From NCBI GenBank assembly GCA_013407085.1, contig JACCGJ010010799.1:169475-233474 (forward strand): a DNA stretch of 64,000 nucleotides. Reading direction: 5' to 3'. Positions 1-64,000 of this stretch are shown here, piece after piece (the first letter of the stretch is position 1; every line of letters begins with the position of its first letter). Source of the DNA: Atriophallophorus winterbourni. Taxonomy: Eukaryota; Platyhelminthes; Trematoda; Plagiorchiida; Microphallidae. The position numbers and the translations under genes were made by a program. The notes under the pieces were generated by a model. The model had not been told where the DNA came from, did no database searches, and was given only the letters and a program-made list of their open reading frames with translations.

Positions 1-325
1 AATATTACTTGAGTTTGGAGTTAATATTCATATTTAAGACAGCTGCATATAACATATAGTATCAATGATGAAAAACACGCCAGCTAGATTTCATCGCAAA
101 CATTACACTCTTGAGTTCTAGTAGACAATTGGTGTTGCGCAAATTTACGACCATTTGTGATGATTGAAACGGAGAAATACTATTCAAAGAATGACAATTA
201 CTCAATGTAGCTATATTTAATTGTTTATAAATTGTTTTTTTATTTACAGACAACTACTAAATATGAACTGTAACAACGTTCCGAAAGTTGTGGCCCGGGC
301 AAGCCGACTCATTGATTAAGAATGG
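1..325. other. Flank of LTR element, no gene
   Basis: AT-rich sequence with no convincing coding region on either strand. It ends in the 5-bp sequence AATGG (321-325), which recurs directly after the downstream LTR and is therefore read as the target-site duplication of the element that follows. Confidence 0.6.
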
Positions 326-750
326 TGTACGATGTACATTGAATTTATTTTATTGACAACTAACTGTTTAAATCTGCTGGTATTTTTGTATATTTTTACC
401 ATTTTTGTTTTACCGAACAAATTGAATTTATTCTTTCTTGAGCTTATATTTGTGTATCTTTATTTGGCCGTTTGCGCGCTATTTGAAGTTGCGATCACTC
501 GTGGTCATTGTTGCTGTTGAATATTGTTGTTTTTGGATTCAGTACGAAGCGGAATAATTGAGGTTTGCTATTTTTATTGTATAATTATTTTGCTTCAATA
601 GTACCGTACTCATCTCACGTATTGTCTTGTCAATATTTTGGTGGGCTTGGACGCGTCACTCAACCGTTGGATAGACACATTGGTGTTTATATCGTGACTG
701 AAATCTTTGACGTTGAACTCGATTTTCCCCGGACCGAATTGTCGGTTACA
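326..750 (+). repeat. 5' LTR
   Basis: 425-bp terminal repeat, same length as the copy at 4113-4537, beginning TGTACGATG and ending GGTTACA. Short open frames inside it are incidental. A candidate primer-binding site with TGG (760-762) follows nine bases after the LTR; the matching tRNA was not identified. Confidence 0.92.
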
Positions 751-758
751 GTACTCAA

Positions 759-1690
759 TTGGCTTCCATCGAGCAAATAAGGAAATCGAAGACATCGTCG
801 AAGAAAACGACTGAACACGACCAAAAGGATCCTTTGGACGGGCAAGTCGGTAATCTTTCATTGGTTGATAACATGTCAGGCTCTGGTTTGGTAGTTAGTT
901 CTAAGTCTGATAATCTCATGGCGCAGTTTGTGTTAGCACAAATAGAGGAAGAACAGAAGCGTCAAGAGATTGAGGTAAGACTGTTGAACGCTTCGAATGC
1001 TACTCGACTTGCACGACTTAAATTAGAACTGTCTGAGGATGAAGATTCTCGCCAGGTTGCTGGAGACGGTAAGGCTAAGAAGACCGTCAAAGAATATCTC
1101 AGCTCAGTTAAACCCCAAGAAGCACGCAAAGGTTCAAGTCATTTCCTTGACCGTGTAACACCGGTGATGCCACGAGTAGAATTGCAGTATTTCGATGGCA
1201 ATCCATTCCAGTATTGGAAATTTATACGTCAGTTTGAAAACTATATTTAAAGTAATGTTTTTGACTACGGACAACGTATGCTGTATTTGCTGCACTATTG
1301 TAAAGGTCCAGCGCGAGATGCTATCGATGGATGTAGTATGTTGTTGCCCGAAACTGCCTACAAAAAGGCGCGAGAGATATTAACTGATATCTACGGACAG
1401 ACTCACGTTATCGCGCGGTCAATGATTGACCGGTTAATTTCATCCATGGAAAAAGTAAAGTCAAACGGGGTTTCGCTGACACAAATCTCGATAGAGATGC
1501 AGAACTGTGAGACTGCTCTATCTCAAATGAATTACGATGCGGACCTAGATTCTTTGACGACACTTGAATCAGTCGTCTTTAAGCTGCCACACGAATTGCA
1601 GGATCGGTGGGCGAGGTTATTTGATGTGATTTACCGAGACAATCGCCAACCAAAGTTTCATAGCAGACGAAGCGCGAATAAGTCGTAGTC
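759..1690 (+). pseudogene. BEL/Pao Gag-like region, broken by a stop
   Basis: One reading frame encodes a charged, helical Gag-like protein interrupted by TAA at 1248-1250; it resumes in the same frame to TAG at 1686. The motif LQYFDGNPFQYWKFIRQFE just before the stop resembles the conserved start of the Pao Gag domain (DUF1759 type: L.yFdGdp..w..F...F). The rest (from ~1278) continues as that domain, with helices around DRLISSMEKVKSNG and FKLPHELQDRW. The first in-frame ATG is near 874; the frame is open from 759 without an ATG. It would form the particle core of the element but cannot be made intact from this copy. Confidence 0.8.
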
Positions 1691-1719
1691 ATTTCGGTTA
1701 AATCGCAACGAAACCAAAT

Positions 1720-3153
1720 GTGAAGGTGACTGACAAGACAGGAAAAGAATTTGCGCAAATTCATAATACGATAAATGAAATGGACCAGTTTCACTCGAAG
1801 ATAGCCGTTAATTGCTTTGTTTGTGGTGGTGAACACCATTTGGAGAAGTGTGACAAGTTCAGATCTTACGATGTGACCGGTCGGTGGAACGCTGTCAAGC
1901 AACATCGGGCTTGTTTCTTGTGTCTTTTCAGAGGTCATCGTGCTACGGATTGTCGAAAGAATGGCCTGTGTTCTGTTTCTGGCTGTAACGGAAGACACAG
2001 TCACCTCCTTCGTATATGCCAGAAGGAAGAAACTGAAAATTCTCTGAAATGTAACAGTCTGAATACTAGTTACGAACGTGTTCGCCTAGGCACATTTCCT
2101 GTTACTATACTGGGACCACATGGTGCAGTAGATACATACGCTATGTTAGATAATGGTTCTGATGTGTCCCTGGTGAAAAGCAGTCTTCTAATAAATTTGG
2201 GAATCCAACCTGGGAAAGAAGTTCTGCATGTTCGAACACTAAACTCGGTATCTCATCTAGACTCAGGCATGACGAAATTGTCTTTGGGGCCACTGGGTTG
2301 CCAAGAGCCTGCCGTACTCATAAATCGTGCATTCTGTGTACCGGAGTTACCGAGAAACAATAGTTGTTCAGCTGCTATAGACGCCATGCCGTGGGAACAT
2401 CTGGAAGACCTAGACTTGCCTGACATTCCTGATAAAACTATTGGCCTGCTTATTGGAGCAGACGTACCGGATGCACATTGGGTGATGGACCAGAGATTAG
2501 GTCGCCGTAACGAACCCTTTGCTTATCAAACAACACTTGGCTGGGTGGTTGAACACAATTTTATCTGCGTATATGCAACTCATGTTCCAGATCATCAATT
2601 GTCGACAAACTTTCGACCTCGATGGTATCATCCTCATCACGCAGTTTTTAACCCTAAGAAACCTGGTAAGATAAGGGTTGTACATGATTGCGCCGTCAAG
2701 TTCGGAGGTATATCACTCAATGAATGTTTATGCCAAGGTTCAAATACACTGCGTAGCTTAGTTGGTATACTTCTGTGATTCCGTAAAGAGGTGATCGCGC
2801 TATCTGCCGACATTGGAGAAATGTTCATGCAAGTTTCTGTAACTGTTATTGACCGTGGTGGTCTGAGGTTTTTGTGGTGGCCGAACAGTGACTTATCTCA
2901 AACTCCTACTGAATACCAGATGGCGGGTCATCCTTTTGGAGCTGTTTCATCGCCATTTGTCGCGAATTTTGCACCCAGGCAGGCGCTTGTGCATTGCGAT
3001 CAGAACGCCTTTCCGCAGGATGCCAAAGCTATTCAAAATAAATTTTATGTTGACGATTTGCTGATTTCTGTATCAAGGGAGAGTGATGCAATAATATTTG
3101 TCGACGAAATTTGCCGGACGTTTCACGTTGCGGAAATGGTTGTCGAACTGTAA
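1720..3153 (+). pseudogene. BEL/Pao zinc knuckles, protease and reverse transcriptase
   Basis: A single frame interrupted by TGA at 2776-2778. N-terminal Cys/His knuckles (CFVCGGEHHLEKC and CFLCLFRGHRATDC) precede an aspartic protease region with the active-site-like AMLDNGSDVSLV and a later IGLLIGAD. The reverse transcriptase starts near 2610 with HHAVFNPKKPGKIRVVHDC, then FLWWPN, FGAVSSPFVANFA and the catalytic YVDD at 3046-3057. The Asn in DNGS replaces the usual Thr/Ser next to the catalytic Asp, so the protease may be inactive. The frame closes with TAA at 3151. Confidence 0.88.
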
Positions 3154-3845
3154 GAGTGTTTCGAAAGATGTCCCAGATCAAGAATTAGCTCATCCTGGTG
3201 GCAAATTTCATCTTAATCCCATCCCTCCTGATAGAACATTGGGTCTGGAATGGGATTAAATTGCTGATGAGTTTCGGTTTTTGTTTTGGCCGATGGATGT
3301 TGCACGCTCGTTGCTGTCAGCGGTTTCGTCCTTGTTTGATCCATTTGGGTTGGTCGCTCCAATCTTGTTGCCTGCCAAGTTGTTATTACAAAAACTTTGT
3401 CGCGAAAGATTGGATTGGGATGCTGAACGTTGTTCGACAGACATGCGAGCTTGAGAGATCTGGGTGTCCAACGTTCGGGAACTGCAGGCACTAAGAATAC
3501 CTCGATGTATGAAGCGCGAACGTGCTCACGTAGTTCGACCTCAGTTACATGCATTCTGTGATCCTTTGGAACTTAGGTATGAAGCCGCCATTTACATTCG
3601 ATTTAGTCCTAAGTCATATTGTTGCCTACTCTGCTCGAAGTAGCGAGTTGCTCTAGTCAAGCCTGCTAATATTTCGTGTCTGAAGTAAGTAGCCGCTAAG
3701 CTGGTAGCATCGCTTACTACCGTACTCAAAGTAGAAATTCATTTCGAATTAGATCAAACATACTTTTGGACTGATTTGACTGAACCAGAAGAAAATACAT
3801 CATCGAACGTGGATGCTGTTATCGGAACTGTTTTTGTCATGTAAA
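3154..3845 (+). pseudogene. Decayed BEL/Pao RT end and RNase H-like region
   Basis: Frame changes after 3153. Translating from 3239 gives LGLEWD, a stop, then [10 protein letters not shown] and [21 protein letters not shown], the hallmark segment after the Pao reverse transcriptase. Further on, IPRCMK and, near 3640-3775, RVALVKPANIS and TYFWTDLTEP resemble the RNase H-like end of the polyprotein. Multiple stops interrupt it. No integrase (zinc finger or DDE core) could be recognised between here and the 3' LTR. Confidence 0.7.
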
Positions 3846-4112
3846 GGGACCAGGCCAGCTAGATTTGTTGTGGTAAGGCATGGAAAACTTCTTGCTTCTA
3901 ACCAATCTAGCTGAAATGGCCGGTGAATTTTGTCACATGTGTGAGGCATGGAGAACGTCTTGTGCATCGTGACATTATCTCACTTTGTTCTTAGATAATA
4001 ACGTCTGGTTGCTATTATGATATAATCAGCGATGGGTAAAGATATAGGGTAGGATACCAGAGCATGTATGTTGTCAGCCTTTGAGAAATCCGGCGCGGAT
4101 TTCGGGGGGCGG

Positions 4113-4537
4113 TGTAAGATGTACATTGAATTTATTTTATTGACAACTAACTGTTTAAATCTGCTGGTATTTTTGTATATTTTTACCATTTTTGTTTTAC
4201 CGAACTACTTGAATTTATTCGTTCTTGAGCTTATATTTGTGTATCTTTATTTGGCCGTTTGCGCGCTATTTGAAGTTGCGATCACTCGTGGTCATTGTTG
4301 CTGTTGAATATTGTTGTTTTTGGATTCAGTACGAAGCGGAATAATTGAGGTTTGCTATTTTTATTGTATAATTATTTTGCTTCAATAGTACCGTACTCAT
4401 CTCACGTATTGTCTTGTCAATATTTTGGTGGGCTTGGACGCGTCACTCAACCGTTGGATAGACACATTGGTGTTTATATCGTGACTGAAATCTTTGACGT
4501 TGAACTCGATTTTCCCCGGACCGAATTGTCGGTTACA
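4113..4537 (+). repeat. 3' LTR
   Basis: Direct repeat of 326-750. It is preceded by a purine-rich tract with GGGGGGCGG (4104-4112), a plausible polypurine tract, and followed by target duplication AATGG (4538-4542). Differences from the 5' LTR cluster near 4117 and 4207-4222. Confidence 0.92.
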
Positions 4538-4963
4538 AATGGGTTGGCAATTTTATGTAAACTATACTCCATCGTTTCGACTAACCGAAACTAAAATACA
4601 GAAGCATTTCACAATATGTAAGTGAGATCTTTGCAATGCCCTTACGATGGTTTACAAATTGTATTCCACCAACTCGCACTATTTGTTCAGTCAAGATGGC
4701 TTAATCAAAAGAACATCTTGCAATGTGACCTGACGACGTGAATTTATTTATCGTTTTGTTTTGCTCTTGTCAACGGATTAGCAGCAAAGTTATAATATCG
4801 GCGTAATTTTCACAGTTTGCTCACGCGCGCAAACTTTTTTCAATCGCTAACTATTCTACGGTTTTTGCTATCATTGCAAAGATCGCGTCGAGCTACGCAT
4901 TTTGATACTTGTTTCTGTGTTCTAGCTTGTGTAGTTAACGAGTTATATTGGATTATTTGATAC

Positions 4964-6616
4964 ATGACGAAATCACGTGTTCCAAAACAGCCACCTCGAC
5001 CCGTCGAACAAAAACCCGTCACACACCCGAACAACCCAATTCAGGCTACTAACATGTTTGACCGCATCACGAGAACCAACATACGGACTAAAAAATAGAT
5101 CGATCAAACTGTGACAGCGACATGGGACCAACTTGACCTCATTGTCAAGGGCCTGGATCCGGCGAACGCAACAATGGTCACGGCCGGCCCAGCTGATAGG
5201 ACGAATCTCGACACGCAGAATTGTCCCGAAGTAACGTGCAAAGCATGTGAACAACCGGTGAGTCCCATGGCACGTAAAGTAATAACGTGTTTTCTGTGTA
5301 TGGGTAAAATCCATGGTAAATGCGACCGTACTTTAGCCCCTGACTCGATAGCATTATTAAATAATGAAATGGTTCCAGGTGCATGCTATGTCTGTGTTTG
5401 TTGCAGAGCTAAATCATTGCATTATAACGATACTTTTGATCCAAAATAGAAAATAGAATGGCCGGTTTGGAGTTGGGCCTTTGACGTGTGGAAGAAATGT
5501 TGGTAAATCAAGTGAATACGCAAGTGATCACTGATGTAAACCATCATATCAATACATCGATTTCGGAACCACCATTGAAGGAATCTAAGACTAAGACTAT
5601 TCGTGTGCCAAAAAAACAAAAAAGCAGGGTTATTCCCGTTTTGGAATCAGCTAAAACGACCACAGAAGTAGGAAATTCTTACAGAGATATGCTGTTACGG
5701 TCGACTTCAGCTGTACACTCCAAAACTGCTGTACCCGACTCACAAAGTCAAGCCACAAATGTTCCTTAATTCTAAAACGCCTGACTTTCCGATACGAAAA
5801 AAGAACACCGCATACACGCTGAACGTGATATCTACGAATGTCAGCGAGTCCCAAGAAAGCCTGTTTGATAGCAAACAGAAACATGATGTCGATAAATGGT
5901 CTGAACTTTGTCACCTAATGAAAATTAAACATGTAAACGCAGAAAAGGTGACTCGTCTAACCCGCCATTCATCTTCACCTCATATTGGTCAACCTCGCTT
6001 GCTCAATGTAACACTAAAATGCGAGGCTGATATCGAGAACGTATTGCTGAATGCATACCTACTCAAGTCAGATTCCGACTCAAACTGCCGCATATATCCC
6101 GATGTACCATGGTGGGAAAGGAAGGGCAGCTTGAACGACAGGGAACAAACGGTATCGCGAAGTATAGTTCTACTTGGTGTACCAGAAAATACTTCTAAAG
6201 CATCGAATCAGGAAACGGTAGAGCACGACGTCAAACAATGGCGCTACATTGCGTGTTCTCTCGATATTTCTAATGCCGTTGTTGTGGACACTTTTCGAGT
6301 TCCTTTTTGGCCAAAATACAAGGGGGATGGACCGAAACCTCTGAAGATTACGTTCTTGACCAGCGCTATGGCTGAAATAGTAAGGTCGGAATGGACAAAA
6401 AAGAAACGAACACTACCCAAGGATGTTAGACTCAGCCCACCCAAACCAATGAGTGAGACACACTCGCGGCTGGGGGCGGTAGACGGCAGCGTTCCCACCG
6501 AAACGGAAGCAATCAATACATCAAAAAACGTAGTGGGTCCGGCTCAAACCGAGTCGGACCGAGTACATCATGGTCCGGCTCTCAGGGGGTCGGACATACA
6601 AACATCATCCGCATAG
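4964..6616 (+). pseudogene. CR1 ORF1 with PHD-like finger
   Basis: Starts MTKSRVPKQPPRP at ATG 4964, the same N-terminus seen in the minus-strand copy near 15,628. TAG at 5096 interrupts it; the same frame continues to 5449 and carries a Cys/His cluster (CKACEQP, CFLCMGKIHGKC, CYVCVCC) resembling a PHD finger. The frame shifts at ~5450-5490 and again near 5760. The last part (5759-6616) contains SIVLLGVPENT and GPKPLKITFLT, an RNA-binding-like domain typical of LINE ORF1 proteins. The protein normally binds element RNA and helps retrotransposition. Its end overlaps the start of ORF2. Confidence 0.82.
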
Positions 6617-9422
6617 GCTCGCTACACACGAAAACCACTGTTAAATGCCTATACACAAATGCACAGTGCTTGCGGAACAAAATCGCCGAATTGTCTCACT
6701 TTAACGCTCAGTTTTCTGCTGACATCATTGCTGTTACCGAAACATGGTTTTACGATCAGGTGAACGATTGCGAGCTGGCACTTCCCAACATGATCCTACT
6801 TCGACGAGACCGTTCAAGATCAGGTGGTGGAGTTGCTTTGTATTATAACGAACGTCTTCAATGCACAGCTGTACCTGACACAAGGTTTGAGCTAGAGGAC
6901 ACCATGTGGTGTAGCCTTCGCTTGGAAACTGGAGAGAACTGTATACTTGGTGTGATCTACCGCTCGCCCAACTCTTCCGATGCCCACAATGAAACGTTGT
7001 TACAAATGATGCGCAACGCTGGAAATCTTAGAGGATGCCAATTGTTAATAATGGGTGATTTTAACCTCCCACATCTCTACACCAAAAGTGTGCATACTCA
7101 GCAATCCCTTGAGTACAAATTCCGTGAGATTATCACTTTCACTCCCCTATACAACCATGTCCATTCATTCACTCGACAAAGGGGCCTCAATGAATCATCA
7201 ATTCTAGATCTGGTTTCAACCTCCGAAGCAACAGCAGTGGAGTCAGTGCAGTATCATAGTCCTTTGGGGCTAAGTGACCATCTTGTGTTGTCCTTCGAAT
7301 TCGTGTGCAACGCCAGAAGGGCGTCGGGCGACGTTAAGTTCATCAGGAGAGTCGATTACTTCGGCCTTCGCGGTGCCATTACGATTATGGAGGAAAAACA
7401 TCTCGATCTTACGAATGCAGATACTCATTGTTCTAGTCTGTTAAGTTATATCGGTACAAAACTAGACGACAATTCTACCTGTGTTCCCAAAAGGAAATCA
7501 AGAACATTTTGCTTCAAACTCCGAAGCCGCACTCGGAAGTGGATAGCCATGCGAAATTCCGCATGGGCTGCACACAAAATAATACGAACAGACGCATCTT
7601 GGGAACACTTTCGTAGTTTTCGTAACAAGGTGACGTCCCTAATTCGAGAAGACAAGCAATATCACCATTGGAAGCTGATCGACCAGATGGAACGACATCC
7701 TAAGTTGCTGTACACCATCGTAAACACCGCGACCAAGGTTAAGCCAGGTGTATTTCCTATCCAGACAGAGAACGGACTGACTGATAATGTCAAGGATACA
7801 GCTGATGCCCTAATATCATTTTATGCGCAAGTATTTTGTCCAAAGAACGTGTCAACGCTGACGTCTTTGCCGCACCCACTACAAGTCGAATGCCTTAGCA
7901 ACATCGAGGTAAATCCTACGGTTGTGCGAAAGCATTTACGCGGACTGAACGTTCGCAAATCACCAGGAGAGGATGGAATAACACCCGCTGTTCTGAAGTC
8001 ATGCGAGCTGGAGCTTTGTGGCCCACTAAGTGGTCTATTCAGGCACTCATTGAATACGGGAACCGTACCAACTCAATGGAAAACCGGTGTTATCACACCA
8101 ATCTACAAAGGGGGCAGTCGTTCTGATCCGGCGAATTACCGCCCCGTGACGCTTCTTTCAGCGGTTTCTAAAATTTTGGAACGCCTGGTGTGTGAACGAC
8201 TTGTTGAACATCTCGAGAACCATCAGCTAATAACTTTCACACAACACGGATTTAGGAAAACATATTCATGCCTGTCTAACTTGCTCACGACTCTAAATGA
8301 CTGGACGCAAGCACTAGACCAAGGGGGTTCCGTCCATGCCGGTTACTTAGATATATCTAAAGCATTCGACAGAGTGAATCACTCCTTACTGCTTCAGAAG
8401 CTGCAGAATGTTGGCGTCATCGGAAACCTACTAACATGGTTCACAAGTTACCTGTCTGGACGCAAAGTAAAAGTCAGAATAGATGGTGAAACTTCTCGAA
8501 CAATTGAAGCCACGAGCGGAGTCCCTCAGGGTTCGGTTCTCGGTCCGATACTGTTTCTCATATTTATAAACGATCTACCGAACTTACTAGCATGTAAGCT
8601 TGTTTTATTCGCAGATGATGTAAAAATCTGGACGAAGGTCAACTCTATCGAGGACTGTCAAGTTCTGCAAGGAGATTTGAATAAGCTGCACCAGTGGTCA
8701 ATCCAAAACAAACTGCCATTTAATTTCCGCAAGTGCAAAATGTTGCAAGTCGGAAAACCCTTTCCCTTTACCTACACACTTGGCAGCCACCCGCTTGAAT
8801 GGAGTACATCACAAAAAGATCTCGGAATCTTGGTGTCTGGCACTTTGAAGAACAGCCTACAGTGCGAAGCCGTCTACAAGCGTGCGTGCAGCTTGCTAGG
8901 TTTACTGAAACGCATTTTCGGACGTTTCCCACCACACTCACTCGCGAAATTACTAAACACTTACATACATCCTGTCGTTGACTACGCTGTACAAGCTTGG
9001 ACGCCATGGATGGAAAAAAACATCTCGCTCCTCGAACGAATTTATCACAAGGCAACCAAAATGGTTACGGATTGAATAATTTACCTTTTGAGCAGCGACT
9101 GACCAGACTTGGACTGTGCACCCTCGAGCGCAGGCGTATCCTACACGACCTCACTCTGACATATCGAATCATCTATGCGAAATCCCACCCTCTCAAACAC
9201 CTCTTCAAGTTTGGTTCGGTTGTCCCCACACGCAGCCACCCTTTGACCCTTCAAATCCCACACTCACGATTGAATTGTCGTCGTCACTTCTTCGCTGTTC
9301 GTGTATGCTTCTTGTGGAATAGCTTGCCGACAGATATTGTTACCTCAGCGAACGAGCACATCTTTAAACAAAGGTTACGAAACCTTATGTTGAGAACTAC
9401 TGCGTTGGCCCCTACATATTGA
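6604..9422 (+). pseudogene. CR1 ORF2: endonuclease and reverse transcriptase
   Basis: Open from ~6604 to TGA 9073-9075, then shifted by one frame to 9422. An apurinic-type endonuclease lies at ~6650-7300 (CLYTNAQ, IIAVTETWF, MGDFNLP, SDHLVLSF). The reverse transcriptase follows (KSPGEDGITPAV near 7960, YLDISKAFDRVNH near 8345, GVPQGSVLGPILF, catalytic FADD at 8608-8619). A C-terminal region with RTRKW before it and LGLCTLERRRILHDLTLTY after the shift is typical of the group. No ATG opens the frame; it overlaps ORF1 from another frame. Only one frameshift (~9060-9075) separates it from an intact product. Confidence 0.92.
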
Positions 9423-9630
9423 TGTCTATATTTTTTAACGCACGGAACTACCGTCCATCCAAAGATTTTTTCCCTCAGTCTGTGTCGCCATTGAGGATTA
9501 TTTTTGCTCCACCTATGAAGAACACGGATATGATCATACAAGTAACGATTTTTTTAATTTTTTATACGTATATCCTATGGTACTGTACAGCAATTTGCTT
9601 TTTTTAACAATAAATCTTGAATCTTGAATT

Positions 9631-10235
9631 ACTTACTTTAATACATATTTAAATCTAAAAATCAAACTTGGTATACGCTGATACTGCTCTTTTCGGTCGA
9701 ACTAAAATTTCGCTGTCATTTATTAATTCGAATGCTGATGAGGAGACTGACAACAGGTTCGCGAACCGTTCTCTCAGTGACAGATATTCATGTTATCATG
9801 ACAATCTTAATCAAGAACCCGATTTCGTCATCGTCTGCTTTCTAATAAAGGGTTCGTCAGTTGCGACATGCAATAAAATATTACTTAATCGGGGTTTCGT
9901 TCATAATCATGGGTTTAAACCCCATTTTCACGGGATTGTGCGCATGTGACTTAACAAGAGGTTCGTACTAAACTGATCCCACAGTGGTTTGCAAGGAATA
10001 GAAGTTTGGAAATTTATAGTCTCTCTATCGTATGTCAAGTGCAACGCCAAAAGATGAGGTCAATTATTGAACAACGCATGCATTAAGTATCATTTTAATT
10101 AGGCAAACGCTGTGGTTTTTATTGATGCGACTCAATTTTAATACACATTTATGTATATACAATATTAAAAGTAATGGTCGTCCGGGTGTTTACATTAAAC
10201 AAATTTCTGGAGAACTTTCACTAGTATCAACGAAC
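9631..10235. other. No gene seen
   Basis: AT-rich intergenic stretch after the CR1 tail. A 93-codon open frame (9668-9949) has no recognisable domain and looks incidental. Confidence 0.5.
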
Positions 10236-10520
10236 ACATAAACCGAATCGTGAAACAACCTTGCATTTCCAGTGATTATCAATCACTGATATGGCATACT
10301 GCCTTACTGAACATGTTCTGGACACTGGTTATAACGTGGATCTTGATAATGTGTAAGTAATTAGATGGTGCATGCGATCTTACAGGGTAAGACTTCATGC
10401 TTAGGTAGCCGAAATAACGAAAAATGGAGCAAAGTCAGTGAACAAGGTAGATGAGACGGATTTCTTCACATTCTGGCGTCTGGTTTTGCAGTGGATGAGA
10501 ATTACTTCGCACAACGCCTA
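10236..10520 (+). mobile_element. Penelope-like element 3' remnant
   Basis: Sequence from CCAGTGATTATCAATCACTG (10,269) through AACAAGGTAGATG (~10,442) and TTCTGGCGTC matches, with many changes, the GIY-YIG endonuclease ends at 25,372-25,620 and 61,010-61,200. Readable remnants are EYQSLIW-like and NKVD-like segments. Reading frames are destroyed. Confidence 0.65.
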
Positions 10521-12395
10521 ATGCAGACGTGGCTAAAGCGAGCAGGCTCTCTGACCAGTAAACATTGTTTTCAACTAACCAACAACTTAATTTGGTTACT
10601 ATGCAAGATTCAGCTTAAAAGGATTAACGTTCGTGCACGCGGATTAAGCAAGTAGTCGACCAACGGACTTCGTTAGCACCTGTACACCGGAAAACCACTA
10701 AGGGCTTCAATCACATATTGTGGGAGGGATCTATTTGTTTTGATCTAGCATTATACGCATACATGAATTTTCCGATCTTACAATCGATTCAACACAACAT
10801 TCTTAACAAAATTTTGAACAAATCGCGATGTCGGGTGATAATTTGTCAACTGCATCATGTTTCTTATTCAAACTGTTTGACTGATTTATTATACAATTCC
10901 GGTTTTATTGAATGCGTTAGTTGAAATGATTTGTATAGAAATGTTACTCTAAATCCACGCAGATCATATTTGTTATTTATATACTACTTATCAGTACTTT
11001 GCTGCGTCTTGTTTCAAAAGGATATCCATATTAGGAAGCACATCCATTTGAAATCTGAAGCTATGTGGTACTGATGAGTTGTATATAAATGAGAACTACT
11101 TCTTCGATAATACGAAATCTCGTAATTCATTGCGATAATGCGTGTCCATAATTGACTTATTTTGATACGAACACATGATTAGTTTTGCAAACCCTTAAAT
11201 TTAGAATTTAGCCGAAACGTTGATTGAAACCTGTAAAACGGGCGATATTTTGGTCCCTCTAGTGAACTTTCATCGATTTTACAAACTAAATGAACTCGGG
11301 ATGGAAATTTGTTGAGGAAACAATCTTTTAATAAAAAAATCTGCATGTGTGAGAAATAGATACGAGTTAATTAGTTCTTTTAGCAAACATTTGCTAAATA
11401 TTTTCCTTGTGTAAATAAGATTAAAATAATGATATTCGTTTTATAATGTGCAGGTTATGCGATGCTGACCAAATTCGTATAATTCTGATGGCACAATTCG
11501 ATATAAAATTGAAAGTATGTAAATTTAACCATCGTTCGATACGTCGGTTGTGATTCCAGTGATTGCAATTAAACCAGAATTCTTTGAAACGCAATTATCC
11601 TATTTTGCATGCACTTCCATCAGACCCACCCACCTCGTAAAAGTTGATGAGACATTGTGTTTATCGAATGAAACCACAATTTATATATGATTAGTATTTT
11701 AAGAGGATTTTAGGACCGGAGCGGTTTTATGAATAGGCTTCACATTCCAAAAATGAACAAATGTCTCGAATTGCTGTTAGGCAGTCCGAAGTTGTAATCA
11801 TCTTTGTCATAGCAACACATGCCACTTAATCCTGGTCAATATGTTTCACGGCAGTTGTTCCTTCGGTTTCAATGCTACCGTGGATAGTAAGCACTTGCAG
11901 CATTGACAACAGTTATTTATCCATATTGCTTGGAATAATAAATACGATTAATAAATGCGTTTAACCTGTTGGACTATTCTTGTGTTGAGTGATTCGTGAG
12001 TGAACATAATCAGCTTTGGATCGACGACTCAAATGCAATCGACAGATGATTGCGCTGGAGGGTTTGATGTGATCATTGAAACACAGAGTGTCCTCTAAGC
12101 AAGTGCGAACAACGCCTTAAACGTTCAATCGTTGGTTGCCCTCGATAGACCTGGATTAATCCATCTTACATACAATATGTATTGCGATTGAACTCTGGCG
12201 CAAAAACTATAAACTGTTATTTTTCTCGATACTGTAATGTTATTTTGGCGTTTCCAATTTCTGCTGCGCTCCAAGGTAATTCAAGGTTTTTAATGGCCTG
12301 AAAAGCAACAAGCTTAGAAATAACCATGGTATGGTAAAAAATGTAAGTGTATAAAACAAGATTACGAATTAGATAAAGCAGTATATAAGTTTTTG
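10521..12395. other. No gene seen
   Basis: AT-rich sequence without convincing coding potential, RNA gene or repeat structure that I could recognise on either strand. Confidence 0.5.
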
Positions 12396-12399
12396 TGAA

Positions 12400-13424
12400 A
12401 CGAAAAATTCAATAAAAATCGTCTAATTTCGTTTTTAAGTCATGCACGCTAGTGGAGTGAGCAACGGTAGAAGGTAGACTGTTCCAAGTTAAACCGACTT
12501 GGACAGAATAAAAACACCTTTTAAAGTTCATGCCGAAATAGTGTACCACCAGCACATATTCATAGGTTCGATAATTTCTCATATCCATGAGCGTGAATAA
12601 ATCATGTTGTGGATTATTTGAGGTTTGTAATATTTTGTAAAGTAGAATAAGGTCTCTTGTGACTCGTCGATAAGGGAAATAGAACATATTCACTTGAGGT
12701 ATAAGTTCTTTATTTTGCTTGTTTTGTATGCTGTGAACAAGTTTTTTTGAACCGATATAGATTTGCTGCATAAGTTCAAAATCCTTCTCGAGCCACGCAG
12801 ACCATGACTGTACGCCATATTCCATGACTGGTCTCAAGTATGTATTACTGATTCCTGGGTATATATTGAGCGGACATTTTCCACATCCCCGTTTGTGTAG
12901 ATTCAGGACAAGTGTTGCATTTTAAAGGCTTTGTTAGTCTGAAGTGAGCTTTTTAAACTTGAGCATATCCCGACACCCAAATCATTTTCTTCACTGCAAT
13001 TTTCAAGTATATATGAACCTACGTGATTTCCGACATTCATGAGTCTTCATTTGTTGAAGTTGAATGGCATTTCGTTCTTCAACTACCAGTTTTAACGCAT
13101 ATCAAGATCTTTTCATAATAGCAGACAGTCTTCTGGTCTACGGATGCAACGACATATCTTTATGACGTTCGCAAATAAAAAATCTTATATCGAACTAACT
13201 AACGTTACTTCAATGACATAAACCAACATGTGGATCGGACCTAGGACTGAACCTTGGGAAACTCTGATAGTTCCTGCGATTGGTTTTGTTATTGCACATA
13301 CCTGGGTAGTGCGATTTGTTAGTTTGCCATATAGCCAATTGAAAACATTTCCGGTGAAACCATGCCTTTCAAGCTTCTGCAGTAGTAGGCTACGGGTAAC
13401 AGGATCAAATGTATTCAGGTGCAA
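12400..13424 (-). mobile_element. Truncated CR1-like LINE copy A
   Basis: Minus-strand reading gives reverse-transcriptase pieces: TRSLLLQKLERHGFTGNV and VSQGSVLGPI (13,185-13,424). It then has the C-terminal part YGVQSWSAWLEKD, YRRVTRDLILLYKIL and WNSLPS (12,409-12,837). The central FADD region lies in the degraded stretch between. The 5' part is missing: the copy begins abruptly at ~13,424, directly after the end of copy B. Confidence 0.82.
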
Positions 13425-13472
13425 GGTTGGGTTTCGTCAACATATACTTGTCAAGTTCAGCCTTGAACATGT

Positions 13473-14351
13473 TCAGGGTTGTTGCGCAAATGATATGTGG
13501 GGCTGGGAGTTCAATAGAAAACAGACTGAGACAGCGAAGAAAAACCTTCGACAATTTGATCTGGAGTGTGGAATAATTAACTTGTAGCCATGCGATCTGC
13601 TACCACGTGCTTCTTGCCGATGAAACAGGTGTTCAAGTGGGAGATCCACTGTATGCAGAATGTTGAAAAGCAGGATCAAGTCACACCTGAGACGACGGTA
13701 CGAAAAGTCAAAGAGGTTAAGCGTTGCAATCCGCTCCTCGTATGGCCTGTTGTATAGAGCGGTCACCAGTTTCGTAGCGCGGTGGTATACCCGTTGCAGC
13801 AAGGTCATGTCCTTTTGTAACCACGGGGACCATGCTTGAACAGAATACTCCATTGTTGGTCTGATATAGGTGTTAATTATACGTGGGAGTATCTGCTTTG
13901 AGAAACGACTAAAGATCCTTCTGAGCAATGCTAAGATTTGGCAGGACTTTTTGTATACAACAGAACAGTGCCGTGAAGGCTTCAGGTTACTGCTAATCCA
14001 CACGCCCAGGTCTTTCTCTTCAGTAACACATGAAAGTTGCTGAGATCCCAGAGAGTATGTGAATTCGAATGATTTACCGACGTTCGACATTTTACATTTT
14101 CGGATGTTGAATGGAAGGCAGTTCCGCAAGGACAAATTATGAAGTGATTCGAGATCATTTTGGAGAATTTGGCAATCTTCTATGGTGCGCATGCTAGTCC
14201 AGACTTTGATATCATCCGCAAATAAAATGATTTTGCTGCCTACGATTTCGGGTATATCATTCGCGTACACGAGGAAGAGTATTGGCCCCAAGACTGAGCC
14301 TTGAGGTACGCCACTTGTAACTTCTACTGTGCTGGATAGTGCCCCATACAA
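13473..14351 (-). pseudogene. CR1 reverse transcriptase, C-terminal half (copy B)
   Basis: 292 codons are open. They begin in the RT with TSGVPQGSVLGPILFLVY, then the catalytic KIILFADDIKVW, then the thumb and connection region (KCKMSNVGKSF, LGVWISSNLKPS). The C-terminal signature follows (YSVQAWSPWLQKD, RPYEERIATLNLF, YRRLRCDLILLFNIL). The N-terminal palm and fingers are deleted, so the fragment cannot polymerise. It is the best preserved part of this copy. Confidence 0.88.
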
Positions 14352-14399
14352 AAATTTTGTTTAAATGGTGTGCGTAATCCAAGATCGCTCGAAGTTCAT

Positions 14400-14816
14400 A
14401 TTCAAGTGTCTGTGATGGACGATCATTCCGACTATATATCTGTGGAAGTTGAAATCCCCATTATCAATATTTGAGTATTAAACCGTGTTGTTAAATACCG
14501 CAAAGCATCAATCAGTTTTTGCCTAGGTCCAGAGTTGCTGATGGCGAACGCTAGATCACTCCAATAATGCAATGGTCTCCTGAAGTAAGAGTCAGAGTGC
14601 AACAAAGTTTGTCAGTTGGTCAGTCTGGTCGTTCAAAGCTCTGCAGATAAAAGATTGCTTGAAGTAGAGTGCTGCTCCTCCGCCATCACCTAAACGATCA
14701 TACCGGAATAGAGACATGCTGGTCAAAGAGAGTGCATTATCAGACATTGAGGCAAGGAATGATGTTTCTGTTATTGCAACTATGTCTGGCGCCGTCTGAT
14801 TATAAATCTCGGACAA
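14400..14816 (-). pseudogene. CR1 endonuclease fragment (copy B)
   Basis: Minus-strand translation gives APDIVAITETSF and GGGAALYFKQSF (14,592-14,816), the N-terminal half of the apurinic-like endonuclease. A GDFN-type motif follows near 14,450, then a segment ending in HHLNKIF, where it is joined to the RT at 14,351. Catalytic residues of the second half (SDH motif) are gone. Confidence 0.75.
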
Positions 14817-15070
14817 TTAGATTAATCTGTTGAAACAACTGTTTGCGTTGTTATAGATGAACTGATTTTTATTGTTCGTGAGTAATGACGGGGTGTAAAC
14901 TGAAGTTAACGGTCAGGCTTCTCTTGAGTCGTACCTAACAAGTAGCGATGAATCATCTGGTATGTGATTAGGCGTTAAACCGTATAGTGCAGAATCTCTC
15001 TGAATAGTCAGTGCGTGAGATGATAAAACATGCGAGCAGCTAATTGGTCGCCGACCGCTTGAATCGACAG

Positions 15071-15628
15071 TTAGGTTTCGGTGTGAGTTGCACAGTCCGA
15101 CTCGATTTGAGCAGAACCTACGACGTTTTTTGAGGTAATGATTACTTCAATTCTATTTTCTAACTTACCTCTAAAGGTATCGCCAACTTGCAAGGATTTA
15201 GCTCTACAACGAACGCAGACACAGCAGGCGCCTGGAAACTTTTCATTATTTATTATTGTTATCGAATGCGGGGCTAAAGTACGGTCACATTTACCTTGGA
15301 TTCTACTCATACACAGAAAACACGTTATAATTTTACTTGCAATGTGACCCAGCGGTTGTTCACATGCTTTGCGCGTGACCTCGGGACAATTCTACGTGTC
15401 GAGATTCCTCCTATCAGCTAGACCAGCCGTAAACATTGTAGCGTTCGCACTGAGGTCAAGTTGGTTCCATGTCGATGTCACAGATTGATCGATCGATATA
15501 TTTATCCGTATGTTGGATCTCGTGTTGCGGTCAAACATGCGATTAGCTTGAAGTGGTTTGTTCGGCTGAGTGGTGGGCGTTTGGTCGACCGTTCGATGTG
15601 GCTGCTTTGGAAATCGTGATTTCGTCAT
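15071..15628 (-). pseudogene. CR1 ORF1 N-terminal remnant with PHD-like finger (copy B)
   Basis: Two open pieces on the minus strand: MTKSRFPKQPH... (15,392-15,628) and MSRIQGKCDRTLAPHS with CCVCVRCRAK (15,071-15,310). They match the ORF1 beginning at 4964 in order and content, with frame breaks between. Confidence 0.75.
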
Positions 15629-15735
15629 TTAGCAAATAATCCACTATTATTCGTTAACTACACAAGGTAGAATACAGAAACAATTAATAAAATGCGTTGT
15701 TCGACGCTTTATTTGCAATCGCTTCGAGCTAAGCA

Positions 15736-16690
15736 TTTAGATAACTAACTGCTTTTTTCGAAACATCTGACATAAATATTTACTCCCTCAAGATTCAATG
15801 AAGCTAAGAAGTAAAAGACGATATAGCGATTATAATATATCCAAAACATTAGAGTGAAAAATATTTTTCCAAATGGTGTTTTATTTTGTTAGCGTCTACT
15901 AAAATGTAGATGTCCAAACTGAGTGAATATAATGATATAATATAATCGAAAAATTGTGACGTCAAGAATGATGAACCACTTGAGAATAGAAATCTGAATT
16001 AAAGCAACCAATAACCGGTAAATTTGAAAATAAAACGTTAAATTTTCGTTTTGTGCATCGTTCAGATGTTTTTAAAGCCTATTTATAATGAGCGTTTGAT
16101 TTATAACGGTTTTAGTTTTAAAAAATGAAAATTTAAAACAACGTGGACTTGATTTTATGATTTCACACATGTTGAGTATTTGTTTAAATTGAGATTTTGA
16201 ACACTAAATCTTTGAACAGAAAATTAGCAATAGAAATAGGAAATCATTCGTTTGAATGTGGATCTTGCCAGTGCTTTCAATAACGACACAAGTCGAACAC
16301 ACATATAATTGACTGCAGTATCGCCGAAAATTGTATTGATCTGTGTTTCTGGGCTTCATTTAAGATTGTTTCTGTGTTTGCTTCAAAATTAGCTGTCGGC
16401 CGAGATGCAAAAGACGATTTTCCTAACCATCTTGAATCCGTTAATAATAGAATGATAGGAAATGTCATACTATTAGCAGCCTGCACGTGCTGGATCAGTA
16501 AATGCTGCAATAAATCAAATTTAGATGAAGTTGGCCTAAGGTAGCGTTGTGATATTGGTAATCGCTATATAGAATTTGTTACCCATAGAACACTTAACTA
16601 CATTTATTCGATTGATGCCAGAAAGCTAGCCATTAGGTCATATCGCGATGCCAGCAAAGAATACAACCGATACTAAGCACACTTCTTGCG
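15736..16690. other. No gene seen
   Basis: Very AT-rich region; no coding, RNA or repeat feature I can support. Confidence 0.45.
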
Positions 16691-16699
16691 TACGTGTTA

Positions 16700-16835
16700 A
16701 CAAACATTCAAATTCAAATTCAAAGTCTTATGGTTAAAAAGTTAATACTTTACAACACCACAGGATGACGGTATTAATAATATTGCTCTGTTATATACTA
16801 CTTAACATATGTGTGAAACTTGGCTGAAGAATTAT
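16700..16835 (-). mobile_element. CR1 3' tail fragment
   Basis: The stretch with CAAATTCAAATTCAAA (16,711-16,726) and GGATGACGGTATTAATA (16,765) is the reverse complement of the 3' tail at 24,110-24,187 (GTCATCCTGTGATGTTG and TTTGAATTTGAATTTG). It is thus a minus-strand 3' end of a CR1-like element, truncated to its UTR. Confidence 0.75.
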
Positions 16836-17344
16836 CGACCGGGTATCTAACGCTGCCGTTTAGATGAGGTGAACCGAAATTCCTTCGCTAGCGTTTCACA
16901 TCCAACGGTAAAGATGGCAGTGGTTTGGCTTCATTCTCCAAAAGTCTGATTCAACGCTTATAAAAATTGTTTTCGGCATTAAACGTGACAAAACTGGATC
17001 ACCCCATCGCTGCGATAGATTTAAGCCGTGGCTATCATTTGCGAAGTAGAATGTAGATGAAATTGACTCCGTGCCGAATACGGCATTTGAAATTAGAAAA
17101 GTGATTAGCTCACAATTTGCTTATGTGATACGGCAAAAATGAATGCGAACAAACTAATTGCCTAGAAAGCAGTACAAATAAATTATATGATAAATCAAAT
17201 TACGCAATGAGTTGACACTAGATTTATAGTCAGATTAAAATTGGCTTGAACTTGCGCTATAATTTGGATTTTGGTATAAAAACGAGAAATCTTTTGATAC
17301 TGATACTATTTGCAGAAAGAAAGTTCGCTTTTAAAGCATAATAC

Positions 17345-18605
17345 GATTGTTATCCAACAGCATCGGTGCACCCGAGCCAGACTTGGTGGACAATTTTAGA
17401 ATACCTCGGTCACCAAACTCTAAAGGTGACAGGCCAAAACCTCTGAAAATAACATTTTTAACGAAAGGTATGATGGAATTAATTAGGACCAACAGGAAAG
17501 CAAATCATAGGAATCTCCTGAAGGAGATCAGAATGAGTGACAACAGACTTTCTACGTTGAAATCGCCTAATAAACCACGGCTTCTACAATCTGACGAGAC
17601 TCCGATTGGAATCACTGTGGCAATTCCAAAACGACCGTTGTCTGACTTTCGAAGAGTCGGACAAATAGACGAGCTTTCAGTTTCATCACTCTATACCAAA
17701 ACCACAATAAATTGTCTATATACAAACGCACAATGCCTGGTAAACAAACTAGCTGAACTGAATTATCTATGTAATCAGTACTCACTCTACGTCAGAGCAA
17801 TAGCCGAAAGATGGTTCCAACCTTACGTGAGCGATCGTGAGCTCTCTAGCCTGTTTACCACCACGAACGTTTATACAGTACGTTAGTTACAGACACTGAA
17901 CTCGAATCAGGCATCAGTTGCTATGTTGGTGTAGTTTACCGTTCACCATCATCATCGAATGTGCATAACGATAAAAACGCCTGAAAGCAATGCAGTACGC
18001 CGGAAAACAACGCAACTCGCAATTGCTGATTATGGGAGACTTCAATCTGCCTCAACTATATAACCGAGTAGGTCATCCACCCCGATCACTAGACTACAAA
18101 TTTTGCGAACTGTTCGATTACATCCCCATTGTATTATTATTATTATTATCATGTTTTCGATTATATACTACAACGAAATTTGCAAAAGACATCGGTATCT
18201 GGACCTAGTCTTAACCTCTTATCCCACGGCCGTTGATGATGTTCAGTATCACCCTTCGCTGGGTCGAAGCGACCACCTGGTTCTGCTCTTTCAATACGTG
18301 TGCAACGCAGGTAGAATTGTCTAGCAAGCAAAACGAAATAGAAAATTGGATTGCATTGGTTTGATGGAAACAATGGTAGCTTTCGATACACATGATATAA
18401 ATTTAAGTGATCCGGACTTGTTTTGTGCAACCCTGACAGATTACATCATCAGCATGATACATTTCAATCTTAAATATGTCTCGAAACATAATAGAAAAGA
18501 ACCACACTTCAGAATTCGCAGTCGGACTAGAAAATGGTTGACAAATCGACATTTAGCATGGGGTATTCACAGGGTCGCCAGAACTGAGCGAATAGGAGGA
18601 AGACA
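17345..18605 (+). pseudogene. CR1-like fragment: ORF1 end and ORF2 endonuclease
   Basis: Begins inside ORF1 (RPKPLKITFLTKGMMEL). It passes in a single frame (17,347-17,886) into the ORF2 start (INCLYTNAQCLVNKLAEL), so ORF1 and ORF2 are fused by an indel. Endonuclease continues with LLIMGDFNLPQLYN (~18,020), a (TAT)n insertion at 18,130-18,150, then GRSDHLVLLF (~18,265) and RSRTRKW (~18,520). It stops at ~18,600 where a Penelope-like element takes over. Confidence 0.8.
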
Positions 18606-19194
18606 AAACCTTAAGTTCAACAAGTTATTAGAGTTATATAAGAAACGTTCATTTATTCAATCTAATAAGATATTATCTAGAAACCAGTATTCTAGTGTTT
18701 TGAATTTATCTAATCGGCAACTTTCGCAAACTGAGCAAAGATTGTTTGAGAAGGGCTTGTATTTCTGCATAAGTAAGAGCTTTATGAAGTCTAAGGATAT
18801 TTCCCCATGTATTTAGGGGTCATTAAATGCACTTCCTAATGAACAAGCAGAATCGATAAGAAACTGTATCATAGATGTCATTAAAAATCAGGAACAAGGC
18901 GATGAAAACCTTGATTCACATGAAAGACAAGCACTTCTTAAGCTAAAGCATGATACGAATATTGTTATTACTAATGCATGATAAAGGTAAAGTAACGGTA
19001 ATTTTGAACAAGAGAGATTATGTCTACTAGGTTGAGGTGCACTTAGCCGAGGGCCCTTATGAACGGATTGATAATGGAAAAATAAAAAAGGATAATGAAT
19101 AACGGCAAAATGGTAGTCTATAGTTACTTATGTAGCATTAGGGAGAGTTTGGGAAAGGGCTTGTGGTATAACCTCTATCCCTAGTCTACTCTAT

Positions 19195-19751
19195 CTCCTA
19201 GGTTCTACGGCCTATCTAAAATACATAAAGGAGGCATTCCCGTAAGACCTATCGTCGACGGTATCGGATCACCTAGGCACGATTTAGCTAGACTTTTGGC
19301 TTATTTGTTGAAACCTTTAGTCGATAATACAGCCTCGTTCATCAAGAATGCATATGACTTTGCAGCACGCTTAAAGTCAGTAACAATTGATGACGATAAA
19401 ATAATGGTTAGCTTTGATGTTAGCGCTTTGTTCACCAACGTCGATACAACAAGTGCGTTAGAACTAGCTAGACAGGCCTTGGAATCTGATGCCAGTTTGT
19501 CAGATCGCACAAACTTGAGCGTCCAGCAAATTATCAACGGCGTATCGATCTGCCTAAACATGAACCACTTCATATTTAATGAGCAATTATATAGACAAAA
19601 AGAAGGGTTGGCGATGGGTTCACCGATATCTCCAGTACTTGCGAACATGTATATGGAGCATTTCGAGAACAAGTCATTAAACAATGAAGCTCTTATGCCA
19701 AAATTATGGTGTCGCTGTTTTGCTGACACATTTGTTTTCATCATCAGTTAG
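19195..19751 (+). pseudogene. Penelope-like reverse transcriptase core
   Basis: An open stretch of ~150 codons (19,296-19,751), preceded in frame by the RFYGLSKIHK block, spans RT motifs 1-5 of the Penelope type. The AMGSPISPVLANMYMEHFE motif is well kept, but the YxDD box is reduced to FADT, one Asp short, so the enzyme is predicted dead. TAG at 19,749 ends the frame; the thumb region continues in another frame near 19,800 (MEVEARSGNLQLLDCLAQK). Confidence 0.88.
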
Positions 19752-20239
19752 AGGTATTTTTCAACTATTTAAATGAAATAGACCAAATTATTACGGTCAC
19801 AATGGAAGTTGAGGCTCGCTCAGGAAATCTTCAACTTTTGGACTGTTTAGCACAAAAAGTAAATGTGAAAATAAAAACTTATGTCTATCGGAAACCTATT
19901 GATAGAATGCTGTACTACGATACTCTTCCGATCATCCAAGACAAGTCTTTAGCTCCTTATCTTGTTCCATTTTCCATAAGATAGAACACCTGTTCAGTGA
20001 CGAAAGAGAACGTAAACAGGCGCACCGTGAAGCGAGGCAAAGGCTTATTGACCACGGTTATCAAAAACGTTTTGTAAAACACCAATTGATGAAGGTAAAA
20101 TACCCGTCAGAAAAATCGGAGAAAAAGTGGCGAGATACAGTTTGTATACCTTACGTAAAATGCACATCGGAAGCGATACGTAGATTCTTGAACCAGACGG
20201 CCATCGCGTGACTTATGAGAAAGGGAAAACTATCCGTTC

Positions 20240-20630
20240 TGTTCTGATGCCCCTCAAGGATAAGACACCTTTATCTAGCGTCACGAAGAGCATCCACAGA
20301 ATCAACTGTAAAGACCGTTCAGGTGTTTACATAGGCCACACTTCCAGGGAAATTCACAATAGAATCGAAGAACACTGAAAGCGTGTCCGGCGACAGTTCC
20401 GGGATGCTACGGAATATCAATCCTTTATTCGTGATTCCGCCGTGACGATGCACGTTTTAAATACGGGCCACAGCGTTGATCTAGAAAAAGTGGAAAGCGG
20501 TATTAGACCGTATAGCAAACGCCTACATGCGGAAGCGGTCGAAATTGCGAAAGCAGGTCGATTGGGAGTCAATAAGGTGGATGGGGTAGATATCTCCGCA
20601 ATCTGGCAATCGGCACTGCTGCGACGGTAA
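20240..20630 (+). pseudogene. Penelope-like GIY-YIG endonuclease
   Basis: Contains GVYIGHTSREIHNRIEEH (20,322-20,375), the GVYIG-type form of GIY-YIG, then TGA at 20,376. It then continues in frame with the conserved linker MHVLNTGHSVDLEKVES and the terminal SKRLHAEAVEIA block. In family members this domain nicks target DNA to prime reverse transcription. Confidence 0.85.
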
Positions 20631-21192
20631 ATAGTTATTATTCACCTTATACCTACTAGTTAATTAGATTATTGCTATTCTTCAAAAATAGCTCAACCTT
20701 AACCCAGTTAGTTATGCACTTTTACGCATGTGGACCGCCGTGTCAACTGACCTTGAGCGTGTTCACTTGTATCAGATTTTAATGGATACACACTAGTAGG
20801 AAAATCGACCACTGAGAAGTATTGTAATTCTAGGTGTTCCGGAAGATGCTGCTGACGTACCTTCTCAAGATAAGTCTGAGCACGACCACAAACAATGGAA
20901 ATATCTAGCCGAAACAATTAAAAACAATTAAAACAATGCAAACAATTAAAAATGCCATACTTGTGGATGCTTTTAGGAAACCGCGGTCTGCCAACTAAAA
21001 AGGGCAAGGTCCTATCCCTTTAAAGCTAACCTTCTTCACAACCGAAATGACGGATACTATCAAACTTGAATGGAAAGCTAATAGAAAAAACCTACCACAA
21101 AACGTCGTGTTGAGCTTGCCCAAGGTAATAGCCGGAAGCAAGTTAACGGATGGTACTGACCCACAAACGCCTAGTGATGAGGTTCAACCTGA

Positions 21193-23103
21193 ATGTCATG
21201 CGATAGCTCCAAAAAACTTGAGTATTCCGACTCTAACCGAGTCGGCCCTCTAATAACTTTTCATGATTTGAACACCACGAACTTTATAAGATGTTTATAT
21301 ACAAATGCACAAAGCCTTCCGAACAAATTAGCTGAGCTAACCGAGATATGTTCGCGCTACTCACCTGACATTATCGCCATTACAGAAACATGGTATTCTT
21401 CCCAATTGATTGAATCGGAGATATCAATTCCAAATATGAATTTGATAAGGAACGATCGAGAGAGAAGCCATGGTGGTGTTGCTCTTTATTACCATAATAG
21501 TCTCCAGTGCCATCCAATAGACAAGACAGAATTCACGCTCGAGGATACAATTTGGTGCACTTTAACACTGATGTCTAGTGAAGTCTGCATTATTGGTGTG
21601 GTCTACCGGTCCCCTTCATCCACGGAATCGTACAACGAAAGGTTGATCCAAGTGCATCAGCGCTTGACTCGCACACAGCAAGCAACGACACTTATTACGG
21701 GTGATTTTAATCTGTCCACTCTTTATCTCAGGGACGATCACTCCCCACAAACACCAGAATACCGATTTAGAGAGGTACTAGATTCAATCCCGTTATACAA
21801 CCATGTTCACGAATGCACCCGGAGGAGAGATTCTGACCGCCCCTCTGTCTTGGATTTGGTGTTAACATCGGAGGAACAATCTATCGAAGCGATCGAATTC
21901 CAGGCTCCACTGGGTCTTAGCGACCTTTCAGTGCTTGTGTTCGACTATGTTTGCAGTACTCAGCAATCGGTTACTCCGAATGGGGTGGTTCGACGGGTAG
22001 ATAAATTGGCCCTGAGTAAATCGCTCATGCAGATTCCGCATTTTCAGACGGACAATATAACCCCTGACTCGCAATGGAACGAGCTTGTAGGTTTTCTGAA
22101 AATGAAAATAGACGAGAACTCGCAGATCGTTCAGAAAAGGTGTGTCGATGAACTTCGTTTTGTTGTCCGCAGCAGAACAAGAAAGTGGATAGCACTGAAG
22201 CGAGCAGCGTGGGTGCAGCATAAAGCCAACACTACTTCTACTTCTTGGCAACATTTCCATATGTTACGCAACAAAGTGACTGCGCTTATTCGAGAGGATA
22301 AGGAAGCGCACCAATTGATGCTCCTGTCGAAAATGGAACGCAACCCTAAATTATTATACAAAATCATGAACGCGAAAGCAAAATTCAAACCAGGTATTTT
22401 TCCCATCCAGAATGGCGAAAAACTAACTGAAACAGCGTTAGAAACCGCAAATGCTCTGGCAATTTACTATTCTAAGGTGTTCGTGCCAAGGGTTTTAGTG
22501 GAACGTTCTGAGTATTCAATTGAAACAGGAATCGAAACGTTGTGCGATATTTCGATAAATCCAATGATTGTTGCAAGTCATTTGCTCAAACTAAAGGTAA
22601 GAAAATCCCCAGGAGCGGATGGCATCACACCGGATGTGCTCAGGTTCTGTCACCCTCAGCTTTGTGAACCGCTCTCCAGCCTGTTTAACTATTCGTTGCT
22701 TAAGGGAGTTGTACCGAAAGATTGGAAGTCCGGCGTGATAACACCTATCTTCAAAGGCGGTTGCCGATCTGACGCTGCAAATTATCGTCCCGTCACACTT
22801 TTACCTGTTATTTCTAAGCTCATGGAACGTATAGTCTCGGAAAGAATAGTTGCACACTTCGAATCGCATAATTTCTTTTCGCCAGCGCAGCATGGATTTC
22901 GATCACACCGATCTTGTCTCACAAATCTTCTCCTCAAGTTAGACGACTGGACAAAGGAGATGGATAAATGTTCTTGCATCCACGTCTGTTACCTAGACAT
23001 TTCGAAAGCTTTTGACAGAGTCAATCATCATTTGCTTCTTCAAAAACTGATGCGTTTGGGAATATGTGATCCACTCCTCTCATGTTTGTGCGACTATCTG
23101 TAA
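21193..23103 (+). pseudogene. CR1 ORF2, endonuclease plus RT N-terminal half
   Basis: 636 codons from ATG 21,193, which lies inside the end of ORF1 (21,047-21,250 in another frame). The endonuclease is complete by eye: CLYTNAQSLPNKLAEL, IIAITETWYSS, GVALYYH, GDFNLSTLY, LDLVLTS. GLSDLSVLVF replaces the catalytic SDH with SDL. RT motifs KSPGADGITPDV, ANYRPVTLLPVISKLMER and YLDISKAFDRVNH follow. The frame is cut by TAA at 23,101 just before the GVPQGS-like motif (TSGVPKGSVLGPLLF in the continuing sequence). Confidence 0.9.
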
Positions 23104-24015
23104 GATCGCGACGCCCGAGTTAAAGTTAACGGAGCGCTTTCCCAAACGTTCAAAACCACCAGTGGAGTCCCAAAAGGGTCTGTGCTAGGCCCGCTCCTCT
23201 TTCTGTTGTACATAAATGATTTACCCCCTCATATCGTCTAACATGGTCCTGTTCGCGGATGATATGAAAATTTGGACGCCAATAAGTTCTGCAGAGGATT
23301 GTGAGAAACTGCAAACGGATTTGGACAGCGTGTCAAATTGGGCGGCCATGAATGACATGCCATTCAACATACAGAAATGTAAGATGCTCCATCTTGGCAA
23401 GAATGTTCCTTGGACATATCGATTGGGAACTGAAAACCTAGCATGGAGCTCGTTAGAAAAAGATCTTGGAGTGTAGATTAGTGGGAACCTGAAGAGCACA
23501 GCGCACTGTCAGAACATATATCGACGAGCAAACAGATTGTTAGGTATCTTTCGAAGAATATTTGGAAGATTCTCTCTGGTAACGTTACCAAGGATAATGA
23601 ATGTCTAACTTCGCCCTACGATGAGTATGCGGTAGAGGTCTGGGCTCCTTGGCTGCGAAAGGATATTGCTCTCTTCGATAAAATCTATCACAGAGCAACA
23701 AAGTTAGTGATGGGTCTTCGCAATGTTCCGTACACCGAAAGATTGCGACGTCTGGGTCTATGCGACTTTACCCAAAGGAGGATACGACGCGATATTATTC
23801 TGACTTATAGAATTGTGTCTACCAAAGGACATCCACTAAAACACTTGCTTGATGTGTGTGAAGGGAAAGTGACACGCGACATACCTTATCCCTTTACGTC
23901 CCAAGTTCCCGTATTGACTGTCGGCGCCATTTTTTTGCCATACGTGCTATATTTCTTTGGAATTCCCTACCCCAACATGTGGTGGACTCTCCTTGCCTGG
24001 CGGCGTTTAAAGTGA
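23104..24015 (+). pseudogene. CR1 RT C-terminal half, broken
   Basis: Frame changes near 23,230. FADDMKIWTPISSAEDCE is open from 23,216 to a TAG near 23,475 (DLGV stop). Degraded text up to 23,640 keeps RPTM and WAPWLRKD-like residues in shifting frames. The last piece (23,707-24,015) has VPYTERLRRLGLCDFTQRRI and IILTYRIVSTKGHPLKHLL. It is the continuation of the 21,193 reading frame. Confidence 0.82.
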
Positions 24016-24235
24016 AATTGGACTTACATATGCAAAATAATAAAATTCTTGAGCCGTACATTTGATATTCTCTATTGCTTTTATACTATTGTATTTTTCA
24101 TGTTTAATTAATACCGTCATCCTGTGATGTTGTTAAGTATTAGCTTTTTAACCATAAATCTTTGAATTTGAATTTGAATTTGAATTCGGTTATTCCCACG
24201 AGACGTGACACACGGTAGGCTTACTATAGGCTGTT

Positions 24236-25865
24236 TATCGGTAAGGTCAAATAATTGGTGGTGGGTTGACCACTACTTAATCATGTCTCCTGTCCTGACT
24301 ATCACCCTTGGTCTGACGAAGCTTCTGTGTCAGAACTGAAACGTTACCCAAAAACTACTCTAACCTAATGCACTCAAATTTTTTGCGAGATGATTGTTAG
24401 TTTTATAGTAAGCTCCTTTTTCACGAATGTTGATATTACAAGCGCTTTAAAATTTGCGAGGAAGTCACTCAACTGTGAAATGACCTTGATGGATCGCACA
24501 ACGTGAGTGTACAAAAAATCATCAACATTGTATCAATTTGTCTAAATATGAACCACTTCTTATTTAATGGACAGATATAGTAGCAAAACGATGGTTTATC
24601 GCTGGGCTGACCTATTTCCCCAGTGCTGACGAATATGATCATGGAGCACTTCGAAGAGAAAGCTTTGAGAAACAAAGCGTTAAAACCAAAGATATGGTGG
24701 CGCTTGGCCGACGATACTTTTGTCATCATAAAGCGAAACAGAATATATGCATTTCATAGTTATCTCAATAATTTGAATACGAAAATCCAGGTCACAAATG
24801 AAACGGAGGCCATGGAAGGGACAATTCCGTTCTTGGACTGTCTCGCGCAAAATGACAACGACAAGATAACAACAACTGTATTTCGTAAGCATATCGACAA
24901 TGATGCCATTTTGTGATTCACGTCTAAAAGGGTATTTAGGTCCGTAGCAAAATCGCTATTCTACAAGTTTGACGGACTCATCAGCGATGAGTCATGAATA
25001 AGTCAGTCGCCGACTTACATATCATTGTTACCCCGAGACCTCAATTTAGCGCCAATAGTACCAAGTTAAACATCCACAAACGAAAACAGAAAAAATTTGG
25101 CGAGCTACTTCATCGCTACCGTATGTCAATAGCCCTTTCGAAAGAATAAGTCGAATCTTGAATAACGCAGGTATTATAGTAACATATAAGGGAGGTAGAA
25201 ATTTGCGCTCCATACTAATGCATCTCAAAGATGAAACTCCTTTAGGTTGTGCGACAAAATGCATCTACAGAATCAAATGCAAGGGTTGCACGTGTGTTTA
25301 GATTTGGCACACCTCTAGAGAACTTTGCACAAGGATAAACGAACATATGAAACGAGTGGGAAAGCAACCCCGCAATCCCAGTGAATATCAATCACTGATT
25401 TGGGGTTCTGTCCTAGCTGAACATGTGCTAGACACTGGTTAAAGCGTAGATCTTGATAACTTGGAAGTAATAATACGGGTGTGAAATCTTACAAGGAAAG
25501 ACTTTCCGCCGATGCATTTGAATTAACAAAGGCTGGGGCGAATGCGGTGAACAAGGTGGTTGGGGCAGATATCTCAGCAATCTGGCTGTCAGATCTGCAG
25601 CGGATAAGGATTATCGTGCATAACACCTAATTTGCACATGGGTCGGCGCACGTGCACACTAAATTAACAATTTAGAGATCAACACAGCATTTATGTGGTG
25701 ACCAATTGTCTTGATCTCCCTGTCTAGCTTAGAGAACTCAGGGTTTGGTTAAGAATATGCCATTTAAATCTGAATACCGTTCGTACCAACACCCTTGGTC
25801 TGACGAAGGTTCTGTGTTTAGAAGCGAAACGCTACAAAACTTGCTATAACCGATTCATTGCAAAA
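24236..25865 (+). mobile_element. Penelope-like element, decayed, with terminal repeats
   Basis: Flanked by similar ~130-bp segments (24,236-24,370 and ~25,680-25,865) that share CCTTGGTCTGACGAAG and a GAAACG block, as the pseudo-LTRs of Penelope-like elements do. Between them lie an RT remnant (SSFFTNVDITSALKFARKSL near 24,415; RLADDTFVI near 24,705) and a GIY-YIG-end remnant (IYRIKCKGC near 25,265; NEHMKRVGKQPRNPSEYQS; final DISAIWLS-like text ~25,570). Stops are numerous. Confidence 0.82.
24623..24916 (+). pseudogene. Penelope-like RT fragment with intact ADD box
   Basis: 97 codons: NMIMEHFEEKALRNKALKP, then WWRLADDTFVIIKRN, then TIPFLDCLAQNDNDKI and VFRKH, corresponding to RT motifs 5-7. 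Unlike the copy at 19,700, the LADD box keeps both Asp residues, but flanking frames are destroyed. Confidence 0.82.
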
Positions 25866-25869
25866 CTTT

Positions 25870-26570
25870 ATTTTCATAATTATGGACTCCCGATCGGTCT
25901 CGATTATTTTCAAACACCAAAAGACACGACGATTGCTATCATTTCAGCAAGAGTTCTAGCTCTTAATTTAATCCAGATGGATTACAAAACATCCTGCTGA
26001 TGCAATGCCAACTCAACGAACATATAATATCAATTAACGTGTGTATTTTTGGATCGATGACGCGGATGTTTGATAGTAGGCCGATGTCCGTCAGCTTACC
26101 CTGACTGGCACAACATAAGAATTTCCGTTTCCTCTAACCTATACATTGCAGAGGGACGATCAGCATAGAAAACCAACGTTTTTATGCATCGGACTTTATC
26201 GCTTTCCATAATTACTGTTGCAACGTGCCAGCTCGTAATATTACCTCATTTCCCATATGTTAGTTTAATCGTTTCGGATAAGCTCTCGCTAGACAATGAC
26301 ATTGAAAAATTAATTGGTAGAGCAGCTGCAAATGTCGCGTTTATAATTTCGTAGCTTCAGCGATCGAAAATACGAGATTGTTCTCACATTCTCAAAATTG
26401 TTTTCAACATTAACTTGGCTAACTCTGTAATGACTTGTTCATTGAAATTTGTCGTCAATAGGAAGTGCTTGTCTCAATGTCAACTGATATTTCACCCGAA
26501 TGATGTGATCTGTAGAAACTTGCTGCGCTTTTGCGGAGACGATACTTCATACCAGGTTTGTAGATAATAA
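25870..26570. other. No gene seen
   Basis: AT-rich spacer between the Penelope-like remnant and an (AT)n tract; no supportable feature. Confidence 0.45.
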
Positions 26571-26587
26571 CATTGTAAGAGAAAACA

Positions 26588-26604
26588 TATATAATAGATA
26601 TATA

Positions 26605-26635
<31 letters not shown>

Positions 26636-26636
26636 G
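26588..26636. repeat. (TA)n microsatellite
   Basis: Interrupted TATATAATATATATAA tract ending in a pure (TA)n run before GGCCCGGC. Confidence 0.9.
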
Positions 26637-26770
26637 GCCCGGCTGGAAGGGCATCTATAATGTTATATATAACATAATATATTAGGTTACACATGATAGA
26701 TTTGAATGAGCTATTGTACCGATGAACTCCGCCAAGGACGGTCCCAAGCCCGTCTGAGAAAGGAGGAGGG

Positions 26771-27090
26771 TTGGGCTTAGGGCTAGCAACCATATCCCGT
26801 GAAACCTACATTGCTACGGAAACGATGACAACAGATCCGTGGTTCGGTCATGTCTGCAAGATGAATCCCAGTTCGCATACGAAGGTAGCCATGCACTGGC
26901 ATCCGCAAGGTAAACGAAAAAGGGGACGGCCCAAGGAAACTTGGCGCGGAACTTTGGAACGCAAACTACATGCACAGGATTCACGGTGCAGACGGCAACG
27001 GAAGCAGCGACAGACAGGATCCATTGGCGTGAATTTGTTTTTGCCTCTTGTGCCACCCAGCACGGAGAGGACTGAATGACTGAATGAATT
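26771..27090 (+). pseudogene. RTE-like LINE, ORF2 C-terminus and 3' tail
   Basis: The translation has WFGHVCKMNPSSHTKVAMHW and PQGKRKRGRPKETWRGTLER, the conserved C-terminal signature of RTE-clade ORF2 proteins (W.GHv.RM...R.A..W.p.GkRkrGRPk.TWrr). After a frame shift the text becomes LVPPSTERTE, and the DNA ends in TGAATGACTGAATGAATTG, the short tandem tail usual for RTE. Everything upstream (endonuclease, RT core) is missing, so this is a strongly 5'-truncated insertion. Confidence 0.88.
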
Positions 27091-27099
27091 GTACCGATG

Positions 27100-28420
27100 A
27101 AAGGCCTTTGTATATATTTCTGTCCGGTTAATGGGAGGATATGGTGCCATTCTCTATTCATGTGACCGATTCAGCTTCTTACGAGCAGACGTAGTGCATC
27201 TTGCAAAGCGAATTAATAAAGTTTCTTGATTGAATTGTTATCACGTGATTCCGTTTCAGCTTATAATGCTCAGAGAAGGACAAGTCTCTTGTAACCACTC
27301 ATTGAAAAAAGAGCTTCATTTCGTATAAAAAATGTCAGAAACGAACATCAGGCTGAAGATATACATGCATATAAGAGTTTTTTTTATTAACGTGGTTTTT
27401 ACATCTTCTGTTAGTGTGTGGACAAATGTGATATAACATTTTTATGGCAATCTTACCGAATTCAATGCCCTATAAGTTGAAACTTTAGAGAAATGGGATT
27501 GATTGTTGTGTTGAATCTGACAGCAACTTGAAATGGTGACCATGTGAAATCAACGAATTTGTGACCGCTAAAGTTAGTTCATGCAATATGGGAAGTCGGG
27601 TCATGGATTTTGGACCCTCGTTATTTATTAATTTTAAATTTTCTTTGTAAGTAACCATTGAGTTTGACCAATCGGATGCTGCCCTGAGGCAATCCACACT
27701 TTAATCCATTTGTAACACAAATCAAATTACGTCCAATAAAGCTTTGTTGGTTCCAGAAACGTTTGTATGGACTAAAGCTTTTTGGTAATGAAATTTCTCT
27801 CTCCTCAATTTATCGTGCAGAATAATGTTGTTATTTGATAATGTGGGGCGGAATTTTTTCAGGAAAGTTACACGCGACCGACGTTGCTTATGGTTATCGC
27901 GAGATAATGGTCGGGAAGTTAAAAATTTGTTCATTTTTCCTTCGTAGTGTTGAAAATCGTATAGAAATTTTTTTCCGTTAATCAATGGTTCCTCAAATCT
28001 TTGATAATATCAACGAAACACTTACGCGCATATATCGTTATCCTTTCGTCGATGAACGGATTATGTATTCATTTACTAATCTTATCAATTCTACGTAATA
28101 ACGACCATTGTCTTTTTATCGAAATTTGCAGCTAATACTTTGATCATCAACGATTACTTATTTATTCATGTGCATCAATTTTACCTTGACCTCAGTTGCA
28201 CGTCTGAAAAACAAATTCCATTTCACAAAGTAAATCACAACAACAAAATGGTCATATATGATTTCTCCGCATTTATTTTTGGACTCATATCGATCAAGCA
28301 AATTCCAACGCAATTTAGGTCAAATCAAGAAAACCACATCAAATGATTGGCTGAAACAAAGCGTTTTGAAAGTTTTAACCGTACGCTTGCATTTCAACAG
28401 TATTCTGTGAGATATTTTCC
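27100..28420. other. Upstream region of the GIPC gene, no clear gene
   Basis: Two adjacent open frames on the minus strand (27,485-27,697 and 27,722-27,985) encode lysine- and leucine-rich peptides in the same orientation, without a recognisable domain. They may be a remnant of an unknown sequence. No convincing promoter of the downstream gene could be assigned; a 5' exon may lie here or outside the window. Confidence 0.4.
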
Positions 28421-28440
28421 AGTTAACAGCTTGCCAAACG

Positions 28441-28623
28441 ATGCAACCATGCTATCTCACTCCGGTTGGAGGTAACTTTCAGACATATTTCGTGCAGCAA
28501 GGACCACAAATTTTTCAGTGTCAACTTGCCCATGGCAGTCACACGATTATGATTCATGGGTTCAAAAGTATTAAGCAACTGTACAAAAAGATTGCCGAAG
28601 GTTTTGGTATAAAAGAGTCTGAG
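28441..28623 (+). CDS. gipc: GIPC exon 1 (GH1 start)
   Basis: 61 codons from ATG 28,441 to donor GAG|gtacgt (28,624), ending in phase 0. Residues ~28-57 (QLAHGSHTIMIHGF, then KQLYKKIAEGFGI) align with the QLAHGSPTG.I.GFtnvkELY.KIAE.F segment of GIPC proteins. The frame is also open 18 nt upstream to an AG (28,421-28,422, after TATTTTCC). It could therefore be an internal exon with more N-terminal sequence elsewhere; the ATG is chosen because the family N-terminus is short and variable. Confidence 0.88.
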
Positions 28624-31600
28624 GTACGTAATCGTTCTCTCTGCAAGTTTCTAGACCGCATGAGATATAAGATGCTATAAGATTGGGAACTACTGCCTTA
28701 CAATAATAAAAATAAACTTAGATATTTTATTATATATTGTTGTGAAATAATACACGAAATAACACTTGAAAACATTAATCGTAAAACATAATTAACGACT
28801 TATACATTGCTAAATATTATTATGTAAATATGTACTTCTTCCTTTTATAAGCAAAGCAAAAGAACATCGCTGTATTCAACGAATCATATGTCGCATATGC
28901 AGACGTGCTTTCGAAAGCTGGTCTACCGAACATGCTGACTCTAACACGACTGAGCTGCATAAGCTGGCTGGTTGTTGTGTACAGAATTGTAATTATTAGT
29001 ATTCGAAAGATATAATTTATGGAAAGTTGAAATCGGGAATTCAATGTTTGTAGTGACGGGAATTGTGGTACTATTACGCTTGCAATAAAATTTTGAAAGG
29101 TCTTGGCACTGGAAAAATCTTGCGATTGACGACTCACTCTACAAGCCCGTTGTAAAGCGTGATGTCCCAGGTTAGCCATTATATGCTGCTGAACGTCGAT
29201 CACACCACAAGCTTGTAAATGCAACTGATCGGTGAAGTATTCTATGTACTTGTTAGCACTCCGGAAACGAATCAGACGCTGTAGGCATTTGATACACTGT
29301 GCATCCAAATTCGAGATCGAACAAAGGAGTCCACTAGCAACAGCATATGTACTCTGCTAGAACCATTACACAATCATCCGATCCAACAACGTAATGAATC
29401 AATTTATTAGCACATTTAACCTGCAGAATTTATATGAGAAGCCATTTGCGATATGCAACCGAAAACAGCAATAATTTTGAAATCAGTTTCGGATATGATT
29501 ACATCAATATTTGTTACATTAAAAATTTATTGCATTACCAATTGTATGGAACTTTATGCACGTTAGTTCATTAATTAGCTGGAACTTTTCACTGGATATA
29601 ATAGTTGCCCGTTGAAAGAACAATTTCGAAAATATGCTACACATTCTTGTCGCTTTGGTTACATATATTGTGATCTTGCTACTCCTGCAAATTGGTTTCA
29701 TTTTCGCCGAATACGGAACAGAGTGACCGCCTTCGTTCGGCAGGACAAACAACAGTACCAGCAACGCATTGTAGAAAGAATGGATCATAATCCAAAGCTT
29801 TTAAAACCATGTGGTTTCCAATCATTAAAAAATCAAAGAATGACTGTTACATTTCAAGTGACAGTGGATGCTCTAAAGCGTTCTGCCCAAAACAGCAATT
29901 ATTGCATCATGGTTTATCAAGCTCAATAGAACCTCTGACTGAAACATTAGTTTTACAAATTAGATTTGAACGACACCTTCGGCGACTAAATAGGATAAAA
30001 TCCCCGGGTGCGGAGAACTTTACCCCAGCTATTATTCGCGCATGTTGTACACAGCTTCAAAACAGTCAAGCGGAATTTTTGTTGGGAAACTTAGCGAAGG
30101 ATGCGGTCCGTCAATATGCGAAGCTGTTGTGATAACACCAATTTACAAGGGTAGCTGTCATTCCGATGTAGCACATTACAGGCTTGCTACACTCCTCCCC
30201 TTCATCTCGAAAATTATGGAGCAGATCCTAACTGAGCCTATAGTGAATTGCCTAAAAACTAAAGGAATTTTATCAGCAGCGCAACATTGGTTTCGCGGAA
30301 ACAGATCTTGTCTGTCAAATTTACTCATCGCTCGGGATGATTGAGCAACGTCTCTTGACCTGGGATACCCAGTTCATGCCCGATATATTGATGTATCTTA
30401 AGCATTCGATAAGGTCAACCACAGACTCATTCTGCCAAATCTAGTGTAATATCCTATAACAGGAAACTTCTTATCGTGGTTAATGGATTATATGACAGAT
30501 CGGAAATTGCGAGACACTTGACGGCGTTCAATCAAAAGCCATCAATGTCCATAGCGGCATACCTCAATGTTTAGTGCTCGGGCGTATCATTTTCTTGTTA
30601 TACGTAAATTATTTTACGATGATAGTGCGATGGAATGTGGTTCTTTTTTGATAATGCTGAAATAAAAACATGGAAGCAAATCCGATACATTAAAGATTGT
30701 TTGATGCTGCAAGTGGATTTGAATGCTATTTATCAATGGTCTCAATTAAATCCGATTCGTTTGAATATAAGTAAATGTAAAATGTTACATCTTTGCCGGC
30801 AGTGCAAGCATACATATAATGTTGGTCATGAAAAATTAACTTGGAGCAGCGCTGAGAATGAATCACGGTATCTGGATTACCAATAACCTGAAACCGAATA
30901 GTGATTGTTAGAAAGTCTTCAGCAGATAGAGCTGTATCTTGGGAAGTTTGAGGAAAATATTTAGGTTGTTTTCTCCCTAGGCGCACACCGCTTTATAAAT
31001 ACTGATATCCATCCAAAATAAAATGCTCGTATTCAAGTTGTCTCGTTATACGGCAATCAAGACTCGATTGTAACGTCATTTCTACTCAGTACGTATTTGC
31101 TTTCTGTGGAATTCACTATCACAGGATATTGTGAACGCTCCTACGATCATTAATTTCAAATCAAAACTGGATGCTTATATCAAAGAGCACTCCACTATCG
31201 GGCCTGTATATTCACCGAATATGAACTCACACAAACTAAACACCTCAATAGAATTTTGATTGCATCATACGTATTTTTTATAGTTGTCATCCAATGATAC
31301 AATTAGAGAGATTGATTTGATCACCATAAAATGTTGATTCTTGATTCCGTATATTTCTAGTTTGTTCTTAGCTAACAATTTATTTTATAGTTGACAACGT
31401 TAAAACTTCATTATTTAATTAAAAAATGTTATTTATTTAACATTACTGGGTATTAAAATTTACGTAAACTTTTATCAGATTTTGTTTTCTTAATAGTAGA
31501 ATTGTCGGATTAAAAGCCTTAGGATTATATGTGCTTTTATATAAAGTATTCAATATGAACAGCTTTATCAACCAAATAGGATAGTCTAAAAGCCCCACAA

Positions 31601-34600
31601 CTGGTTTCGTGCTGCTTGGAGTCATCAGTTAAGGACAGTAGGATAAGGATCAGCTTGATATTGTAACAATGGGAGAATGGTAAACAAGTTGCGCTTGTAC
31701 GCCACTGTTGGACAGAGTTTCCACGAACAACCTGTTTAATCATATGTGTGCCAAATCACAGGCACAATTGTTTGAGCTCATGGTCATCAACGGAAATATT
31801 CATTTGCTTAAATTTCCCTCAAACAAAATCCAGGACCGCTTTCGTTCCGTTGGTAACAGTTTGCTCAGAATGCGAATGACATGAGTGTGAGGGGAATGCA
31901 TTCGAATGAACATTTTCGTTCAACTTCTTGGGTTAACGCATCTACTTGCTGTGTGCTTCACAAGGCTGGTCTTGTTAAAGTCACCCAAAAGCGACAGACA
32001 AATTCACGCTTTCTTTACAGTTCTTCGCTGCTTCAAGATATGTGGATCCTTATGGTACTGTCACCATCAGATGAGTGCAAAGTGTTGGTTACCTCCCGTG
32101 ATGTGTGTTTATGTGATCGAAATGCATGCAAAGAGGATGATTTTCAAAGACCATGAGCTCAATCTGATATACGTATGTTTGAACAGGTTAGTACACTCAA
32201 CCTAACGCAAAAGTGGCTTACAAGTTCACGTTTTCTTCAAAATTAATTGGTACCTCTAATTTTAGTGCAAAATAAATGGTTTTCAAACGATGATATAATC
32301 GTCTAATTTCAGATTATGTATTGCACACGTAACACGAATGAAATTGACATGAATCACCTTTTGAGTAGTGATTTGAGCGCTAGTGATAGCATCTTCGCTC
32401 ACATTCGTGGTGTCCAAAAGCAAATTAACATACAACGAGAGGGAGATTCCTTCGGGGTCGGTTTGAAGGATTTGGGATGCGGAATTGTGTTTATCAATCG
32501 AATGGAAGTTCTTGGAACATTCAAAAACGCTTCAAACGTTTCTCATGGTCTAGTTGCAATTGGCGATCAGATTGAATTCATCAACGGGAAGTCTTTCCAA
32601 GGTTCTACCACAAATGATGTGCTAGGATTTCTTCATAGCATACCTGTTGGAGGATTCGCACTGCTAACTCTACGCTCTCCATACAAGTCAATTATTGGTA
32701 AGTGTGAATGTATTGACATTGTTAACTTTGTATTCTATATTTTACATAAATGGGGTCATCGTCCTTTAACTTGTAGTTGACATCGCTACGTAAGGACATT
32801 GTTTCGCAAGAATGATTACAGAGTATAACGCAATCTAAAACACATATTTTCACGATTATGTAATGAATAGTTTTCTGTGTCCGATCGATTAGACATTGCC
32901 ATGAAAATGAAATTTGAATATCATCTGTTAGAGCGGATTTTGGGCTGCGTTTCGCCTCTGTCACAGAAAAATAGTTAGAACATGGAGCATAATTAAATTG
33001 CACTAAATCACACAACCTCGAATTAGTCTTACCTCGTTCGTCAAGGTACGAAATAAACACGGGATCGAATAGCATTATTTCGCAGATCAAGATCAATTGG
33101 CTCTAACGAATATGGGCACTAGTTTAATTGAATCATTCTCAATCCCATTGTAATCTACTAATTTAGGTGACTTTTCCGACACTAAATTTCATTATGATTT
33201 GAAAAAGGGCTATACTATTCCGATTATGCAATATGAATACTTTATTCAAAAATTTTTTATTATTTTTGAATCCATAAAATTGATTCCCTTATCGCAAACA
33301 GCAGTTTGGAATAAAATAATGGTTTTATTTGTGTGAAGTGGTGAAGTTTATCAACTTGTTTTTTTTCTGAATTCATTTTTCTATGGTGATTCATGCTTGA
33401 CATTTGAAGATTCCAGATTTTTGGTTGAGTAAGCATTCAATTATACAATAACGCCAGGTTTTACGTATAGATACACGTTAACAAAACGATTTGTTCCATA
33501 TGAGTGAGCTAACTTGTTACAGGCTGGTGGGAAATGCCAGGGTTATCTCACATCTAGCCTTCATTTTTCAAATTGAATATATCTAAACAATTGGAGATAA
33601 CCAAACTGGTAAATAAGATATTCACAACAAAGCACACAGCGATTAATTATACCTGTGACATTTCCGCCTGGGGTGTGATGTTTCCAGCATGTAACAGTGA
33701 CCTCGGATAATGCGAGTATTTTGTATTTGGTACAATTAATTCATGACCCCGAAACAATTCTAAATTTTTATAAAAGAGCAAAAATTCACCTTTCTTTTGG
33801 TGAAGGAGTCTTCAGATCCATTTGTCCGAAGAGCTCAACACATGGCATAGTGTTAAATCTATCTTAAAGCTTAATATGTTGATGATATAAAGGAGCTAGA
33901 CGCAAAATATGTTTCTGGACCATGATGTCCGGGTTTAGGAAGTGTAGTCTAATTATTAGATGACGTACTCCCAGTTCGATCGCACCAACACCTTGCAAAA
34001 TGATGATCACTTTCTACGTGTTAACACTGTAAATTTGATTCGTCATTATCATTTTCATATCTGTCTCAGTTGTGGTATGCTCACATACACACAAAACAGA
34101 TTTTCATAATGTGATTTCACCGTCCTATAAATCAATGTCAATTCTCGTACCGAGCAACAGCCAAATTTATACATCTGTCATGGATATGCATGCAACTAGG
34201 GTTCGTACGACGAATTATGATGTTTGTTTACAAATGACTAACTATTTGTTACAGTTGAATGAAACTAAGATTACAATCTTAACCTGATGAAGGCAAACAG
34301 CAGGACACCCTCTGCGGATTTTGAGTGCTGGGAGTGTGATCACCACAAGACATTGGTTATGTTGAACGTCTCTAGCGCTTGACCAATAATCACTCTGTGA
34401 TTCTTTATTTAAACATCGTGGTTTGTCAACGAATTTCGTCAGTGTTTCGCGTTGCTGGTATACAGTACCTTGCCGCGCAGCAGGGCTATTAGTAAAAGCG
34501 GGTCCTCACTACTACGCCTGTTACTAAGTTCAACAACTTATGATGGAAAAGCAAATAGCTTGAAGATACCGTAGGATATACATTTATATATTTAGTTTCA

Positions 34601-37600
34601 GGAGGATTTTGAGAGAGAGTAAGATGATTCCAAATTCGACATGTAGTGGAGATATGTCAGACGGAGATGTATGTTTCGGCAAATTCTTCATCCCAGTGAC
34701 AATATAAAAACGGAATCACTCTTGAACAAATAGGCACATTTTTATGTATTTCCGTCAATCACATCCAAATACACGTTTCGTGATGTTTACACTCAGCAGG
34801 TAGGGGCAGTAGAAGAAGAAGAAATTGGTTTTATTCATATAAACGAATTTTCAGCAGTTACAAAAATTTCACCAAATAATTTAAAACAAATTGGCCGACA
34901 GGTCCGGACATCAATTTGTCGAATGAACGATGTTTCTTTTCCGTCTTGATTGATTATTTCCACATGTGTTCCAGTTTATTAACAAATGGTGTAACCAATC
35001 GTTTTGAGACAAAATTGTCACGACTATTCCCGGTATCTCGTAATTCGTTCAAAATTGCGCGTCGAAAATTGGCCTCATTTGATACGAAAATTGATGCATT
35101 TTGCCCACAGCTAGCGTTGACATTTAACGAAAAATGTTGAAAATCCTGCGGAGAAATTAATTATATGCACGGCCGATTTGAAGGCCGCCGCAGTAGGATC
35201 ATATCGCATGCGCTTGAGAAAGTGGAAGAATGGTAATCTAGTTGCGCTTGTATGCCATTGTTGGGTCAGGTTTGGTACGACCAAGCCGTTCAATCACATG
35301 AGCCCACACTCATGTGGACAGGGTTTGAACCCATGACTATGAACAAACAAGCACATTTTCATGTATTTCCATCACACACACACGACGACAGGCTTCGTGA
35401 TACATGCACTCATCTGGTAAGGACATTGAAATCATGATTTGCTTGTCGTTGCCATGAGATTTCGTATCATTAATTTGAATATCATTTCAACTAATGTCGA
35501 CCTGGCGGTAAAGTGTTATAGAGAAAACATAAACGGATTGAATGGAAGTTTCGGATACATTGAAGTCGAAAAGGTGAAAGGTGAGATAATGGCTGTGTGT
35601 GGAGGGGGGCCTTCTGAATCATTTTTCAATAATTGGCAGCGGGAGTGCGACACCGTATGGATTATTCGGTATATCAGAATTAGGTCATATCTTGTGCTCC
35701 TCGATATAGCACGATCGGAGTATAATCAGTCGCTGCTGAAGTGGTAGAATAAGCAATCCGTTGATCATTTTAGTAACCTTATGTTTAATCGTTTCGGTTA
35801 GCGTGAAATCTTCCTTTAATCATTGTGTCAAAGACTGTGTATGTATACACGAAGTACGTTTTGCAATGATTAATATGGAAAAACTTCTAAAACTTCGTTT
35901 GAGTGAAACGATTATGCTGTATACACGGAGGATTACTCTCTTTCACAGAGCTCACAACACTGGGCTGCACTCAGAAGGACGACATCAATTGCAGGCTGCT
36001 GATAATAGTATCTGATACAACCCGACTCGCAGACGATGCATTGCAGAACGCCGTACAGAAGAACCGTAATCGAAATCTGATAAAACTCATTATATTACTA
36101 AAATTGTTATAAATTAATTTGGATATTTGAGTTCGGTAAAATGATATTTAAAGATGAATTAAACATTAATTTTTTACGTTGTAACAATGTGATAAATAAA
36201 CTCAAATGCTAATGATTGCTGAGTTTAAAAAAAATTTAAATAAGTAATATTGGTAAATCATTAATTGAAAAGTGCATTAGGCGTCGTTAGTGTGCATGCA
36301 AATGCATGCAAATATATGTGTTTTTACGTTAATGTGCCTTATAATAACACCATTTTCTCACTTCTATTACAGTGCAACAGCCGCAATCGATGTTCGCACA
36401 AGCCCAACCGTGTAAGTTAACAAATTTTTCTATGAAAAAATATTGATCGCGAGTCCACCCTTCCTAATTTTCTCGTTAGAAATACAAGCTCGTCAATTCG
36501 ATATTGAGCATTTGTGTATTGCAGATTAGTAAAACACATTAATATAATGATGAATATACGTGATGTTCAATGTGAACAGAGGAAAATATCCTCATTTACA
36601 TTCGTAGCAATCACACACACAGCGACCGCTTCAGTTTTGTTAAAACGTATAAGGTATAAATACTAAGATCAAGATACGCAAGCCTTTATGACGTTGACAT
36701 CTAAGCTCATTTCCGGTTACTTATCACTCTAATATGATGTGTTTGTCTTTACGCGATGGAAATGCATGCAATTTTGGAATTAGTTCACACACATAGGTTA
36801 ATTCCCATTTAGATGTATGTGTGAACACGTGATTGAAATGGTTTCTCGTACCATTATCATCCAAATAAGATTACTCTATCATTTCTTGTTTATCGTTTAT
36901 ACACTGTTTCAATAATTGCATATCGTGAGTTACTGTATAAACCTGATGACTGCGAAGATCGGGAAATCAGTTGAAGAGTGTGTTTGATTAAAATGGATAG
37001 AAATGACGATTATTTTAAACCCTATGTATTTGTCCCCATCTGGATATGTGTTAGCAAGTGTGATTGAACAGGTCGGTCTTTACTAGGAATAATCTTTAGT
37101 AGTTATAACGTCAATTCAGAAATCGTATTATTCACACGAAACATTTTCAGTGCCTCCCCCGCAGATGCAAGGATTCACGCAGCCCCAAGCGAGTAAGTCT
37201 TATATTTGGAAAGGAAATAAATTGACGCAGGTGATACCAAATAACCAATTTCAACCGGATTTGGTCGTAGATATTTCGATACTGAATTCCAATTTCAAAA
37301 ACTGTTCAGAAGTAATCTTTCAGACTTTAAATTTGTTTGCTCTGTGTCTGCGTGACCATTTGGTGGATTCTTACTCTCAAAATGATGTGATCGAATTGAG
37401 TATTTTTCCTCGGATATTCTAATAATCGCAGTTCATGTGCGGCCTGAGATTATTAATAATTTGTTTACCAGTTGCGCATGTATGCCACTGTTTCGTAAGG
37501 TTTGGTACGACCAACCTGTTCAATCACATGAGACCACACACATGTAGACATATTTTAAATCCATGACCATGAACAAAAAATTTCAATTGCTATCATTTCT

Positions 37601-40600
37601 ATCACAAACATACCCCACGACCGGTTTCGTGCTGTTTGCACTCATCAGGTAAGGTCAATATCCGCATGCGCTTGAAACAGTGTTGTACCAAACTTATCCA
37701 ACAGTGGCATACAAGCGCAACATGTTTACCATTCTTCAACTGTTTCATGCGCATGCGGATCCTGATTCTACTGTCCCATACCTGATGTGATTTGTGTCTG
37801 TGATGGAAATGCATGCAAATATATGTGTTTTTACGTTAATGTGCCTTATTATAACTCCATTTTCTCACTTCTATTACAGTGCAACAGCCGCAACCGATGT
37901 TCGCACAAGCCCAAACGTGTAAGTTAACAAATTGTTTCTATGAAAAAATATTGATCGCGAGTCCACCCTTCCTAATTTTCTCGTTAGAAATATTTAAGTA
38001 TTCAAGGATGGATGATTGGAATAGTTCACACTGTAAAACACCACGACATTAAGACTTAAAAGAAAGGTTGAATAATAGTGAAAAATATCACTTTACAACA
38101 CCACAGAATGAAAACGTAAAACTGTAAGACAGTGGAACACGGGTACAACGAATCGCTGGGGAGAGAGTAAAATGTTCGTTATAAGCGGAGTTCGTTGTAA
38201 GTAAAACGCATTGTCAGACGTGATTTTCGCGCCGTTCATAGATGGATATTATTTGCAGTGAGACAGCAAATGTAGGCTCTGTGAATTAGCTTCAATCGGT
38301 GTGGATCATACATAACGTTGGCCAACACACTCACGTCACTTTGTTTTTGTGTAATAAACTATTTGCAGTGAAATGACTGTCAATTAATATATTGTTGGGA
38401 GGGAACTTTGTCAACTTAACGAAAAGAAGTCTCCTGGCGCAGACAAAATTACCCCCGCCATAATTCGCAGGTGTCGAATTTCTTTGAATGCTCCGTTCAC
38501 GCACTTATTCAATCTCAGCCTACATGAAGACAACATAAAATCGCATTGAAAGTCAGGGTTGATAACTCTTACTTATAAGGGTGGTAGCCGTTCAGACACA
38601 GAAATCTATAGACCGGTAACGCTACTTCCGGTGATCTCTAAATTAATATAACGCATTTTGACTGTGCGCATGAGAGAACGTTTTGACCGCAGCACAACAC
38701 GGTTTTCGAAGAAATCGTTGCTGTTTATCTAACCTTCTTACAAGGTTCGAAGATTGGACTGAGGCATTAGACGAAGGTGAGGCTGTACTTGCTTGCTACA
38801 TCGACATTTCCAAAGCTTTCGATAGAGTCAACCATGACATTTTAATAAAAAAGCTCGGAACTTGTGTAATAACGGGAATGTTGCTGAATTGCATAAGGGA
38901 CTTTCTCACCGATAGACACGTCCAAGTTCATGTTGGCAGCAAGTTCGCTAGAAGAAAAGACGTCACAAGTAGAGTTCCTTAAGGATCGGTGCTTGAACCT
39001 CTACTATTCTTGGTGTATATAGACGATATAGTAGAGGATATTGGATGCAACTTAATACTCTTTGCCGATTATGTAAAAATATTGAAACGTGTCAGGTGTG
39101 TTAATGACTGTGCGGCATTACAACGGGGTCTGTGCACCTTGTTTCGTTGGTTCCAGTCAAATGATTTACAATTTGATGAAAATTGCTGCGGCTTGAAAAA
39201 TCTGTGCACCAAAGGTATCAGCTTGGCACGCATGATCTGCTTTGGACTACCGGAGAAAAAGATTTCCTTATCTGGGTTTCGTTTAATCTTAAGCTTGGAT
39301 ATCATTGCCGGACAGAGTACAATAAAGCAACTATAAAGTTCACATTTGGACTTGCATCCAGAAAATAATATGCATTTTTTAATATGACATTTGAAAGTAA
39401 ATTTTATATTTTGCTCTTAAAACGAGTGCATTTTTCAAATACTTTGCATCGAAGCACTAATTTTGAATAATCAGCTTTAATTCAGATACCGTGATTGGTG
39501 AATGACCTGTTGATTCTTTATTCATCCAAACAGTTCAACCACAACCCATCAGTAAGTTATGCTAATTAAACGTTTTCATAAATCAAAATGTTGGGATCAA
39601 TTTTTGAACATCTGTGTCCCCGTTCCATAACAATCAGTTTAATTATATGTGCGCACATAAATACAAATTGGGTTTCACCCAAGGGATCGGATAAGAGATC
39701 CATATTTGCATGCATCTTGATCACAACTGCACCCCACGAACGGATTGATGCTTTCTGTACATTTAAGTTAGATAAAGTACAATCTGGATGCACACGACTT
39801 GATTGAACAAGTAGTTAGCGTTAGCATCATCCATCAGTGGCTTTCAAGTTGACACATTCTTTATCATTTATCCAGTGTTAAGTCATGCAGAAGTTGATTG
39901 TACATTCCCTGCCTGATGATGACAAAACCTGTCGTCTGTTGTGTGATGAAAATTGATGCCTAGACGAATATTATTTCTAACATTTGCATGGTCGAAACTG
40001 GTTTATCTTCCAAACGAGTGATTTGTCATGTCGATTTGATATTTTAAATAATGAAAATATACTCATGTGGATCAGTTAATTTAAAATTTGAAACATATTT
40101 ATCATATATATTGCGGCCTCTGTAGTAAACATATTTTTTTATTTTTTATTTATTTTTATTTTAGTCAAAAATTAACCAATTTTAACCGGATTTGGTCGTA
40201 GATATTTCGATACTGAATTCCAATTTCAAAAACTGTTCAGAAGTAATCTTTCAGATTTTAAATTTGTTTGCTCTGTGTCTGCGTGACCATTTGGTGGATT
40301 CTTACTCTCAAAATGATGTGATCGAATTGAGTATTTTTCCTCTGATATTCTAATAATCGCAGTTCATGTGCGTCCTGAGATTATTAATAATTTGTTTACT
40401 AGTTGCGCATGTATGCCACTGTTTCGTAAGGTTTGGTACGACCAACCTGTTCAATCACATGAGACCACACACATTTAGACATATTTTAAATCCATGACCA
40501 TAAACAAAAAAGTTCAATTGCTATCATTTCTATCACAAGCATACCCTACGACCGGTTTCGTGCTGTTTGCACTCATCAGGTAAGGTCAATATCCGCATGC

Positions 40601-43600
40601 GCTTGAAACAGTGTTGTACCAAACATATCCAACAGTGGCATACAAGCGCAACATGTTTACCATTCTTCAACTGTTTCATGCGCATGCGGATCCTGATTCT
40701 ACTGTCCCATACCTGATGTGATTTGTGTCTGTGATGGAAATGCATGCAAATATATGTGTTTTTACGTTAATGTGCCTTATTATAACTCCATTTTCTCACT
40801 TCTATTACAGTGCAACAGCCGCAACCGATGTTCGCACAAGCCCAAACGTGTAAGTTAACAAATTGTTTCTATGAAAAAATATTGATCGCGAGTCCACCCT
40901 TCCTAATTTTCTCGTTAGAAATATTTAAGTATTCAAGGATGGATGATTGGAATAGTTCACACTGTAAAACACCACGACATTAAGACTTAAAAGAAAGGTT
41001 TAATAATAGTGAAAAATATCACTTTACAACACCACAGAATGAAAACGTAAAACTGTAAGACAGTGGAACACGGGTACAACGAATCGCTGGGGAGAGAGTA
41101 AAATGTTCGTTATAAGCGGAGTTCGTTGTAAGTAAAACGCATTGTCAGACGTGATTTTCGCGCCGTTCATAGATGGATATTATTTGCAGTGAGACAGCAA
41201 ATGTAGGCTCTGTGAATTAGCTTCAATCGGTGTGGATCATACATAACGTTGGCCAACACACTCACGTCACTTTGTTTTTGTGTAATAAACTATTTGCAGT
41301 GAAATGACTGTCAATTAATATATTGTTGGGAGGGAACTTTGTCAACTTAACGAAAAGAAGTCTCCTGGCGCAGACAAAATTACCCCCGCCATAATTCGCA
41401 GGTGTCGAATTTCTTTGAATGCTCCGTTCACGCACTTATTCAATCTCAGCCTACATGAAGACAACATAAAATCGCATTGAAAGTCAGGGTTGATAACTCT
41501 TACTTATAAGGGTGGTAGCCGTTCAGACACAGAAATCTATAGACCGGTAACGCTACTTCCGGTGATCTCTAAATTAATATAACGCATTTTGACTGTGCGC
41601 ATGAGAGAACGTTTTGACCGCAGCACAACACGGTTTTCGAAGAAATCGTTGCTGTTTATCTAACCTTCTTACAAGGTTCGAAGATTGGACTGAGGCATTA
41701 GACGAAGGTGAGGCTGTACTTGCTTGCTACATCGACATTTCCAAAGCTTTCGATAGAGTCAACCATGACATTTTAATAAAAAAGCTCGGAACTTGTGTAA
41801 TAACGGGAATGTTGCTGAATTGCATAAGGGACTTTCTCACCGATAGACACGTCCAAGTACATGTTGGCAGCAAGTTCGCTAGAAGAAAAGACGTCACAAG
41901 TAGAGTTCCTTAAGGATCGGTGCTTGAACCTCTACTATTCTTGGTGTATATAGACGATATAGTAGAGGATATTGGATGCAACTTAATACTCTTTGCCGAT
42001 TATATAAAAATATTGAAACGTGTCAGGTGTGTTAATGACTGTGCGGCATTACAACGGGGTCTGTGCACCTTGTTTCGTTGGTTCCAGTCAAATGATTTAC
42101 AATTTGATGAAAATTGCTGCGGCTTGAAAAATCTGTGCACCAAAGGTATCAGCTTGGCACGCATGATCTCCTTTGGACTACCTCAGAAAAAGATTTCCTT
42201 ATCTGGGTGTCGTTTAATCTTAAGCTTGGATATCATTGCCGGACAGTGTACAATAAAGCAACTATAAAGTTCACATTTGGACTTGCATCCAGAAAATAAT
42301 ATGCATTTTTTAATATGACATTTGAAAGTAAATTTTATATTTTGCTCTTAAAACGAGTGCATTTTTCAAATACTTTGCATCGAAGCACTAATTTTGAATA
42401 ATCAGCTTTAATTCAGATACCGTGATTGGTGAATGACCTGTTGATTCTTTATTCATCCAAACAGTTCAACCACAACCTATGAGTAAGTTATGCTAATTAA
42501 ACGTTTTCATAAATCAAAATGTTTGGGATCAATTTTTGAACATCTGTGTCCCCGTTCCATAACAATCAGTTTAATTATATGTGCGCACATAAATACAAAT
42601 AGGGTTTCACCCAAGGGATCGGATAAGAGATCCATATTTGCATGCATCTTGATCACAACTGCACCCCACGAACGGATTGATGCTTTCTGTACATTTAAGT
42701 TAGATAAAGTACAATCTGGATGCACACGACTTGATTGAACAAGTAGTTAGCGTTAGCATCATCCATCAGTGGCTTTCAAGTTGACACATTCTTTATCATT
42801 TATCCAGTGTTAAGTCATGCAGAAGTTGATTGTACATTCCCTGCCTGATGATGACAAAACCTGTCGTCTGTTGTGTGATGAAAATTGATGCCTAGACGAA
42901 TATTATTTCTAACATTTGCATGGTCGAAACTGGTTTATCTTCCAAACGAGTGATTTGTCATGTCGATTTGATATTTTAAATAATGAAAATATATTCATGT
43001 GGATCAGTTAATTTAAAATTTGAAACATATTTATCATATATATTGCGGCCTTTGTAGTAAAAATAAATTTTTTTATTTTTTATTTATTTTTATTTAGTCA
43101 AAAAATAACCAATTTTAACCGGATTTGGTCGTAGATATTTTAATACTGAATTCCAATTTCAAAAACTGTTCAGAAGTAATCTTTCAGACTTTAAATTTGT
43201 TTGCTCTGTGTCTGCGTGACCATTTGGTGGATTTTTACTCTCAAAATGATGTGATCGAATTGAGTATTTTTCCTCTGATATTCTAATAATCGCAGTTCAT
43301 GTGCGGCCTGAGATTATTAATAATTTGTTTACCAGTTGCGCATGTATGCCACTGTTTCGTAAGGTTTGGTACGACCAACCTGTTCAATCACATGAGACCA
43401 CACACATGTAGACATATTTTAAATCCATGACCATAAACAAAAAATTTCAATTGCTATCATTTCTATCACAAACATACCCCACGACCGGTTTCGTGCTGTT
43501 TGCACTCATCAGGTAAGGTCAATATCCGCATGCGCTTGAAACAGTGTTGTACCAAACTTATCCAACAGTGGCATACAAGCGCAACATGTTTACCATTCTT

Positions 43601-46600
43601 CAACTGTTTCAAGCGCATGCGGATCCTGATTCTACTGTCCCATACCTGATGTGATTTGTGTGTGTGATGGAAATGCATGCAAATATATGTGTTTTTACGT
43701 TTATGTGCCTTATTATAACTCCATTTTCTCACTTCTATTACAGTGCAACAGCCGCAACAGATGTTCGCACAAGCTCAACCGTGTAAGTTCACAAATTGTT
43801 CTATGAAAAAATATTGATCGGGAGTCCATTCTCCCTCATTTTCTCGTTAGAAATATTTAGGGATTCAAGGATGGATGATTGGAATAGTTCACACTGTAAA
43901 ACACCACGACATTAAGACTTAAAGAAAGGTTGAATAATAGTGAAAAATATCACTTTACAACACCACAGAATGAAAATGTAAAACTGTAATACAGTGGAAC
44001 ACGGGTACAACGAATCGCTGGGGAGAGAGTAAAATGTTCGTTATAAGCGGAGTTCGTTGTAAGTAAAACGCATTGTCAGACGTGATTTTCGCGCCGTTCA
44101 TAGATGGATATTATTTGCAGTGAGACAGCAAATGTATGCTCTGTGAATTAGCTTCGATCGGTGTGGATCATACATAACGTTGGCCAACACACTCACGTCA
44201 CTTTGTTTTTGTGTAATAAAATATTTGCAGTGAAATGACTGTCAATTAATATACTGTTGGGAGGGAACTTTGTCAACTTAACGAAAAGAAGTCTCCTGGC
44301 GCAGACAAAATTACCCCCGCCATAATTCGCAGGTGTCGAATTTCTTTGAATGCTCCGTTCACGCACTTATTCAATCTCAGCCTACATGAAGACAACATAA
44401 GATCGCATTGAAAGTCAGAATTGATAACTCTTACTTATAAGGGTGGTAGCCGTTCAGACACAGAAATCTATAGACCTGTAACGCTACTTTCGGTAATCTT
44501 CAAATTGATATAACGCATTTTGACTGTGCGCATAAGAGAACGTTTTGACCGCAGCACAACACGGTTTTCGAAGAAATCGTTGCTGTTTATCTAACCTTCT
44601 TACAAGGTTCGAAGATTGGACTGAGGCATTAGACGAAGGTGAGGCTGTACTTGCTTGCTACATCGACATTTCCAAAGCTTTCGCTAGAGTCAACCATGAC
44701 ATTTTAATAAAAAAGCTCGGAACTTGTGTAATAACGGGAATATTGCTGAATTGCATAAGGGACTTTCTCACCGATAGACACGTCCAACTTCATGTTGGCA
44801 GCAAGTTCGCTAGAAGAAAAGACGTCACAAGTAGAGTTCCTTAAGGATCGGTGCTTGAACCTCTACTATTCTTGGTGTATATAGACGATATAGTAGAGGA
44901 AATTGGATGCAACTTAATACTCTTTGCCGATTATATAAAAATATTGAAACGTGTTGGGTGTGTTAATGACTGTGCGGCATTACAACGGGGTCTGTGCACC
45001 TTGTTTCGTTGGTTCCAGTCAAATGATTTACAATTTGATGAAAATTGCTGCGGCTTGAAAAATCTGTGAACCAAAGGTATCAGCTTGGCACGCATGATCT
45101 GCTTTGGACTACCGGAGAAAAAGATTTCCTTATCTGGGTTTCGTTTAATCTTAAGCTTGGATATCATTGCCGGACAGAGTACAATAAAGCAACTATAAAG
45201 TTCACATTTGGACTTGCATCCAGAAAATAATATGCATTTTTTAATATGACATTTGAAAGTAAATTTTATATTTTGCTCTTAAAACGAGTGCATTTTTCAA
45301 ACATTTTGCATCGAGGCACTAATTTTGAATAATCAGCTTTAATTCAGATACCGTGATTGGTGAATGACCTGTTGATTCTTTATTCATCCAAACAGTTCAA
45401 CCACAACCTATGAGTAAGTTATGCTAATTAAACGTTTTGATAAATCATAATGTTGGGATCAATTTTTGAACATCTGTGTCCCCGTTCCATAACAATCAGT
45501 TTAATTATATGTGCGCACATAAATACAAATAGGGTTTCACACAAGGGATCGGATAAGAGATCCATATTTGCATGCATCTTGATCACAACTGCACCCCACG
45601 AACGGATTGATGCTTTCTGTACATTTAAGTTAGATAAAGTACAATCTGGATGCACACGACTTGATTGAACAAGTAGTTAGCGTTAGCATCATCCATCAGT
45701 GGCTTTCAAGTTGACACATTCCTCATCATTTATCCAGGGTTAAGTCATGCAGAAGTTGATTGTACATTCCCTGCCTGATGATGACAAAACCTGTCGTCTG
45801 TTGTGTGATGAAAATTGATGCCTAGACGAATATTATTTCTAACATTTGCATGGTCGAAACTGGTTTATCTTCCAAACGAGTGATTTGTCATGACGATTTG
45901 ATATTTTAAATAATGAAAATATATTCATGTGGATCAGTTAATTTAAAATTTGAAACATATTTATCATATATATTGCGGCCTCTGTATTAAAACTAAAAAT
46001 TTTTATTTTTTATTTATTTTTAATTTAGTCAAAAAATAACCAATTTTAACCGGATTTGGTCGTAGATATTTCGATACTGAATTCCAATTTCAAAAACTGT
46101 TCAGAAGTAATCTTTCAGATTTTAAATTTGTTTGCTCTGTGTCTGCGTGACCATTTGGTGGATTCTTACTCTCAAAATGATGTGATCGAATTGAGTATTT
46201 TTCCTCTGATATTCTAATAATCGCAGTTCATGTGCGGCCTGAGATTATTAATAATTTGTTTACCAGTTGCGCATGTATGCCACTGTTTCGTAAGGTTTGG
46301 TACGACCAACCTGTTCAATCACATGAGACCACACACATGTAGACATATTTTAAATCCATGACCATAAACAAAAAATTTCAATTGCTATCATTTCTATCAC
46401 AACCTTCCCCTGCGACCGGTTTCGTGCTGTTTGCACTCATCAGGTAAGGTCAATATCCGCATGCGCTTAAAACAGTGTTGTACCAAACTTATCCAACAGT
46501 GGCATACAAGCGCAACATGTTTACCATTCTTCAACTGTTTCAAGCGCATGCGGATTTTGATTCTACTGTCCCATACCTGATGAGTGCAAACAAACGGATC

Positions 46601-49600
46601 CGATCGTGTGTTGTGTGTGTGATGGAAATGCATGCAAATATATGTGTTTTTACGTTTATGTGCCTTATTATAACTCCATTTCCTGACTTCTATTACAGCG
46701 CAACAGACGCAACCGATGTTCGCACAAGCCCAACCGTGTAAGTTAACAAATTTTTCTATGAAAAAATATTGATCGCGAGTCCACCCTTCCTAATTTTCTC
46801 GTTAGAAATATTTAAGTATTCAAGGATGGATGATTGGAATAGTTCACACTGTAAAACACCACGACATTAAGACTTAAAAGAAAGGTTTAATAATAGTGAA
46901 AAATATCACTTTACAACACACAGAATGAAAACGTAAAACTGTAATACAGTGGAACACGGGTACAACGAATCGCTGGGGAGAGAGTAAAATGTTCGTTATA
47001 AGCGGAGTTCGTTGTAAGTAAAACGCATTGTCAGACGTGATTTTCGCGCCGTTCATAGATGGATATTATTTGCAGTGAGACAGCAAATGTAGGCTCTGTG
47101 AATTAGCTTCAATCGGTGTGGATCATACATAACGTTGGCCAACACACTCACGTCACTTTGTTTTTGTGTAATAAACTATTTGCAGTGAAATGACTGTCAA
47201 TTAATATATTGTTGGGAGGGAACTTTGTCAACTTAACGAAAAGAAGTCTCCTGGCGCAGACAAAATTACCCCCGCCATAATTCGCAGGTGTCGAATTTCT
47301 TTGAATGCTCCGTTCACGCACTTATTCAATCTCAGCCTACATGAAGACAACATAAAATCGCATTGAAAGTCAGGGTTGATAACTCTTACTTATAAGGGTG
47401 GTAGCCGTTCAGACACAGAAATCTATAGACCGGTAACGCTACTTCCGGTGATCTCTAAATTAATATAACGCATTTTGACTGTGCGCATGAGAGAACGTTT
47501 TGACCGCAGCACAACACGGTTTTCGAAGAAATCGTTGCTGTTTATCTAACCTTCTTACAAGGTTCGAAGATTGGACTGAGGCATTAGACGAAGGTGAGGC
47601 TGTACTTGCTTGCTACATCGACATTTCCAAAGCTTTCGATAGAGTCAACCATGACATTTTAATAAAAAAGCTCGGAACTTGTGTAATAACGGGAATGTTG
47701 CTGAATTGCATAAGGGACTTTCTCACCGATAGACACGTCCAAGTTCATGTTGGCAGCAAGTTCGCTAGAAGAAAAGACGTCACAAGTAGAGTCCTTAAGG
47801 ATCGGTGCTTGAACCTCTACTATTCTTGGTGTATATAGACGATATAGTAGAGGATATTGGATGCAACTTAATACTCTTTGCCGATTATGTAAAAATATTG
47901 AAACGTGTCAGGTGTGTTAATGACTGTGCGGCATTACAACGGGGTCTGTGCACCTTGTTTCGTTGGTTCCAGTCAAATGATTTACAATTTGATGAAAATT
48001 GCTGCGGCTTGAAAAATCTGTGCACCAAAGGTATCAGCTTGGCACGCATGATCTGCTTTGGACTACCGGAGAAAAAGATTTCCTTATCTGGGTTTCGTTT
48101 AATCTTAAGCTTGGATATCATTGCCGGACAGAGTACAATAAAGCAACTATAAAGTTCACATTTGGACTTGCATCCAGAAAATAATATGCATTTTTTAATA
48201 TGACATTTGAAAGTAAATTTTATATTTTGCTCTTAAAACGAGTGCATTTTTCAAATATTTGCATCGAAGCACTAATTTTGAATAATCAGCTTTAATTCAG
48301 ATACCGTGATTGGTGAATGACCTGTTGATTCTTTATTCATCCAAACAGTTCAACCACAACCCATGAGTAAGTTATGCTAATTAAACGTTTTGATAAATCA
48401 AAATTTTGGGATCAATTTTTGAACATCTGTGTCCCCGTTCCATAACAATCAGTTTAATTATATGTGCGCACATAAATACAAATAGGGTTTCACCCAAGGG
48501 ATCGGATAAGAGATCCATATTTGCATGCATCTTGATCACAACTGCACCCCACGAACGGATTGATGCTTTCTGTACATTTAAGTTAGATAAAGTACAATCT
48601 GGATGCACACGACTTGATTGAACAAGTAGTTAGCGTTAGCATCATCCATCAGTGGCTTTCAAGTTGACACATTCCTCATCATTTATCCAGGGTTAAGCCA
48701 TGCAGAAGTTGATTATACATTCCCTGCCTGATGATGACAAAACCTGTCGTCTGTTGTGTGATGAAAATTGATGCCTAGACGAATATTATTTCTAACATTT
48801 GCATGGTCGAAACTGGTTTATCTTCCAAACGAGTGATTTGTCATGTCGATTTGATATTTTAAATAATGAAAATATATTCATGTGGATCAGTTAATTTAAA
48901 ATTTGAAACATATTTATCATATATATTGCGGCCTTTGTAGTAAAAATAAATTTTTTTATTTTTTATTTATTTTTTATTTAGTCAAAAAATGACCAATTTT
49001 AACCGGATTTGGTCGTAGATATTTCGATACTGAATTCCAATTTCAAAAACTGTTCAGAAGTAATCTTTCAGACTTTAAATTTGTTTGCTCTGTGTCTGCG
49101 TGACCATTTGGTGGATTCTTACTCTCAAAATGATGTGATCGAATTGAGTATTTTTCCTCTGATATTCTAATAATCGCAGTTCATGTGCGGCCTGAGATTA
49201 TTAATAATTTGTTTACCAGTTGCGCATGTATGCCACTGTTTCGTAAGGTTTGGTACGACCAACCTGTTCAATCACATGAGACCACACACATGTAGACATA
49301 TTTTAAATCCATGACCATAAACAAAAAATTTCAATTGCTATCATTTCTATCACAACCTTCCCCTGCGACCGGTTTCGTGCTGTTTGCACTCATCAGGTAA
49401 GGTCAATATCCGCATGCGCTTAAAACAGTGTTGTACCAAACTTATCCAACAGTGGCATACAAGCGCAACATGTTTACCATTCTTCAACTGTTTCAAGCGC
49501 ATGCGGATTTTGATTCTACTGTCCCATACCTGATGAGTGCAAACAAACGGATCCGATCGTGTGTTGTGTGTGTGATGGAAATGCATGCAAATATATGTGT

Positions 49601-52600
49601 TTTTACGTTTATGTGCCTTATTATAACTCCATTTCCTGACTTCTATTACAGCGCAACAGACGCAACCGATGTTCGCACAAGCCCAACCGTGTAAGTTAAC
49701 AAATTTTTCTATGAAAAAATATTGATCGCGAGTCCACCCTTCCTAATTTTCTCGTTAGAAATATTTAAGGATTCAAGAATGGATGATTGGAATAGTTCAC
49801 ACTGTAAAACACCACGACATTAAGACTTAAAAGAAAGGTTTAATAATAGTGAAAAATATCACTTTACAACAGCAGAGAATGAAAACGTAAAACTGTAATA
49901 CAGTGGAACACGGGTACAACGAATCGCTGGGGAGAGAGTAAAATGTTCGTTATAAGCGGAGTTCGTTGTAAGTAAAACGCATTGTCAGACGTGATTTTCG
50001 CGCCGTTTTACTGTACACTTGTAAACAATAAATAAGTGAAGAATGTCTTACCTTTGTGTTTCTGCACCGCTAGATTATTGGATAATGTCTTTACAATTCA
50101 ATGGAGTGAATTCTGCATCATTGAAATTTTATATTTCACATTCAGTGTTCTCTGTCGGCAGCAAACTTTGTCTACCCGATGAAAATGTTTGTGTAATAGA
50201 AATTTGCTCCTATCGATTAAAAACGCCTAATAGGCTGGAAAACACACGGTCTTCTTTCGTATTTTTCTATTATTTTATTAACATGATCATATGAGCTCGT
50301 GTTCAATGGAGCATCAAAATTATTCTCGCTCCATATATCGTCCTTAAAATTTACATGCACATTCAATGGTTCAGCAAGCTTAATCTCATGATGTTATTTA
50401 TTTGTTCAAAGTTTCAATGGCACAAATGTTATATGTCGGAGGGGGCTTCGTACGAATGTTAAGCCTGGTGGCACCCAAGGTTAGCCAAACAAATAATAAT
50501 TACTCATGATTCACTAATTTTCTGCTTTTCCAAATTGGCTAAGCAGAACATCTTTAAAAAAGTCGAATTTTAATCGAATTTTATTCGATTTTTAGATAAA
50601 TTATAATAATAATAATTTTAATGGAAATATTTGAAAACAATACGTTCGGGATATACAAGATCTCGAAACATGATAAAGTGGCTCCATGCCAAATACGGTG
50701 AAGTATTAATGACGATTATTACAAAATTTATCAATAAATGTGATATGAAGTTCGAAAATATGTGACCGATTTTTTAAACCGGTGTTGTTACATTCACTGA
50801 TGAACATTTTTTACTCACACACGCTAAGTTCACTACTGAGTGCAATGAAATAAGTAGCTTTTTAAATCCGCGAAAATTAAATCATATGTCTATACTGAAT
50901 AAACCAAATTCGAGTATTCAAATTGATGGAATATATTGTGCAGTGTATTTTAAATAAAAGGCAGCATTATAGAAAGTATTGTGCCTACGACAACACAATT
51001 AAATTTGTCAACATATTTCATTGCAATTGAAAAAACTACACTGCCAGACTCACAAATAATTACCACGACTTTTACCTCATGTGTGTTCGTGATTTGGTTT
51101 TGCCGAAAAATGTAGTTTTTCGTGCATTTATTGTAATTTAATGATTTCATATTCATTGAAATGTAATCGGGAGAAAAGAAATTTCATTTCAAAATCTTGC
51201 GCGAGCAATGTGATTAATATTTACTACATTGTAGGTTGCAATCGATAATAGGAAAGAAATAAACAAAAAATTGAAAACAAAATCTTGAATGATGTTTGTA
51301 ATTGTAGCCACAGTTAAATATCTTTCAAAACGAAGTATGCATTGTTAATACAGAGTCAGAGAATGAAATCGTATCAAGCGATTAATTCTCATAAAATAAC
51401 CAAACTTATTGTGCTGGCTGCGGAACGGTAAGCAAAATAAATCATTTGAAAAAATAAAACTTCCATGCTAAATAAATGGCATGATATTGAGGCGTTCGAC
51501 AGCAGAGTAGAAAATTATAGCTGGAAGTGAGTAATTTTCTAATCAAAACATTTCGTGAATATTCTGGTTTAAAGGATGTCATAGACAGTGTAGTTTTGGG
51601 ATAAGCTGTAATTCCCCACAACGCTACAGCGGCGCGTTACTTACAAACCTTCTGACAAACAATCCCAACGAAAGACTTAAAAATCTGGTCTTGTATGACC
51701 TGGTAGAACTGCTTCAATTAACAGCGTATAGGACAAAGGCAGGTGAAAGGCGGCCCCAAATACGTTTGCCTATTTGGATGTAGCGCGTATGTCCATGAAC
51801 GGAGGTTGACCGCCCAGGTAAAGGAAACAATTATTGCAAACTCTTAACGACATGTGACAATATGCAATCGTGAAATGTGTTTCCGGATTCCTTCTCGAGG
51901 AAAAGACCGAAACCAGATACACTTTAGGCATTTCGAATTTTTAGTCAACTTTTTCCCGAAACAACTGTGACTACTTCTTTTTCAATATGTCTCATCCTTT
52001 GCTTTCGACTATGTCGTAAAGAGAAAGTAATTTCTGAGTGAGCAACAGCTATTTCTCAACTTTTTACTTCAATGGTAAACAACTCAGCACAAAGTAGAGG
52101 CCATGTCATTGCAAGAATATGAATAATAGTATTCTAACCAGCAGCTACCGGTTAAATGCTATTTATTGGCTCAGCTCTTTGTGCGTGTTTCTGCGTCGGA
52201 AATGATAGTGAGGTTTCATTGTTCAGCAACCGCTCACCGCAAACTGGGCAACTTTCAGTTAATAAGATGTTGCTTTGTCACAGTCTGCAATACGCATTAG
52301 GTGAATGGGGATTAAGAACCAACTCGAAAGCGCACCACATTTTTCCGTATCAGCGGTACAAATAGCTGACTTGAGTTAATCAAATTAAAATTGAGAATGT
52401 GCTATGTCTTTTCAGTGCTTCGGAATTTATTATCGACATATCGAATATCAGGGTCAGAAGACAATCAACTGTTATTTTTAGGGGACTCAAATTGCCGAAA
52501 ATTAACGTAGCAACCCTGAGAGATACGCATTTACGCGACGTGTTTCGCGAAACTGTAATTGCAAAATATTGTGGAACGAATTGGACCTTGTTTAACCTAG

Positions 52601-55600
52601 ACTGTAGTAAGGCTGGTCATGCAAAATACATGATAAAAGGAGCAGAAAAATGAATCACAGAATTCGAATGGATTTGAACAATTACTTTGATGCGCAAAAA
52701 TGTGACCTTTGTGCTATTTAAGGTTAGCTGAAAAGGACCTTTTATCATCAAATCGCTAAAATATTGTGTGGTGGTATTCTGTGATTGAATTGAAAGAATT
52801 AATGCAGATTACGCGTCTCAAACAACCTGACTATCGAATGTAAATAGACATCACCTTTTAGAGTTGATCATGTAGTTCAGTCTTCTTGTCATCTTCACCA
52901 TATCTTTAATAAACAAAACACTCAAATAGTTTCGAAACAACATAGGTCGTTTCATTTACATGAAGTAATCCCTCGTTTTAAGCGTTAATACGAAAAACGT
53001 AATCTCCACAAGATAATACTAGAGCGATGATTCAGACACTGACCATTCATTGGGTTGTAAAAACATGAAGCTTCGACAAATAGATTACACCGAGAGACAT
53101 TAACTGGCAAGACGTGAGTCGCTGTCGGGTTGATGTATGAACCTCATTCTTTTTGTGAATGCAACAAGCTTTCACTTGCAATCATGGCATCCTGTTCCTG
53201 ATATTACTGTCCCCAACTCAATAGTGCAAACAGCACAAAATCCCGTCGTCGGTGAGTCTACAGAAAAAATATCCAAAAAATCGTTTTGGTTCGTGGTTAT
53301 GGGTATTACCCCATATTCGGGTTAAAAAGAACGAGTGAATGTAATAGCATATTAAGCATTCCAATAATTACAATATTCAAAATAGAAATGGAAGCAGGTA
53401 TCCACTCTACCCACCATCATATGTTAATTCGATTGCAAATATAAGACTTGTCCGGACGTCGTGTTTTTTAGAGACCACAAACCCGAAAAGTACAAAGTAC
53501 ACACAAGCATTGTCATATTAATTTAAAACAGAGACATCATGAATTCATGCACAGTTTTCATGCATACATAAAAGCCACAATTCAATCCTCATTTACGAGC
53601 TTACCAACAGGCAGACACAGATTACCAATGTCTATAAAAATCAGTTCAATGTTACATTTTATTGTTATTTTCTAAATGCCATATACTTTTCTTTAATAAG
53701 GATGATAAAAAGGTAATTTTTCACGAAGCCATTGCAATTTCGCTTTACGCGCACAGCAGAGCCAACTTGAGAATAATAATTTTGCCGCTTCTAACCATCT
53801 AGTATATTACAAAGACGGTAATGTGGGTGGTATAATTAATTGCATCAGGTCATTCAGGATATATCCCTTTTCCTGTCCCTAAATTTATTTCATGAAACGC
53901 ACGGTCTTCATGGACATTCACCATTTTTCACATTTTCGCAAAGCATGCACATATCCTACAGCCGGATTTGCTCATATTTTGTGGTGCTCACATTCCCCGC
54001 ACATGAAAACTACAACCGGTTCCTGGGTGTTCGCGGTCATCAGGTAGTTGCAATAAGTTCAGGTTTAGCGGGCATTTAAACACTGGTGAAGTGGGAAACA
54101 GAGTTATACTGGTAAACATATTGCATTGTATGCCACCGTTAGTTAAGTTTGGAACGGCCAGCCATTCAATCGCATGAGTCCACACTCTTATAGACTGAGT
54201 TTTATCCCAAGCCAATAAACAACAAAGCTATTTCGCAGGCATTTCTATCACACACACATACACTACGATCGGATTCTTACTGGTTACACTCATTATATCG
54301 GGACAGCAATAACAAATTTCGAAATAACCTTAAACAGTGGGAAATGCTGAACGAATCGCGCTTGTATGCAAGCGTTGAATACCGATCGTCGTGTATGGGA
54401 AATCTATGCAAATGTACCTATATTTACGTGGTCAATTTTTTAAACTTTGTCTGCATGAGTGTTAGCTCATGTTGTTGAACAGGTTCGTCGTACTAACCTT
54501 ATCCAAAAGTAGCATACGAGCGTTACTTGTTTAACATTCTTGCACTGTTTCAAGCGCATGCAGATCCTCATCTTACTGTCCCTACCTGATGAGTGAAAAC
54601 ATCACGAAACCGATCGTGGGTTTTGTGTGTGATGGAAATGCAAGCAAATGAGCTATTTTGTTCAAACATTTAGTGGAATGCCGCTTTTGTATAAACACCA
54701 TTGTTACAGAAATATCAAATCTATAAGTCACAGCAAAAAACTCGTAAACCAGAAATACTTTCATGTGTTATCTGGTATCATTTGCGTAACGAGATAATGA
54801 TGACTTTTCTTTAATATTAATCAAACAATTTTTAATGTTAGCCCATAAGAAATAAGATAGTATTGCGAGCAGTAATAAGTTTTCGTTGAAATGACTTATT
54901 TGAGGCATATTGTAACCGAACATATCAAACTTTATAATTAAAAACGAGAAAATTCATGCGATTTTGATGTACATCCATGGTCGACATCGACCGCAGGATG
55001 CCAACAGACACAATACGTTACAAACACTCAGGGTGTAGGTTTGTGGAGATTATTTGAGCATCTTCGAAAGAACAAAGTTTCCAATTATCAATCAAAATCA
55101 AACCTAATTTAGGAAAACAACGTGATGTTTTGCGCATATTTTGACCACTTGTATACCACATCCAGTACCACGGGTGTGACCGTAATCAAATGCGGACAGT
55201 AATTTTGGCTTTCCAAAATATCTAATTTTAATCTGCTAGCAAATATAACGCTTGTCCGGACAGTGTTTTTCAGTGCTCGCAAATTCGAAATATACAAAGT
55301 ACACACAAGCATTTTCATATTAATTTTAAACAGAGAAATCATGAATTCATGCACAGTTTTCATGCATACATAGAAGCCACAATTCACTTCTCATTGATGA
55401 ACCTACTATCAGGCAGGCACAGATTAACTTTGGCTTTGAAAGTCAGTTAAATCTTACATTTTATTGTTATTTTCTAAATGCCATATACTTTTCTTTAATA
55501 AGGATGATAAAAAAATTCTTTTTCACGTTGCCATGGCAATTTCGCTTTACGTGCGCAGCAAAGCCAACTTGAGAATAATAATTTTGCCGCTTCTAACCAT

Positions 55601-58600
55601 CTAGTATATTACAAAGACGGTAATGTGGGTGGTATAGTTAATTACATCAGGTCATTCAGGAAATATCCCTTTTCCTGTCCCTAATTTTATTTCATGAAAC
55701 GCACAGTCTTCATGGACACTCACCATTTTTCACATTTTCGCAAAGCATGCACATATCCTACAGCAGGATTTGCTCATATTTTGTGGTGCTCACATTCCCC
55801 GCACATGAAAACTACAACTGTTTTACTGCCTCACAGTAAAACATTTATTTTGCATGCGTTGTTTTTCATCATTTTTGTCTTGTCGGTCAACTTGCGTTAA
55901 CATAAACACGAGAGTTCAATTGGGACAATATGCGAGCTGCTCTGTCAATCCGCTTATCAATTTCCGTGTCTTGCAAGTGGTTATCCGCAATGGGTAAACC
56001 CTGATATGTCGAATATTGTACTGGTTCAAGATGACAGTTTCCAACAATGATGATTGGTGGGGATACAATCCATTGACCAATGACTTTGATGTTGCTAATG
56101 CTGAATGATTGCCTAAATTCATTGCCTGCGGTGAACAATAGACTGGATGTATTCTTGGGAGTGAGCAATAATGGTTGCATCGTAGTCAAACAGCAGATCA
56201 CGGATTAGCACAACTTGTAGCATGGTTTGTGCTCTCAACCGGATCAGGTTGAAAAACCTGCCATTACTTCGCGTGCGTATGTAAACACATTCTGTTCTCG
56301 TCCCAATAGAGAGCTTCGAACCAGAGCAAAGAAAATACCGGAAAGCGTGGGAGCAAGAGCACACCCTTTTTTGACGCCTCGGCGAATTTCGAAATTGAAC
56401 TGAGCCTTCATGTCAGAATGGACCGAGATAACTAGTTTTAACTCTCTTGTGGGGCAGCATATAAGATTAAACATTTTGAAATAACCTTACCTACTGACTT
56501 AGTTGAATGCCATCGTCAAGTCACTAAATCCGTGTATAAATTTATACGCTGATCCTGTCACCGTTATCAGCGAGAAGATCATGTTAACAGTTGATCTTTC
56601 CTTGCGGAAGACACCTTGAGTTTCGGAGTAAACTCTAACAGCTGCAAATTGTAGCCGGAAGTGTATGACTCTAGGAAACATTTTGCCTATAACATTCAGA
56701 ACGGAGTTTTTGCTTTGTAATTATTGTAGATGCCGCTATCACCATTAATCTTAAAGAGCTTGGTGATCTTCGTGTCTCTCATGTATTATAATACATATAT
56801 TGAACAGTTCACCTGCCATATTTTCCGGACTTTTTACAGTTTTTCGCGTTGCTCGAACGTCGTATCATAATCACTTTGCGTAAAAGCTCAAGAATTCTTC
56901 ACACAAATAAACTTCATATTGTACAGTTATGGTCAACATATATACGCTGATATGATAAATATTTTTTCGAATATTTTTATGAATAATTAGTGGAGATTCT
57001 TGTTTTCTTTTCAACGATATACGTGAGCTTAAATTCTAAATATCTTTAGTTAAGACTTGTTCTACTTCTTTGTCTAGCGGTGTTCTTCGATATATCAAAA
57101 GTTTTACCCGATGCGACTAAAATATTTTCATATCCTAAAACTTGAATCCCGAAATCCGTCGCTTTATATGATTATAAAGCATAAAGTTGAACAAATTATC
57201 TAGATAAATATATTTTACAGAAAGAAGATCCGAAGGAGAAAGCTGTTGCTGAAATTTTGAAGAAAGAAATCAATAACTATGATGACAAATTACGTGAGTC
57301 TCGAATGTCTTGAGTATTATGTCGACCACTGTTTTTCCGGATGTTTCGAAATCACATAATATATATATATATGTTCGCGGCCTTATGGTAAATGATCTTG
57401 AGGAGTGTATTTTATGTTGATGAGCGATTTGAAGAACTTTCGAAGTTGTATATTTATTAGAATGGCAGTGCTTTCCGTGAAGTGTTGTTTGCATCCGTCG
57501 GTCAATGTCCATCTAGTATGTGCTTCAATATCGCATCATGGTTAATTGCTCGACAGCTTTTAGTATGGATAAACAAAACAATCTCTTCCACTGAAATGCA
57601 CAACGATTATCAGTACTGGGAAGTACGATTTTAGTTGAACGTGGACAGCGTGATTTACCATTCGCGGCCAATAACATTATGTCCAATTCTTCAGCTTGCT
57701 GACGACAATTTGAAAATTGACTATAAGATGAGTGGTCAACAGCAAGTTCTTGCTAAATCGTAGGCTGAATGTCAAGAGCTTTCATATCTCTTTGGCAAAC
57801 GTCTTTGCTACAAATGCCCAATTGTAGTCAATGCTCGATTTTGGTATTTCAATTCACCACAGAGTAGATCTTTCGGTGTAAAACCTATTTCCATTCTGTG
57901 CACATGACCAACTCGTCACAGGCTCTAAAGATAGGTTTTATAAAACACGTGATCATTCGTACTGAAGAGTATTTCCACAAGTATCAACTCCTACAAGTGT
58001 GTCAATCTAAATGAGACGCAAACAGCATGTTGTTTCCTAACTTTATCTGTCTCGCACTTCCGAAGATAACTAAATCAACCACATGCGTTCAAAAGAATTG
58101 AATCTTGTGTAAGAAACATTATATAATTTTAATGAAATTCATACCAAAATTGGCAGCTTTCTTAAGATATACAAACAAGCACTTTGAGATAAATGTATTG
58201 TAAAACTGAATTTTTTCATTGCTTGTCTATATTAATCAACAGTCTATATATAAGTACGATGGATTATTGAAGACATTTTGCAAGATTCAAATTATGTCTT
58301 TGGAATTCTGTTGTCAATTTTCGAGTGATTGATTAAGAATCAAATAATTTCGAGCTTATCATTGACAATAAATTCAATATTTCCAATGCGAATATTTAAG
58401 AATTTATCATGTGTTATCCGTTGAAAAAATGTAATACATAACCCTCAAACTCAACTGAACATTACTGAAAAACACTTTTCGTTTTCTCAAGATTGGATTG
58501 AAGCAATTAATATATTACTACGTAATTTAGGACTTTCATTTCTGCTATTAAAGAATAATAAGCAATGAAAAACAATTGAAAATTGACACTTGGTTGATGT

Positions 58601-59735
58601 ATTGGGCTGCTCACATCCCCATCCCTTACACACCAATACCGGTTCATGGCTGTTTGCAGACATCAGGTGGAGATGGTAAGATCACGTTCAGAGAACCTGG
58701 AGAAAGTGGATAATTGGCAAACAAAGATATACTTAAATGCCACGGTGTTCAAACACAGAATCACATAGTGAATCCTGGTCCAGCACTCAAAGCGCTGATG
58801 GATGACCAAAGTGAAGCTTTGCTCACTTCCCCCGCACTTACACACCACTACCGGTTTCTAGCTGTATTCCATCATGAGGTGGAGATCCTGTTGATACCTT
58901 ATTTGAAGGTGACATGCAAATCTAAATTTGGAGAACCTTGATCGCTTCAGATACCGACACGTAATTATATTGTATTGCGGTTTGCTGACACTACAAGGGT
59001 TTCAAACATTCAACGAGGATCAATGTCTGTGTTTCTGACAAATCCCTTACTTTTTCTTCACTCCTTACTTCTCTTTCTAGTGTTCGGTTTGCAATGAGCG
59101 GAATAGATGTAACTTCGTTAAACTATTTCTGTAAGAATTCGAAGTTTCAATGTAAGAATATGTGCATGCCATAGAGAGACCTCATTTATTCTATCAACAG
59201 TATACGGGAAATGTCTTAATTATAATCTTCTAGATTATCCCCAGGAATCAGCAGTGCAAACATTCAGAAATCACGTTGTTTAAGTGCTGAAACGCTGAAT
59301 GAAAATATACTGAATGCAAAAATGATGAAACATATTAGAAAAGAACTTTCGCAAACGTATTTTTATATTAAAACGGGAATAGGTATTCACAAATGTCTAT
59401 TGAATAATACACCGGAAGAGTAACGCTCGTCAACATCCAATCAATATTGACAATGAACGAGTTGCAAATGGCGGGCAAGTAAAAGCTTTTGAGAATAATT
59501 TAACACTAATCTATCCATGGAAATTTGAGTTTTATCGACCGTTGTTTATGAAATTTATCAAGTGCTTATCAATTAGTCATCGTATGATTCCTTTTTGATT
59601 TCAGCTGCCAAAGTCATGGAGCTTGCAAAACAGGTTTCATCAACTACCAATTTTATCCTCTATCTCAAACCTAAATTGGGGGTGGACATTAAAGCGTTAG
59701 CGGCAATGAAAATATTCGAGACGGTAAATAAATAG
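28441..59735 (+). CDS. gipc: GIPC-family PDZ adaptor gene (split, ~31 kb)
   Basis: Spliced from exons at 28,441-28,623, 32,313-32,697, seven micro-exons (36,373 to 49,690), 57,204 or 57,221 to 57,293, and 59,605-59,735. The N-terminal GH1 region has QLAHGSHTIMIHGF and KQLYKKIAEGF. The PDZ domain follows SIFAHIRG, and a short helical GH2 region (KEKAVAEILKKE, AKVMELAKQ) ends at TAG 59,733. Known GIPC proteins bind receptor C-termini by the PDZ domain and recruit myosin VI through GH2 for endocytic trafficking in the cytoplasm. The order, exon phases and sequence match that family. The Gln/Pro-rich linker between PDZ and GH2, built from repeated micro-exons, is not something I know from other animals. 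The upstream 5' end and the join before GH2 are uncertain. Confidence 0.92.
28820..29353 (-). CDS. Antisense open frame of unknown function in GIPC intron 1
   Basis: 178 codons are open on the minus strand. The 5' edge is a candidate splice acceptor (TTCTAG/CAG at ~29,354-29,362) rather than an ATG. The first residues are STYAVASGLLC, then cysteine- and leucine-rich text (LDAQCIKCLQRLIRF, HLQACGVIDVQQHI) and a hydrophobic stretch INYIFRILIITILYTT. A polyadenylation-type AATAAA (reverse complement at ~28,725) lies ~95 bp past the stop. I do not recognise a family. It could be the last exon of a nested gene or a chance frame; no TE similarity is visible. Confidence 0.35.
   Translation of the reverse strand, partial: STYAVASGLLCSISNLDAQCIKCLQRLIRFRSANKYIEYFTDQLHLQACGVIDVQQHIMANLGHHALQRACRVSRQSQDFSSAKTFQNFIASVIVPQFPSLQTLNSRFQLSINYIFRILIITILYTTTSQLMQLSRVRVSMFGRPAFESTSAYATYDSLNTAMFFCFAYKRKKYIFT
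29560..31346 (+). mobile_element. Decayed CR1-like LINE in GIPC intron 1
   Basis: Fragments of ORF2 in order: NWFHFRRIRNRVTAFVRQDK (~29,690), RIKSPGAENFTPAIIRAC (~29,993), VITPIYKGSCHSD (~30,130) and FRGNRSCLSNLLIARDD (~30,290). Next come YIDVS and AFDKVNHR (~30,385-30,425), NISKCKMLHL (~30,765) and WNSLSQDI-like text (~31,110). The 3' end has ACCATAAAATGTTGATTCTTGATTCC-like tail words at 31,322-31,346. Every domain is interrupted by stops, so this is an older copy than those in the left half. Confidence 0.82.
31590..31760 (-). repeat. SINE-like hammerhead repeat, degenerate copy
   Basis: On the minus strand it reads AACTGATGACTCCAAGCAGCACGAAACCAG (in parts), a mutated form of the hammerhead core seen at 37,621-37,648. 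It is accompanied by the family block AGTTGCGCTTGTACGCCACT (~31,687-31,706). Confidence 0.65.
32030..32150 (+). repeat. SINE-like hammerhead repeat, degenerate plus-strand copy
   Basis: Shares TGTGGATCCTTATGGTACTG, CAGATGAGTGCAAAGTG and CGAAATGCATGCAAA with the plus-strand half of the repeat at 37,740-37,820 and 54,540-54,650. The GAAA box of the ribozyme core is lost. Confidence 0.6.
32313..32697 (+). CDS. gipc: GIPC exon 2 (GH1 end and PDZ domain)
   Basis: 385 nt, acceptor TAATTTCAG, donor G|gtaagt at 32,698; starts phase 0, ends phase 1. Residues IMYCTRNTNEIDMNHLL and DSIFAHIRG finish GH1 and lead into the PDZ domain (about residues 98-182 of the spliced protein). FGVGLKD is the ligand-binding loop position, and VAIGDQIEFINGKSFQG and LLTLRSP are the later strands. 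The chain leaves the domain with YKSII and its last base begins the Val codon completed by the first micro-exon. The match to GIPC over the whole exon is clear. Confidence 0.95.
34284..34440. repeat. Degenerate SINE-like repeat
   Basis: AACCTGATGAAGGCAAACAG (34,283) resembles the ribozyme core start. AATCACTCTGTGATTC and AACATCGTG (34,388-34,423) recur at 61,272-61,301. Boundaries are vague. Confidence 0.45.
35220..35430 (-). repeat. SINE-like hammerhead repeat, long copy
   Basis: On the plus strand: TTGCGCTTGTATGCCATTGT, GGTTTGGTACGACCAA, CAATCACATGAG, GGGTTTGAACCCATGAC and TTTCCATCACACACACACGA. It ends in a mutated ribozyme core (GCTTCGTGATACATGCACTC, ATCTGGTAAGG). On the minus strand GGGTTCAAACCC (~35,324-35,335) is close to a pol III B box (GGTTCRANNCC), as in tRNA-like SINEs. 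Confidence 0.7.
35439..35747 (+). other. Open frame with weak CUB-like text
   Basis: 102 codons. The middle (SFFNNWQRECDTVWIIRYIR, SYLVLLDIA) is faintly like the N..CxWxI...G..v.L.f pattern of CUB domains. No ATG with good context, no clear splice sites, and it sits in the GIPC intron. It may be an exon remnant or chance. Confidence 0.25.
36373..36411 (+). CDS. gipc: GIPC micro-exon 3 (39 nt, founder copy)
   Basis: Acceptor CTTCTATTACAG, donor T|gtaagttaac; phase 1 in and out. With the base from exon 2 it reads V-QQPQSMFAQAQP, then T begins the next codon. About 195 bp around it (36,297-36,484) recur in every unit of the downstream array. This copy lies outside the array and is therefore the likely source. 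Confidence 0.82.
37151..37192 (+). CDS. gipc: GIPC micro-exon 4 (42 nt, single copy)
   Basis: Acceptor ACATTTTCAG, donor A|gtaagtct; phase 1-1, 14 codons. Reads [L]-PPPQMQGFTQPQA when joined to exon 3. It resembles the 39-nt modules in composition (Gln, Pro, Met-x-x-Phe) but is not part of the duplicated unit, which begins ~48 bp downstream. Confidence 0.78.
37460..37835. repeat. Fold-back pair of SINE-like hammerhead repeats (unit 1)
   Basis: A minus-strand copy (37,460-37,665) and a plus-strand partial copy (37,685-37,835) meet around inverted arms TATCCGCATGCGC (37,659-37,671) and GCGCATGCGGAT (37,750-37,761). The minus-strand copy has a canonical hammerhead core. Equivalent pairs occur in units 2-5. 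Confidence 0.75.
37621..37648 (-). ncRNA. Hammerhead ribozyme core (unit 1)
   Basis: On the minus strand: CTGATGA, then stem II GTGC-AAACA-GCAC, then GAAACCGG. All conserved core bases of a hammerhead (CUGAUGA...GAAA) are present with a perfect 4-bp stem II. Family copies elsewhere carry GGTTGGTCGTACC, which could supply stem III (GGU with ACC), a GUC cleavage triplet and stem I (GUA with UAC). Confidence 0.7.
37880..37918 (+). CDS. gipc: GIPC micro-exon 5 (unit 1)
   Basis: 39 nt between TTCTATTACAG and gtaagttaac, phase 1-1. Reads QQPQPMFAQAQT after a junction codon (ATG if joined to exon 4). Differs from the founder at two codons (Ser to Pro, Pro to Thr). Confidence 0.78.
38128..38220 (+). 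mobile_element. Pogo/Tigger-like terminal motif (unit 1)
   Basis: CAGTGGAACACGGGTACAAC, then CGAATCGCTGGGGAGAGAG and TTCGTTATAAGCGGAGTTCG. This two-part palindromic pattern (CAGT...AACGAAT...TTCGTTATA..CG.. GTTCGTTATA) resembles terminal inverted repeats of pogo/Tigger-type transposons. Only one end was found; it is copied in all five units (41,059; 43,993; 46,948; 49,900). Confidence 0.45.
38395..39366 (+). pseudogene. CR1 RT fragment, copy in unit 1
   Basis: Begins QLNEKKSPGADKITPAIIRR (~38,410), then YKGGSRSD, YRPVTLLPVISKL, AAQHGFRRNRCCLSNLLTRF, CYIDISKAFDRVNHDIL, SRVP-stop-GSVLEPLLFLVYIDDI, LFADYVKIL (catalytic FADD changed to FADY) and DLQFDENC. It ends in HCRTEYNKATIKFTFGLASRK near 39,365. 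Truncated at both ends and already carrying stops. The same lesions recur in the other units, so it was dead before the array expanded. Confidence 0.85.
40552..40579 (-). ncRNA. Hammerhead ribozyme core (unit 2)
   Basis: Same minus-strand CTGATGA / GTGC-AAACA-GCAC / GAAACCGG core as unit 1, unchanged. Confidence 0.7.
40811..40849 (+). CDS. gipc: GIPC micro-exon 6 (unit 2)
   Basis: 39 nt, identical to micro-exon 5, with the same acceptor and donor; phase 1-1. Joined to exon 5 it reads L-QQPQPMFAQAQT. Confidence 0.78.
41327..42298 (+). pseudogene. CR1 RT fragment, copy in unit 2
   Basis: Same fragment as at 38,395 with the same internal stop after SRVP and the FADY change. Private differences include LFADYIKIL (Val to Ile) and FGLPQKKISLSGC near 42,175-42,210. 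Confidence 0.85.
43485..43512 (-). ncRNA. Hammerhead ribozyme core (unit 3)
   Basis: Same minus-strand core as in units 1 and 2, unchanged. Confidence 0.7.
43744..43782 (+). CDS. gipc: GIPC micro-exon 7 (unit 3)
   Basis: 39 nt, acceptor CTATTACAG, donor gtaagttcac (one change from the other copies). Reads QQPQQMFAQAQP: the fifth residue is Gln where other copies have Ser or Pro. Also a silent change GCC to GCT. The most divergent module. Confidence 0.78.
44258..45229 (+). pseudogene. CR1 RT fragment, copy in unit 3
   Basis: As in units 1 and 2, with extra damage: KAFARVNH (Asp lost from the first catalytic motif), DDIVEEIG, and a new TGA at ~45,067 (LKNL-stop). Confidence 0.85.
46416..46443 (-). 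ncRNA. Hammerhead ribozyme core (unit 4)
   Basis: Same minus-strand core. The sequence beyond it differs (GTCGCAGGGGAAGG instead of GTCGTGGGGTATG), a difference shared only with unit 5. Confidence 0.7.
46699..46737 (+). CDS. gipc: GIPC micro-exon 8 (unit 4)
   Basis: 39 nt, acceptor TTCTATTACAG then CG instead of TG, so the junction codon becomes TCG (Ser) after a preceding T. Reads S-QQTQPMFAQAQP (Pro to Thr at module position 3). Donor gtaagttaac. Confidence 0.78.
47212..48183 (+). pseudogene. CR1 RT fragment, copy in unit 4
   Basis: Nearly the same as unit 1, with FADY and the same truncation points. A one-base deletion in the SRVP/GSVLEP junction (~47,795) shifts the frame here only. Confidence 0.85.
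49369..49396 (-). ncRNA. Hammerhead ribozyme core (unit 5)
   Basis: Same minus-strand core, with the unit-4 type flank. Confidence 0.7.
49652..49690 (+). CDS. gipc: GIPC micro-exon 9 (unit 5)
   Basis: 39 nt, identical to micro-exon 8, same splice sites. Last recognised module before the GH2 exons. It ends in T (phase 1), so the next exon must supply two bases that do not make a stop. Confidence 0.78.
50007..53185 (+). other. GIPC intron after the array, no exon seen
   Basis: AT-rich intronic sequence. Open frames at 50,043-50,294, 52,156-52,365 and 52,399-52,653 have no recognisable domain. The last (RDTHLRDVFRETVIAKY) starts near a TTTTCAG, but the phase required from exon 9 reaches a stop, so it is not called an exon. 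Confidence 0.5.
53186..53275 (+). repeat. SINE-like hammerhead repeat, degenerate
   Basis: TCCTGATATTACTGTCCCCA, then AGTGCAAACAGCACAAAATC and CGTCGTCGGTG, corresponds to the family core CCTGATTCTACTGTCCCATA / GTGCAAACAGCACGAAACCG with the CTGATGA box destroyed. Confidence 0.65.
53430..54017 (+). repeat. Segmental duplication, copy 1
   Basis: About 580 bp, repeated in the same orientation at 55,240-55,820. Shared words include ACAAAGTACACACAAGCATT, ATGAATTCATGCACAGTTTT, GAATAATAATTTTGCCGCTT and CATATTTTGTGGTGCTCACA. Identity is roughly 90% by eye. No coding function seen. Confidence 0.85.
54010..54260 (-). repeat. SINE-like hammerhead repeat, degenerate
   Basis: Contains the minus-strand core remnant (GGTCATCAGGTAG at 54,034-54,046), AATCGCATGAGTCCACACTC (~54,169) and TTTCTATCACACACACATAC (~54,242). 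It follows copy 1 of the segmental duplication directly. Confidence 0.6.
54470..54660 (+). repeat. SINE-like hammerhead repeat, plus-strand copy
   Basis: Full-length-looking order: GGTTCGTCGTACTAACC (~54,482; cleavage-site half), TGTTTCAAGCGCATGCAGAT (~54,547), then CTGATGA at 54,586-54,592, stem II GTGA-AAACA-TCAC and GAAACCGATCG (54,606-54,616). Then GTGTGTGATGGAAATGCAAG. This single copy shows both halves of a hammerhead on one strand. Confidence 0.7.
55240..55820 (+). repeat. Segmental duplication, copy 2
   Basis: Direct copy of 53,430-54,017, offset ~1.81 kb. It is not followed by the SINE-like repeat that follows copy 1, so that repeat lies just outside the duplicated block. Confidence 0.85.
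55887..56690 (-). pseudogene. RTE-like reverse transcriptase fragment
   Basis: Minus-strand translation in three frames: TQGVFRKERSTVNMIFSLI and DLTMAFN (56,499-56,681), FEIRRGVKKGCALAPTLSGI with FFALV (56,244-56,474), a RDLLFDYDATIIAHSQE stretch around 56,160-56,200, and PPIIIVGNCHLEPVQY with TEIDKRIDRAARILSQLNSR (55,887-56,201). These are successive RTE-clade RT motifs. The catalytic FADD reads FDYD, so the enzyme is dead. It sits in a GIPC intron in antisense orientation. Confidence 0.85.
56700..57203 (+). other. GIPC intron end, no other feature
   Basis: AT-rich intron leading to the GH2 exon; no coding or RNA feature supported. Confidence 0.5.
57221..57293 (+). CDS. gipc: GIPC GH2 exon 1
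   Basis: Acceptor TATTTTACAG, donor TTAC|gtgagt (57,294). Reads KEDPKEKAVAEILKKE then INNYDDKL in phase 0, ending phase 1. The EKA...........D.L pattern fits the start of the GIPC GH2 domain. Micro-exons end in phase 1, and joining them here would give an immediate TAA. An upstream AG (57,202-57,203, TTATCTAG) would add 17 nt (Y-KYILQ) and keep the frame. Either that site is used or an exon is missing. Confidence 0.75.
57294..59604 (+). other. GIPC last intron with SINE-like remnants
   Basis: 2.3-kb intron. It contains a (TA)n tract at 57,358-57,371 and repeat copies at 58,600-58,720 and 58,825-58,900. Otherwise AT-rich with no gene. Confidence 0.6.
58600..58900 (-). repeat. Two SINE-like repeats, second hammerhead-like subfamily
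   Basis: TACACACCAATACCGGTTCA (58,627) with GACATCAGGTGGAGATGG (58,658-58,675), and TACACACCACTACCGGTTTC (58,839) with CATCATGAGGTGGAGATC (58,868-58,885). On the minus strand these read CCACCTGATG...GAACCGGT, a decayed hammerhead frame. AAATGCCACGGTGTTCAAAC and ACAGAATCACATAGTG lie between. Related to 60,660-60,740. Confidence 0.6.
59605..59735 (+). CDS. gipc: GIPC last exon (GH2 end and stop)
   Basis: Acceptor TTTTTGATTTCAG; phase 1 entry gives P-AKVMELAKQ after DDKL, aligning with ELAATMVELGKD of known GIPC proteins. It continues FILYLKPKLGVDIKALAAMK and stops at TAG 59,733-59,735 (IFETVNK). Length matches the family end, but the sequence after MELAKQ has diverged strongly. A gtaaat at 59,724 could be read as a donor, but no in-frame downstream exon was found. 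Confidence 0.8.
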
Positions 59736-60397
59736 ACCAATCGAACTGTCTTATTTAAAAGGCGCGACAAAGAACATATTTGAACATTTTAAACAGATTT
59801 TTGCGCTGAATATCCTTACAAAATTTAATGCTATAATGCAAGCAATGAATCATTCGTATGCTTCATTTTTTCTTCTTACTGCTGATCAACATGGGTTTCA
59901 GTTTTCTAAAAATTATTCTACCATTTAATTTACATTAATGAATCGGAGGCAAAATGCTTGAAAGATTGATCGTTACAATGGAGTGACGAATCGTATTACT
60001 GCAAAATACTGTGAGATGACCAATGTTAAACTGAATATATGATTTTGCTTTAAATGAGTATAGCAGGTATAAAATTACACGGAGTTACATTCAAGAATTT
60101 GCAGGTTTATTCAAAGAGCCATACAGAAATTAACGGATATTTATAAGCCTCGTGCATCTCGAAAACTTGTAACATCTTCATTTTAGCAAGCCAATATCTC
60201 TTACAAGACAGCTTCATCAAATTTAATCATATAGGTATTTAGTATTGAGAGCCTCATTTATGCATTAAGTGTTTCTTTTTATAAGCAAATTGTTTCGCTG
60301 GTTCTGAAAACGGAGGAAAGCATGTCGTGAGAACTCGTATCCTTATTAACAAACCGTTTTGCATTAGGCTAGAGAGAGGTAAAATGATCTACCTTCT
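59736..60397. other. Region 3' of GIPC, no gene seen
   Basis: AT-rich. Presumably holds the 3' UTR and polyadenylation site, which I could not assign with confidence. Confidence 0.45.
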
Positions 60398-60610
60398 TTG
60401 CTAGGTTTGATAGACACTAAGGATCAGCTTATGGTGCGTAATAAAGATTTTCTAACTACATTTGGTCGGACATTGTTTGAACTTGATCATACATACCTGG
60501 AACATCAACAGTATCCGACTTATTTTGGATGCAGGGGCGAATTTGTGCACAATACACTCTTGACTATCGCCTGTCAGTCTTATGATGAAATGAAAGATCG
60601 TTGTCTGTAG
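60398..60610 (+). other. Unidentified open frame or exon
   Basis: 70 codons in the frame GLIDTKDQLMVRNKDFL, then LFELDHTYLEHQQYPTYFG and IACQSYDEMKDRCL, stop at 60,608. A fair acceptor (TTCTTTGCTAG) ends at 60,404. Composition looks protein-like but no family is recognised. It is not in phase with the GIPC donor-like site at 59,724 (TGA would follow). Confidence 0.35.
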
Positions 60611-60659
60611 ATCTGTTGATATTGCGATAAGATGAGTATAAAGAAAATTAATGTATTAC

Positions 60660-60955
60660 TTACATCCCCATCCCATACACACCACTACCGGTTTCTAAAT
60701 ATTCGCCGTCGTCAGGTGGAGACAGTAAGATCAGGTTCAGCCTTGACCACACAGACAGAGTGAATTAGAGATAAACAAAAACTTAATTTAGCCACCATTT
60801 TAAAATCGAAGGAAAAATTTGATTTTACTAATTCTTCTACTGACAGTCCTAGACATTATTCTAATGTATACAAGGTTATACTTGAATGCCACTGTTGCAT
60901 GTTGCCACCATATTCAAACGCAGAATCACATAGTGATTCGTGGTCAAGCACAACA
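60660..60955. repeat. SINE-like repeat, second subfamily
   Basis: CATACACACCACTACCGGTT (60,673), CGTCGTCAGGTGGAGACAG (60,707), AGGTTATACTTGAATGCCAC (~60,872) and CAAACGCAGAATCACATAGTG (~60,915). These blocks are shared with 58,627-58,790 and in part with 61,240-61,300. Confidence 0.6.
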
Positions 60956-61009
60956 CAATATGCTATTCAAGATTCGATTTATTTCTTCGGAGGCGCTTTT
61001 GACACGCGG

Positions 61010-61215
61010 TAGACACTGTGCTAGATACTGGACAGAGCGTAGATCTTGATAACGTTATAGTGATAAGACGGTGTGTGAAATCTTATAGGAAAAGACTGTT
61101 CAAATAACAAAGCCTAGGGCGGATGCGGTGAACAAGGTGGATGGGGCGGATATCTCAACAATCTGGCGTTCGGTTCTGCAGCGGATAAGGATTAACGAAC
61201 ATCACACCTAATACG
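61010..61215 (+). mobile_element. Penelope-like endonuclease-end remnant
   Basis: Readable words: LDTGQSVDLDNVIVIRR (~61,022), RADAVNKVDGADISTIW (~61,110-61,165), corresponding to the last ~60 residues of the GIY-YIG end at 20,460-20,628. Frame broken once. Confidence 0.78.
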
Positions 61216-61429
61216 CAACTGATTACGAAAGCAAAGTAATGTGTTGCTCACATCCCCATCCCTTACACACCAAGAATCACTTTGTGATTCTGTGTCTGAA
61301 CATCGTGTTTCTTTGTACGAACCCTATATAACAGTTGGCATACAAGTAAAACCTTGATTACGTAAGCAGTTTGTTAGCAGACGCTGACCTTTGCAATTTA
61401 TAAACAATTAGGAATGAACAGAACAATTA

Positions 61430-61595
61430 GGGGGTGTAATCAATTATCTTGATCTCCCCAGTCTAGCTTAGAGAACACAGGATTGGTCAAGATAATGCCA
61501 TTTAAACCTGAACACTGTTCGTACCGACAACCTTGGTCTGACGAAGCTTTTGTGTTCAGAAGCGAACCGTTACCAAAAACTTACTATAACCTATT
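61430..61595 (+). repeat. Penelope-like terminal repeat
   Basis: Matches 25,690-25,860 (TCTTGATCTCC, GTCTAGCTTAGAGAAC, ATGCCATTTAAA, CCTTGGTCTGACGAAG, CTATAACC). It belongs to the element end at 61,010-61,215 and carries a hammerhead-like hairpin at 61,517-61,572. Confidence 0.8.
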
Positions 61596-61696
61596 TCCCT
61601 ATATTGTTTATACACATAAATTTTAATTTTTACAATCCTATGTTTGTTGCTAAGCATGATGATTTTAGACCATTGAAACCTTAAATTACCTTGAAC

Positions 61697-61955
61697 ACAT
61701 AGATACATACATACATATATACACACATAGATAGGTGCGTACACACAAACATACATGCCTGCATAAATATACACATACAAACAAACATAAATGCATGCAT
61801 ACATGCATACATGTATATATAAATATATTCATAGATACATACATATATACACACATCAAAAAATTTACACATACAATCATACATTCTTATATAAGTACGT
61901 ACATTTAGTCAATCATACTTACATACACACATTCATGTATACATAAAAATTTAAA
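61697..61955. repeat. (ACAT)n-type microsatellite
   Basis: Long imperfect run of ACATACAT, ATACACAC and ATGCATAC words. Open frames on the minus strand rich in Cys, Tyr, Val and Met are products of this repeat. Confidence 0.95.
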
Positions 61956-62149
61956 GTGAGATTGAAAACTATATAGATTGATTCTGTTGTGCTTGCATTT
62001 CTTTTCTCTGACACTCTTGGTCAAATCATCGCCGAATCTGCTCGCATTTATTTATTTCTATGTATTCTGTGTAATTTTTGATCACAACGTTTAAAATTTA
62101 ATCGTTATCATCTATCTAACCTATCCACAACGAATTTACTGCTCCCACG

Positions 62150-64000
62150 TAAATATCTCAGTTTCCTCACGCGCGCAAACCTTTCCCCAAAGATAACTAT
62201 CCTACGATTCTTGCTCAACGTTAGGTAGTTTGCAACCTTTTTTCATCGGTTTTTTGTTGATCAGTGTCAGAGCAAGCTGTATTTCTATACGTCCAATTCA
62301 AACTTTCAATAAATCGGTGACTTATTTTGCTGCCTTAATTTTATTGTGCGACACGTTTCCGAGACTTTCTTACTACGAGCATTAACTTTTTTTTTGATAC
62401 GGAGAGTATACTTGATGTATCCCGGGATAAGATCTTCTTCAATACTTTATAATATCTGAAAAATCTGTCTACCTGTTTAAATCCTTATCAGCTAGGTCTT
62501 CTTTTTGAGGTAAGTGTAATTACGCAATAAGAGAGATACAACCATGTAAAGTGACAATATGCATGACCCATATTTCATTATCAATAATTGAATAAATTAA
62601 ATTTGATTTTTAGTTTGAAATGTCAGATTAAAAAATTTAGACACAACTCGTTTCCAATAAATTACAGTGAACGGTATACCATACAGTGTACGGTATACTA
62701 TTTTCAAGTCGGAAAAACGTGAATTCTTGATAATCGAAATTTTTCTAGTTTCTACCCAAAATTACATCCGCGTGCAACATTGCTTCCAACCAGAATAACG
62801 CCACAACTCGGATACCATTAGGAAGATCTCGCTATTTGGTATTTACTGACAGTTATTTCAACACTGTCGGATCAAATCTTACAGAACAGCCTTTACGTGA
62901 AAGTGTACGACATTTTACTGTCCGTTGGATTGCACTGCATCGCATCCACTCGTTTCTGTACTCTACCGAGAGACACCGATCGATAATCGACCGCTTCGCC
63001 CAGTGTGTCTACTCGATCTCGCGAAATTGTAAAGATTACCGGCAACGTGACCTTAAACGGACCTGACGAACAGGCTAGTAAAAAAGTGCAAACTTTGTCA
63101 AAAGCTGGCAAGTCCCAGATTGCGTCAAGTTAAATGTTACTTGTGTTCAATTGCTATTCATGCGAACTGCGAACATTATTTATCACCCGAATCTGTGACT
63201 CTAATTAATAATGAAAAGTTACCAGACATCTACTATCTATGAAATCCATGCAGATTGAAAGTAATTAGTGATTTATCAAGAGCGGAAAACTCTGATTCAA
63301 TTATGGAAATACATATGTTCGCTGTAGAGGCGAACCTTAAACGGCTTCGAAACACGTTAGATTCTTCCCAAACATTTGAGTGTCAGAAATCGCTGGAACC
63401 AGTTCTAAACGCAGTCCCAAACCAAGTTAACCGCAAGTCTTACAGCGGAGCGCTAACTACTACGGAAACGCTGATTTCTCCCTAAATCGAACAAAGTCCC
63501 TTCCAACAGCTCGGTAAGACCGATGAATCTGCGAATAATTCCTGTAGTCAAGTGAATGAAAGCGCTGAATTATCGAAGGATGTGCATAAGCTTAGACCAA
63601 AGAGTTTGAACACTAAAACCACTCAAAAGTCAAACATTGAACATCGGTGACACGATTGTTTAGACCTCCGAACTCACCTCGTGCGAACACACCCAGGTTA
63701 CTGCGTGTAGTGATCATGTCCGTCCAAGATGTATAAAATATGTTGCTCGCCTCATCACTCTTAGTGGTAAACAAATCGGCTGTGCGAATAATTCTGGACG
63801 TTCCGTGGGAAGAACGGCAAATTCGTCGTAGTAATACCGAACTAGCAAAAGAAGCTATAAATCTAAGAGATGTTATAGTTCATGATGTATCAATATCGAA
63901 TGAAGTAGAATCCAGCAACACGATTGCAGTGAATGGAGATTTTTACAATAGATTCTAGGTTCAAAGGACATAATAATGACTCATGTTAAGCGCCTTGTAC
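62150..64000 (+). mobile_element. CR1-like LINE, 5' part, runs off the window
   Basis: A 5' UTR-like block CTCACGCGCGCAAACC (62,167-62,182) with ACTATCCTACG matches 4,820-4,860 of the CR1 element. ORF1 remnants follow. The ORF2 part would lie beyond 64,000. Confidence 0.78.
62836..63960 (+). pseudogene. CR1 ORF1 remnant with PHD-like finger
   Basis: In shifting frames: VKCYLCSIAIHANCEHYLS and ESVTLINNEKLP (~63,128-63,225), parallel to ITCFLCMGKIHGKC and DSIALLNNEMVP at 5,280-5,375. Next is EIHMFAVEANLKRLRNTL (~63,306) and, at 63,740-63,958, IILDVPWEERQIRR, parallel to YPDVPWWERKG of the first element. Stops at ~63,066, 63,241 and 63,483 break it. Confidence 0.72.

Follow-up and report, generated by a model that had tools for sequence, protein, structure and literature searches.

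Does a conserved trafficking adaptor of a trematode carry a linker assembled from micro-exons, and, if so, how old is that arrangement? The question arises from the stretch of Atriophallophorus winterbourni DNA analysed here (64,000 nucleotides, hereafter the window), in which the GH1 and PDZ domains of one gene are unmistakably those of GIPC. Exon 1 (28441..28623, plus strand, as are all exons and the array below) encodes the GIPC N-terminus and the first half of GH1, with a Pfam match to PF25083 on its open reading frame (1.6e-14), and exon 2 (32313..32697) encodes the remaining half of GH1 together with the PDZ domain and ends in a phase-1 donor, GTAAGT. On the joined exons, the GH1 profile PF25083 matched over positions 1-67 of 67 (9.8e-28), and residues 24-187 of the product matched GIPC1 in the PDB (5v6b; phmmer, 7.7e-32). 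The PDZ domain is single, central, and of the GIPC type, as judged by phmmer similarity to GIPC1; Pfam reported no PDZ model on the exon 1+2 product. A candidate acceptor sits immediately 5' of 28430, and further 5' exons are conceivable; inspection of exon 1 by eye revealed no hydrophobic leader. The full gene model codes for 378 residues in 1137 coding nt, 348 of them from micro-exons, and the models of this gene and of two other intact genes, a sister and a paralogue termed B, are open up to the final stop. The locus belongs to a GIPC gene family that has expanded in this genome.

An earlier note, made from the window alone, had called this a clear GIPC gene, which holds for GH1 and PDZ but not for GH2; that domain is too diverged for Pfam, which gave no match, and had to be located through a paralogue. 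GH2 probably comprises a first exon at 57204..57293 (KYILQKEDPKEKAVAEILKKEINNYDDKL, donor GTGAGT) and a second part in the probable last exon, 59605..59735, which ends in a TAG stop (59733-59735). In contigs C1403 and C5956 the first candidate has an open frame and its splice sites are the same, and the last has a relative at C5956:19943-20068 (E 0.0045, 43%), where the acceptor is kept and the stop falls one codon earlier. A phase-0 acceptor at 57221 would be an alternative start for the first GH2 exon. The GH2 profile PF25082 was unmatched in the spliced product, Pfam found no GH2 among the window ORFs searched (part of the ORF list), and across the genome neither PF25082 nor its control matched anywhere. 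The assignment showed weak similarity to a human GH2 sequence (48/3000 and 26/3000 shuffles reached the score), and human GH2 gave chance-level matches only when compared with the window (best E 0.97). Taken alone, the last-exon candidate is weak: 28 of 2000 shuffles reached its score, about 15 of 2389 window ORFs scored higher, and in the PDB it matched designed repeat proteins only, at best with 1.9e-4, and no individual stretch passed. We rejected a different exon, 59245-59382, placed directly after a 39-nt exon, as the junction of T and GA creates a TGA stop.

Between the PDZ exon and these exons lie 11 micro-exons, together 348 nt and 116 residues, all in phase 1-1 and all with GTAAGT donors. 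The earlier note had listed six copies of a 39-nt exon, each with an AG acceptor, a GTAAGT donor, and phase 1-1, plus a related exon of 42 nt, and all seven are present with those features; its total of about 92 residues had to be corrected, since it had overlooked an 18-nt exon in each full unit of a tandem array. The first 39-nt copy (QQPQSMFAQAQP, 36373..36411) lies outside the array, as does the 42-nt exon (PPPQMQGFTQPQA, 37151..37192), which is conserved in paralogues. Within the array, 39-nt copies occur in unit 1 (37880..37918), unit 2 (40811..40849), unit 3 (43744..43782), unit 4 (46699..46737), and a partial unit 5 (49652..49690), and 18-nt exons in units 1 (39534..39551, QPQPI), 2 (42465..42482, QPQPM), 3 (45396..45413), and 4 (48349..48366). 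The micro-exons are of three kinds (42-type, 33/18-type, and 39-type), and their peptide is low-complexity and rich in Gln, Pro, and Met. They show a hallmark of micro-exon genes (MEGs), consecutive short exons of symmetric phase with lengths that are multiples of three (18, 39, and 42 nt). Since both boundaries of every micro-exon are in phase 1, the frame survives whatever number is added, lost, or skipped; all 128 subsets of the seven 39- and 42-nt exons were in frame and stop-free when joined to the last exon alone, in a test confined to these eight exons. DNA comparison supports kinship of the 42- and 39-nt exons (13 of 5000 shuffles reached the score), and the 42-nt exon led the 116 candidates once the six copies were set aside, with a score of 18 against 3 for the next. 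Peptide order was rejected as proof of that kinship, with 351 of 2000 shuffles reaching the score.

The array (37239..50007) consists of four full 2.93-kb units (2931, 2933, 2931, and 2953 bp) and a partial fifth (1021 bp), pairwise 96.7-99.5% identical. As the earlier note had observed, five of the six 39-nt copies sit here, one per unit. Its reading of this as tandem amplification of a 39-nt exon was right about the amplification, but the amplified unit holds two micro-exons, one of 39 and one of 18 nt, with only the 39-nt exon in the partial unit. Head-to-tail exon copies within one gene amount to tandem exon duplication. The region of copy 1 (36290-36484) has only about 195 bp in common with the array. 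The units also contain LINE reverse-transcriptase sequence, in which a stop interrupts the domain match (only unit 1 was profiled), and about 60 bp 5' of the array 39-nt exons is the end of a foldback-like repeat, whose last 23 bp or so are retained at copy 1. Such proximity could suggest that the micro-exon is mobile-element sequence that came to lie in a GIPC intron by chance. We consider this highly improbable: other parts of the window carry the foldback repeat but lack the exon, and the reported places of the 39-nt segment in the genome are GIPC loci or match them. In a search that skips very common words, these number at least 15: 12 on C6955 and single ones on C1403, C5956, and C7027, of which the C7027 place matches a decaying gene, gene 3.

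We then asked what the splice signals within the window indicate. The 39-nt copies stand out beyond chance: by a splice-site score all six rank 3-8 among 2298 possible phase-1 micro-exons (27-63 nt, both strands), and the 42-nt exon, with its weak acceptor, ranks only 167 of 2298; the score used approximate, typed-in weights, and the 18-nt exons fall below the scanned range. Across the copies, 6 of 39 exon sites and 14 of 155 flanking sites vary (Fisher p 0.25), and in a neutral simulation the chance that all copies remain intact was 0.41 or 0.65, depending on rate. We rejected within-array conservation as proof of function, as the exon changes no more slowly than its flanks; because the copies are young, the flanks equally conserved, and neutral survival likely, the intact splice sites of the array copies are weak evidence. 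The old micro-exons (one each of the 42-, 33/18-, and 39-type) could be real and the amplified copies ignored by the spliceosome or used singly, the array being growth of an intronic repeat that leaves the protein unaffected. Array copies that are 97-99% identical would probably look intact anyway (P 0.41-0.65), and the broken LINE fragment and foldback repeats also fit repeat growth. However, the 39-nt copies retain strong, near-identical splice signals, as in the conserved single copies, and we saw no mark singling out one copy as special. On balance we find this explanation rather unlikely.

Comparison with paralogues, sought in the same 537-Mb assembly, is stronger support than splice-site ranking within the window. 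The near-identical sister gene, an inverted copy on the same contig, has nine micro-exons (9/9 intact) encoding a 97-residue linker, with three full units rather than four and variants of its own. The diverged paralogue B, joined from two contigs assumed to be one gene, has micro-exons of 42, 27, 42, 33, and 39 nt (5/5 intact) and a 61-residue linker. Among copies found by BLAST or pattern, 11/11 are intact in the window gene and 3/5 in the decaying gene 3. Length changes inside micro-exons are in frame, by 15 nt (33 to 18; 42 to 27) or by 9 nt in the decaying copy; elsewhere, 12 of 189 indels, counted in partly redundant alignments, are divisible by three.

A scan of the window against C1403, a contig of the diverged paralogue, for conserved frame-keeping exons, with a donor rule set after the exons had been seen, returned 12 phase-1 matches, namely the 11 micro-exons and one nested acceptor. 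Extended to all phases over 32001-57100, it added a single plus-strand place, 12 nt at 53701, and on the minus strand gave seven phase-hits at five places, one of them in phase 1. A looser control scan kept 11/11 real micro-exons (three independent types) versus 63/251 other candidates; against gene 3 it kept 5/11 versus 51/187. The earlier claim of phase-compatible micro-exons after the PDZ exon of a GIPC gene is upheld; their inclusion, and the adjustable linker that the note proposed, are predictions. The paralogues show that the micro-exons have long belonged to the GIPC gene rather than being peculiar to a single array.

The same comparisons bear on whether assembly produced the array or its copy number, for instance by joining haplotypes as an inverted repeat. 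Most of window 27-64 kb is found again on this contig in inverted orientation, for the most part with 94.5-99.2% identity, and the draft contains near-duplicates, because C5978 matches window 27887-33508 at 98% and C5956 and C1403 have identical exon peptides. However, the units show 0.5-3.3% divergence and carry different exon variants, and the sister has its own unit number and variants. The concern is thereby reduced, not removed, and we judge an artefact improbable.

Between the window gene and paralogue B, dN/dS was 0.78 in exon 1 and 0.72 in the micro-exons, where sites are few; it was 2.1 in the PDZ exon, 1.0 in the last exon, and 4.1 in the first GH2 exon, with half a synonymous change behind this last value. 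These ratios therefore do not show constraint at the codon level in the linker or in GH2. For the PDZ exon, three non-independent comparisons of B, with the window gene, with the sister, and with C5978, gave a pN/pS of about 2 (uncorrected p 0.011-0.023), and the remaining pairs gave 0.37-2.58. Comparisons with C11130 look purifying (0.37-0.50, p 0.008-0.03), with B against C11130 at 0.74. We do not claim positive selection on this exon, as B gives 1.24 against gene 3 and that 0.74 against C11130.

Published accounts place the gene among known systems. Schistosome MEGs likewise have many short exons (3-81 bp) and long introns, but are described as encoding secreted proteins (PMC10526429), whereas here 348 of 1137 coding nt lie in micro-exons inside a GH1/PDZ adaptor; the gene is probably best read as like a schistosome micro-exon gene, but in a conserved adaptor. 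GIPC1-3 share the GH1-PDZ order, followed by a linker and GH2; in mouse GIPC1 the linker is disordered at 219-235 and structured at 236-257, and GH2 folds back on PDZ (PMC5461112). That linker has about 39 residues, versus 116 from micro-exons here, where GH2 is hardly recognisable. Schistosoma japonicum GIPC3 (328 aa) has conserved GH1 and PDZ and a poorly conserved GH2, with a PDZ loop 'SFGL' where the window gene has 'SFGV', and the available text of that account leaves micro-exons unmentioned (PMC3504512). In Echinococcus, a GIPC3-like gene is listed among those alternatively spliced (PMC5440512). Tandem exon duplications likewise repeat an exon within a gene, but in the cases described the copies are mutually exclusive alternatives for a single homologous region (PMC9741552), whereas the short symmetric exons here could all be included together. 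No comparable micro-exon GIPC case was found in the open-licence literature, none of 253 candidate homologous proteins outside this genome reached E <= 0.001, and a scan of bacterial and viral contigs found no relative.

The exons, their phases, their conservation in paralogues, and their differing counts are plain in the assembly. We think it likely that they represent a GIPC family whose PDZ-GH2 linker was built and resized by micro-exon duplication. A 2.93-kb segment with one 18-nt and one 39-nt exon would have been duplicated in tandem in this lineage, so that the linker grew to 116 residues in the window gene and to 97 in its sister, versus 61 in the diverged paralogue. If spliced in, as we infer, the micro-exons would form a disordered linker between a receptor-binding PDZ and a motor-binding GH2, and its length might tune how GH2 bends back onto PDZ or makes contact with myosin VI. 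More tentatively, copy number may serve as a length dial, with unequal exchange changing it among paralogues (and perhaps among individuals) and alternative inclusion changing it within one animal; this is a possibility rather than our expectation.

One genome thus shows micro-exons at several stages: an old conserved set, in-frame length change (33/18, 42/27), decay in a broken copy, and fresh tandem amplification. Linkers of 116, 97, and 61 residues can readily be compared among its GIPC copies. Should the micro-exons be used, this widely conserved trafficking adaptor has gained an easily resized linker, and the micro-exon strategy of secreted parasite proteins extends to intracellular scaffolds. 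If copy number does act as a length dial, receptor-motor coupling would be tunable with the domains left untouched.

The window forms the final 64 kb of C6955, a 233-kb contig in a 537-Mb assembly, and carries on its plus strand a GIPC gene whose exons 1 (28441-28623) and 2 (32313-32697) together encode a complete GH1 domain (Pfam PF25083, 9.8e-28). The PDZ domain, also encoded by exon 2, aligns to GIPC1 (7.7e-32); this exon ends in phase 1 at a GTAAGT donor. An earlier note had placed six 39-nt exons and one 42-nt exon downstream of it, and these positions are correct, but the tally fell short. Each of the four full units (2931-2953 bp) of a tandem array at 37239-50007, which also has a partial fifth unit of 1021 bp, contains a further exon of 18 nt, phase 1-1, whose donor is GTAAGT; initial scans had a minimum length of 24 nt, so these exons lay below their range. 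The gene thus has 11 predicted micro-exons totaling 348 nt, and the joined gene model is 1137 nt long (378 residues plus stop). The micro-exons, together with a PDZ domain resembling that of S. japonicum GIPC3, suggest a trematode.

Array units are 96.7-99.5% identical to one another. A foldback-like repeat family lies a short way 5' of the 39-nt exons (37467-37823 and its equivalents in other units) and also occurs at 35191-35425 and 54126-54664. Because the first 39-nt copy retains about 23 bp from the end of this repeat (36290-36313), its sequence suggests that the repeat was already in place when this copy and the array copies diverged. Splice sites are intact in every copy, as had been claimed, but as a sign of function this is an outcome that youth alone would often produce: in a simple neutral simulation the probability that all copies stay intact was 0.41 at one rate and 0.65 at another, and 6/39 sites vary in the exon versus 14/155 in its flanks (p 0.25). 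Of the variable exon sites, only one in six is synonymous (GCC/GCT in unit 3), as read by eye from the listed copies.

The comparison that follows is with paralogues, all within this one genome. Including the window gene, at least nine matches to the PDZ exon were found, with only the best candidates scored, so that counts are lower bounds: C5978 (98%), an inverted sister gene on C6955 (91%), C11130 (77%), gene 3 at C6955:9898 (72%), the diverged paralogue B on C1403 (64%), two genes on C7676 (56498 and 85215; 36-37%) and a C1403 fragment that contains a stop. C5978 stops 812 bp past the PDZ exon and C11130 within it, leaving downstream sequence unreadable in both. We examined sequence 3' of the PDZ exon in the sister, gene 3 and B. 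The sister has nine micro-exons, in the order 39, 42, 39, 18, 39, 18, 39, 18, 39, and B has five (42, 27, 42, 33, 39); taking 15 nt out of the 33-nt exon yields the 18-nt one. Gene 3 (C6955:1-14508, minus strand; also C7027:24920-31403) carries a 42-type exon in 33-nt form, its donor lost, then two 42-type exons, a 33-nt exon and a 39-nt exon with an in-frame stop, after which its contig terminates; C7027 shares the lost donor and the stop. Judged by its sequence, gene 3 is decaying, because, besides these micro-exon defects, exon 1 has a stop and no ATG at the expected place and exon 2 has a deletion. The C7676 genes are more distant and GIPC-like, and their PDZ exons apparently also end at a phase-1 donor; by eye, nothing there resembled these micro-exons, and three candidates scored 12-13, overlapping the weakest true exon (12, the 33-nt exon of B). 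Across the PDZ exon, pN/pS is about 2 for B (C1403:16516) against the window gene, the sister and C5978 (p 0.011-0.023, the three pairs not being independent), 1.24 against gene 3 and 0.74 against C11130.

The micro-exons were tested against chance by scanning the aligned parts of window 32001-50100 and B for stretches of 6-159 nt that, in both genes, had an AG, a donor matching GTAAGT at 5/6 or 6/6 positions, a length divisible by three, no stop and phase 1, with the donor rule set post hoc, once the exons were known. The scan returned the 11 micro-exons plus one acceptor nested inside the 42-nt exon. Extended to all phases and to 57100, it added one place on the plus strand (53701, 12 nt) and gave seven phase-hits at five places on the minus strand. 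Phase 2 is open in the micro-exons too, so their assignment to phase 1 is taken from that of exon 2. When the donor rule was dropped, this looser scan against B kept 11/11 real exons, which represent only three independent types, and 63/251 other candidates. Against gene 3 the same scan kept 5/11 and 51/187, which fits a decaying gene yet gives no support.

With a human GH2 sequence as query, tblastn gave only chance-level matches. A search with the candidate last exon, 59605-59735, matched a relative in C5956 at E 0.0045; that relative keeps the acceptor, and its stop falls one codon earlier. Further upstream, the candidate exon 57204-57293 has the same splice sites and an open frame in both C1403 and C5956. 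Identical exon peptides come from these two contigs, which we tentatively treat as a single gene or its alleles. The joined pair's score against human GH2 was reached by 48/3000 shuffles, and that of the paralogue's pair by 26/3000. Pfam found no GH2 match in the joined product, and dN/dS for the candidate exons is not below 1; according to PMC3504512, conservation of GH2 is lower than that of GH1 and PDZ in its alignment of fluke and other GIPCs. From sequence, the two exons are probably GH2. The intron before them holds a 596-bp direct repeat (53421-54016 and 55225-55818, 90% identical).

Window 27188-64000 is also present as an inverted duplication at C6955:50000-15969, mostly 94.5-99.2% identical, with one 842-bp stretch at 89% and greater similarity in the 3' part than in the 5' part; it may be either real or a haplotype join. 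Near-duplicate contigs are present in the draft assembly, and micro-exon copy number is therefore provisional. Elsewhere in the window, two 427-bp direct repeats (99.1% identical) on either side of a reverse-transcriptase match probably mark an LTR retroelement (324-4537), and LINE-type ORFs with endonuclease and reverse transcriptase lie at 6457-9072 and 21193-23100.

According to PMC5461112, part of the PDZ-GH2 linker of mouse GIPC1 is disordered, and GH2, by folding back, blocks both PDZ and the myosin VI face; release by cargo is expected. The predicted linker of the window gene has 35 Q and 16 P in the 92 residues from the 39- and 42-nt exons. We infer that the symmetric phase would leave micro-exon number free to change and that, if cells use it, a longer Gln/Pro/Met-rich linker would probably loosen the fold-back coupling or extend the reach.
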